DNA of 40,452 nucleotides from Clostridia bacterium (GTDB lineage: Bacteria; Bacillota; Clostridia; Oscillospirales; Acutalibacteraceae). Below, piece after piece: positions 1 to 40,452 of the stretch. The stretch is from positions 1-40,452 of the forward strand of contig JAFQRF010000051.1 of assembly GCA_017410195.1 (NCBI GenBank), in the 5' to 3' direction. The stretch's first letter is position 1. Every line of letters starts with the position of its first letter. Below the pieces are notes generated by a model, which saw nothing but the letters and a program-made list of their open reading frames with translations, searched no databases and had not been told where the DNA came from. A program made the position numbers and the translations under genes.

Positions 1-130
1 GCAACGCCAGCACGTTGCAGGGTGCACCACCGGGGTTGGCCTCCAGCATTGGGTTGCCCTGGACGCTCATTTCATTTTGTGTCAGGTCAATGAGCAGCTC
101 GCCCAAACCTACCACGTCGTAGTGTTTCAT
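1..130 (-). CDS. PfkB-family carbohydrate kinase, fructokinase-like (partial, N-terminus only)
   Basis: Reading the minus strand from the ATG at 130 gives 43 codons before the window ends. They begin MKHYDVVGLGELLIDLT and include the NPGGAPCNVLAL stretch. In PfkB/ribokinase-family sugar kinases the N-terminus has a GE-x-L-x-D strand and a GGAPxNVA motif that binds the sugar, so this is very probably a fructokinase-type enzyme phosphorylating a free hexose. A strong ribosome site (GGAGG) lies about seven bases before the ATG. The gene follows the capE-like gene by 30 bases in the same direction and could be transcribed with it. It is odd in composition: about 57% GC (74 of 130 bases), clearly higher than the AT-rich genes beside it, with many GTG, CTG and GGC codons. 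The C-terminal ATP-binding half is outside the window, so substrate cannot be judged. Confidence 0.8.
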   Translation of the reverse strand, partial: MKHYDVVGLGELLIDLTQNEMSVQGNPMLEANPGGAPCNVLAL

Positions 131-160
131 AATCAATCCTCCGATTGTCCTGTGTGATTT

Positions 161-1198
161 TTATTTTGCAAGCTCCTGCTGAATATATTCAAGAGAAGCA
201 ATCTTCTCTTTTGTTTCTTCAACGGTAAGAAGTTTCGTATTGTTGGAATTGAATTCAGTTAATGTATTTCGAAGAACATCACCCTCTTTGAAATACTTAT
301 CATAGTTTAGTTCACGCTTATCGCAAGGAACACGGTAGAAATCACCCATATCAATTGCATTTGCACATTCTTCGTTAGTAAGCAGGGTTTCATACATTTT
401 TTCACCGTGACGTATACCGATATCCTTGATATTATCTTTATCACCGCCAAAAAGCTCGCAAACCGCCTCCACCTGAGTCTGAATAGTACAAGCCGGAGCT
501 TTCTGAACAAGAATATCACCCGACTCTCCATGTTCAAACGCAAATAATACAAGATCAACAGCCTCGTCAAGCGACATGATAAAACGGGTCATGTTTCTGT
601 CAGTAACGGTAATAGGATTTCCGGAGCGAATCTGCTCTATCCAAAGAGGAATGACTGATCCGCGAGAGCACATTACGTTTCCGTAGCGTGTGCAACAAAT
701 CTTTGTTTTTTCAGGACTGACAGTACGACTCTTCGCAACAACGACCTTTTCCATCATTGCTTTTGAAGTTCCCATTGCGTTGACGGGATACGCTGCCTTA
801 TCAGTTGAAAGACATACAATATTTTTTACTCCCGCATCTATCGCAGCAGTGAGTATGTTTTCAGTTCCGATCACATTAGTCTTTACTGCTTCAATCGGAA
901 AAAATTCGCAAGAAGGAACCTGCTTTAATGCCGCTGCATGAAAAACATAATCCACTCCGTGCATTGCGTTTTTTACAGACGAAATATCACGTACATCGCC
1001 TATATAAAACTTTATTTTATGTGCAACCTCAGGCATTTTAGCCTGAAATTCATGGCGCATATCATCCTGCTTTTTTTCATCTCTTGAGAAAATTCTTATT
1101 TCTCCTATATCTGTGGCAAGAAAACGATTCAAGACAGCATTACCAAAAGAACCTGTGCCACCGGTGATAAGAAGAGTTTTGTTTTCGAATAAAGACAT
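161..1198 (-). CDS. capE: UDP-GlcNAc 4,6-dehydratase (5-inverting), CapE/WbjB-like
   Basis: This 345-residue extended short-chain dehydrogenase/reductase carries the NAD-binding TGGTGSFG motif near residue 13 and the STDKA strand typical of UDP-GlcNAc 4,6-dehydratases. The usual catalytic YxxxK is MGTSKAMMEK here, so Met stands where Tyr is expected. As I recall, that substitution marks the CapE/WbjB subgroup, which makes UDP-2-acetamido-2,6-dideoxy-beta-L-arabino-hexos-4-ulose in the cytoplasm. FlaA1/PseB enzymes keep the Tyr. A ribosome site (GGGGAGG) precedes the ATG. It lies four bases after the flippase gene, at the end of the polysaccharide operon. The CapF and CapG partners that complete UDP-FucNAc in Staphylococcus aureus are not in this window. 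The 4-keto sugar may instead be used by the DegT aminotransferase at 18380-19612, but that link is inferred. Confidence 0.85.
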   Translation of the reverse strand: MSLFENKTLLITGGTGSFGNAVLNRFLATDIGEIRIFSRDEKKQDDMRHEFQAKMPEVAHKIKFYIGDVRDISSVKNAMHGVDYVFHAAALKQVPSCEFFPIEAVKTNVIGTENILTAAIDAGVKNIVCLSTDKAAYPVNAMGTSKAMMEKVVVAKSRTVSPEKTKICCTRYGNVMCSRGSVIPLWIEQIRSGNPITVTDRNMTRFIMSLDEAVDLVLFAFEHGESGDILVQKAPACTIQTQVEAVCELFGGDKDNIKDIGIRHGEKMYETLLTNEECANAIDMGDFYRVPCDKRELNYDKYFKEGDVLRNTLTEFNSNNTKLLTVEETKEKIASLEYIQQELAK

Positions 1199-1202
1199 TT
1201 CT

Positions 1203-2516
1203 TTACCTCCCCTTGTGAATTTTTAAAAAATCAAAATTAATTATTCCTTGAACCATAAGCTTAACATTTTCCCTGGTATCTTTCCACAGAATCGGAAGCA
1301 CCATGCTTGTCAGGATTTGCGTAATCAAGCTGGCTGACGCTGCACCCGATGTTCCGAATTTCGGAATAAACAAGGCATTCAGTCCTATATTAGCAATCAC
1401 AGCAAAAATATATATGTATGTAGAATATTTCTGCTTATTTTCACATACTAACCACACATCGCGAGCAACTCCCAAATATGAAAACGCTACATACCAAGTT
1501 ATTATACGAAGCGGAGCAATTGAACCCAAATACGCTTCTCCGTACAATATTTTTATTATAAGAGGAGCAAAAATCGTAATCATCAAAGAAACAAACAAAG
1601 ACAAATAAAAGACAATGCTGTATAATTGCCTGTTTTTTTGACGATATAAAGTTTCGTTTCCTTCTTTCTTAAACCGAACAATTGCCGGTGAAAGCGAGGA
1701 TATGATTGCAGAAAGAACAAATACCCATATATTGCTGATTGTTGATGCTGTTGAATAATAACCGACTTCTGCTTCTGATTGCATTATTTTAAGCATAACC
1801 TTATCAGTTTGTCCATAGAGCGCAACCATTGTTCCCGAAAGAATAAAATGATAGCTGGCAGAGAGTATCTCTTTTCCGCGCTTTAACGAAAATCCCAGCT
1901 TTCCACCTCCGTATTTTTTATATGCTATAAACAAAATAATTGCAATAACAATATAATCAACAGAGGTTGACAATGCAAAATATGCAACATTTTTTTCAGA
2001 AATAATCAAATAAATTTTATATAAAGATGTTGCAAAATATCCTACAAAAGAAGCAATTGATGTTATTTTTGATAAATATCTCTTTAAAAACCAAAACTCA
2101 ATTAAATCAAAAACCTTAAAAATTAAGCCGCAACTGCTCAAAACGGCAATCCAAACAAGCAGCGGATCACCGTCATCCACAAGAAATACTATGGAAACAA
2201 TCATTATCGCAGAAAATATACTGGATACCAACCGCATACCTATGGCAGTACCCAATGTTTTTCCTTCTTCATCCGGATGCTTTGTCAATTCATTTATCAA
2301 AACAGATGATGTAATCCCCAAAGTGCATAAAGAGGTAAAAAGAGCAACATATGCCAATACATAGTTCAACTGACCGTAATAAGACGGTCCCAAATATTGC
2401 GCCGACCATACACCCACAAGAAACGACAAGACCATCTGCGATGCCTTACCGATAATAATCCATCCGGTATTTCTTATTTCATTGTTTTTAAGTAATGTTT
2501 TTAAATGTTTTATCAT
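1203..2516 (-). CDS. wzx: Wzx-type polysaccharide repeat-unit flippase
   Basis: The 437-residue product is almost entirely hydrophobic segments separated by short charged loops, with roughly 12-14 predicted membrane helices. The N-terminal part (IIGKASQMVLSFLVGVWSAQ) has the look of the polysaccharide-transport/MATE-MOP superfamily. Such proteins flip undecaprenyl-diphosphate-linked oligosaccharides across the cytoplasmic membrane so that Wzy can polymerise them outside. The start codon overlaps the stop of the upstream glycosyltransferase by four bases (ATGA), implying translational coupling, and the capE-like gene follows after four bases. With the Wzy candidate at 3733-4932 it makes this a Wzx/Wzy-dependent locus rather than an ABC-exported one. 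Flippases diverge too fast for the transported sugar unit to be predicted from sequence. Confidence 0.88.
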   Translation of the reverse strand: MIKHLKTLLKNNEIRNTGWIIIGKASQMVLSFLVGVWSAQYLGPSYYGQLNYVLAYVALFTSLCTLGITSSVLINELTKHPDEEGKTLGTAIGMRLVSSIFSAIMIVSIVFLVDDGDPLLVWIAVLSSCGLIFKVFDLIEFWFLKRYLSKITSIASFVGYFATSLYKIYLIISEKNVAYFALSTSVDYIVIAIILFIAYKKYGGGKLGFSLKRGKEILSASYHFILSGTMVALYGQTDKVMLKIMQSEAEVGYYSTASTISNIWVFVLSAIISSLSPAIVRFKKEGNETLYRQKNRQLYSIVFYLSLFVSLMITIFAPLIIKILYGEAYLGSIAPLRIITWYVAFSYLGVARDVWLVCENKQKYSTYIYIFAVIANIGLNALFIPKFGTSGAASASLITQILTSMVLPILWKDTRENVKLMVQGIINFDFLKIHKGR

Positions 2517-3703
2517 TTTTTACAATACCAATCATCTTTTATAATTTCGGCCCTGCTGCAAGGTCCCGAAGCATACAAATCAGGATGTTCATCACCTGAC
2601 AAAATATGCTCAGCCAAATTAATAAATCGTTCTGCAGCCACTTCCGCACTCCATTCATCCATAACTGTTTCATAAGCGGATTTACCGTACAAACTGCAAA
2701 GCTCACTATCATCAAGCAGCATTTTAACCTTTCTGTAAAGCTCTTCCTCGTCGCCATCCGTATAAATAAGACCGTTTTCACCGTCTTTAATTAAGTACGG
2801 AACAGCACCGATAGCGTGGCTTGCCACCACGGCGCATCCGCTGTTCATGGCTTCGTTTAAAACAACACCCCAACCTTCGTTACGATCAGAAGTAAATAAG
2901 AATATCTGCGACACTTCCATATGTAAACGAACCTGCTCCGGTTTCATAAAGCCGAGCATATGAACGCAATCCTGCAGGTCATAATCATTTATCATGCTAC
3001 GGAGATCGATCTCGAGTTCTCCGGTACCGATTAATTTTAAATCAAATTTATAGCCTTCACTTTTCAGTCTTCGGGCAATGCGGACAGGAATTTCGGGATG
3101 CTTCCAGTCTATCAGTCTTGCAGCCCAAAGAATGGAAGAACAATGTTTTTTTTGCACTATATTTTTCGAAAAATCTTCATATCGTTTGATTTCGGGGAAA
3201 TAGCCCCATTTATATGCTTTATTGCGAAAACACCATGCTCTGCTTGCATCAAAAGCGGTATACCCGCTGGCACATAGCAAATATAAATTTTTATATCTGG
3301 AATGGTGCAACCATCCGCCGATAACAGCACGCGGCCGCTTCATCAACGGCAGCTTCTTACGGTACCAACGCTCGTGTGCGCGAAAGGTAAGCTTTCCGCT
3401 TTTCAGACGTGATAAAACAGACTGATCATTGGCATTACCGATTATAACAACATCACTTTCCGCAATTAATTTTTCCGACTGCTTTCTTGTTTCCTCTGAT
3501 GCGGAAAAAGATACAACCTCAAAATTCTCAACGCATTTTTCGGACTTTGCTATATAATAGGCAAAACCTTGCTGAAAATAATCTGCAGAATTTCTTGCCT
3601 GTGTTTCTATAAAATACAATTTAACATTCGGCAATTCGAAAACAGCGTTTAAAAAATATCGGATATGTGCAGTTACATAATCAGAAACATATACAATAGT
3701 CAT
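2513..3703 (-). CDS. Family 4 glycosyltransferase
   Basis: The 396-residue protein has the two-lobed GT-B plan. A divergent acceptor lobe comes first, then a C-terminal Glycos_transf_1 domain from about residue 185 (ILWAARLIDWKHPEIPVRIA) with the GTG loop near residue 227. The retaining GT4 signature EGWGVVLNE supplies the E-x7-E pair at residues 276 and 284, which contacts the nucleotide-sugar donor. It probably acts at the inner face of the membrane, extending the lipid-linked repeat unit. The gene overlaps the flippase start by four bases and follows the Wzy gene after 29 bases. Donor and acceptor cannot be assigned. The last 20 or so residues, after a GDEHPDLYASG segment, look like a non-conserved tail. 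Confidence 0.85.
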   Translation of the reverse strand: MTIVYVSDYVTAHIRYFLNAVFELPNVKLYFIETQARNSADYFQQGFAYYIAKSEKCVENFEVVSFSASEETRKQSEKLIAESDVVIIGNANDQSVLSRLKSGKLTFRAHERWYRKKLPLMKRPRAVIGGWLHHSRYKNLYLLCASGYTAFDASRAWCFRNKAYKWGYFPEIKRYEDFSKNIVQKKHCSSILWAARLIDWKHPEIPVRIARRLKSEGYKFDLKLIGTGELEIDLRSMINDYDLQDCVHMLGFMKPEQVRLHMEVSQIFLFTSDRNEGWGVVLNEAMNSGCAVVASHAIGAVPYLIKDGENGLIYTDGDEEELYRKVKMLLDDSELCSLYGKSAYETVMDEWSAEVAAERFINLAEHILSGDEHPDLYASGPCSRAEIIKDDWYCKK

Positions 3704-3732
3704 TTTTTCTCCAATTCAAGTTTAAATATTTC

Positions 3733-4932
3733 CTAAACAGCATCATTTGCAATTTTTTTGCTACTGCAAAGAATTCCTTGATAAAAGCAGAATATGCAAA
3801 ACATCCAAGGCATACCAACCATAATGGGTTCCATCCAGAATGTTATCAGTATTGAAACATTGCTGAGCAGCATTAATAATCTTGTTTCTGCGGGAATACT
3901 CTCTGTTTTTGAATACAGAATAATCCGAATAACGGAAACTATTATAAAAATTAAAACCAAAATAAACGGTATGATTCCGGCATCGCTGTATACATCCAAA
4001 TATAATTCATGTGCATATTGTCCGACAGCATTGAAAATATGCCCGCCTCCGAACGGATATTCCAACATATGCTTTAAATATTCCAACTTAAAATAAATTC
4101 TTGAATCGGACAGAAATGAGCTTGTTTCAAATCTTTGAGATAAATTTGAACCTAATATCATCGTGCGCAGACCGTAAATATCAAACGAATAAACCAAAGC
4201 AAAAGCAATGAATATCACTAACAGCAATAATGTCAGTTTAACCTTTTTGTTATTATTCTTACTGTGAATTAAACTCCATATAAACGCAATAACAAATTCT
4301 GTACTAAGGATAAGAAGCAATGCTCTGCCGCCTAAAACAAGGTTATAGAGCAAAATTATAATCAAACCTATAACGGAAAGGATTTTATAAATCATATTAT
4401 GCTTCTCAAATGAAATATAAAGAAATACACCGACGGCTATAATTGCCAAGCACGCCTGCCCGGTTGCACTCAATGACTCTCCGGTCCAGATATCAATGGT
4501 GTTTCTGTATGCAGACTGAGAATTTGTTAAATAATTAATACAGTAATGAGCAAAAGCTCCCATTGCAGGAATACATATTGCCGTCACCGTTTTTCTGTCA
4601 ACCAAATTATTATCCGTTGAGTTCCAATCTCTGTTTTCAAAATAATTAATGCCCAACAAATAGCACAGAGGCATCGCAAAAACACGCAAAAAAGACAAAA
4701 CATTATTATATAATCCGGCAAAAACAGCGTATGTTAAAGAAAACATCAGCAGCAATAAAACGTCAAAATTCACACGGATCTTTTTTCCCAATAACAACAA
4801 AACAATAAACGCCGCAAAAACAAAATAAAAGCTTTTGGCAAATAAATTCATACTGCTCAAAAAAAGCAGAAACAAGATTAATGACTGTTTAATTGAGTAT
4901 TTAATATCTACCGTAAACTTCACCTTATTCAT
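3733..4932 (-). CDS. wzy: Wzy-type O-antigen/exopolysaccharide polymerase
   Basis: A 399-residue integral membrane protein with about ten or more hydrophobic helices and one larger hydrophilic loop at roughly residues 250-310, holding LRTMILGSNLSQRF and the HMLEYPFGGGHIF segment. That pattern, including a late 'PFGxG' loop followed by 'HELYLDVYSDAGIIP', is typical of the O-antigen ligase/polymerase (Wzy/WaaL) superfamily, where the loop faces outside and carries catalytic Arg/His residues. Wzy joins flipped repeat units into polymer on the outer face of the membrane. Its start overlaps the end of the upstream glycosyltransferase by eight bases. In a Gram-positive Wzx/Wzy locus polymerase is more likely than ligase. 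A chain-length (Wzz/BY-kinase) pair is not present in this window. Confidence 0.82.
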   Translation of the reverse strand: MNKVKFTVDIKYSIKQSLILFLLFLSSMNLFAKSFYFVFAAFIVLLLLGKKIRVNFDVLLLLMFSLTYAVFAGLYNNVLSFLRVFAMPLCYLLGINYFENRDWNSTDNNLVDRKTVTAICIPAMGAFAHYCINYLTNSQSAYRNTIDIWTGESLSATGQACLAIIAVGVFLYISFEKHNMIYKILSVIGLIIILLYNLVLGGRALLLILSTEFVIAFIWSLIHSKNNNKKVKLTLLLLVIFIAFALVYSFDIYGLRTMILGSNLSQRFETSSFLSDSRIYFKLEYLKHMLEYPFGGGHIFNAVGQYAHELYLDVYSDAGIIPFILVLIFIIVSVIRIILYSKTESIPAETRLLMLLSNVSILITFWMEPIMVGMPWMFCIFCFYQGILCSSKKIANDAV

Positions 4933-6121
4933 TGATAACCCCTGTAAGATCTAATATTTTCTGTGCCTGACAAACAGCATTTTTATTTTTTATAACAAAC
5001 TCTCTCGCTTCTTCGGCTTTTTTCAATGCATCATCATATTTATATATCACTTCTTGCAAAGCTGCTGCAAACTGAGTTGATTTATCCCCGAAAGGATTTA
5101 CATAATTCAGATACCTGTCATATTCATCCGGAATGCCATCCAGCTTATACATCACCACAGGCTTTCCGCTTGCCATATATTCCATGGTTTTGGAAGGAAA
5201 ACTATATTTGACATATTCGCCCTCATTGGGACGAGGATTGACCAGAATGTCCGCTTGATTTCTCAATTCGGCAACCTCGGACTGAGTGCAAAAGCCGTAA
5301 AATTTCACTCGGTTATCCTTCTGTGCCAGTAACTCAATCTCCGCTTTCGCCTCACCGCCGCCGCAAATCCAAAGCTGTATATTTTCATTCTCCATTAATG
5401 AAAACGCATCTAAAAGATTTTTTATTCCGTATTGATAGTGCAATGTGCCGCTGTAAAAGATTATATGTTTATCATTCTTTTCATTTGATATTACTTTTTG
5501 TTCAGCATCGCAAATGCCTTCAACACAAACCCACGGACGGTCACCGACCTCAAGCGGTTCACACATCTGTTTTGTCAAAACAACAAATCTGTCTATTCTT
5601 TTTAAGTAACGCTTAATCATTCGGTTTTGAACAGAACGCAAAAATTTTCGGATGCTTGATGTCTGCCCAAGATCATAATAATCGGGAAGATCAGTAATTA
5701 TCGCTGTAATTTTGATATTCTTCGGAAATTTATAAACAGCTTTCAGAAACGGCATATATGCTGAATAAAGGATGATTTCCGTATTCTCATCTGCAACCGT
5801 CTTCAAATATTTTTTAATTTTTACAGAACGTTGCCACTGTTTCAGAAACGGCAGATTTATTGATCCGATTTCATGCCCCAAAACACCTTTGCTTTTCCAA
5901 TCCGAATCATTAAGAAAAAACTTTCTGTATTGTCTTTTCCATATACCGACGGGCAAAACATTAACTACACTTAATTTTGAACCAACCAATTTTTGAATTC
6001 CGTGCAGCAAATTCCATTGAAAAACATTAGGAGCATTGCTGATATTTACAATCATGTTCTCTCGAATTTCATCTTCTCGCTCATACGGATATAACAGACC
6101 AAGAAAAACAAATTTTTTCAT
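4925..6121 (-). CDS. Family 4 glycosyltransferase
   Basis: A 398-residue GT-B enzyme. The C-terminal donor-binding lobe starts near residue 217 (KHIIFYSGTLHYQYGIKNLL) and contains WICGGGEAKAEIE. Further on is a conserved VNPRPNEGEYVKYSFPSK segment followed by TMEYMASGKPVV, a form of the donor-site region seen in WcaI/WbuB-like GT4 enzymes rather than the plain E-x7-E form. It should transfer a sugar to the growing lipid-linked repeat unit in the cytoplasm. The ribosome site before the start is weak (a GAG about ten bases upstream), whereas its 3' end overlaps the wzy start by eight bases, consistent with coupled translation. Sugar specificity is unknown. Confidence 0.83.
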   Translation of the reverse strand: MKKFVFLGLLYPYEREDEIRENMIVNISNAPNVFQWNLLHGIQKLVGSKLSVVNVLPVGIWKRQYRKFFLNDSDWKSKGVLGHEIGSINLPFLKQWQRSVKIKKYLKTVADENTEIILYSAYMPFLKAVYKFPKNIKITAIITDLPDYYDLGQTSSIRKFLRSVQNRMIKRYLKRIDRFVVLTKQMCEPLEVGDRPWVCVEGICDAEQKVISNEKNDKHIIFYSGTLHYQYGIKNLLDAFSLMENENIQLWICGGGEAKAEIELLAQKDNRVKFYGFCTQSEVAELRNQADILVNPRPNEGEYVKYSFPSKTMEYMASGKPVVMYKLDGIPDEYDRYLNYVNPFGDKSTQFAAALQEVIYKYDDALKKAEEAREFVIKNKNAVCQAQKILDLTGVINE

Positions 6122-6163
6122 TGATTATTAACTCGATTCTTTCAAATTATAATTCATCATAAA

Positions 6164-7285
6164 TCATTGCAGATCGGAATTGATACCAAACTGCAGCTCA
6201 GAAAATTTCTCAGCAGCAACACTCAAGGCACCCGGCTCAATTACATTCGCATCGGGTACACTTTCGGGACTTCCGCCTGTTCGGTACGTTATAACCGGTG
6301 TTCCGCATGCTTGTGCCTCCAAATTCACAGTCGGATAGTTATCCTCATATGTAGGATTAAAAAACACATCCGCTGCCGTATAGATTTCTGCCAGCTCTTT
6401 AGTGCTGTTTGTGCGTTTTAAAGCAACTATTTTCTTTGGCATCTGACTAATCTGCTTGTCCGTCAGACCAACAAGCACAATTGCAAAACGGTCATCAAGC
6501 ATTTCTGACAGCTTTATAAAATCATTTAAACCTTTACGCTCTCCCCACGCACTTGCCACACCAAGGATGATTTTCTTATCCTGCAGACAAAATCTTTCAC
6601 GGAAATCACTCGGAGTAGGTTTAAACACATTGGTATCTATAGTATTGTAAACAACTTCAACAGGATATTCTTTTAAAAAACTCTGTTTCACAAGATCGGC
6701 AAGCCATTTTGAGGGTGCAATCAGAGTCATATTCTTTACACCGGTAAATGCAGCTTTCTTTCTGTCAAAGTTACTTTTGCAGTTATCTGATATAATACTG
6801 GAAGGATAACGCTTCTTCTGAACACAATGCATACAATGAGTTTTCCATTGTTCACAACGTGCAACAGTAAAATGCGAACAATGACCCGTAAACGCCCAAC
6901 AATCATGCAGTGTCCACTTCACCTGCATATCAGGGCGGGATTTTATCCAATCAAACAGCATTTCAACATTTATATAGTAGCCATGGAGATTGTGCAACCA
7001 AAGCAGGTCTGGATTATAATTCTCTGCCCATTGCAAAAACTTTTCCGTGGCTTTTTTATTGGAAAAGCCATGTTTATCCGTTAACCGGGTATGAACAGCG
7101 CTCAGCATATTGTCCGCATCGCTTCCGATACGAACAGCATATTTGCGATAATTATCAGGAACGGTTTCACGTCCGTACGCAATTTTTACCGTGTGACCTT
7201 CATTTTCGAATTTGTCAGCCAAATCAGTACATATTCGTCCTGTGCTGCGAATACCGCACACGGAATTTATCATTAATACTCTCAT
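6164..7285 (-). CDS. Family 4 glycosyltransferase with Cys/His-rich insert (WcaC/WcaL-like)
   Basis: A 373-residue GT-B glycosyltransferase. The N-terminal lobe opens MRVLMINSVCGIRSTGRI. At about residues 126-160 there is a Cys/His-rich insert beginning HDCWAFTGHCSHF and continuing with RCEQWKTHCMHC, a signature known in colanic-acid-type GT4 enzymes and likely to be structural. The C-terminal lobe contains GVASAWGERKGLNDF and the donor motif YEDNYPTVNLEAQACGTPV. The ATG at 7285 is 24 bases after the previous gene; a possible ribosome site (AAGGGA) is unusually far, about 15 bases away, so the start is less certain. It should add one sugar to the repeat unit at the cytoplasmic membrane face. 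Donor identity is not readable from the sequence. Confidence 0.84.
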   Translation of the reverse strand: MRVLMINSVCGIRSTGRICTDLADKFENEGHTVKIAYGRETVPDNYRKYAVRIGSDADNMLSAVHTRLTDKHGFSNKKATEKFLQWAENYNPDLLWLHNLHGYYINVEMLFDWIKSRPDMQVKWTLHDCWAFTGHCSHFTVARCEQWKTHCMHCVQKKRYPSSIISDNCKSNFDRKKAAFTGVKNMTLIAPSKWLADLVKQSFLKEYPVEVVYNTIDTNVFKPTPSDFRERFCLQDKKIILGVASAWGERKGLNDFIKLSEMLDDRFAIVLVGLTDKQISQMPKKIVALKRTNSTKELAEIYTAADVFFNPTYEDNYPTVNLEAQACGTPVITYRTGGSPESVPDANVIEPGALSVAAEKFSELQFGINSDLQ

Positions 7286-7309
7286 ATAATTATTGTATAT
7301 TCCCTTTTA

Positions 7310-8509
7310 TTATAATATCAAATCTGAAATTATACGATAACCCTCATCAGAACAGTAATGTTCTTTTAAATATCTGAAGCCTGCTTCACCGTATTTATGC
7401 GCATCAACCGATATTTCGTTTATACATTTACAAAACATATTTACGTCATTGCTCTCACACCACAAGCCAAATCCGCCTTCCGTAATTACTTTACCTACGT
7501 CAGTGTTCGGATCGGTACATGCCAACACAGGCAGACCTGCCTGCATATAAGAAAGCAGTCTTGACGGAAAATTAGGGATGGTAAAACGATGATCCAAAAA
7601 GATAAGTCCGACATCGCAAGCAGCAATCATTCGTTCGTAATCTTCTTTGGGAAGACGTTTCATCAATTTCATATTTGACGGTTTTTCTGTATCAAAAAAA
7701 TCCTGCAATTTTAAAAATTCCGTTCCGTCACCGCAAATCAGGAAATACGCTTCTTTGTTTGTCATCTGTGCTTTAAGACAATCGATTATAAACGGAACAC
7801 CCTGCGGTTTACCGAGATTACCGCCATACACAAATACGGTCTTATCCCGCGGAATATCATATTTATCACGCATATCAAGGCGTTCCTGCTCCGTCAAACG
7901 AACATCTCTTACCTCAATACTGTTCGGACAAATTTCAACTTTTTGCGGATTAACTTCAGGATTGTGTTTCAATATGTAATCAACATTTGCCTGCGACATA
8001 CAACCTATGCGGTCCGAAAGTGAGTATAACTTTTTTTCTTTATTACGAAAATACTTATAAATGAATCCCTTTAATCCCGTTGTTGATATCATACCAAGAT
8101 CAACGGCATTCTGAGGAAAAATATCCTTGAGCAAAAGATAAGTCTTTGCACCGTCACGTTTTTTTATGTATTGCACCGCATTAGCAAGTGTAATGGGCGG
8201 TGTAGAATATATTACCAAATCAAATTTTATATCAGAAAAATATTTTTTAACAGCTGAAATAAACTGAGATTCAATCCGAAGTGTGGAAATCCCCTTTTCG
8301 ATGATGTTGGTTTTCTGGGTATTGCCAATCTTCAGTTTAAGAAGATGACCGTTCTCTTCAAAATGAGTTTCCACTCCGGTACGTTTTTCTGCAGGAGAAA
8401 TGCAATATACCTCGTGTCCGTTCCTGATAAACGAAAGGAGTAAATCGCTGTAAATACTGTGTTCGTTAAACGATTTAAAATTCGATAATGTCAATAAAAT
8501 AATATTCAT
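7310..8509 (-). CDS. Family 4 glycosyltransferase, WbuB/WcaI-like
   Basis: Starting at the ATG at 8509 the product is 399 residues. A second ATG two codons upstream (8515) sits almost on top of the AAAGGA ribosome site, whereas the one at 8509 is seven bases from it, so I prefer 8509. The N-terminal lobe has the LSDRIGCMSQANVDYIL segment. The C-terminal lobe has VYGGNLGKPQGVPFIID and the pattern RFTIPNFPSRLLSYMQAGLPV, matching WbuB-like GT4 proteins that often add N-acetylfucosamine-type sugars in O-antigen loci. That precise sugar is family knowledge, not something shown here. It follows the SLC13 transporter by about 40 bases in the same orientation and leads a run of four tightly packed assembly genes. 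Confidence 0.84.
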   Translation of the reverse strand: MNIILLTLSNFKSFNEHSIYSDLLLSFIRNGHEVYCISPAEKRTGVETHFEENGHLLKLKIGNTQKTNIIEKGISTLRIESQFISAVKKYFSDIKFDLVIYSTPPITLANAVQYIKKRDGAKTYLLLKDIFPQNAVDLGMISTTGLKGFIYKYFRNKEKKLYSLSDRIGCMSQANVDYILKHNPEVNPQKVEICPNSIEVRDVRLTEQERLDMRDKYDIPRDKTVFVYGGNLGKPQGVPFIIDCLKAQMTNKEAYFLICGDGTEFLKLQDFFDTEKPSNMKLMKRLPKEDYERMIAACDVGLIFLDHRFTIPNFPSRLLSYMQAGLPVLACTDPNTDVGKVITEGGFGLWCESNDVNMFCKCINEISVDAHKYGEAGFRYLKEHYCSDEGYRIISDLIL

Positions 8510-8551
8510 ACTCATTTCCTTTAAAACTTATCTGTCGATTTACAGTTTATA

Positions 8552-9814
8552 TTATGCCGTCAGACCGTAAATGAGCGGAACGGATATAATAATCGTCAAA
8601 TAAGCAATTATATCAAAAAATATCGAATACTTAAAATAATCATTGAATCGGTATCCGACACTCATAGACATGCCAAGCGTTGAGCTTGCCAACGGACAGC
8701 TTAATGCAACTCCGGAAGCCATTGTTATACCAAGCACAAAAGCATATGAATTCAGACCTAAATCGGGCGCAATACTCAACACAATAGGCACAACAATCAT
8801 AATTGCGGTTGAATTAGAGATAAACTCACTTACCACCTGCACCATCAACACCAGAACGCAAAACAGAAGCATGGGATTAACGGAATCACCTACCAAAGCG
8901 CGAACGCCCTCACTGATAAGCTTGGTACCTCCCGCTGCCTCCAATGCTTTGGCTATTCCCAGGCAGCCCGCAAGTCTTCCTACAATATTCCAGTTTACGC
9001 TCGAAATTGCCTTGGGCTGAGAAATACAGCCCGTCACAATGCACAGTAGCGCTGCAGAAGAACTGGTAATCGCCAGCGGAATCCATTCGGTTATATAAAG
9101 TATGACAGTTAAAACAAAAATTACTGCCATTATAACCATTTTCTTCTTGTCACGCTTAACATTGGTCTGCGATAAAGAGTACTCCGCTTCGTCTTTTCGG
9201 TCTCCCCAAATTTTTTCACCGCGTCGATAACCGATAAACAGGCAATAAAGCAAACCAAGCAAAACCAATACAGCACCTATTGGTGTAAAATCAAAGGTTT
9301 TAAATGTACGAACACCCGCTTCTTCCAACAAGCCTTGCGCTGTCATCTGCTGTGTAGAGCCGACAAGAGTAGAAGCTCCGCCGATAACACAGCCGTATGC
9401 AATAGGCATAATTAAATTTTTGGATTTAATATTTTTATTTGACAAACCCATAATAATAGGAATAAAAATAGCAAGCACCGCAGAATTGGTCAAAAACGCC
9501 GACATAATCGCTGATACCAAATATGTGCCAACGATAAGCTTTCGTTCAGAGCCGTTTGAAACCCGAACAATCCACTCACCGATTGCTGCAGCCAACCCGG
9601 TTTCAGAAATGGCAGCACCGATAACCATAACGCCGATTGTAAGAATTACGGTGCTTGATGCAAATTGTCCGAACGCTGTTTTAAAATCACATACTCCAAA
9701 AATAACCATAGCAACACAACCGAGAATAGCTGTTGTTGCCATAGGAAGCTTATCCCATACAAAAAGAACGATACAGCCGATAAAAATCAGCAAAGAAACA
9801 ATATCAAGTGGCAT
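8552..9814 (-). CDS. SLC13/DASS-family carboxylate transporter
   Basis: The 420-residue protein is a polytopic membrane transporter with about 11 hydrophobic segments and two internally related halves. Each half carries an SNT-like hairpin motif: TNSAVLAIFIPI near residue 110 and SNSTAIMIVVPI near residue 335. These pseudo-symmetric motifs form the sodium and carboxylate sites in the DASS (divalent anion:sodium symporter, SLC13) family. The expected job is sodium-coupled uptake of a di- or tricarboxylate such as succinate, malate, citrate or a relative, though sulfate transporters also occur in the family. The start lies two bases after the stop of the MmgE/PrpD gene, whose last codons include the ribosome site (GAAAGGAAA). 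The two genes are therefore certainly co-transcribed, and the transporter probably imports the enzyme's substrate. Confidence 0.85.
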   Translation of the reverse strand: MPLDIVSLLIFIGCIVLFVWDKLPMATTAILGCVAMVIFGVCDFKTAFGQFASSTVILTIGVMVIGAAISETGLAAAIGEWIVRVSNGSERKLIVGTYLVSAIMSAFLTNSAVLAIFIPIIMGLSNKNIKSKNLIMPIAYGCVIGGASTLVGSTQQMTAQGLLEEAGVRTFKTFDFTPIGAVLVLLGLLYCLFIGYRRGEKIWGDRKDEAEYSLSQTNVKRDKKKMVIMAVIFVLTVILYITEWIPLAITSSSAALLCIVTGCISQPKAISSVNWNIVGRLAGCLGIAKALEAAGGTKLISEGVRALVGDSVNPMLLFCVLVLMVQVVSEFISNSTAIMIVVPIVLSIAPDLGLNSYAFVLGITMASGVALSCPLASSTLGMSMSVGYRFNDYFKYSIFFDIIAYLTIIISVPLIYGLTA

Positions 9815-9816
9815 TT

Positions 9817-11205
9817 TTATTTCCTTTCAGCTTCAAGAAAAGAATTAATTGAATAATACTTTTCGATATTTTCAAATGATTCAACGAAGGATATCAAGCA
9901 GCTCTGCTGTTTCTCCGTAATAACGCCGTCTGCACATGCCGCAAGTTTTCTGTGTAATTCCTGCACGGTAAACGGATTTGCCGCATCCCCCTTAGGAATT
10001 TTAATATCCGATTCATAAACCGTACCGTCAATGCATCTGAGACAAACTTTTGCACCACGGATTCCTGCCTTTGCATTTTCCATGCTTTCATCCGGAATGA
10101 TGTCAATTTTTTTAATTATTTCATAAATTTCAGGTTCAACGTCAGAAACTTTCAAATCCTCCAAATCAAAGTGTCCCCTCAAAAATGCGACGGCTAATGC
10201 ATAGTGAACGGAAAATTTTGACTCCTCGTCTGTTTGCGGCATTTGAATGTTTCCTGCAACACGAATTGCATTCGGATAAATATACACAGTAATCCTTTCC
10301 ACGTTACGAAAATCAATTCTGCCATAGTTATCCAAAAACATTTGACGAATTTTAAGCGCAGCTTCTATGCCGCAATGGGTATGTCTGCATGACGGATACG
10401 GTTTCAAATAACTTTCACAGATGGTAAAGCTTTCACCGAGAGTATCAGTCACTTCCGTTTCATCAACCGAATCGGACATTGCATGAAACCAACCTTTGGT
10501 GCTCTCCAAAGGATATAATGAGCTTTCAATTCCCTTTTTCGCCAACTGTGCCGCCAATATACCGCTTCGTGCCGCATTTGCAGGATTGATTGGTTTGCAG
10601 GATTGACCGCTTTCGGTAATCAGCATAAGTCCTCCGGATTGAATTGCAGACAAAGAAATCGCATTATATATTCCTTTTTCATCTAAGCCGAGAAGCTTTG
10701 CGGCAGCAGCACCGCAAGCTAAAGCACCGGCAGTTCCCGTAGAGTGAAATCCTCTCCGAACCAGCCCCGGCTGAACAGCTGCAGCAACACGGTTATATAC
10801 CTCATAGCCGACATTTATTGCGGTAATAATGTCTTTTCCCGAAACATCAATAGTTTCAGCCAAAGCAAAAACTGCAGACATTACGTGAGCTGCAACATGA
10901 CCCATCGCCTTTCGGTTTCCGTCATCCATATCGGCACCGTGAGCATATACAGCATTCATGAAAGCAGCATTTCCGACGGGCATCTTCATATCCTTACACA
11001 AAACAGAGGAATCTTCTTTTCCGCCTTCTTCAAAAAAGATTTCCTCCGTGATCTTATTAAATTTACCGTTGATTTTTATTCCTGCAAAACAAGCTGCATA
11101 GTAATCAAGAATAAACCTTTTTGTAGTTTCTACAACAGCTTCGGGAAGATCCTCGTAACGAAGATCTGCAATAAACCGTGACAATATTTCAGTAATATGT
11201 ACCAT
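9817..11205 (-). CDS. MmgE/PrpD family protein (2-methylcitrate dehydratase / cis-aconitate decarboxylase superfamily)
   Basis: At 462 residues this has the normal family length. It contains HGADMDDGN near residue 89, GFHSTGTAGALACGAAAAK near residue 152, SCKPINPANAARSGI near 206 and YPSCRHTHCGIEAAL near 273. These are the conserved blocks forming the active site of MmgE/PrpD enzymes, which act on tricarboxylates or iminodisuccinate-like compounds: 2-methylcitrate dehydratase, cis-aconitate decarboxylase and IDS-epimerase. There is no methylcitrate synthase, methylisocitrate lyase or itaconate-degradation gene nearby, so a methylcitrate-cycle role is unsupported. The adjoining SLC13 transporter points to catabolism or isomerisation of an imported carboxylate. 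A ribosome site (AAAGGAA) precedes the ATG by about seven bases. The reaction cannot be chosen among family members from sequence alone. Confidence 0.85.
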   Translation of the reverse strand: MVHITEILSRFIADLRYEDLPEAVVETTKRFILDYYAACFAGIKINGKFNKITEEIFFEEGGKEDSSVLCKDMKMPVGNAAFMNAVYAHGADMDDGNRKAMGHVAAHVMSAVFALAETIDVSGKDIITAINVGYEVYNRVAAAVQPGLVRRGFHSTGTAGALACGAAAAKLLGLDEKGIYNAISLSAIQSGGLMLITESGQSCKPINPANAARSGILAAQLAKKGIESSLYPLESTKGWFHAMSDSVDETEVTDTLGESFTICESYLKPYPSCRHTHCGIEAALKIRQMFLDNYGRIDFRNVERITVYIYPNAIRVAGNIQMPQTDEESKFSVHYALAVAFLRGHFDLEDLKVSDVEPEIYEIIKKIDIIPDESMENAKAGIRGAKVCLRCIDGTVYESDIKIPKGDAANPFTVQELHRKLAACADGVITEKQQSCLISFVESFENIEKYYSINSFLEAERK

Positions 11206-11340
11206 AAAATTTCCTTTACGTTTTTTATCAAATCAGCCAGATTTCTCTGTTGCCCGCCGCACGCCACGTGGAGGCTTTGATGTGTGCGGCTCCCCAATCA
11301 TAAAGATTGGGGACAATCATAAGATTGAATTTAAAGATAA
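11206..11340. other. Intergenic cluster of hairpins; possible terminator or transposon-end relic
   Basis: This 135-base gap between two co-directional genes is dense in inverted repeats. A 9-bp perfect stem TCCCCAATC/GATTGGGGA lies at 11291-11313. A smaller related stem CAATC/GATTG follows at 11314-11327; the two share the sequence CAATCATAA. A 7-bp stem GCCGCAC/GTGCGGC (about 11255-11290) encloses the palindrome CCACGTGG. None is followed by a convincing T-run on either strand, so a classical terminator for the 11341-16341 gene is not demonstrated. The short plus-strand frame ending ...HVEALMCAAPQS before a stop, together with the hairpins, is reminiscent of the 3' end of IS200/IS605-type (TnpB) elements. 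That is only an impression. Confidence 0.35.
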
Positions 11341-14300
11341 TTATTCAGACCAAGGTCCGACAAACTTACCGTCCTCACCGAAATCATAATATCCGGGAGT
11401 AAGATGTCCGCAGCCTGTATAGCCTGCGCCGACATAATACTTGCCTACAGCAAGAAGACCGTTACCTCTTACATAATAGTCAGCACCGTCAACAGTGATC
11501 ATACCAAGACCATACTGAATAGCGTCATTTACATAATAGTGAAGATTTCCTTCATCGTCAGCTTTGATTCCTGTAAACGCATTTTCATCAGTCCAGGGTC
11601 CGACAAACTTGCCGTCTTCACCGAAATCATAGTAGCCGGGAGTAAGATGTCCGCAGCCTGTATAACCTGTACCGATGTAATATTTGCCAACAGCAAGAAG
11701 ACCGTTGCCTCTTACATAATAGTCAGCACCGTCAACCGTGATCATACCGAGACCGCTCTGAATTAAATCATTTACATAGTAGTGAAGATTTCCTTCGTCA
11801 TCAGCTTTAATTCCGGTAAACGCATTTTCATCAACCCAAGGTCCGACAAACTTACCGTCTTCACCAAACTCATAGTAACCGGGAGTCAGATGATCGCAGC
11901 CTGTATAGCCTACTCCGATGTAATACTTGCCTACAGCAAGGAGACCGTTGCCTCTTACATAATACTCAGAGCCGTCAAGTGTAATCATACCGAGACCCTT
12001 CTGAATTACATCGTATACATAATAATGAAGATTTCCTTCATCATCTGCTTTGATTCCGGTAAACGCATTTTCATTAATCCAGGGTCCGACAAACTTGCCG
12101 TCTTCACCAAAGTTATAGAAACCGGGAGACAGATGGCTGCAGCCTGTATAACCCTCTCCGATGTAATACTTGCCTACTGCAAGGAGACCGTTGCCTCTTA
12201 CATAATACTGAGCGCCGTCAACAGTAATCATGCCGAGACCCTTCTGAATTACACCGTATACGTAATAATGAAGATCACCTTCGTCATCAGCCTTGATTCC
12301 TGTAAATGCAGTTTCATCAATCCAAGGACCGACAAACTTTGCATCCTCACCGAAATCATAGTATCCGGGTGTAAGATGTCCGCAGCCTGTATAACCTGCA
12401 CCGATGTAATACTTGCCTACCGCAAGGAGACCGTTGCCTCTTACATAATACTGAGCGCCGTCAACGGTAATCATACCGAGACCCATCTGAACAGTACCGT
12501 CAACAAGATAGCAGTAATTTCCTCCGCTTACAGAGAAAATACCTGTTTCATCTTCATAGACCTTGATAAGCTCACCTGTTACATCATCGAAATGATACAG
12601 TTTGTATTCTGCAAAAGCACCGATTCTGACAACCTGATGACCTCTGTAAAGATAGCCGTCCTTATCAAAGCAATATGTCTTTCCATCGATTTCCTGAAGC
12701 ATATTGTTTGACCACTTATAGCAATCGGGACCGTAGAAATACTGAATATTGCCGTCTTCCGTTGTATGCCATACACCGTCTGTCAGATTACCTTCATCAT
12801 CAAATACATATGTGATTCCCGCACAGCTGCCGTTTACAAATTTATATGTACCGGTAATTGCAGTCTTTTCATCCCATCTGAAATAGTTCCAGACACCGTC
12901 AACAAGATACCAGCCGTTCTTTAATTCACCGGAAACAGCATAGCAATAGCCGTTTGCAGCTTCATTGAAGAATTTTCCGGTAAACTTGGTCTGACCTGCG
13001 CAAACGCCGTCTTCACCAAAGTTGTAGTAGTAGCCGTCAACAAGCTTAATACCGGTAAGCATTACGCCGTCTGCCCAGTAGCTGTCAGCAATCCAACCGT
13101 TATTAACAACACCGTCAACATAGGTCTTGCCGTCAGTATAAACACCGTTAAAGAGTTCACCGCAAGCGCACTTGAGAATGCCGTCAGTAAGTTCAAACTT
13201 GTGACCTGTTGCTTCAACAGTCACACCCCAATCGACGGGAGAATCACAGGTTTCGCACCATGTTCTGCCTGTATAACCGTTAGTTGTACAAGTTGCAGCC
13301 TTATCTGCAATAGCGGAAGCGGAATGAACATGATAACTGTGCGAGGTATAATATGCATTGTCATAATCACGCATTCTCAAGCCATAAGTGTAAGAAACGC
13401 AAAGGGTATGAATGTCTTCGCTTGAGAAGGTATGGCTTGTACCGTCAAGGTATGTAACGACACCCATCTCTGTATCAACATCAACAGAAAGCGCAGGAGC
13501 ACAGACGTATTTACAATTCCATGCTTCTACAGCATTAGCATGCTTATGGTCATCACCGGAAACAAATTCCCAAATTCGAACGGGAATGCTTGCAACAACT
13601 GCGGTTCCGCTCTTTGAAAGGTAATCGCTGTTACGTGTGAATTTAACTGTCAAAATATTTTCTGCCTTATCATTTCCCGTTGCAAAGCTATAGTCACAAT
13701 CAAATCCGTAAAGAGTCTCGATATGTTCAAGTTCCCAGTTATTCATACTGTCAAGATCAAGTCTCATTTCAACAGACTTAACAGTTTCAATTGCATCGAC
13801 CTCAACATCAATCCAGTATACCGAATCATTCAGCATATAGATAAGGCTGCTGTCCTGAGGACGAACACGAACTGATTTATCATTATCTTCTGCATTAACA
13901 GTAATCTGACGTTTGATTTCCGAGTAGTTACCGGTCTTATCGCTGATTCCCATGCGAATTGTATGCACTCCGTCAGCAAGAACTGCATCGGAAACGGTAA
14001 TCAGACCGTCAGAATATTCGCAATCAACACTTACACCGTCAATGTAAGTCACCGCAGATGAAGTATCCAAGCCACTTGCATTGTTCGTATTTGTCATATC
14101 TTCGGAAACAATACCGGCGAAATTAACAGTATTTTTGGATACTGTCTGACCGTTCAGCATTGCAGCATCACTCATACCCTCAACCGCATATGTCATTCCC
14201 GAAAAAATGGGCTTTTCACGGTCAGCAACCGCATCAGAATAATCTATAGTAACATCATCAATATAGAATGTGAAGTCACCTGCATAGTTGGTTTCGTTGT

Positions 14301-16341
14301 ATTTCCATGAATCAATATTTACAGCATAAAACTCAATAAAGCAATTTGCTTTCAGTTTAAACTGTGATCCGTTGAAGTACTGACCTATCTTGTCAGCATT
14401 GTCTTCAATATATACACTGCTGAAATTGACGGGCATTTCAAAATACTGCCAACCCGAATACTGCCTGTCGTTAACATATTCCTCGTTATATATTTCCATA
14501 CTTGATCCGGTTTTTCCGGAAAAGTCACCGTTTGCATCATGAGTGGAAACGCTCATGTAAATTGAAAACTGTACTGCATCTTCGGGAATATATACCCAGA
14601 AACCAATGCTGGTGGCATTTAATATTTCAACTGAATCACCAGTCCAGACAAGAGAGTTACCTGCCCAGAATTCCGTACCATGGAGAGCCTGGTCCATGGG
14701 ATAGTGGAATGCAAGCGCCTGATCGCCGCTATGAACCATACCGGTTTCCTTTGTAACAATGGAAAGATCGGAAACATCATAACCGCCATGATGGCTGGTT
14801 CTCCAGTTTCCAAGGTCTGCGCCGATATTACCTTTTTCAAAGTCAAATAATACTTCAGAACCCTTACCGAGTTTAATTTCAATTGTATCAAAAACTACCG
14901 GATCTGTACCGTTTGCCGATACAGTAACAATTGTTCCCACGCCCGACTCTGCAGCCGTAAATTTATTACCGGAAACGGTACCGACAGAAGAATCTGCAAC
15001 GGTAAATGTGAAATCGCTGTCTTTAACTGCTACGTCATAAAGACCATATTTAGCAACAACTTCAAGTTCTGTGGTGGCACCGAAAGGAACTGTAATAACA
15101 TCACGAGTAAATGCAACTGTATCAGGAAGAACAACATTAATTTTTACAGAACCAACTACAGCTCCGTCAACTGTCAACGATACCTCTGCAACACCTATAG
15201 TACCGTCAGAAATAAATACACCGTTTTCAACGATACCGTTGGTGGCAGTCCATACAGCATTCTCCGGAATCTCAGCTGCAGTACCGGCAGGGCTGATACC
15301 GATAGCCGAAACCTTAACCTCTGAACCGGGAGTTACATAGTAATTTTCAGCGCTTACCTCTGCCTTTTCAAAAACATCTGAAGGGGGTGTGCTGGTATAC
15401 ATAACAAGACCGTTTGAAACTGCACGCTCTGAACCGTCGGAAGGATTGCTTGTTACTTGAATATCATTACTGCCCGCAGAACGTGAAACATATGTTGCCG
15501 ATCCGCCGCCGTCAAGGCAAAGAATATAGGTACAACCAGCTTCATCCATAATTTCAAGCGATTCCGCATAGTTCGTACCTGCCGAACCACCCGAGCCGTT
15601 GCCGTCTGCAACCATAAATACAACCTTATTATCTGCAGTAACGCCTACAAATGAACGGGGATAACGACCATCATTAAGATAACTGCTGTTTGAATATGCA
15701 ATATTCGTTCCGTTCTTTCTGACAAGCTGGAATCCGCCGATTGCTTCCTTTGCAGCACCGTGCGCAGCAACAGCCTCATCCCAATCCGCATTGTTAGCAC
15801 CGCAAAGTGCTGTTCCATCCTCAAAAATTGCAAACCATGAAGAGTTTGCAGCCTTGTTAATGCCGAATCCGCTTACACCGTTCATAACATGTGCACCGGA
15901 AGGCATAGCGGTACCGGTATTATAACCGTCACCGTTTACACCGGCAACTACTGCATAATGAGGAATATAGTTTGCCTCATCATCTGCATTTGTGTGCTTT
16001 GCATTCATCGCTGCTGCCTGCTCGGTCATCTTTGACATGCCGAGTTTTTCGCACTGTGCATCTTTATAAGAAGCCTGCACACCGACGTCATCGCGATTAA
16101 TATCGGCAATCGCAATGTAGTAATTGATAAGCTTACCGTCCGCACCGTAACCGCTGTTAACGGACTGAACGATACCGGGAGCGAGCGTGGATTCAAACGA
16201 CTGATATGTCATAACCTGCTCATCTTCCGAAAGCTCCGCAATTTCGGATTCGATCGCTAATACCGACATAGGCAAAATACCCACAATCAGTACTGCAGAC
16301 AGAAACAACGAAACTGCCTTTGAAAAAACCTTTGACTTCAT
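11341..16341 (-). CDS. Large secreted NAGPA-domain phosphodiester glycosidase-like protein with C-terminal wall-binding repeats
   Basis: A 1666-residue exported protein. Residues 1-30 form a signal peptide (basic start, hydrophobic core, VLA cleavage region). Residues about 60-316 match the NAGPA/phosphodiester-glycosidase fold, with GVNGDGYNTGTAMPSG near 134, VVFMVADGNGSGGSAG near 240 and CLDGGGSATYV near 275. The human relative removes GlcNAc from a GlcNAc-1-P-mannose diester; bacterial relatives act on wall or exopolysaccharide phosphodiesters. Then come Ig-like modules (about 325-490), a carbohydrate-binding-like domain (about 495-710), another Ig-like module and a cohesin-like stretch (about 820-930). 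A Cys/His module follows (ATCTTNGYTGRTWCETC near 1060), then short Trp/Tyr-rich repeats and five 81-residue repeats. The tail resembles choline/glucan-binding repeats and should hold the protein on the cell surface. Lying inside the polysaccharide locus, it may trim or remodel that polymer. A ribosome site (AAAGGAGAAGG) precedes the ATG. Confidence 0.82.
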   Translation of the reverse strand: MKSKVFSKAVSLFLSAVLIVGILPMSVLAIESEIAELSEDEQVMTYQSFESTLAPGIVQSVNSGYGADGKLINYYIAIADINRDDVGVQASYKDAQCEKLGMSKMTEQAAAMNAKHTNADDEANYIPHYAVVAGVNGDGYNTGTAMPSGAHVMNGVSGFGINKAANSSWFAIFEDGTALCGANNADWDEAVAAHGAAKEAIGGFQLVRKNGTNIAYSNSSYLNDGRYPRSFVGVTADNKVVFMVADGNGSGGSAGTNYAESLEIMDEAGCTYILCLDGGGSATYVSRSAGSNDIQVTSNPSDGSERAVSNGLVMYTSTPPSDVFEKAEVSAENYYVTPGSEVKVSAIGISPAGTAAEIPENAVWTATNGIVENGVFISDGTIGVAEVSLTVDGAVVGSVKINVVLPDTVAFTRDVITVPFGATTELEVVAKYGLYDVAVKDSDFTFTVADSSVGTVSGNKFTAAESGVGTIVTVSANGTDPVVFDTIEIKLGKGSEVLFDFEKGNIGADLGNWRTSHHGGYDVSDLSIVTKETGMVHSGDQALAFHYPMDQALHGTEFWAGNSLVWTGDSVEILNATSIGFWVYIPEDAVQFSIYMSVSTHDANGDFSGKTGSSMEIYNEEYVNDRQYSGWQYFEMPVNFSSVYIEDNADKIGQYFNGSQFKLKANCFIEFYAVNIDSWKYNETNYAGDFTFYIDDVTIDYSDAVADREKPIFSGMTYAVEGMSDAAMLNGQTVSKNTVNFAGIVSEDMTNTNNASGLDTSSAVTYIDGVSVDCEYSDGLITVSDAVLADGVHTIRMGISDKTGNYSEIKRQITVNAEDNDKSVRVRPQDSSLIYMLNDSVYWIDVEVDAIETVKSVEMRLDLDSMNNWELEHIETLYGFDCDYSFATGNDKAENILTVKFTRNSDYLSKSGTAVVASIPVRIWEFVSGDDHKHANAVEAWNCKYVCAPALSVDVDTEMGVVTYLDGTSHTFSSEDIHTLCVSYTYGLRMRDYDNAYYTSHSYHVHSASAIADKAATCTTNGYTGRTWCETCDSPVDWGVTVEATGHKFELTDGILKCACGELFNGVYTDGKTYVDGVVNNGWIADSYWADGVMLTGIKLVDGYYYNFGEDGVCAGQTKFTGKFFNEAANGYCYAVSGELKNGWYLVDGVWNYFRWDEKTAITGTYKFVNGSCAGITYVFDDEGNLTDGVWHTTEDGNIQYFYGPDCYKWSNNMLQEIDGKTYCFDKDGYLYRGHQVVRIGAFAEYKLYHFDDVTGELIKVYEDETGIFSVSGGNYCYLVDGTVQMGLGMITVDGAQYYVRGNGLLAVGKYYIGAGYTGCGHLTPGYYDFGEDAKFVGPWIDETAFTGIKADDEGDLHYYVYGVIQKGLGMITVDGAQYYVRGNGLLAVGKYYIGEGYTGCSHLSPGFYNFGEDGKFVGPWINENAFTGIKADDEGNLHYYVYDVIQKGLGMITLDGSEYYVRGNGLLAVGKYYIGVGYTGCDHLTPGYYEFGEDGKFVGPWVDENAFTGIKADDEGNLHYYVNDLIQSGLGMITVDGADYYVRGNGLLAVGKYYIGTGYTGCGHLTPGYYDFGEDGKFVGPWTDENAFTGIKADDEGNLHYYVNDAIQYGLGMITVDGADYYVRGNGLLAVGKYYVGAGYTGCGHLTPGYYDFGEDGKFVGPWSE
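11344..12483 (-). repeat. Tandem 243-bp (81-residue) repeats, four full units and one partial
   Basis: Within the C-terminus of the large secreted protein, the segment starting GLGMITVDG recurs at 12483, 12240, 11997, 11754 and 11511, an exact 243-base spacing. The last unit stops early, at FVGPWSE. Each unit contains YYVRGNGLLAVGKYYIG, a GYTGC-x-HL-x-PG-(Y/F)Y segment, a FGEDGKFVGPW segment and AFTGIKADDEG. Aromatic residues and glycines recur as in choline- or glucan-binding repeats. DNA identity between units is visibly high, including third codon positions over long stretches, which points to recent duplication or ongoing conversion. Copy number is therefore likely to vary between strains. 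Confidence 0.93.
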
Positions 16342-16372
16342 GTTTTCCTTCTCCTTTTCAGAAAAATTTATA

Positions 16373-16406
16373 CTATGTTATTACAATAGCCATCGGCTAT
16401 TCATAG
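16373..16406. promoter_or_regulatory. Inverted repeat upstream of the large secreted protein
   Basis: A perfect 7-bp stem AATAGCC/GGCTATT with a three-base loop (16385-16401) is flanked by outer arms CTATG (16373-16377) and CATAG (16402-16406). It lies between the end of the ATP-grasp gene and the start of the NAGPA protein, immediately upstream of a TATAAA-like -10 candidate on the minus strand (16367-16372). No good -35 is visible. The element could be an operator for the secreted protein or a weak terminator of the upstream operon; no T-run follows it. Confidence 0.4.
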
Positions 16407-16439
16407 TCATCCTTGTCACGATACCAAAATATTATTGTT

Positions 16440-17669
16440 TTAATATTTCAACTCAGCCAGCAAATCGTGCCTTATAAGATCAATGCCGCCAGTACCGACA
16501 GCTTTTACTCTGCTGACTGCAGTTTCATATTTTTTCTGCAGCTCTTGCAAATCATCCGATTGTACTGTAAAACCTCCCATGCGGTCACCGCTGCAAGTAA
16601 TGGTTTTATACTCACTACCCTTTGAAGAAAAAATATAGTATTCGGAAATGATACCTTCCTTTTTCAGTTCTTCAAAACCTTCGGCATGGTCAAATACTCC
16701 GGGTTTACAATAAAGGAATATATTAGCAATATATTTGTTTTCGGCAGTCATTTCACCGACATGCGGCTTCTCGCCAAGCGTCAGATCCGCGACTGCTTTA
16801 ATTACATCAAAACCGCTTGCTTTTTTGATTAGTCTGTACTTGATGCATCCGCCTGTACGGGCGCAGAACTCAAGAACCCAAATCCTTTTACCGTCAGAAA
16901 TCATCTGAATCAGCATAGGTGAATCTTTAAGCTTAAATGCATCTGCAATTTTTTGCGCCGTATCACGAACCATTTCCTTAACAGCATCGGAAACGGGAGC
17001 AGGATTCTTTGTCCGATAAATAACAAAACGGTCTTTATCAGCAATCTTATCATTGACGGACAACGCCAGAACGTGCGCCACACCGTTTTCGACATACACA
17101 TCCACCGTAAGCTCTTCACCCGAGCAGAATTCTTCAACTATGGCTGTCTTTGTACGGCTTATCTCCACTGCTTCATCAAAAGCCTTTTTCATTTCTTCAA
17201 AGTTCAGAACTTTTCTTACTCCGCGTGAACTGTATGAATCCACAGGTTTTACAATCATCGGGAACTGAAAATTTTTGACTTTTTCTTGGTCAAAAACACC
17301 CATGACCGCATATTTCGCAGTCGGAACATCATTTTTAATAAAAATATCCTTCATATATTTTTTGTCGGATACCAAAGTTGCGGTATGATAATCAATATAA
17401 CAAGGCAAGCCAAGACGTTCCGATACCTTTGCAGTAATCAGCAAAACCTGATCGGCACAAGCAGTTAAAACCAAATCCGCTTTTTCATTAAGTGCAAGCT
17501 GATAAATACCTTCCTCATCCAATGTTGAGACAGGATAAAACGCATCTGCATAAGGTCTTGCAACGGCGTTGGGGTTTCTGTCGGCAAGTATGGTATAAAT
17601 ACCTCTGGATTTCAATTCTTGAATAAGTGCTGCCTGCGAAATACCGCCGGCTACAACCAGTGCTTTCAT
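16440..17669 (-). CDS. ATP-grasp ligase, polysaccharide-locus type
   Basis: The product from the ATG at 17669 is 409 residues. An upstream GTG at 17690 would overlap the previous gene and has no ribosome site, whereas AGGAG sits six bases before 17669, so I choose the latter. It opens with a Rossmann-like pre-ATP-grasp domain (MKALVVAGGISQAALIQELK). The central ATP-grasp fold contains PMIVKPVDSYSSRGVRKV near residue 137, EEFCSGEELTVDV near 180 and the metal-binding VLEFCARTGGC near 264. ATP-grasp enzymes activate a carboxylate with ATP and join it to an amine or thiol. Its place 10 bases after the priming transferase and next to a sugar aminotransferase suggests it may acylate a 4-amino sugar with an amino acid. 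That substrate is inference. Confidence 0.8.
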   Translation of the reverse strand: MKALVVAGGISQAALIQELKSRGIYTILADRNPNAVARPYADAFYPVSTLDEEGIYQLALNEKADLVLTACADQVLLITAKVSERLGLPCYIDYHTATLVSDKKYMKDIFIKNDVPTAKYAVMGVFDQEKVKNFQFPMIVKPVDSYSSRGVRKVLNFEEMKKAFDEAVEISRTKTAIVEEFCSGEELTVDVYVENGVAHVLALSVNDKIADKDRFVIYRTKNPAPVSDAVKEMVRDTAQKIADAFKLKDSPMLIQMISDGKRIWVLEFCARTGGCIKYRLIKKASGFDVIKAVADLTLGEKPHVGEMTAENKYIANIFLYCKPGVFDHAEGFEELKKEGIISEYYIFSSKGSEYKTITCSGDRMGGFTVQSDDLQELQKKYETAVSRVKAVGTGGIDLIRHDLLAELKY

Positions 17670-17679
17670 ATATTTCTCC

Positions 17680-18357
17680 TTAGCTATCACTTGTCACATC
17701 CGCAGATATTACTGCTTCTGCGTTTTCTTCCGGTACATAAAACTTTGAAAAACGGCTGACCCCTCGGTATTCGGGTTTAACATCGGTTCCTTGTTTTTTA
17801 AATACAAGAAGAACCGTCTTGAACAAAATAATAATATCAAGCAAGAATGTGAACGTTTTGACATACTCTATGTCATATTGAATCCGTTCTTCCCATTGAA
17901 TATTGTTGCGTCCCTTTACTTGTGCCAGACCCGTAAGTCCGGGACGCATCTCAAATCGAAGGTTTTCTTCACCGATACATCTGGGAGCCTGATAATCAAG
18001 CATGGGTCGGGGACCTATCAGCGACATAGTGCCGTTAAACACATTAAACAACTGAGGCAATTCGTCAAGGCTTGTTTTTCTGAGAATCCGACCGACTTTT
18101 GTAATGCGGTCTTCAGACATAATTTCTGCGCCATCGGTGTCATATTGTTCTGTTATCATGGTACGGAATTTATACATAATAAAAGTCTTCCCGTTTTTTC
18201 CGACTCTTTTCTGCTTATATATAGCGGGACCTTTTGAATCAAGTTTAATTACAATCGGAATAATGATAATAACGGGAATAACGGTCATAAAAATAAGAAT
18301 AAACGAACTGACCAAAATATCAAAAGCTCTTTTTAAAAACAAATTGAATTCTCTCAT
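17680..18357 (-). CDS. Priming phosphoglycosyl transferase (PglC/WcaJ C-domain type)
   Basis: The 225-residue protein is a short monotopic phosphoglycosyl transferase. One hydrophobic re-entrant segment lies at about residues 13-37, followed by the catalytic domain with KRVGKNGKTFIMYKFRTM near 50, TSLDELPQLFNV near 95 and SLIGPRPML near 112. Asp98-Glu99 correspond to the catalytic Asp-Glu dyad. Such enzymes transfer a sugar-1-phosphate from a UDP-sugar to undecaprenyl phosphate, which starts the repeat unit. Small members of this family often use UDP-N,N'-diacetylbacillosamine, and the aminotransferase immediately upstream fits a 4-amino-4,6-dideoxy sugar donor here. A C-terminal extension of about 30 residues, rich in Glu and Ala, is not part of the catalytic core. 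The ribosome site is weak (GGTG). Confidence 0.87.
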   Translation of the reverse strand: MREFNLFLKRAFDILVSSFILIFMTVIPVIIIIPIVIKLDSKGPAIYKQKRVGKNGKTFIMYKFRTMITEQYDTDGAEIMSEDRITKVGRILRKTSLDELPQLFNVFNGTMSLIGPRPMLDYQAPRCIGEENLRFEMRPGLTGLAQVKGRNNIQWEERIQYDIEYVKTFTFLLDIIILFKTVLLVFKKQGTDVKPEYRGVSRFSKFYVPEENAEAVISADVTSDS

Positions 18358-18379
18358 GTTAACACCACAAATTAACTAA

Positions 18380-19612
18380 TCACTCAAAACAACTTCTGAT
18401 AATCTGAATGATCTTATCAAAATCTTCATCAGATGTTTTAATATCACTCGGTAAGCAAAGCCCTCTTTGAAATATATCAGCACCTACATCTATACCATTA
18501 CCTGCAATGTAAGCGTTTGTATTACCTCGTCCGTTTCCTTCTCTCGTTACAAATCCGTGCATCCTGTAAAGCGGCTGCATATGCATAGGTTTCCAGATCG
18601 GTCTTCCCTGGACATTATATTTTGCAAGAGTGTCCAAAATTTCATCAGGACAGGTCTTACCGCTGGTCTTGATATAACAAGTGTCGTTATCACTTCTGAC
18701 CTGCTTGCACATTGCTTCTTCATTAATCAGCATACAAGAGAGCCAGAAATTTGGCTCCATCGTGTCAGGATCATAGGGATTCATAGTTACAGGCAAGTCC
18801 TTGAATCCCTCTTTATATCTTTCGTAAATAGCTTTTTTACGAGCAATATGCTCATCCAAATACGGTATCTGACCACGCACCACACCGGCTACTATATTGC
18901 TCATACGGTAGTTGAATCCAACCTCTTCATGCTGATACCACGGCGCATCCTCTCTGCTTTGCGTTGCCCACTTGCGAGCTTTATTGGCAGCAGCCAAATC
19001 ATCTGTTAACAACATACCGCCACCGGAACCGGTAATGATTTTATTGCCGTTAAAAGAAATAGCATTATACAAACCGAAAGTTCCGGTCTGCCGACCTTTA
19101 TATGTAGCACCCAGCGACTCTGCAGCATCTTCGATTATAATTGCGCCGTGTTTTTCTGCTATTGCGCAGATTTCATCATATTTCGCAGGCGTTCCGTAAA
19201 GATTGACTATCACAATAACCTTTGTATTCGGATAAAGCTCAAACGCCTTTTCAAGTGCCGCAGGATCCATATTCCATGTATCATATTCGGTATCAATGAA
19301 TACAGGAACCGCTTTTTCATATACAATCGCATTCACAGTTGCATCAAAAGTCATATCGGTACAGAATACCGTATCGCCCTCTTTTACGCCGGCGAGTTTA
19401 ACCGCAAGGTGCAACGCTGCCGTTCCGTTTGTGAGCGACACCGCATACTTGCATCCGACTTTTTCGCAAATCTGACGCTCGATTTCAACAAGATTTGTTC
19501 CTTCTGTCGTAATCCAATTAGTGTCAAACGCTTCTTGGATATATTTCATTTCATCTTCATGTTTAGTTGCGGTAGAAAGCCATATTTTATTTTTAAACGG
19601 TTCTAAATTCAT
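18380..19612 (-). CDS. DegT/DnrJ/EryC1/StrS-family sugar aminotransferase
   Basis: A 410-residue PLP enzyme of the sugar aminotransferase family. It shows TNGTAALHLAVKLAGV near residue 61, IIIEDAAESLGA near 158 (Asp162 pairs with the PLP nitrogen) and SFNGNKIITGSGGGM with Lys191 as the PLP-binding lysine. Family members transfer an amino group, normally from glutamate, to a 4-keto-6-deoxy sugar nucleotide. The closest named examples I would compare are PglE and PseC. It sits 22 bases upstream of the priming transferase, so its product is probably the initiating sugar. The needed 4-keto substrate could come from the CapE-like dehydratase at the far end of the locus. No PglD-type acetyltransferase is present, and the ATP-grasp protein may take that place. 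A ribosome site (AGAGG) precedes the ATG by nine bases. Confidence 0.87.
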   Translation of the reverse strand: MNLEPFKNKIWLSTATKHEDEMKYIQEAFDTNWITTEGTNLVEIERQICEKVGCKYAVSLTNGTAALHLAVKLAGVKEGDTVFCTDMTFDATVNAIVYEKAVPVFIDTEYDTWNMDPAALEKAFELYPNTKVIVIVNLYGTPAKYDEICAIAEKHGAIIIEDAAESLGATYKGRQTGTFGLYNAISFNGNKIITGSGGGMLLTDDLAAANKARKWATQSREDAPWYQHEEVGFNYRMSNIVAGVVRGQIPYLDEHIARKKAIYERYKEGFKDLPVTMNPYDPDTMEPNFWLSCMLINEEAMCKQVRSDNDTCYIKTSGKTCPDEILDTLAKYNVQGRPIWKPMHMQPLYRMHGFVTREGNGRGNTNAYIAGNGIDVGADIFQRGLCLPSDIKTSDEDFDKIIQIIRSCFE

Positions 19613-19647
19613 GATGATATACCTCTGTCATCAGCGTATTTTCAATA

Positions 19648-20601
19648 TTAATCTATATACTTTTCAGCATAACCGTTAATCATCGCTTCATAAGCTTTAC
19701 TGTCTGTCGGATAGCTTTCCGCATGTGCGGCACCTTCAACAATCAAAAGCTCTTTGTGATCACTTGAGCATGCATTATAAAGCTCGTTAACCATATAGGT
19801 CGGAACAAAATCATCATTCGCACCATGTATGAAAAGCATGGGTACCGATGCTTTTTTTACAGCATCAATCGGGCTTGCATCCTTGAAATCGTAACCCGAA
19901 ATCATTCGGTTAAAGAAGTTTGCCGCATCAATAATCGGAAATGAAGGAACATGCATCCCTTTTGCATTATGGACAAACTGATCATATGCTGAAGTATAGC
20001 CGCAGTCAGCAACAGCAAACTTAACATTTTCGGGAAGCCTTCCGCTGCCTGCCATAAGCATGACAGTTGCACTGCCCATTGAAACACCGTGAAGAATAAT
20101 CTGAATATCCTTACCGAAATGATTCTTCATAAAATCAAGCCACTGAAGACAGTCACGGTATTCATGATATCCGAATCCGATATACTTACCTTCGCTCATC
20201 CCTGCCGCCTGATGGTCGACAAGAAAAATATTATATCCCCTATCATGATAAAACTTTGCCATGCAACGGAATTCACCTGCACCGCAGTTTCTGTAGCCAT
20301 GACTGCAGAAAACATAAACATCCGAAGGCTCATCAGCAGGAAGAAGATATCCTTTAAGCTTAAATCCTTTTGCATTTATGATTTCAAATTCATCAAGTGC
20401 CTGCTTGTTAAACCAAACAGCCCTTTCATCCTCCGCAGGAGGTTCAACCGGTTCGGGCTGTTTATTGATAATTTTGCTCATTTTTTCCGTCAGTACGGCA
20501 TCTCTGTGCATTATCTCACGAAAAACTGTAAATCCGAGTACCCCGACAACACCTGCGGTAGCGCACGCAGTTTTCAGCAAAACCGATTTTTTATTACTCA
20601 T
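19648..20601 (-). CDS. Membrane-anchored alpha/beta hydrolase (BEM46/ABHD-like)
   Basis: The 317-residue protein has an N-terminal hydrophobic segment at about residues 8-26, likely a signal anchor, and then an alpha/beta-hydrolase fold. The HGYRNCGAGEF loop follows the first core strand, GVSMGSATVML places the nucleophile at Ser174, HGANDDFVP gives the acid near Asp263/264, and GAAHAESYP gives His293. This is a complete Ser-Asp-His triad. The substrate is unknown; related proteins are peptidases or carboxyl esterases of the 'serine aminopeptidase S33/BEM46' type. It follows the C1A protease gene by 16 bases with a good ribosome site (AAAGGAG) and is probably in the same transcript, so it may act in the cell envelope with the protease or on polymer substituents. 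Confidence 0.8.
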   Translation of the reverse strand: MSNKKSVLLKTACATAGVVGVLGFTVFREIMHRDAVLTEKMSKIINKQPEPVEPPAEDERAVWFNKQALDEFEIINAKGFKLKGYLLPADEPSDVYVFCSHGYRNCGAGEFRCMAKFYHDRGYNIFLVDHQAAGMSEGKYIGFGYHEYRDCLQWLDFMKNHFGKDIQIILHGVSMGSATVMLMAGSGRLPENVKFAVADCGYTSAYDQFVHNAKGMHVPSFPIIDAANFFNRMISGYDFKDASPIDAVKKASVPMLFIHGANDDFVPTYMVNELYNACSSDHKELLIVEGAAHAESYPTDSKAYEAMINGYAEKYID

Positions 20602-20617
20602 AGTCTGCCGACTCCTT

Positions 20618-22429
20618 TTATCTGAAAATCTGTTTTAACATCTCAAATATTCTGTCAAAAATCATCTGAATAAAGTCTTCAAGCTTAATTGTATTTTTTG
20701 CATATACAATGCTGTCGGTTTCGAGCAAACCGCAATTTATGCATTCCCTTGAACGAATCTCCGTATCCGTTTCAAAATCATGCACATAATTGCTCCACTC
20801 AGAAAAATCATGACCTGATGCCGGAATTACAGCTTCACTGACAAGTTTTCCGCATACCGAACACATACTCTTCTCAATTCCATCGGAAGTGCAGGTTGCA
20901 TCGGTTATTTCATGGGAAATCATATGGTCACATTTTGTAAACGCCTGAACAAAAACATTTTTAAAGCCGTATCTTAAAGCATCATACCAGCCTGCATTAT
21001 AATACGGCAGATAAACATAACTTTCCTTTGCATTTGCGGAATATGAATTTGTTCCCTGCCCGTCAACCTCAACGGGAATATAAAGCGTTCCGTCAGTAAG
21101 ATATTCAACAACAATTGAAAAAACCGTTCCCTGTTCAAGCGGAATTTCGTCGACAAAATTAATTGTATGATATCCGGGTCTGTCGAGTATCGTTGAATAT
21201 TCCGATGCAAGTTCACCCTGCTCAGGATTTGTAAAATTATTCACAAGATTCTTATAAACATAAACCTTGATTTCCTGCTCGGGCAACATCGTATAAGCCG
21301 AAGCAGAAGTCAGCAGCTCATCGCCCTTTGAAGTAAATACATTGGAAATTTTCGCATTTCCGCCGTGACTGATATAAGACTCCCAGCCCGTACCGTTGTA
21401 TGTATAATTTCTGTAAAGCTCATCGGCATCTCTTGCGGAAATTCCCGCAAACTGCTCGATTGACGGGTCATAATAGGAAATCCAGAAAAATCCGTCATCC
21501 GCCCAATTAAGACCCCAGCTGTTTTTGCAAAGCCACGCACCGTCGCTTGCGGGTCTGCAGCTTTCGTTGAAATTATATCGGGAATAATTATCGTTCCAAC
21601 CGATAACCGTTATTTCGTGGTTTAATGTTTCCGTTCCGTCATAATAGTAAGAAAAAGAATTCGAGTTATAATATGCATCGTCAAAATAAAACGCAAAGGT
21701 AGCGGAGCCGTGATCCATTATCCAGTTCTTTGCATCGCTTATATCAAGAAATTCCTGGGCAGATTCAATAACTGTACCGCTGCCCGTATCATATCGGCAG
21801 CTCTCATCATAATTACCCATTGCGGTAAGATCCCTGAAATTGAACGGATAATCCGCATCCTCTGCCGCACCCGTCCATCTTGCAAGTGAACCTGCAGCGA
21901 TTATCCAGTTACCTCCAGTCATAAACGGAGTATCATTAAGATATCCGTCGCCGTATGCAAGGTCATCCGCATTATCTGTCAGACTTCTTGAGGTAAACCA
22001 AGAAAAATGAGCCTCGGAATAATCAGCACTTTCAATATCATCAAACCCCTTGAGTATCGCGTCGCTCTCAAGCATACTCATTGCAGAAAACGCCCAGCAA
22101 TTGCCAGAAGCACCCTGCTGCTTTGCAGAGGTAATGCAGTTTTTGGTTCTCGAATCATATGAAGACGGCAACTCTGACATTGCACTGTAAGACGATGAAA
22201 AAAGAGAAACCGAAGGAGTCTTCCTCTCCGGAACATAAGAACGGTTGAAAAGCTCAAGCTCATTACCGTTACTGTCAATACAGCTGTAATCAACGCAGCC
22301 GTAATTACCGCTTTCGATTGCTTCAACAGTCATTATTTCGGGTAAAACACACGACTGCGAAGATGAGCAAAACAGCATCGGAACCGCAGCCATTACCGCC
22401 ACAACAAAAGCAGAAAAAATCTTTTTCAC
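20618..22429 (-). CDS. Secreted C1A papain-family cysteine protease with lectin-like domain
   Basis: A 603-residue exported protein starting at GTG (22429), with GAGGAAAG nearby as ribosome site. Residues 1-27 form a signal peptide, with Cys21 in a region that could be a lipobox but is not a clear one. The peptidase domain spans about 88-340: QQGASGNCWAFSAMSML places the nucleophile at Cys111 and the oxyanion Gln at 104/105, LNHEITVIGWND gives His271, and CKNSWGLNWADDGFFW gives Asn303. After it comes a beta-rich lectin-like domain (about 345-480) as in other clostridial C1 proteases. A Cys/His module with TDATCTSDGIEKSMCSVCG and PASGHDFSEW follows (about 503-575), then a short amphipathic helix at the C-terminus. 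It heads the minus-strand series next to the polysaccharide genes and could process surface proteins. Confidence 0.86.
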   Translation of the reverse strand: MKKIFSAFVVAVMAAVPMLFCSSSQSCVLPEIMTVEAIESGNYGCVDYSCIDSNGNELELFNRSYVPERKTPSVSLFSSSYSAMSELPSSYDSRTKNCITSAKQQGASGNCWAFSAMSMLESDAILKGFDDIESADYSEAHFSWFTSRSLTDNADDLAYGDGYLNDTPFMTGGNWIIAAGSLARWTGAAEDADYPFNFRDLTAMGNYDESCRYDTGSGTVIESAQEFLDISDAKNWIMDHGSATFAFYFDDAYYNSNSFSYYYDGTETLNHEITVIGWNDNYSRYNFNESCRPASDGAWLCKNSWGLNWADDGFFWISYYDPSIEQFAGISARDADELYRNYTYNGTGWESYISHGGNAKISNVFTSKGDELLTSASAYTMLPEQEIKVYVYKNLVNNFTNPEQGELASEYSTILDRPGYHTINFVDEIPLEQGTVFSIVVEYLTDGTLYIPVEVDGQGTNSYSANAKESYVYLPYYNAGWYDALRYGFKNVFVQAFTKCDHMISHEITDATCTSDGIEKSMCSVCGKLVSEAVIPASGHDFSEWSNYVHDFETDTEIRSRECINCGLLETDSIVYAKNTIKLEDFIQMIFDRIFEMLKQIFR

Positions 22430-22468
22430 AGCACTCTTTCCTCTTTATAATGTAATATATCAAGATAC

Positions 22469-22497
22469 ATTTTACACTATTATAATAAAATAATCAA
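22469..22497 (-). promoter_or_regulatory. Promoter of the C1A protease gene
   Basis: On the minus strand TTGATT (22497-22492), a 17-base spacer and TAAAAT (22474-22469) form a good vegetative promoter. It lies about 40 bases upstream of the GTG start at 22429 and may drive the operon from the protease onward. Confidence 0.7.
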
Positions 22498-22550
22498 TGT
22501 TTTTTTAAAAATTTGTGCATTATTATTTTACAAAATTGTCATTATTAAAC

Positions 22551-22588
22551 AAAAACGGTATTCGGTCACAAAACCGCATACCGTTTTT
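22551..22588 (-). terminator. Intrinsic terminator after the flavoprotein gene
   Basis: The arms AAAAACGGTAT and ATACCGTTTTT pair around an inner CGGT/ACCG stem. The T-rich arm ends the minus-strand transcript from 22594-23955, which stops six bases earlier. It separates that gene from the polysaccharide side. Confidence 0.8.
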
Positions 22589-22593
22589 CGGTG

Positions 22594-23955
22594 TTATCCA
22601 AGAGGCCTCCAATCTGCCAGCCTGCCTGCTTTTTTCCAAAGCTCCTCTGCTTCTTTTACCCATTCGTCAAATCCGTCGGGAGTTTCAGGGAATTTTTCAT
22701 AAAGCTCGGTTAGCTTGCCGCTGTTGATAACACCGGCAAGAATACTTTTGATTTCGGAGATTTTAATATTACCGGAAACAAGACCGATAACCACAAAAAC
22801 GAGAGTTTTCAGATAATCGGTAATATCGAGCGAAAGCCCTCCGCTCATGCCTGCAAGTATCTTTTTGCTGAAAATAACATCGTGCTTAAACAAAAATTCA
22901 TTTGCCTTCGGGCTGTGTCTGACAATGGAAGCAAGAAGCGCCATAAGACTTGCAAATTCCTTACCCTGGGTATCGTTATATTTTTTATTGATACTCCAAA
23001 GCGATTCTCTTGTGGGATAATTGCCGTTTTCCATAGCCTTTGATGCAATGTCAATTGCAATATCCTCAAGAACAAGCGCAGCAGTACATCCTTCGCCGCA
23101 ATTAGGTTTCGTCATGCATGCGGCATCACCCATACAAATGAATCCGTCCGCAACAAACGAATAAGGCGCTCTGTGGTAAGGAGTTCTTCCTTTTTCAACT
23201 CTTTTTACCTTATGGGCAGGAAGTTTAACATTTCTTGTGAACTGCTCATAGACCTTTTCAACATACTCAAAACCGAAACATGAACCCATGCCGATAATGG
23301 CATCGCTGCCCTTACTCGGCGCAACCCATGATTTATACGCAATCCAGAAATACGATTTCATCCATTCCTCTTTTTTATCGGTAAAATCAACATATCTGAG
23401 TGTTACATAAAGTATGTCATCGGGAGTAAGCTCAAACTTCTCAATGCCGTAGCCGTCGGGCAGACTGCACCTTACAACTGCAGGAATACCGGAGCAATCG
23501 ACAGCAAGACGGCACTCAACGCTTGTCTTTTCTCCGTTTTTCTCATATGTAACACCGCATATTTTTCCGTTTTCATCATAAAGACATTCAATGAAAGATG
23601 CTTCATATACTATCTGTACGCCCGTTTCTTCCGCCCATTCATTCATGCGTACGATATAATCATGCTTATGCATTCCGACAACGGGTGCAGGTGACGGCTT
23701 CGGATATCCGCCGAAAGCAGAATACATATATGACTCTGTGAACTCAAAAGCATATATTCCGTCGCCCTTTTCAACCTTCGGAAGTCCGAAATGCTCCATC
23801 TCATCCTTCCCCATATGAAATATATCGTAATCAGGGCTTATTCTTTCCTTTGTACTTTTGTCAATCATAAGAACAGAAAAGCCTTTTTCCGACATTCTTC
23901 TTGCAAAATAGCTGCCCGCAGTCGATGCACCGACAATAACAATATCATATTTCAT
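22594..23955 (-). CDS. FAD-dependent oxidoreductase, geranylgeranyl-reductase family
   Basis: Starting at the ATG at 23955, which has GAAAGGGG upstream, the product is 453 residues. An ATG ten codons earlier (23985) lacks a ribosome site. The N-terminus holds the dinucleotide-binding MKYDIVIVGASTAGSYFARR motif. A second FAD contact, DGFICMGDAACMTKPNCGEG, lies near residue 287 with the GD motif typical of the geranylgeranyl reductase/p-hydroxybenzoate hydroxylase superfamily. The C-terminus has a hydrophobic patch (TLVFVVIGLVSG). Relatives reduce isoprenoid double bonds or oxidise and hydroxylate small molecules. In an anaerobe a reductive role is likelier. The gene diverges from the plus-strand reductase/glycosidase operon across 150 bases, so shared regulation with it is plausible. 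The substrate is unknown. Confidence 0.8.
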   Translation of the reverse strand: MKYDIVIVGASTAGSYFARRMSEKGFSVLMIDKSTKERISPDYDIFHMGKDEMEHFGLPKVEKGDGIYAFEFTESYMYSAFGGYPKPSPAPVVGMHKHDYIVRMNEWAEETGVQIVYEASFIECLYDENGKICGVTYEKNGEKTSVECRLAVDCSGIPAVVRCSLPDGYGIEKFELTPDDILYVTLRYVDFTDKKEEWMKSYFWIAYKSWVAPSKGSDAIIGMGSCFGFEYVEKVYEQFTRNVKLPAHKVKRVEKGRTPYHRAPYSFVADGFICMGDAACMTKPNCGEGCTAALVLEDIAIDIASKAMENGNYPTRESLWSINKKYNDTQGKEFASLMALLASIVRHSPKANEFLFKHDVIFSKKILAGMSGGLSLDITDYLKTLVFVVIGLVSGNIKISEIKSILAGVINSGKLTELYEKFPETPDGFDEWVKEAEELWKKAGRLADWRPLG

Positions 23956-24047
23956 CGTTATTAATCCCCTTTCGGAATTTTCCATATTAATTATATTTCA
24001 ATACAGAAATTAATTCAAGCATATTTTAATTTTTCAAAAAGAATTGT

Positions 24048-24076
24048 TTGCATTCCGTGCTTCTTTCTGTTATGCT
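24048..24076 (+). promoter_or_regulatory. Candidate promoter of the plus-strand reductase/glycosidase operon
   Basis: TTGCAT (24048-24053), 17 bases, then TATGCT (24071-24076) upstream of the ATG at 24107. The -35 is imperfect. A second TATAAA-like hexamer lies at 24082-24087 without a good partner. The match is moderate. Confidence 0.5.
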
Positions 24077-24106
24077 GATAGTATAAAATTTTCAAGGAAT
24101 GAGAAA

Positions 24107-25324
24107 ATGAAAAATATTTTTGAAAAGCCGATAAAAATCTACGAAAAAGAAATTAAAAACCGAATAGTTATTCATCCGATGGAGGGCTGTGACGGAACTG
24201 CCGAAGGCGCAATTGACGAACTTACAAGACGCCGCTACCACAGATTCGCAAAATCGGGTGCAGGAATAATCTGGTTTGAGGCAACGGCTGTCTGCCCTGA
24301 AGGAAGAGCGAATCCCCGTCAGCTTTTTCTGAATAATAAAACAAAATCAAGCTTCAAAAAATTGATTGATGAAATCCGTGAAATATCATTAAATGAAAAC
24401 GGTTTTGCCCCCGTAATTATAGTTCAGCTTACTCACAGCGGAAGATTCAGCAAGCCGAACGGCACTCCCGAGCCTATAGTTGCCTATCGCAACAGTCATT
24501 GGGAAATCGGTAAGGAAGAACAGCCATATATCATTACAACAGACGAATACTGCCGCCAAATTCCTCAAAGATATTCCGAAGCGGCAAAGCTTGCGGAAGA
24601 GGTTGGATTTGACGGAATTGATATCAAATGCTGCCACGGTTACTTATTCAATGAATTTTTGAGTGCAAAAGAACGTGAAGGCATTTACGGAGGTTCTCTA
24701 GAAAACAGAACAAGGCTTTATTTTGATTGCATCGACAGCGTTAAAAATTCGGTTAAAAACACTTTTGTCACAACAAGACTCAATGCCTGTGACTGTTTCC
24801 CGTATCCTTTCGGATTCGGTGTTGATAAAGAGAATAACATTGACCTTTCCGAAACAAAAATCATCATTCAAAGCCTTGACGAAAAAGGCATTGAGCTGAT
24901 AAACCTTACTCTCGGAAATCCTTATCTTATTCCTCATATCAACCGACCGTGCATCAATGCTCCAGAGGACGGAAAAATCGGCATTAAGCGTATATACGAG
25001 ATCACAAAAGAACTTAACGCTGCTTTTCCCGATATAAAATTTGTTATGTCGGGACTCAGCTTTGAAGGCGAAAATGCACTTGACTACTCGGCAAAAATCA
25101 TCGAAGACTGTGTTGCGGATTTTGCGGGATTCGGCAGAATGGTATTCGCATATCCCGATTTTTATAAAGACTTTATCAGAAACGGCAGACTTGAAAAGAA
25201 TAAAGTATGCCTTAAATGCAGCAAATGCTCTCAGCTGATGAGAAATGCAAGCGTTGCAGGCTGTCCGGTCAGGGACAGCGAAGTTTACATGCCGTATTAT
25301 CGGAAACATGTACTTAAGAAATGA
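24107..25324 (+). CDS. Old Yellow Enzyme-family NADH:flavin oxidoreductase, short Fe-S form
   Basis: The ATG at 24107 has AAGGA eight bases upstream; the open frame extends further 5' but without a ribosome site. The 405-residue product is an FMN-binding TIM barrel, with NRIVIHPMEGCDGTAEG near residue 18, VQLTHSGRFSKP near 106, and CCHGYLFNEFLS near 175, where Tyr179 matches the catalytic Tyr region of 2,4-dienoyl-CoA reductase. YGGSLENRTRL is at 194. Near the end CLKCSKCSQ and GCPVRD give Cys368, 371, 374 and 386 (C-x2-C-x2-C-x11-C), a likely 4Fe-4S site as in dienoyl-CoA reductase, BaiCD and daidzein reductase. Those enzymes continue for about 250 residues with an FAD/NAD(P) domain, which is absent here. 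The protein should reduce a conjugated C=C, taking electrons from a partner protein. Confidence 0.85.
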   Translation: MKNIFEKPIKIYEKEIKNRIVIHPMEGCDGTAEGAIDELTRRRYHRFAKSGAGIIWFEATAVCPEGRANPRQLFLNNKTKSSFKKLIDEIREISLNENGFAPVIIVQLTHSGRFSKPNGTPEPIVAYRNSHWEIGKEEQPYIITTDEYCRQIPQRYSEAAKLAEEVGFDGIDIKCCHGYLFNEFLSAKEREGIYGGSLENRTRLYFDCIDSVKNSVKNTFVTTRLNACDCFPYPFGFGVDKENNIDLSETKIIIQSLDEKGIELINLTLGNPYLIPHINRPCINAPEDGKIGIKRIYEITKELNAAFPDIKFVMSGLSFEGENALDYSAKIIEDCVADFAGFGRMVFAYPDFYKDFIRNGRLEKNKVCLKCSKCSQLMRNASVAGCPVRDSEVYMPYYRKHVLKK

Positions 25325-25334
25325 GGAATCGGAA

Positions 25335-26072
25335 ATGGTTGCGATTATAACAGGCGGCAGCAGAGGAATAGGTCTCGGCATAACCGAAACGCTGCTTCAA
25401 AACGGATTTAATATCATTGTCGCTTCAAGAAATAAAAGTGAAAAAATCGAAGAATTAATCCAAAGTTATCCCGATAAAATTGATTTTATCGCTGCTGATA
25501 TTTCAAAAAGCGAAGATATTGAAACACTTACGGCATTTACTGAAAAAAAATACGGCAAAATTGATTTGCTTGTCAATAACGCAGGCGTTGCACCTAAAAT
25601 ACGCAAAGACATCCTTGAAATAACTCCAGATGATTTTGATTTTGTTGCCGATATCAACCTCAAAGGAACATTTTTCGTTACTCAGAAGCTCGTTCCTTTG
25701 ATGATTAAAAATGAGCATTCAAGAATTGTTAACATCTCTTCAATGTCTGCATATACCGCATCGGTCAACCGAGGGGAATACTGTATTTCAAAAGCAGGAA
25801 TTTCAATGATAACAAAGCTTTTCGCATCCCGACTTGCCGAATACGGAGTAAGCGTTATTGAAATACGACCCGGCATTATCGAAACGGATATGACGGCAAA
25901 GGTGAAAGAAAAATACGATAGGCTTATCAGCGAAGGAATAACACCGATAAAAAGAATGGGGCAGCCCGAGGATATCGCAAAATGCGTGCTTTCAGTTGCC
26001 AACGGAAATTTCGATTTCTGCACAGGTACGGTCATTGACTGCGACGGAGGATTCAGCGTAAGAAGATTATGA
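25335..26072 (+). CDS. Short-chain dehydrogenase/reductase (FabG-like)
   Basis: The ATG at 25335 has GAGGAA upstream and lies 10 bases after the previous stop. The 245-residue protein is a classical SDR: TGGSRGIG at residues 6-13 binds the cofactor, NNAG is at 81-84, INLKGTFF at about 107, the catalytic Ser is in NISSMSA (135/136), and Tyr149 and Lys153 form YCISK. RPGIIETDM follows. Classical SDRs interconvert ketones and secondary alcohols with NAD(P)H. FabG of fatty-acid synthesis, hydroxysteroid dehydrogenases and dihydrodaidzein reductase all share this architecture, so substrate cannot be read off directly. Its last bases overlap the flavoprotein start by four (ATGA). The context of reductases and a glycosidase favours an aglycone or sugar-derived ketone. 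Confidence 0.87.
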   Translation: MVAIITGGSRGIGLGITETLLQNGFNIIVASRNKSEKIEELIQSYPDKIDFIAADISKSEDIETLTAFTEKKYGKIDLLVNNAGVAPKIRKDILEITPDDFDFVADINLKGTFFVTQKLVPLMIKNEHSRIVNISSMSAYTASVNRGEYCISKAGISMITKLFASRLAEYGVSVIEIRPGIIETDMTAKVKEKYDRLISEGITPIKRMGQPEDIAKCVLSVANGNFDFCTGTVIDCDGGFSVRRL

Positions 26073-27868
26073 GAAAAGTTTACGATGCAATAATTATCGG
26101 CAGCGGTGCAGCAGGCTACAGCGCCGCAGACTGGCTGTTCAAAGAAGGCATAACAAATATTGCCGTTGTCACCGAAAACAGACTTTCCGGCACATCAAGA
26201 AACACCGGCAGCGACAAACAGACCTACTATAAAATATCCATGGACGGAAGCTCTGATGACAGCCCTTACAGAATGGCAAAAGATATCTGCTCACTCGGCT
26301 CATGCGACGGAGAAAAAGCATATACACAAGCTCTCAACAGCGCAAAATGCTTTCTGCGACTTTGCGATTACGGAGTCAGATTTCCGCAGGACGAATTTGG
26401 CGGATATCCCGGCTATAAAACCGACCATGATAACACAACAAGAGCAACCTCCGTCGGTCCGCTGACATCAAAAATCATGACTCAGGTGCTTGAAAAAAGA
26501 GTTCTTGAAATCAATAAAACTCCTCTGCTTGACAACAGACAGGTTATTGAAATCATCACCGACAATAACCGTGTTCACGGTATTGCCGTGCTTAATAAAG
26601 AAACAAATTCAACAGAAGTTATCGCTGCAAAAAACATTATTGCGGCAACCGGAGCACCCGCATGTATCTATAAAAACTCGGTTTATCCCGAATCACAGCA
26701 CGGAATGACCGGAATCCTTCTGAAAGCAGGTGTAAAGCTCTGTAACTTTACGCAATGGCAGTACGGATTAGCCTCAACAGACTTCCGCTGGAATGTCTCG
26801 GGGAGCTTCATGCAGGTCATTCCGAGGTTCGTGAGTGTTGACAAAAACGGTGCGGAAAACGAATTTCTGAGCAAACACTTCCCAAGTGTTTCCGAAACAT
26901 GTAACAACGTTTTCCTGAAAGGGTATCAATGGCCGTTCAGTTTCGACAGAATCCCTTATTCTTCAAGGATTGACGTCGCTGTTCACGAAGAAATTAGCAA
27001 TGATAAAACCGTTTATCTTGACTTCACAAAAAACCCCGAAGGATACGATTTTGACGCTCTTTCAAGCGAAGCAAAAGAGTATCTTAAAGCCAACGGAGCG
27101 ACAGCTGAAACACCGATTGAAAGACTGAAGCTCTTAAATCCAAAAGCGATTGATGTTTACTCCTGTCAAGGCATAAACCTTTACACTCAAAAGTTAAAAA
27201 TTGCCGTTTGCGCACAGCATAACAACGGCGGAATTGACACCGACCGTAACTATAAGACAAGCATTGACGGACTATATGTTATCGGAGAAGCAGCCGGTTC
27301 CTTCGGTCTTGCCCGACCCGGCGGGACAGCACTTAACGACACTCAGGTCGGCGGACTTATATGTACACGGCACATAAAAAGCAATTCTTATTCTCAAATA
27401 TCATTTAATGCAATTGAAAATGCGGAAAAGCGCATAAACGAAGGCTTAAACGGATTTGAAATCAGCAATGAGATCAGCTATGAACGTATTCCCGAAAAAA
27501 TGAGCGAATGTGCGTCGTTTCTCAGAGATAAAAACGGCTGCGTTTCCCTGCTTTCGGAAATAAACGGAATACTGAGCAGCTATCCCCTGCGGCATAAATC
27601 GCTCAGTGATTATTTCCGTGATTTTGACATGCTTCTCTCTGCAAAAGCTCTGCTTGAAACAATTCTTGCTGAAATGCCGCTGACCGGCAGCAGAGGCGGT
27701 TCTGTTTTCATTGACAACGATAAAATAATAAAAGAAAACAAGGAATACAGAAATTATCTTACCGTAACAGACGGCTCCGGAATCGTTTTTAAAAAAGTTA
27801 AACCAATCCCCGTAACAGACAAACCGTTTGAATCATATTTGAATACAATTCAGGAATGTGAATTATAA
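26069..27868 (+). CDS. Fumarate-reductase/succinate-dehydrogenase-like flavoprotein
   Basis: A 599-residue flavoprotein with an N-terminal FAD motif (IIIGSGAAGYSAADWL, residues 8-23). A second FAD contact is NGGIDTDRNYKTSIDGLYVIG near 387, followed by RPGGTALNDTQVGG, and there is a C-terminal helical domain. By position Arg300, His384 and Arg416 correspond to the catalytic Arg/His residues of FrdA-type enzymes. The His that binds FAD covalently in FrdA is replaced (TSRNTGSDKQ near 42), so FAD is probably non-covalent. The QFHPT dicarboxylate motif is also missing; NFTQWQYG stands there. The substrate is therefore unlikely to be fumarate or succinate. Related stand-alone enzymes include tetrahydrodaidzein reductase, ketosteroid dehydrogenases and urocanate reductase. 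No haem or FMN electron-input domain is visible. It is coupled at its start to the SDR by a four-base overlap. Confidence 0.84.
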   Translation: MRKVYDAIIIGSGAAGYSAADWLFKEGITNIAVVTENRLSGTSRNTGSDKQTYYKISMDGSSDDSPYRMAKDICSLGSCDGEKAYTQALNSAKCFLRLCDYGVRFPQDEFGGYPGYKTDHDNTTRATSVGPLTSKIMTQVLEKRVLEINKTPLLDNRQVIEIITDNNRVHGIAVLNKETNSTEVIAAKNIIAATGAPACIYKNSVYPESQHGMTGILLKAGVKLCNFTQWQYGLASTDFRWNVSGSFMQVIPRFVSVDKNGAENEFLSKHFPSVSETCNNVFLKGYQWPFSFDRIPYSSRIDVAVHEEISNDKTVYLDFTKNPEGYDFDALSSEAKEYLKANGATAETPIERLKLLNPKAIDVYSCQGINLYTQKLKIAVCAQHNNGGIDTDRNYKTSIDGLYVIGEAAGSFGLARPGGTALNDTQVGGLICTRHIKSNSYSQISFNAIENAEKRINEGLNGFEISNEISYERIPEKMSECASFLRDKNGCVSLLSEINGILSSYPLRHKSLSDYFRDFDMLLSAKALLETILAEMPLTGSRGGSVFIDNDKIIKENKEYRNYLTVTDGSGIVFKKVKPIPVTDKPFESYLNTIQECEL

Positions 27869-27884
27869 GAAAGGCGGCAAATTT

Positions 27885-29966
27885 ATGGATTATATCAAAG
27901 CATCGGAATTATACCGCAAGAATCCTACCGAAGAAGTGCTTCGCAGCGTAACCGAAGAGCTTGTAAAAGAAATGACCCTTAAAGAAAAAATTCGCATGAT
28001 GCAGGGACATGCAATGGCTGTAACTGCAAAAAACTTTCTTAAAAACGGCAGATTTTATAATGCTGAACCTTATGCTGCAGGCGGCTGCAAAAGGCTCGGA
28101 ATACCCGAAGTGCTTTTCTCGGACGGTCCGAGAGGAGTTGTTCTCGGTAAAAGCACATGTTTTCCCGTATCAATGCTCAGAGGTGCAACCTTCGACGATG
28201 GACTTGAATACAAAGTGGGAGAAGTTTTTGCAAAAGAAGCAAGCGCAGGCGGCGCAAATCTTTTTGCAGGTATCTGCATTAATCTTCTTAGAAACCCGAT
28301 GTGGGGCAGAGCGCAGGAAACCTACGGAGAAGACCCGTTTCTGCTCGGCAAAATGGGCGTTGCTCTCACAAAAGCAATGCAGGATAACGGCATAATCGCC
28401 TGCCCGAAGCATTATGCGCTCAACAGCATTGAGGATTTGCGTTTCAGCGTTGATGCAAAGGCAGATGAAAGAACTCTTCACGAAGTATATCTTCCGCATT
28501 TCAAAAAGTGCATTGATGCAGGTGCAATGTCAATAATGGGTGCTTACAATAAATTTAACGGCACTTATTGCTGCGAAAGCAAAGTACTTCTCACCGATAT
28601 TCTCCGCAACAAATGGGGCTTCGACGGATTTACCATATCCGACTTTTTCTTCGGAATTTATGATTCTGCAAGAAGCGTAAATGCAGGTCTTGACATTGAG
28701 ATGCCGTATACTTTCAAATATGCTTTTCTTGCAAACAGAGTAAAAAAAGGTGATGTTTCCGAAGAAATGATCAATATCTCCGTCGGAAGAATATTGAGAG
28801 CTATGCTCAGAACTCTGCCGAAGCATAAGAAATATCCCAAAAATGTTATCCTTTCAAAAGAACATACCGACCTTGCAAGAGAGGTTGCCGCAAAGGGTAC
28901 GGTTCTTCTCAAAAACAAAGATAATGTACTTCCTTTAAAGGAAGGCGAAAGCATTGCAGTTGTCGGCAGATACGCAGATAAAATCAATACGGGTGACCAC
29001 GGCAGCAGCAATGTTTTCAGCCCGTACACAATCACCCCTTATCAGGGACTTAAAAAGCGATTCGGAGCGCAGAATGTCGCTCTTTATAACGGCTGCAATC
29101 CTCAAAAGGCGATTGCCGCCTCGGCCTACAGCGATTATGTTGTTATCTGCGTCGGAAGCGACTGGCTTCAGGAGGGTGAATTTCTCGTAAATCTCGGCAA
29201 CGTTAAGAAAAAGCCCAAAGGTTCGGGCGGCGACAGAGTTGACCTTCGTCTGCCCGAAGAGGATGTTGCTCTCATTAAAGCGTTATCAAAAACAGGCAAA
29301 AAAATCATCGTAAACATAATGGGCGGCAGTGCTTATGTTATCAACGAGTGGACAGATTGCGCCGATTCCGTTCTTATGTCTTTCTACAGCGGAATTGAGG
29401 GCGGAAACGCACTTGCAGATATCCTCAGCGGTGACAGAAACCCTGCGGGAAAGCTTCCATTTACAATTGCAAAAAAAGACGACGACTATCCCGATTTTCT
29501 TCATATCGGCGCAAAGAACAAAGAAATCGAATACGGGTATTATCACGGATACACTCTCTTTGATAAAAAGGATATTGTACCCGATTATCCCTTCGGCTTC
29601 GGTCTTTCTTACACAGAATTTGAAATCGGCAAAACCGAAATCAGCCAAAGCGAAAACGGTATTCATGTATGTACGGATGTTAAAAACACAGGCAGCTGCG
29701 ACGGAGATGAGGTCATTCAGATTTATATCGGCAGCAATAACAAGGAAATTGACAGACCCGTCAAGCTACTCAAAGGATTTAAACGCATAGGCGTTGCGGC
29801 ATCAAAGACAGAAACAGTAAACATTGACATTGATATTAATGACCTTAAATTCTATGACCCCGAAAGCGGTGAATGGATGCTCGACAACGAATATACCGTT
29901 TATATCGGCACGGACAGCAGAAATGCCGCTGCCTCCGGTAAAATATCATTCCGAGGTGAAGCATGA
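27885..29966 (+). CDS. Glycoside hydrolase family 3, beta-glucosidase type
   Basis: The ATG at 27885 with AAAGGCGG eight bases upstream is preferred over an upstream in-frame ATG overlapping the previous gene. The product has 693 residues. The N-terminal TIM barrel has LFSDGPRGV near 78 and CPKHYALNS near 173 (Lys175-His176, the sugar-binding pair). WGFDGFTISDFFF places the nucleophile at Asp253. The alpha/beta sandwich follows (VLLKNKDNVLPLKEGESIAVVG near 330) with KKPKGSGGDRVDLRLP near 440, and a fibronectin-III-like C-terminal domain begins with SYTEF. There is no signal peptide, so it acts in the cytoplasm on an imported small glycoside rather than on polymer. GH3 enzymes of this form mostly remove beta-glucosyl, and sometimes xylosyl or other, units from oligosaccharides or plant glycosides. 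Its place behind three reductases suggests aglycone release. Confidence 0.9.
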   Translation: MDYIKASELYRKNPTEEVLRSVTEELVKEMTLKEKIRMMQGHAMAVTAKNFLKNGRFYNAEPYAAGGCKRLGIPEVLFSDGPRGVVLGKSTCFPVSMLRGATFDDGLEYKVGEVFAKEASAGGANLFAGICINLLRNPMWGRAQETYGEDPFLLGKMGVALTKAMQDNGIIACPKHYALNSIEDLRFSVDAKADERTLHEVYLPHFKKCIDAGAMSIMGAYNKFNGTYCCESKVLLTDILRNKWGFDGFTISDFFFGIYDSARSVNAGLDIEMPYTFKYAFLANRVKKGDVSEEMINISVGRILRAMLRTLPKHKKYPKNVILSKEHTDLAREVAAKGTVLLKNKDNVLPLKEGESIAVVGRYADKINTGDHGSSNVFSPYTITPYQGLKKRFGAQNVALYNGCNPQKAIAASAYSDYVVICVGSDWLQEGEFLVNLGNVKKKPKGSGGDRVDLRLPEEDVALIKALSKTGKKIIVNIMGGSAYVINEWTDCADSVLMSFYSGIEGGNALADILSGDRNPAGKLPFTIAKKDDDYPDFLHIGAKNKEIEYGYYHGYTLFDKKDIVPDYPFGFGLSYTEFEIGKTEISQSENGIHVCTDVKNTGSCDGDEVIQIYIGSNNKEIDRPVKLLKGFKRIGVAASKTETVNIDIDINDLKFYDPESGEWMLDNEYTVYIGTDSRNAAASGKISFRGEA

Positions 29967-31003
29967 AACAAAGCATGTATTCACCCGATGACTTTATGAA
30001 CGGCATATATGATAAGCTTCGTGCCGAACCATATAAGAATATAGCAACCGAAGACACTGCACTTGAAGTCGGTGAAATAATCCGAAAGAAAACCGAACAG
30101 GTTTTGAATATCAGCAAACTGAGAAATCTTTCATCGGAATTTAATCCCGTTCCCGTCGGCAAAAAACTCGAATGCCCCGAATACTCACTTCAAAAATACA
30201 GTTTTGAATTATGCGAGGGGCTTTCAACTTCTGTTTACATTCTTACTCCGAAGAAAATTAAAAAGCCCGCTCCGGGAGTTGTTGCACTCTGCGGTCACGG
30301 CTACGGAGTAAGACAAATACTGAATATAACAAAAAGAGGAAATAAAAAACTCATCCCGTACATTGACAATTACCAAAAAAATTTCGCCGTTGAGCTTGCA
30401 AAAAGAGGATGCATCGTTGCGGCACCCGAGCTTTTCGGATTCGGTGAGGCAAGACTGAAAAAAGATCTTATCAAGCCTTTCTACATAAGCTCGTGTGATG
30501 AGCTTTCACATCATCTTCTCCCATACGGGCTGACGGTTGCATCGGTAAGAGTTTTTCAGGCAATCGCTTGTGCGGAAATACTGTTAAAAAATGAAAATGT
30601 TGATTCCGAAAAGCTCTCGTGCATGGGGATTTCGGGCGGCGGACTGACTGCGCTTTACGCCTCGGTTATTGATAAAAGATTCAAAAAAACTGTTATCAGC
30701 GGATATATCAACACATTCCGTGACAGCATTCTTTCTCTCTGGCATTGCCCTGATAACTATATTCCCGGTATGCTTAATATCGGAGAAATATACGACTTTG
30801 CTTCGAGCCTTGCTCCGAGAGAGCTTCTGATTGAATCAGGTAAAAAGGATAAACTTTTTCCGATTGAATCAAGCATCAAGGCTCATAAGGAAGTTGAAAG
30901 GATTTATTCACTTGTCGGTGCGTCGGACAAACTGACAATTGATATTTTCAACGGTAAACACAGCGTAAGCGGAGCAAAATCATTTGATTTTCTTGCAAAA
31001 TAA
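29963..31003 (+). CDS. Alpha/beta-hydrolase esterase (dienelactone hydrolase/acetyl-xylan-esterase-like)
   Basis: A 346-residue cytoplasmic protein with no signal peptide. A helical N-terminal region of about 75 residues precedes an alpha/beta-hydrolase core. The core shows CGHGYGVRQIL near 110, CMGISGGGLTALYAS with nucleophile Ser224, ESGKKDKLFP with Asp296 and FNGKHSVSG with His333, a full catalytic triad. The long N-terminal extension and GHGYG loop resemble the Abhydrolase_7/acetyl-xylan-esterase-like group, whose members remove acyl groups from sugars or plant phenolics. Its ATG overlaps the GH3 stop by four bases, so the two are translated together. An acylated glycoside (acetyl-, malonyl- or cinnamoyl-type) would need both enzymes. 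That is inference from context. Confidence 0.8.
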   Translation: MKQSMYSPDDFMNGIYDKLRAEPYKNIATEDTALEVGEIIRKKTEQVLNISKLRNLSSEFNPVPVGKKLECPEYSLQKYSFELCEGLSTSVYILTPKKIKKPAPGVVALCGHGYGVRQILNITKRGNKKLIPYIDNYQKNFAVELAKRGCIVAAPELFGFGEARLKKDLIKPFYISSCDELSHHLLPYGLTVASVRVFQAIACAEILLKNENVDSEKLSCMGISGGGLTALYASVIDKRFKKTVISGYINTFRDSILSLWHCPDNYIPGMLNIGEIYDFASSLAPRELLIESGKKDKLFPIESSIKAHKEVERIYSLVGASDKLTIDIFNGKHSVSGAKSFDFLAK

Positions 31004-31049
31004 AAAAATATGTCTTACGGTAAAATCAAACCGTAAGACATATTTTTTT
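31002..31049. terminator. Bidirectional intrinsic terminator
   Basis: A perfect 19-bp stem (arms at 31002-31020 and 31031-31049, core TGTCTTACGG/CCGTAAGACA) with a ten-base loop has A-runs on one side and T-runs on the other. It ends the plus-strand operon and, read the other way, the convergent lipase gene whose stop is at 31060. Confidence 0.93.
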
Positions 31050-31059
31050 GATAGACCTA

Positions 31060-32313
31060 TTAAGCAGGAAGAGATGCGGCAAGACCGCAGACCTCTTTAT
31101 AGAATTTTCTTATTTCAATCGGATTTGTAAAAACACCCATGTAGTCTGTATGGTCAAAGGATTCCATAACCGGCATTACATTCCAGATACCCTTCTCAAG
31201 ATTATTATCATCGTAATCCTTATAGGGTTCTCCGTCGGGATGATGGGCGGAATTTGTGCTGACTATACCGTCATTCACCCTCCAGTTTTCGTCAATTGCA
31301 ATTCCGAAAAGCTCATCTCTGTCATAGCTGCATATGGGAGGAGAAGTCAGAAGAAACAGCGGATTCATAGTAGGCTCGGGGTAAAGATTACCCGTAATCG
31401 GTCCTTCAAAAACGCATTCGGATGAATATGAGAAATAATAAACATCATCAAGCATTTTTATTCTTTCGTTAGCCTCTGCCGCTCCTTTTACGGTTAAATC
31501 ATAATATGCAGAGTCCTTGGAATTGAGCATGGTTTCAATGAGTTCCATATCAAAATCACCTTCAAAACCGTCATCGGGATAATCGGTAAGACCGAAATGC
31601 TCCATCTGGATATCCCATATCGGGCGCAGAGGTGTGTTATCGAGAATACCCCAGATATAATAGAAAGAATGAACCATAATGTTTATAATCGGATATGTGT
31701 CCTTATCGGCTGCAAGAGAGCCGTTATGAGGTGCAGAAAGAGTTGTTATTGAATGAATATACTCCCCTTTTCCGCCTTTAAAGAAATCAGACACATCATT
31801 ACCTGCTTTCTTTTCGGCAGGATCGCCGTATTCGAGGAGCGAAGCAAACAGGCGAACCGTTACACCGCCCATGCTGTGACCGATAAGATTGATTTTGATG
31901 ATATCTCCGTTTTCATCAGTCTTGCCGAAGGTCGGGCAAAGAGGCTCATCGTATGTTCTGCCGTAGCGTGAATGACCGTGTTCCTTTGAATGCGCTTCGC
32001 CGTAGTCAACGGTTGTTCCCGCAAGCTGTGCATAAAGCTCACAAGCTCTGTCCCAAGCAGATGATGCACCGCCCACGCAAGCGGTATAAACATCATAGCC
32101 TTGCTTTTCAAGATATTTCGGGATATCACCCGATGTTGTACCCCAATAGGGCATAAACTTGTCAATTCCCTGATATTCGCCCCAACCCATAAGTCCGTGA
32201 ACAAAAACAAAGGGATAATCGTTGCCTTTTTCTTCAGCCGCAAATACTGACAAAGAGAATGAAGAAACACCGAGAATAACACAAAGTAAAACCGCAATTA
32301 TTTTTTTCAGCAT
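31060..32313 (-). CDS. Secreted lipase, family I.5-like
   Basis: A 417-residue exported alpha/beta hydrolase. Residues 1-26 form a signal peptide ending FAA. PFVFVHGLMGWGE near 34 is the oxyanion strand and INLIGHSMGGVTVRL puts the nucleophile at Ser147. WRVNDGIVST gives Asp348 and ESFDHTDYMG gives His388. The HSKEHGHSRYGRTY segment near 108 and the Asp348 setting in NDGIV resemble the zinc-containing family I.5 lipases of Geobacillus and Staphylococcus. Those hydrolyse triacylglycerols and short acyl esters outside the cell. The ribosome site AAAGGAGG is strong and a promoter lies upstream. It is a single-gene transcript, terminated by the shared hairpin at 31002-31049. A phospholipid or acylated-glycan substrate cannot be excluded. 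Confidence 0.87.
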   Translation of the reverse strand: MLKKIIAVLLCVILGVSSFSLSVFAAEEKGNDYPFVFVHGLMGWGEYQGIDKFMPYWGTTSGDIPKYLEKQGYDVYTACVGGASSAWDRACELYAQLAGTTVDYGEAHSKEHGHSRYGRTYDEPLCPTFGKTDENGDIIKINLIGHSMGGVTVRLFASLLEYGDPAEKKAGNDVSDFFKGGKGEYIHSITTLSAPHNGSLAADKDTYPIINIMVHSFYYIWGILDNTPLRPIWDIQMEHFGLTDYPDDGFEGDFDMELIETMLNSKDSAYYDLTVKGAAEANERIKMLDDVYYFSYSSECVFEGPITGNLYPEPTMNPLFLLTSPPICSYDRDELFGIAIDENWRVNDGIVSTNSAHHPDGEPYKDYDDNNLEKGIWNVMPVMESFDHTDYMGVFTNPIEIRKFYKEVCGLAASLPA

Positions 32314-32334
32314 AAAAAGCGCCTCCTTTATCTA

Positions 32335-32364
32335 AAAATATCATATTTTCTGCACTCATGTCAA
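32335..32364 (-). promoter_or_regulatory. Promoter of the secreted lipase
   Basis: On the minus strand a consensus -35 TTGACA (32364-32359), 18-base spacer and TATTTT (32340-32335), just upstream of the AAAGGAGG ribosome site. The -10 is weak, so its exact register is uncertain. Confidence 0.6.
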
Positions 32365-32380
32365 TTATTAATAGGGTTAA

Positions 32381-32422
32381 AAACAAAAAAGTGTCCGAAT
32401 TTCAGACAAAATCCAGACACTT
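32381..32422 (-). terminator. Intrinsic terminator of the glycerophosphodiesterase gene
   Basis: On the minus strand the arms AAGTGTC and GACACTT extend inward as GGATTT/AAATTC with two wobble pairs around the loop TGTCTG. A T-rich run (32390-32381) follows. It begins eight bases after the stop of 32431-33177. Confidence 0.88.
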
Positions 32423-32430
32423 CATAATTA

Positions 32431-33177
32431 TTATACAAGTTCATTCATAACATCGGGCACATCTGTAATAAGACCGTCAACACCGCATTTGAGAAGATAT
32501 TTTGCAACCTTCTCGTCGTTGACTGTCCACACGTTAACTTTTACACCGATTGAGTGGAGTCTTCTTACAAAACGCTTATTGACCGATGAAAAATGGGGAT
32601 GAAAATAATCCGCTTTGATTTCCTTTGCAACCTTGACATAGCCGAAAAGAAGTTTAGTATAGAATTCCTTCTGCTTGGGGCAATAGAGTAAACCTGTTTT
32701 ACACTCGGGTTCAACCTTTTTACATTCAACAAGAACCTTTGCATCAAAGCTTGAGATAAGGAGTCTCTCAAAAAGACCGTGTGCCTTAACGGCATCGATT
32801 GTTTTCTTTACAATTTCCATATTACCGTCAAGAGGCGGTTTGATTTCGATATTCATAATCTCGATATCTGCAGTTTCGCAAAGCTTGAGGAATTCTTCAA
32901 GAGTCGGAAGTTTTGTACCAGCATATTTCTCGTGAAAATACGAACCGAAATCATAAGAACGAAGTTCTTCAAGGGTCATATTACGGATTTCGCCCTTACC
33001 CGTTGATGTTTCATCAATAGTATAATTGTGGCAGACAACCGGCACACCGTCTTTGGTAAGGTGAATATCGGTTTCGAAGCCGTCAACACCGATTTTTATT
33101 GAATTCTCAAATGCAGGAATAGTATTCTGCGGCGCACGTCTGTTGGCACCTCTGTGAGAAATTACTTTACAAGCCAT
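32431..33177 (-). CDS. Glycerophosphodiester phosphodiesterase
   Basis: A 248-residue single-domain GDPD enzyme without signal peptide or membrane segments, hence cytoplasmic. The TIM-barrel catalytic residues are clear: SHRGANRRAPQNTIPAF has His8-Arg9, GFETDIHLTKDG has Glu35 and Asp37 (metal ligands), and VVCHNYTIDETS has His50. The C-terminus ends with the usual VDGLITDVPDVMNEL strand. It hydrolyses glycerophosphodiesters from phospholipid or teichoic-acid turnover to glycerol-3-phosphate and an alcohol. The ribosome site AAAGGTG precedes the ATG by about eight bases. The gene stands alone with its own promoter and terminator, and diverges from the araA gene. Confidence 0.93.
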   Translation of the reverse strand: MACKVISHRGANRRAPQNTIPAFENSIKIGVDGFETDIHLTKDGVPVVCHNYTIDETSTGKGEIRNMTLEELRSYDFGSYFHEKYAGTKLPTLEEFLKLCETADIEIMNIEIKPPLDGNMEIVKKTIDAVKAHGLFERLLISSFDAKVLVECKKVEPECKTGLLYCPKQKEFYTKLLFGYVKVAKEIKADYFHPHFSSVNKRFVRRLHSIGVKVNVWTVNDEKVAKYLLKCGVDGLITDVPDVMNELV

Positions 33178-33212
33178 TTATATCACCTTTCATGGTTAGT
33201 ATTTACATTTAA

Positions 33213-33241
33213 AGTTTAACAGAATATTGCCGATAATTCAA
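33213..33241 (-). promoter_or_regulatory. Promoter of the glycerophosphodiesterase gene
   Basis: Minus strand TTGAAT (33241-33236), 17-base spacer, TAAACT (33218-33213), about 35 bases before the start codon. It lies 21 bases from the divergent araA -35. Confidence 0.68.
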
Positions 33242-33262
33242 GATATAAATACAGAGTTTTTA

Positions 33263-33291
33263 TTGACTTTATGTTTTTCGGATGATAAAAT
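33263..33291 (+). promoter_or_regulatory. Promoter of araA
   Basis: TTGACT (33263-33268), 17-base spacer, TAAAAT (33286-33291), then AAAGGA ahead of the ATG at 33328. A near-consensus vegetative promoter. No clear AraR-type operator was recognised. Confidence 0.75.
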
Positions 33292-33327
33292 TTAACTGTT
33301 CATTAAATATGCAAAGGATGATTTGTT

Positions 33328-34803
33328 ATGTATATGGAAAATTATGAATTTTGGTTTGTGGTCGGCAGTCAGTTTCTCTACGGACCCGAAGTACTTGACA
33401 CCGTTGCCGCAAGAGCGGAAGAAATGGCAGAGAAGATGAACGCAAGCGGACTTCTTCCCTGCAAAGTTGTTTATAAAGTTACAGCAAAAACAAGCGAAGA
33501 AATATCAAAGGTTGTTAAAGAAGCCAATTTTGACGACAAATGCGCAGGTATCATCACCTGGATGCACACATTCTCTCCCTCAAAGATGTGGCTCAATGGT
33601 CTTAAGGAGCTTCAGAAGCCTTACTGCCATTTTGCAACACAGTATAACCGTGATATCCCCAACGAAGAAATTGACATGGACTTCATGAACCTCAACCAGG
33701 CGGCTCACGGCGACAGAGAACACGGCTTCATCGCTGCAAGACTGCGCACTCCCAGAAAAGTTATTATGGGCTACTGGCAAGACGAAAAGGTTCTTGCAGA
33801 GCTTGGCAAATGGATGCGCTCGGCAGTCGGTGCGGCATTCTCAAAGGGACTCAAGGTTATGCGTTTCGGCGATAACATGAGGAACGTTGCCGTTACCGAA
33901 GGTGATAAAGTCGGCGTTCAGGAGCAGCTCGGCTGGGAAGTCAACACGTGGCCCGTCGGCACACTCGTTGAATACATCAATGCCGTAACAGATGCCGAGG
34001 TTGATGCTCTTATGGCTGAATACGCAGAGAAATATGACTTTGCGACAGATAATCTTGACGCTGTACGATATCAGGCTAAAGAAGAAATTGCAATGAAGAA
34101 AATGCTCGATGAGCAGGGCTGCAAGGCATACACAAACACATTTGAGGATCTCCACGGAATGGAGCAGCTTCCCGGTCTCGCAAGCCAGCGACTTATGGAG
34201 CAGGGCTACGGCTACGGCGGTGAAGGCGACTGGAAAGTATCCGCAATGACTGCAATCCTCAAGGCTATGACCGAGGGTATGAACGGCGGCTCTGCATTTA
34301 TGGAGGATTATACATATAATCTCGCACCCGGTGCGGAATATTCGCTCGGCGCTCATATGCTCGAAGTCTGCCCCACACTTGCGGCAGATAAGCCCAGAAT
34401 CGAAGTTCATCCGCTCGGAATCGGAGGCAAGGGCGACCCTGCAAGACTTGTTTTTGAAGGCAAAGAAGGCTCGGCTGTTGTTGTCAGCCTGATTGACATG
34501 GGCGGCAGACTGAGAATGATTTGTCAGGATATCGAATGTGTTAAACCAATCCTTCCCATGCCCAACCTCCCCGTTGCAAGAGTTATGTGGAGAGCAATGC
34601 CCGACCTTTGCACCGGCGCAAAATGCTGGATTATCGCAGGCGGCGCACATCACACCGTACTTTCATATGATGCTGACGCAGAGATGCTCCGCGACTTTGC
34701 ACGCATTATGAACATTGAATTTGTTCACATTAATAAAGACACAACTCCCGAAGGTCTTGAAAACGAACTCTTCCTCAATGACCTTGCATGGAAACTTAAA
34801 TAA
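33328..34803 (+). CDS. araA: L-arabinose isomerase
   Basis: The 491-residue product has the normal length for AraA and the family blocks throughout. It opens EFWFVVGSQFLYGPE. The metal and catalytic residues of the E. coli enzyme are all matched: Glu326 in SAFMEDYTY, Glu346 in GAHMLEVCP, His361 in IEVHPLGIGGKGDP and His442 in IAGGAHHTVLS. It converts L-arabinose to L-ribulose in the cytoplasm; D-galactose to D-tagatose is the usual side reaction. The first ATG is chosen because AAGGA is nine bases upstream, while the next ATG two codons on is too far. The gene has its own promoter and terminator. No ribulokinase, epimerase, arabinosidase or arabinose transporter lies in the window, so the rest of the pathway must be elsewhere. 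Confidence 0.96.
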   Translation: MYMENYEFWFVVGSQFLYGPEVLDTVAARAEEMAEKMNASGLLPCKVVYKVTAKTSEEISKVVKEANFDDKCAGIITWMHTFSPSKMWLNGLKELQKPYCHFATQYNRDIPNEEIDMDFMNLNQAAHGDREHGFIAARLRTPRKVIMGYWQDEKVLAELGKWMRSAVGAAFSKGLKVMRFGDNMRNVAVTEGDKVGVQEQLGWEVNTWPVGTLVEYINAVTDAEVDALMAEYAEKYDFATDNLDAVRYQAKEEIAMKKMLDEQGCKAYTNTFEDLHGMEQLPGLASQRLMEQGYGYGGEGDWKVSAMTAILKAMTEGMNGGSAFMEDYTYNLAPGAEYSLGAHMLEVCPTLAADKPRIEVHPLGIGGKGDPARLVFEGKEGSAVVVSLIDMGGRLRMICQDIECVKPILPMPNLPVARVMWRAMPDLCTGAKCWIIAGGAHHTVLSYDADAEMLRDFARIMNIEFVHINKDTTPEGLENELFLNDLAWKLK

Positions 34804-34812
34804 GATATGACA

Positions 34813-34841
34813 TAACCGCCGAGAATCAAGCTCGGCGGTTA
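34813..34841. terminator. Bidirectional intrinsic terminator between araA and hydF
   Basis: The 11-bp GC-rich stem TAACCGCCGAG/CTCGGCGGTTA has a seven-base loop. Plus-strand reading gives a weak T-rich tail (AATTGTTATTTA); the minus-strand stop of hydF is five bases away. It probably ends both convergent transcripts. Confidence 0.8.
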
Positions 34842-34845
34842 ATTG

Positions 34846-36051
34846 TTATTTATCAAGAACGTCCAATGCTTCGGGAAAGAGTTCAATGCTTCTTTTGAGT
34901 ATTCCGTGCATATGTGCAATTGCGATTCCATAGTTTGTCATCGGAACTGCATTATCCTTTGCCTGACCCGCTCTGTACTGCATTTCACGGTTATTGAGCA
35001 TACAGCCTCCGCAATGGATAACAAGCGAATATTTCAACAAATCCTCGGGAAAATCCTTGCCGCTTGTGAACTCAAATTCAATGTTTTTATTTGTATGATT
35101 TCTGACCCAATTCGGCATTTTGACTGTACCGATATCGTTGCACTGTCTGTGATGAGTACAGCCCTCGGAAATGAGAACAGCATCGCCGTCTTTAAGTTTA
35201 TCAAGCTGCGCTGCGCCGTGAACAGCAGCAGTCAGATCGCCCTTATATCTTACAAAAAGAATTGAAAATGAAGTCAGCGGAATATCGGCAGGCGTATCTT
35301 TTGATACTCTGCCGAATGCCTGTGAATCGGTTATTACAAGCTTCGGCTTTTTACCCAGAGAAGCGAGTGTTGATTTAAGCTCGGTATCGCGGCAGACAAC
35401 CGCAACCGCTCCGCTTTCGATAACCTCACGGATAACCTGCTGCTGCGGAAGAATAAGCCTGCCCTTGGGCGCAGATTCATCAATCGGAACAACGAGAACA
35501 ACCAAATCATTCGGCTCGATGAGGTCAGCAACAATCTTTTTGCCGCTCTCCCACCCTTTTGCTGTTTGTGCAATCATTTCCTTGAGTTCTCTTATGTTTG
35601 TTCCGTTTGTTGCGCTGACATATATTGAATTTTCATTTTTTTCGGGAATATTTTCAAGCAAATCGGCTTTGTTATATGCGATAACATGGCTGATTTTTTT
35701 ATTTTTAAACGCAGAAATCAGGTCTCTGTCTGCAGACTGCAGACCCTTTGATGCATCAACAACAAGAACGGCAATATCACAGTAATTAAGCGCCTGCTTT
35801 GCACGTTTCACACGCATTTCACCAAGCTCGCCCTCATCGTCAATACCGGGAGTATCGATGATAACAACAGGACCCAGAGGCAGAAGCTCCATTGCCTTTT
35901 TGACGGGATCGGTTGTTGTGCCTTTGACATCGGAAACAAGCGAAAGGCTCTGACCCGTGACGGCATTAACAACGCTTGATTTGCCCGCATTGCGCAAGCC
36001 AAAAAATCCGATGTGAATTCTTTCGGCGGAAACAGTTCCATTAAGACTCAT
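34846..36051 (-). CDS. hydF: [FeFe]-hydrogenase H-cluster maturation GTPase HydF
   Basis: The ATG at 36051 has AGGAG six bases upstream and gives 401 residues, the usual HydF length. A start 29 codons further up would run into hydG. The N-terminal GTPase domain has GLRNAGKSSVVNA (P-loop), DVKGTTTDP (switch I), IDTPGIDDEGELG (switch II) and AYNKADL (NKxD). The C-terminal scaffold domain has SEGCTHHRQCND and VIHCGGCMLN, giving the Cys/His and HCxxC ligands of its Fe-S cluster. HydF carries the di-iron precursor made with HydE and HydG and delivers it to apo-hydrogenase. It follows hydG by ten bases and is last in the operon. Confidence 0.96.
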   Translation of the reverse strand: MSLNGTVSAERIHIGFFGLRNAGKSSVVNAVTGQSLSLVSDVKGTTTDPVKKAMELLPLGPVVIIDTPGIDDEGELGEMRVKRAKQALNYCDIAVLVVDASKGLQSADRDLISAFKNKKISHVIAYNKADLLENIPEKNENSIYVSATNGTNIRELKEMIAQTAKGWESGKKIVADLIEPNDLVVLVVPIDESAPKGRLILPQQQVIREVIESGAVAVVCRDTELKSTLASLGKKPKLVITDSQAFGRVSKDTPADIPLTSFSILFVRYKGDLTAAVHGAAQLDKLKDGDAVLISEGCTHHRQCNDIGTVKMPNWVRNHTNKNIEFEFTSGKDFPEDLLKYSLVIHCGGCMLNNREMQYRAGQAKDNAVPMTNYGIAIAHMHGILKRSIELFPEALDVLDK

Positions 36052-36061
36052 AAAAATCTCC

Positions 36062-37510
36062 TCAGAATCTGAAATCTCTGCGGTTTGAAGCTTTGATATC
36101 TTCAATATTCTTTTCCGCAATCGCTCTGACTTTCTCACCCGGAATCTTTTTCAATTCATTTTTAATCATTTCAAAACCGATTTTCTTGGTTTCTTCGCTT
36201 GCGTAGTCGACAAGATATTCGGTAAGAGTCATAAGTGCGTTGGGATGGCAGCAATTAAGAATCTGACCGTTCTTGCAAAGCATCATAAATCTGTCGCCGG
36301 TTCTTCCCTCTCTGTAACATGCGGTACAGAATGAGGGGATGTGCTTGAGTTCCATAAGCCAGCGTACAACCTCGTCAAGAGTTCTCTGGTCGGAAACATC
36401 AAACTGCTCGGAATCATGGGGTCTTTCTTCTTCGGTATAGCCGCCGACAGATGTTCTTGATGCGCCGCTTATCTGTGAGATACCGAGACGGAGTGCTCTG
36501 CCTCTGACGGCTTCCGATTCACGTGTTGAGATAATCATTCCCGTATAAGGAACAGCAATTCTTATGCAAGCAATAAGCTTTTCAAAAAGGTCATCCGCAA
36601 GACCGTTGTCAAATGCGTCGGGGTCGATGTCATCAGCTCTCTTGAGTCGGGGTACGCTGATTGTGTGAGGACCGACACCGTGAACCGCTTCAAGATGCTC
36701 CGCATGCATCATAAGACCTGCAAATTCATATTTATAAAGCTCAAGACCGAAAAGCACGCCGAGACCGACGTCATCAATTCCGCCTTCCATCGCTCTGTCC
36801 ATAGCTTCGGTATGATAGTCATAGTCGTGCTTGGGTCCTGTAGGATGAAGCTTGAGATAGCTTTCCTTGTGATAGGTTTCCTGGAAAAGAATATATGTGC
36901 CGATTCCTGCATCCTTGAGCTTACGGTAGTTTTCAACGGTTGTTGCAGCGATATTAACGTTAACACGGCGGATTGCACCGTTTTTGTGGTTAACGCTGTA
37001 AATTGTTTTGATACATTCAAGGATATACTCAATGGGATTGTTAACGGGATCTTCGCCTGCTTCGATTGCAAGGCGCTTATGACCCATATCCTGAAGTGCG
37101 ATAACTTCTTTTCTTACTTCTTCCTGGGTGAGTTTCTTGCGTGCAATATGCTTGTTCTTAAGGTGATAAGGGCAGTAAACACAGCCGTTGACACAGTAGT
37201 TTGAAAGATAAAGAGGGGCAAACATAACGATTCTGTTGCCGTAGAAAGCCTGCTTGATTTCCTCTGCAAGCTTCATCATTTCTTCAACCTTTTCGGGGAT
37301 ATCGCAAGCAAGAAGAACGGATGCTTCTCTGTGAGTAAGACCTGCGCAGGTTGTTCCCTCCGCAGTTCTCTTTGGACGTGCCTTTTCGAGAATACTGTCG
37401 ATAAGCTCAACATTATGCTTATTCTGCTCTGCATATTCTATTGTTGCAAGAATTTCTTCGTGATTGATAAATTCCTCTGCTTTGAGTGATTTGGGATTAT
37501 AAACTGCCAT
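36062..37510 (-). CDS. hydG: [FeFe]-hydrogenase maturase HydG (radical SAM tyrosine lyase)
   Basis: The 482-residue protein is a ThiH-like radical SAM enzyme. APLYLSNYCVNGCVYC near residue 98 carries the C-x3-C-x2-C SAM cluster. Near the C-terminus IPSFCTACYREGRTGDRF and LNCCHPNAL give the C-x2-C-x22-C site for the auxiliary cluster with the dangler iron, the feature that separates HydG from ThiH. HydG splits tyrosine into p-cresol and dehydroglycine to supply the CO and cyanide ligands of the H-cluster. Its ATG lies one base after the hydE stop, with AAAGGAAA inside the end of hydE as ribosome site, so translation is coupled. Confidence 0.97.
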   Translation of the reverse strand: MAVYNPKSLKAEEFINHEEILATIEYAEQNKHNVELIDSILEKARPKRTAEGTTCAGLTHREASVLLACDIPEKVEEMMKLAEEIKQAFYGNRIVMFAPLYLSNYCVNGCVYCPYHLKNKHIARKKLTQEEVRKEVIALQDMGHKRLAIEAGEDPVNNPIEYILECIKTIYSVNHKNGAIRRVNVNIAATTVENYRKLKDAGIGTYILFQETYHKESYLKLHPTGPKHDYDYHTEAMDRAMEGGIDDVGLGVLFGLELYKYEFAGLMMHAEHLEAVHGVGPHTISVPRLKRADDIDPDAFDNGLADDLFEKLIACIRIAVPYTGMIISTRESEAVRGRALRLGISQISGASRTSVGGYTEEERPHDSEQFDVSDQRTLDEVVRWLMELKHIPSFCTACYREGRTGDRFMMLCKNGQILNCCHPNALMTLTEYLVDYASEETKKIGFEMIKNELKKIPGEKVRAIAEKNIEDIKASNRRDFRF

Positions 37511-37511
37511 A

Positions 37512-38555
37512 TCAATTTCCTTTCTTATGATTACCGATATTTGTTACTATTTTATATCCTATCGCTTTCATTTTTTCTTCAAGCATACGCTTGTTTGCAG
37601 CCGCTTCCGCACCGCTTGAAAGCTTGTTATTATAAAGTGTATATTTCTTTTTTGCATCCTCCGGCGAAAGATTCGGCATAACAATGTTTGCTCCCGCAAG
37701 AATTCCCTTTTCTCTTCCGATAGGGTCAATCGAACCGAGTGCAGTTGTTGCAGGAAGAAGAATATCGGGAGAAATCAGTCTTATTATCGAGAGAAGATAA
37801 CAAGTCAGCTCAACACTGCCTGTGGGATAATCTTTGAATATCGTATCCTTATGCGGAATAAACGGACCGATTCCGCACATTTCGGGTTTGAATTCTTCAA
37901 TAAATTTCAGGTCTTTTGCAATGGTTTTATTCGTCTGATACGGTGAACCGACCATAAATCCGCATCCCGTCTGAAATCCGAGTTTTTTGAGATTTTTTAA
38001 GCACTCCATGCGGTTGTCAAATGACAGATCCGAAGGATGAAGTTTTTCATAATGCTCTTTGTCAGCTGTTTCATGACGGAGGAGATATCTGTCTGCGCCT
38101 GCTTTGCGGAGTTTTTCATAGCTTTCAAAGCTTCTCTCACCGAGAGAAAGAGTTACCGCACAGTCAGGATATTTTGATTTTATTGAATTAATTACTTCAC
38201 ACACATAATCATCGGTAAAAAATGCATCCTCACCGCCCTGCAAAACAAAGGTTCTGAAGCCGAGAGGGTAACCTTCATCGCAGCACGAAAGTATCTGTTC
38301 ATTTGTCAGTCTGTACCGCTCGCAGTTTTTGTTGCCTCTGCGGATTCCGCAGTAATGACAGTCTTTTTTGCAGATGTTGGATATTTCTATTAATCCTCTG
38401 ATATAAACATCATTTCCGTAAACTTCTTTTCGCTTTTTAACAGCCTTTTCGGCAAGAAATTTCGCGGCTTCTTCGTTTCGGTTTTCAATCAGGAATTCAT
38501 ATTCGTCAAGGGTCAACCCACGCTCTTTTTCGAGCTTATTAATTAACTCAATCAT
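37512..38555 (-). CDS. hydE: [FeFe]-hydrogenase maturase HydE (radical SAM)
   Basis: A 347-residue radical SAM protein related to BioB. The SAM-cluster motif ISNICKKDCHYCGIRRGN (C-x3-C-x2-C) is at about residues 58-75, followed by RTFVLQGGEDAFFTDD and the GIGPFIPHKDTIF segment typical of HydE. HydE works with HydG on the organometallic precursor that yields the dithiolate-bridged di-iron site. The ATG overlaps the end of the upstream small gene by eight bases, implying coupled translation. Order, spacing and orientation with hydG and hydF confirm the identity; PylB, a similar enzyme, is excluded by this context. Confidence 0.95.
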   Translation of the reverse strand: MIELINKLEKERGLTLDEYEFLIENRNEEAAKFLAEKAVKKRKEVYGNDVYIRGLIEISNICKKDCHYCGIRRGNKNCERYRLTNEQILSCCDEGYPLGFRTFVLQGGEDAFFTDDYVCEVINSIKSKYPDCAVTLSLGERSFESYEKLRKAGADRYLLRHETADKEHYEKLHPSDLSFDNRMECLKNLKKLGFQTGCGFMVGSPYQTNKTIAKDLKFIEEFKPEMCGIGPFIPHKDTIFKDYPTGSVELTCYLLSIIRLISPDILLPATTALGSIDPIGREKGILAGANIVMPNLSPEDAKKKYTLYNNKLSSGAEAAANKRMLEEKMKAIGYKIVTNIGNHKKGN

Positions 38556-38805
38556 TGAAAATCTTGTTTGAATAAGCCGCTTTAACGCTTATTCCGTCAA
38601 GCTTTCCGATTTTACCCGTAAGCTCCGAAACCGTATTCTGAGGAGCATCAACAGCAATACTGACTATACTCAGATTGCGTTCTTTATATGGGAGACCCAT
38701 TCTGCCGACAATATATTCACCGAATTCATGAAGAAGCGAATTAAGTTTTTCAACCGAATCCTTGTTTTCGACAATTATGCCGATAACCGCAATTCTTTTT
38801 TCCAT
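38548..38805 (-). CDS. TM1266-type iron-only hydrogenase system protein (putative regulator)
   Basis: The ATG at 38805 has a perfect GGAGG five bases upstream and gives 85 residues; a longer TTG-initiated frame is unsupported. It begins MEKRIAVIGIIVENKDSV and contains LLHEFGEYIVGRMGLPY and SIVSIAVDAPQNTVSELTGK. This ACT/NikR-C-like ferredoxin-fold pattern matches the small 'iron-only hydrogenase system regulator' family named after Thermotoga maritima TM1266, which is repeatedly found beside hydE/hydG. The molecular role is unproven. The fold suggests ligand sensing, and there is no DNA-binding domain here. As first gene of the operon it overlaps hydE by eight bases. Confidence 0.85.
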   Translation of the reverse strand: MEKRIAVIGIIVENKDSVEKLNSLLHEFGEYIVGRMGLPYKERNLSIVSIAVDAPQNTVSELTGKIGKLDGISVKAAYSNKIFND

Positions 38806-38810
38806 AACTG

Positions 38811-38858
38811 CCTCCAAAAAAATAACTGCACCCTGAAAAAGATGCAGTTCAGCTTTTT
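38811..38858 (-). promoter_or_regulatory. Attenuator-like leader of the hyd operon
   Basis: In the minus-strand leader AACTGCA (38849-38843) and TGCAGTT (38830-38824) can form a 7-bp hairpin with a 12-base loop. It is followed directly by ATTTTTTT and then by the GGAGG ribosome site. This has the layout of a weak intrinsic terminator. A competing stem, AAAAAG (38858-38853) with CTTTTT (38841-38836), would place the first arm in its loop, so a terminator/antiterminator switch is conceivable. The stem is short. Confidence 0.45.
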
Positions 38859-38944
38859 GAAAAACTCTATGTTTCAGCGACTTTATCGACAGTCAGAATT
38901 GCACCTTTCACTCGGATATTTCCTTATGTCAGGATTGTATTTAT

Positions 38945-38973
38945 ATTATATTATGTTTTAAATTAAAAGTCAA
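38945..38973 (-). promoter_or_regulatory. Promoter of the hyd maturation operon
   Basis: Minus strand TTGACT (38973-38968), exactly 17 bases, then the perfect -10 TATAAT (38950-38945). It leaves an untranslated leader of roughly 130 bases before the small TM1266-type gene, which includes the attenuator-like hairpin. Confidence 0.85.
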
Positions 38974-38981
38974 TGACAGTA

Positions 38982-39010
38982 TTGACCAAAACAGATAAAA
39001 GTGATAGACT
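38982..39010 (+). promoter_or_regulatory. Promoter of the MFS transporter gene
   Basis: TTGACC (38982-38987), 17 bases, TAGACT (39005-39010), 24 bases before the ATG at 39035. Its -35 is only eight bases from the -35 of the divergent hyd promoter, so the two probably compete for polymerase or share a regulator. Confidence 0.65.
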
Positions 39011-39034
39011 ATCCGATTGGAAGAAGGTAACAAA

Positions 39035-40246
39035 ATGAAAATATTAACAAAGCAAAAAAACGAAAATAAAATCATATTTATCTGCTGGCTTGCCTATACG
39101 GCGGCTTATGTCGGCAGACTCAACTTCAACGCATCAATCGTTGCAATTATATCCGACCTCGGGGTTACAAAGGCTGAGGCAGGGCTTGTAAGCTCATTCT
39201 TTTTCTTTGCTTACGGTGCAGGTCAGCTTGTAAACGGCATTCTTTCAAAAAAATACAATGCAAAAATAATGATATTCCTTTCGCTGATGTGCTCTGCCGT
39301 TTTCAACATAATGATGCCGCTCTGCAATGATATTTCGGTTATGAAATTCATATGGATGGGCAACGGCATTGTTCAGTCTGTATTATGGAGTACACTCATT
39401 AAAACTCTTTCGGATTATGTTTCAGATAAAAAACTTCCGAAAGCTATTCTTGCAATGAGTACAACCGTTGCAATCGGTACACTTGTCGCCTATGGCATTT
39501 CTTCAGTATCGGTCAAATTTGGCAGCTGGCAGATTGTTTTTTACGTTGCATCTGTTGTTCTCGTTATAAGTGCATTTATCTGGGTTATTCTTTTCGGAAA
39601 ATCTCCCGAAAAAATTGCTCAAGTTGAAGAAATCAGGGGCGAAAAGGTTAAAATGGCAAAGCCCGTTCTTCTTGCGCTTTTTCTTGCTGCTTTTGCGGGA
39701 ATTGCAAACGGTTTCATCAAAGACGGCATAAATACATGGGTTCCTTCCGTACTTTATGAAGAATTCGGTGTTTCTCAGTCGTTTTCAATCCTTCTGACGC
39801 TTCTTTTGCCTATGGTTTCGACCATGGGTGCAGCAATCGCAAAAAAGGTTCATGAAAAAATCAAATCTCATGCGGCTATGAACTGCATTTTCTATATTTT
39901 TTCGGCAATCCTTTGCGGCGGAATTCTTATCTCGATGAAGATACATAACATCGTCACTATCATGGTTTGCTTCATCTGCGTTGCATGCGGAATGTCGATG
40001 ATAAACAATGTTATCACAAGTATGTTTGCCCTTGATTACCGCAGAATGCTCAACGCAGGATTTGCAGCAGGACTTCTCAATACCTTCTGCTATGTCGGAA
40101 GCACCGTCACATCTTATACTCTCGGTGCTGTTTCGCAGAATTACGGCTGGAATGCCGTGTTTATGATAATGCTCGGCGTTTGCGCAGCTGCAGCTTGCAT
40201 CTGCTTCGGCGGTATTTTAAGCGAGAAAAAAATGAAGGAGAAATAA
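39035..40246 (+). CDS. Major facilitator superfamily transporter, organophosphate:phosphate antiporter-like
   Basis: From the ATG at 39035, with AGAAGG seven bases upstream, the product is 403 residues with about 12 hydrophobic segments. Helix 1 contains WLAYTAAYVGRLNFNASI, a 'YxxRxNxS' pattern like the GlpT/UhpT branch of the MFS. The loop between helices 2 and 3 has GQLVNGILSKKYNAK, the position of the MFS G-x3-D/R-x-G/R-R loop. The central cytoplasmic loop is short and charged (FGKSPEKIAQVEEIRGEKVK). GlpT relatives exchange glycerol-3-phosphate or sugar phosphates for phosphate, but many uncharacterised clostridial members exist, so the substrate is open. A lyase gene follows by one base, suggesting the transporter and lyase act together. 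Confidence 0.83.
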   Translation: MKILTKQKNENKIIFICWLAYTAAYVGRLNFNASIVAIISDLGVTKAEAGLVSSFFFFAYGAGQLVNGILSKKYNAKIMIFLSLMCSAVFNIMMPLCNDISVMKFIWMGNGIVQSVLWSTLIKTLSDYVSDKKLPKAILAMSTTVAIGTLVAYGISSVSVKFGSWQIVFYVASVVLVISAFIWVILFGKSPEKIAQVEEIRGEKVKMAKPVLLALFLAAFAGIANGFIKDGINTWVPSVLYEEFGVSQSFSILLTLLLPMVSTMGAAIAKKVHEKIKSHAAMNCIFYIFSAILCGGILISMKIHNIVTIMVCFICVACGMSMINNVITSMFALDYRRMLNAGFAAGLLNTFCYVGSTVTSYTLGAVSQNYGWNAVFMIMLGVCAAAACICFGGILSEKKMKEK

Positions 40247-40247
40247 A

Positions 40248-40452
40248 ATGATAAGATTCGACTGCGATTATCTTGAAGGCGCACACCCGAAAATAATTAA
40301 AAAACTTGTTGAAACAAATATGGAACAGACCGCAGGCTACGGCTGCGACCCTCACTGCGACAGAGCAAAAAAACTGATAAAGAATGCCTGTAACTCTCCC
40401 GACAGCGATGTTCATTTTCTTGTCGGAGGTACACAGACAAACACCGCCGTTA
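40248..40452 (+). CDS. PLP-dependent beta-eliminating lyase / threonine aldolase family (partial)
   Basis: The ATG at 40248 has GAAGGAG seven bases upstream and lies one base after the transporter stop. The 68 codons before the window edge read MIRFDCDYLEGAHPKIIKKL, then EQTAGYGCDPHCDRAKKLI and FLVGGTQTNTAV. The DYxEGAHPxII opening and YGxDxxxxxA segment match the N-terminus of low-specificity L-threonine aldolase and related aromatic amino-acid beta-eliminating lyases, which are cytoplasmic PLP enzymes. The PLP lysine is beyond the edge, so the reaction cannot be refined. Pairing with an MFS exporter or importer suggests amino-acid-derived substrates or products. Confidence 0.82.
   Translation, partial: MIRFDCDYLEGAHPKIIKKLVETNMEQTAGYGCDPHCDRAKKLIKNACNSPDSDVHFLVGGTQTNTAV

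Follow-up and report, generated by a model that had tools for sequence, protein, structure and literature searches.

Layout of the operon

Five genes lie in one direction in the window, by which we mean the whole 40,452-nucleotide stretch of clostridial DNA analysed here, and encode an OYE-family oxidoreductase (OYE), a classical SDR, a fumarate-reductase-like flavoprotein (FRD), a GH3 glycosidase and an alpha/beta-hydrolase, hereafter the esterase (Table 1). The genes, order and enzyme classes proposed in an initial annotation were borne out by coordinates and Pfam domains, and its junction sizes were reproduced at all four positions (in order, a 10 nt gap, a 4-nt overlap, a 16 nt gap and a 4-nt overlap). 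The strong terminator that it named corresponds to the hairpin in Table 1, which lacks a separate U tail because its A and T runs pair, and which was absent from the list produced by the terminator pattern scan. The single promoter that it had postulated was not borne out: a sigma-70-type scan listed no forward-strand site from 23985 to 24107, and the promoter count in the region was at shuffle level (15 versus 15.9). The five-gene arrangement exceeds chance, as the same gene order recurs in relatives. A divergent geranylgeranyl-reductase-like gene (22594-23985) was rejected as a sixth member, having relatives only at L005 (84%) and L033 (39%) among all fetched neighbourhoods.

Table 1. Genes of the operon and the hairpin that follows them
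Feature	Coordinates	Strand	Size and support
OYE-family FMN/Fe-S oxidoreductase (OYE)	24107..25324	+	405 aa; Pfam Oxidored_FMN 5e-32
Classical SDR	25335..26072	+	245 aa; Pfam adh_short_C2 7e-54
FRD-like FAD flavoprotein (FRD)	26069..27868	+	599 aa; Pfam FAD_binding_2 3e-20
GH3 glycosidase	27885..29966	+	693 aa; Pfam GH3 N domain 2e-40, C domain 3e-49
Alpha/beta-hydrolase (esterase)	29963..31003	+	346 aa; Abhydrolase_7 3e-6, weak yet above cut-off
Intrinsic-terminator-like hairpin	31001..31050	+	-25.8 kcal/mol; z -10.7 versus shuffles

The operon comprises two units, a conserved OYE-SDR-FRD trio and a GH3/esterase pair. GH3 carries SDF at residues 252-254, which we take to be the nucleophile motif; its best PDB matches are beta-glucosidases, and its highest NCBIfam score is to a beta-xylosidase model, below cut-off. 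The esterase has a GISGG motif containing S224, and S224, D296 and H333 are invariant across 16 aligned sequences. No signal peptide was seen by eye in either protein, and the pair probably strips sugar and acyl groups off imported oligosaccharides.

The three oxidoreductases

OYE falls within its family by its Oxidored_FMN match and carries the motifs PMEGCDG (residue 24), KCCHGYL (residue 174) and CX2CX2CX11C (from residue 368). It is a single domain that stops shortly past the Fe-S motif, with no C-terminal NAD(P)H domain. The substrate pair of the OYE family is His/His or His/Asn, and this pair is not found here: in alignment with YqjM, Lys174 stands at the first active-site His and His177 at the second, with Tyr179 retained. 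These features are widely kept, with KxCHxY in 91, MEGxD in 89 and the Fe-S motif in 93 of the 94 OYEs scoring above 400. The SDR carries TGGSRGIG and YCISK and passes the cut-off of NCBIfam NF009386 (PRK12745); it scores below the KduD equivalog cut-offs (159.7 versus 369 and 153.8 versus 338.9) and also under the FabG cut-offs listed.

The predicted structure of FRD (pLDDT 90.5; best structural match at E 1.8e-30) has the full-length fumarate reductase/succinate dehydrogenase A fold, including the C-terminal helical domain, with TM about 0.73 to FrdA folds and 0.48 to flavocytochrome c3, and its top profile matches are NadB/TfrA/SdhA models. The family motifs are GSDKQTYYK, FLKGYQWPF, H384-x-NGG and R416-PGG. 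H384 and R416 are invariant in 19 of 19 sequences and align with the His and Arg of L-aspartate oxidase that form its substrate-binding (carboxylate) pair. For the catalytic Arg of fumarate reductase conservation is less evident, since the region around it aligns poorly and often has Lys or Arg. By profile matches and predicted fold, FRD is NadB/SdhA-like and not of flavocytochrome-c type.

The likenesses to bile-acid and equol pathways drawn in the initial annotation fared poorly. OYE scored 96.3 bits against a BaiCD cut-off of 825, its one 405-aa domain facing a 642-position model, and the bile-acid comparison fails. DZNR-type OYEs have a C-terminal NAD(P)H/FAD domain, and THDR is the flavoprotein of the equol pathway; with an OYE lacking that domain and an FRD of full-length fumarate-reductase fold, the equol comparison has little in its favour.

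Distribution and neighbours of the trio

FRD was detected at E 1e-60 or better in 64 of 391 sampled Clostridia genomes, eight of them with a divergent form. Counting only flanked loci (3.5 kb flanks), the trio was present at 23/25 loci of the window's clade, and OYE and SDR lay near FRD at 31/39 class-wide Clostridia loci, or 31/35 when FRD was also required to exceed 500 bits; in 30 of the 31 class-wide loci with the trio, all three genes shared one strand. Without the flank requirement, OYE and SDR were within 6.5 kb of FRD at 40/60 class-sample loci (60 of the 64 FRD hits, with G000, G289, G062 and G150 left out). The trio is less tightly kept outside the clade, where a further 50 homologue loci included 23 with OYE and SDR (11/21 when flanked), and it recurs in spirochaetes and planctomycetes; two archaeal MAG loci have SDR and FRD without OYE. 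Many FRD loci adjoin unrelated genes.

GH3 and esterase accompany FRD at 15/25 flanked loci of the window's clade and at 0/35 Clostridia class-sample loci. Searches of 60 genomes gave esterase relatives of at least 45% identity in 10, the window's genome counted, and FRD was found in all 10 (on a different contig from the esterase relative in G025 and G041). GH3 relatives of at least 70% occurred in nine of 60 genomes, eight of them FRD-positive, and relatives of 53-57% in 16 same-genus genomes without FRD. The pair is an addition made in one clade to the trio, which we judge from this distribution to be the older. The conserved gene unit of the initial annotation stands, esterase and GH3 co-occurring with FRD; its reading of the aglycone as an electron sink finds no support, and in other lineages the trio can have sugar-acid-type genes beside it.

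Uronate-type neighbours (KDPG aldolase, KDG-kinase-like, heparinase-family or glucuronate isomerase genes) were recognised at a minority of class loci, at least 15/60 with neighbours annotated in part, comprising nine by profile and extra cases confirmed with Pfam, namely L181, L183 and L184 and, by position, L166, L169 and L173; they suggest a uronate catabolism whose end product is 2-keto-3-deoxygluconate (KDG). Planctomycete clusters read OYE-SDR-KDPG aldolase-BNR_4-FRD-KDG-kinase-like; in two genomes of the window's genus aldolase-like and kinase-like genes precede OYE (custom profiles), and KDG-type enzymes also adjoin the trio at L160, L186, L189, L197, L202 and L205. The pairing of KDG kinase with KDPG aldolase occurs in several lineages, the planctomycete aldolase and every kinase scored lying below NCBIfam cut-offs, and no aldolase or kinase profile match fell within 6.5 kb at any of 29 loci in the window's clade. 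The aldolase family PF01081 lay within 6 kb of FRD in 5/60 genomes, one pair at 5.8 kb, against 0.5 expected (P 2e-4; 60 of 64 FRD-positive genomes, leaving out G399, G407, G412 and G421).

Heparinase-family genes, putatively encoding lyases, lie between OYE and SDR at L183, in the order SDR-FRD-heparinase family-aldolase/kinase fusion at L202, beside a sorbose/Aga-type PTS at L201 (neighbours at L201 and L202 annotated in part), and in clusters L184, L036, L038 and L033, the last with a weak GH88 match below cut-off; L181 has the glucuronate isomerase UxaC. A PL35-like gene stands nearby on the opposite strand at 11/29 clade loci. The window operon has no heparinase-family or PL35-like gene, the window's genome encoding a 69% PL35-like relative elsewhere. 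The heparinase family PF07940 was present in 28/40 FRD-positive and 6/40 control genomes (Fisher 1e-6; controls being FRD-negative genomes picked by number, unmatched for lineage or genome size), and within 6 kb of FRD in 6/40 genomes against 0.54 expected, a number slightly low because 30 of 38 candidates were scored in G107; three of the six close pairs come from a single genus. These 40 were drawn from the 64 FRD-positive genomes after setting aside three groups of eight, with divergent FRD, with fragmentary FRD or genome, or with 69-88% completeness; a genome counted as FRD-positive on the finding of FRD alone, whatever the state of its trio.

The trio was rejected as a plain substitute for KduI, which was not depleted (18/40 FRD-positive versus 12/40 controls, p 0.25); in none of these 40 FRD-positive genomes did a KduI match fall on the locus that carries FRD, and the window's genome encodes KduI and KDPG aldolase away from the operon. 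The MtnA-like gene of planctomycete clusters passes methylthioribose-phosphate isomerase cut-offs and was taken as a bystander. No PDB relative at E 0.01 was found for the BNR_4 protein, and a 643-aa secreted-looking protein opposite the operon at some loci had no relative in the PDB and matched no Pfam family convincingly.

Proposed function and comparison with known systems

We consider it reasonably probable that OYE-SDR-FRD is a conserved module of sugar-acid breakdown, joined in this clade by GH3 and esterase. From the observed gene composition, conservation, neighbours, kept motifs and predicted FRD fold we infer the substrate class, the product and every reaction step: the trio would convert uronates that are modified or released by lyases into KDG or something closely related to it. 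In the chemistry that we prefer, though with little confidence, OYE would reduce the C4=C5 enoate, SDR would then reduce the C1 aldehyde, and FRD would oxidise the resulting 3-deoxyaldonate at C2, for which the ability of SDH to convert malate to oxaloacetate is a precedent; electrons from FRD would go back to the OYE Fe-S cluster. Such a route would bypass unsaturated glucuronyl hydrolase (UGL) and KduI/KduD with an equal net redox balance. In its most specific form, an undescribed flavin route from unsaturated uronides to KDG with FRD-to-OYE electron cycling that replaces UGL and KduI/KduD in several phyla, GH3 and esterase being recruited in this clade, the proposal is speculative and rather unlikely. 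The sugar-acid reading draws on the conservation of the trio, on its KDG-type, heparinase-family and UxaC neighbours in separate lineages, and on the His and Arg that FRD keeps. Against it speak the minority share of loci with such neighbours and the lack of aldolase or kinase matches near FRD in the window's clade, the undepleted KduI, the modest basis of the pair counts and their unmatched controls, the scores of SDR, kinases and planctomycete aldolase below cut-off, the poorly conserved catalytic Arg, the looser trio outside the clade, the many FRD loci with unrelated neighbours, and the fact that GH3 and esterase are atypical for glycosaminoglycan clusters.

A non-hydrolytic glycoside pathway, in which C3 of the sugar is oxidised, an AP_endonuc_2 TIM-barrel enzyme breaks the glycosidic bond through elimination, and OYE and SDR reduce the enone and ketone, would draw on the AP_endonuc_2 gene at 22/29 clade and 12/60 class loci and on Gfo/Idh/MocA genes near several loci. 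TIM-barrel eliminases are reported to act on 3-keto O- and C-glycosides (PMC10628242). We judge this pathway unlikely, as it gives no account of why the trio should adjoin genes for KDPG aldolase and KDG-kinase-like proteins, and AP_endonuc_2 is absent from the window operon and many trio loci and often accompanies a 2-hydroxyacid dehydrogenase gene instead, away from the trio too. In the reading of the initial annotation, the cell imports a plant glycoside, perhaps acylated, removes its acyl group and sugar, and then uses the aglycone as an electron sink through reduction by the trio; this appears quite improbable. Reduction of activated alkenes is within the range of both the OYE and the FRD family, and the hydrolases, without visible signal peptides, are packed tightly against the trio and co-occur with it; yet outside this clade the trio occurs without them, sugar-acid enzymes and heparinase-family genes are among its recurring partners, OYE is far under the BaiCD cut-off, and FRD is of another type than flavocytochrome c. 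No aromatic, terpenoid or steroid enzyme was recognised among the annotated part of the neighbouring proteins.

Least probable of all, in our estimate, is that the trio handles a blocked uronate, such as the 4-O-methylglucuronate of xylan, barred from the normal isomerase-dehydratase route, and that the xylan side chain is the target of GH3 and esterase. Titles of close relatives point to herbivore hindgut, the top NCBIfam score of GH3 is that beta-xylosidase model, and at L160 FRD and KDPG aldolase are separated by a gene of the URO-D family, some members of which are methyltransferases. This URO-D case is the single one seen, however, the best PDB matches of GH3 point elsewhere, heparinase-family neighbours suit unsaturated uronates better, and the trio is present in planctomycetes and spirochaetes too.

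The trio spans gut Clostridia to spirochaetes and planctomycetes, with some copies near heparinase-family and Entner-Doudoroff genes. Solving its role would fill a gap in bacterial use of host and plant acidic polysaccharides, would assign a function to genes of the OYE, SDR and fumarate-reductase-like kinds that are at present classed by superfamily alone, and might reveal a flavin-to-Fe-S electron loop within sugar catabolism. Titles and abstract openings in the open-licence PMC literature gave no apparent description of an OYE-SDR-FRD module.

Among known systems, the equol (DZNR, DHDR, THDR) and bile-acid (BaiCD, BaiH) pathways have three broad enzyme classes in common with the trio and differ from it in that the window's OYE is one-domain, FRD is NadB/SdhA-type and the neighbours are sugar-acid genes, the equol and BaiH proteins being set apart by class and not by sequence. 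FRD resembles SdhA/FrdA and L-aspartate oxidase in fold and in the aligned carboxylate-binding His and Arg, but shares about 15-19% identity with them, has its own invariant motifs, and is encoded in an operon with no SdhB-type gene. Bacteria that use alginate have a DEH reductase/KDG pathway (FlRed, KdgK, Eda) in which, as here, a reductase would act before KDG kinase and KDPG aldolase; the trio has in addition an OYE with an Fe-S cluster and a flavoprotein of fumarate-reductase type, and its SDR is of PRK12745 type, set apart from FlRed by description. Streptococcal and lactobacillal glycosaminoglycan clusters consist of lyase, PTS, UGL, DhuI/DhuD or KduI/KduD, KdgK and KdgA, and one study calls UGL (GH88) universal in such clusters (PMC6045597). 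In some lineages the trio is likewise flanked by heparinase-family, KDPG aldolase and KDG-kinase-like genes and, at L201, by a sorbose/Aga-type PTS, but OYE, SDR and FRD occupy roughly the position of UGL and KduI/KduD, and beyond the trio the window operon adds GH3 and esterase alone.

Reading of the operon and its proteins

The five ORFs were confirmed, on the window sequence and by Pfam, to have the classes, order and junctions initially assigned to them: an OYE-family FMN/Fe-S oxidoreductase (OYE), an SDR, a fumarate-reductase-like FAD flavoprotein (FRD), a GH3 enzyme and an esterase. Motifs were complete in the OYE (PMEGCDG, KCCHGYL, CX2CX2CX11C) and the SDR (TGGSRGIG, YCISK), with SDF present in the GH3 protein and GISGG in the esterase. 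The proposed strong terminator was seen as a strong hairpin after the operon but was absent from the terminator pattern scan list, and the promoter scan did not confirm a single promoter. The window lies on contig C45 of a 2.36 Mb genome in 88 contigs; among fetched loci, its flavoprotein gene divergent from the operon had relatives in L005 and L033 only (L numbers denote neighbourhoods of FRD and related genes).

Positions of features in the window and in related loci
Locus	Positions	Strand	Feature
Window	24107-25324	+	OYE
Window	25335-26072	+	SDR
Window	26069-27868	+	FRD
Window	27885-29966	+	GH3
Window	29963-31003	+	Esterase
Window	8552-11205	-	MmgE/PrpD family enzyme adjoining putative anion transporter (latter by eye); perhaps a small carboxylate operon
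Window	11341-16341	-	Secreted-looking 1666-aa protein (by eye); long near-identical repeats at C-terminus
Window	22594-23985	-	Geranylgeranyl-reductase-like flavoprotein, divergent from operon
Window	33328-34803	+	L-arabinose isomerase gene, 2.3 kb 3' of operon
Window	34846-38555	-	HydF (Pfam), then two radical-SAM genes, presumably HydG and HydE; probably a hydrogenase maturation cluster
L005	11784-12245		153-aa ORF directly 3' of FRD; by eye resembles GH3 C-terminal remnant
L117	10070-11844		AP_endonuc_2 and 2-hydroxyacid dehydrogenase pair of the window's genome, apart from trio
L125	7755-13348		Distant FRD paralogue 3' of two 2-oxoacid:ferredoxin oxidoreductase genes and ACT-like gene (ACT by eye)
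L184	12477-14177		~566-aa protein near trio and 2-hydroxyacid dehydrogenase; no significant match in Pfam search
L186	3901-5601		As L184 (alike by eye)
L189	11189-12886		As L184 (alike by eye)
L214	6269-11386		Divergent FRD, dihydroorotate-dehydrogenase-like gene, then LacI-like and Zn-alcohol-dehydrogenase-like genes (last two by eye)

The predicted structure of the FRD (pLDDT 90.5) was nearer to full-length FrdA/SdhA (TM 0.73) than to flavocytochrome c3 (0.48), and its many invariant residues include H384 and R416, aligning with the pair that binds substrate in L-aspartate oxidase. The OYE could be aligned to YqjM, with Lys174 in place of the first active-site His and with His177 and Tyr179 kept, and the Fe-S motif was found in 93 of the 94 OYEs with a profile score >400. 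The window OYE lacks an NAD(P)H domain; in the class sample, five OYEs were of sufficient length for one.

The trio and the GH3-esterase pair

The nearest FRD relatives were MAGs of Clostridia, many of which name herbivore hindgut in the record title, and within the window's genus the gene was patchy (13/37 genomes at E < 1e-150). The FRD search yielded 79 loci, 29 of which (L005-L031, L039, L074) make up the window's clade. In 26 of these 29, OYE and SDR both lay no more than 6.5 kb from FRD, as they did in 23 of the 25 with flanks of at least 3.5 kb on both sides; the three loci without both were L021, truncated by a contig end, L017 (SDR only) and L028 (neither). Outside the clade the trio was present in 11 of 21 flanked loci of this search. 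Class-wide, 64 of 391 sampled Clostridia genomes carried FRD, and of 60 neighbourhoods read 39 were fully flanked, with the trio in 31 (31/35 for full flanks and a strong FRD). The trio is a real, conserved unit, apparently without description in the literature searched. Two archaeal MAG loci had SDR and FRD with no OYE, and in L214 a dihydroorotate-dehydrogenase-like gene occupies the OYE position. A Zn-alcohol dehydrogenase lay near FRD in L164 and L213 (by eye in L214 too), where no SDR was seen, which suggests that the carbonyl step of the trio is exchangeable.

GH3 was found within 6.5 kb of FRD in 19/29 clade loci and the esterase in 17/29 (each 15/25 with flanks of at least 3.5 kb on both sides); our own profiles found neither in the 35 class-sample loci with full flanks and a strong FRD. 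Because the trio occurs class-wide without GH3 or esterase, and both are frequent in the clade, this pair looks like a clade-level addition onto an older module, and the operon is two units rather than one. The fullest clade order was OYE-SDR-FRD-(GPH symporter)-(AP_endonuc_2)-(2-hydroxyacid dehydrogenase)-GH3-esterase, with GH3 immediately 3' of FRD in the window, L006, L024, L027, L029 and L074; L005, the nearest relative, has apparently lost its GH3-esterase part. An esterase relative lies upstream of OYE in L033 too. Esterase relatives of at least 45% occurred in 10/60 genomes, every one FRD-positive (on a separate contig in G025 and G041), FRD itself being found in 15 of the same 60 at E < 1e-100, and GH3 relatives of at least 70% in 9 genomes, of which 8 (all but G036) were FRD-positive, these co-occurrence counts being inflated by shared ancestry. 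GH3 relatives of 53-57% were found in 16 genomes without FRD.

Sugar-acid genes beside the trio

Planctomycetes showed the order OYE-SDR-KDPG aldolase-BNR_4-FRD-sugar kinase, where the best models for the kinase were 2-keto-3-deoxygluconate (KDG) kinases, at scores under their cut-offs; several of the OYEs carry a fused GltD-like domain, as Pfam showed for L067. In two genomes of the window's genus, our own profiles placed aldolase-like and kinase-like genes immediately 5' of OYE-SDR-FRD. Elsewhere in Clostridia, aldolase and kinase genes lie beside trio genes in L160, L186 and L189, an aldolase with a weak kinase match was found in L197, an aldolase between OYE and SDR in L205, a kinase-like gene in L165 and L210, and UxaC in L181. 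A heparinase-family protein lies between OYE and SDR in L183; L202 reads SDR-FRD-heparinase-family protein-aldolase/kinase fusion; L201 has the trio, a dehydrogenase, AP_endonuc_2, a sorbose/Aga-type PTS and a heparinase-family protein; the L184 cluster also includes a heparinase-family gene. L033, from horse faeces, reads esterase-OYE-SDR-FRD-AP_endonuc_2-PL35-cluster gene-GH127-like gene, the last matching GH88 below threshold; PMC12088678 reports cleavage of several uronate glycans by PL35 enzymes. Loci with such neighbours are a minority (9/60 class loci by profile, at least 15/60 with Pfam-confirmed cases added), and unrelated genes adjoin many FRD loci.

KDPG aldolase lay within 6 kb of FRD in 5/60 genomes where 0.50 would be expected (Poisson 2e-4; one pair 5.8 kb apart), and the heparinase C-terminal family in 6/40 where the expectation was 0.54 (2e-5; three of the six from one genus), in a search that missed the L201 gene (genome G407). 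This family occurred in 28/40 FRD-positive and 6/40 control genomes, and KduI did not differ (18/40 and 12/40), the controls being unmatched for lineage and genome size. The KduI count used PF04962, which may take in IolB as well, and no KduI match lay close to FRD in the 40 FRD-positive genomes.

Proposed chemistry and known uronate systems

The trio probably belongs to uronate or sugar-acid catabolism. Against this stand the window's clade, where our own profiles found the trio without an adjoining KDG-type enzyme, and the window genome, whose KDPG aldolase, KduI, PL35-like and AP_endonuc_2 genes lie on contigs other than the operon's. The many FRD loci among unrelated genes and the incomplete trios outside the clade, archaeal ones included, also count against it. 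The initial annotation had an imported, perhaps acylated plant glycoside unmasked and its aglycone used as an electron sink by OYE, SDR and FRD, a reading that we consider unlikely. For a uronate substrate, the chemistry would assign enoate reduction of an unsaturated uronide to the OYE, aldehyde reduction to the SDR and C2 oxidation to the FRD, with KDG as product; we infer this order of steps. The net redox change would equal that of the known route, and the FRD may feed electrons to the OYE, the SdhA-like partner being one candidate donor.

The SDR class also includes FlRed. This enzyme is a DEH reductase known from an alginate user (PMC4306948). Known glycosaminoglycan clusters, according to PMC6045597, comprise a lyase, an importer, unsaturated glucuronyl hydrolase (UGL, there termed universal), DhuI/DhuD or KduI/KduD, KdgK and KdgA. 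Where trio clusters include partners of this kind, their OYE, SDR and FRD occupy the place expected for the steps from lyase to KDG kinase. The SDR here falls in a different NCBIfam family from KduD.
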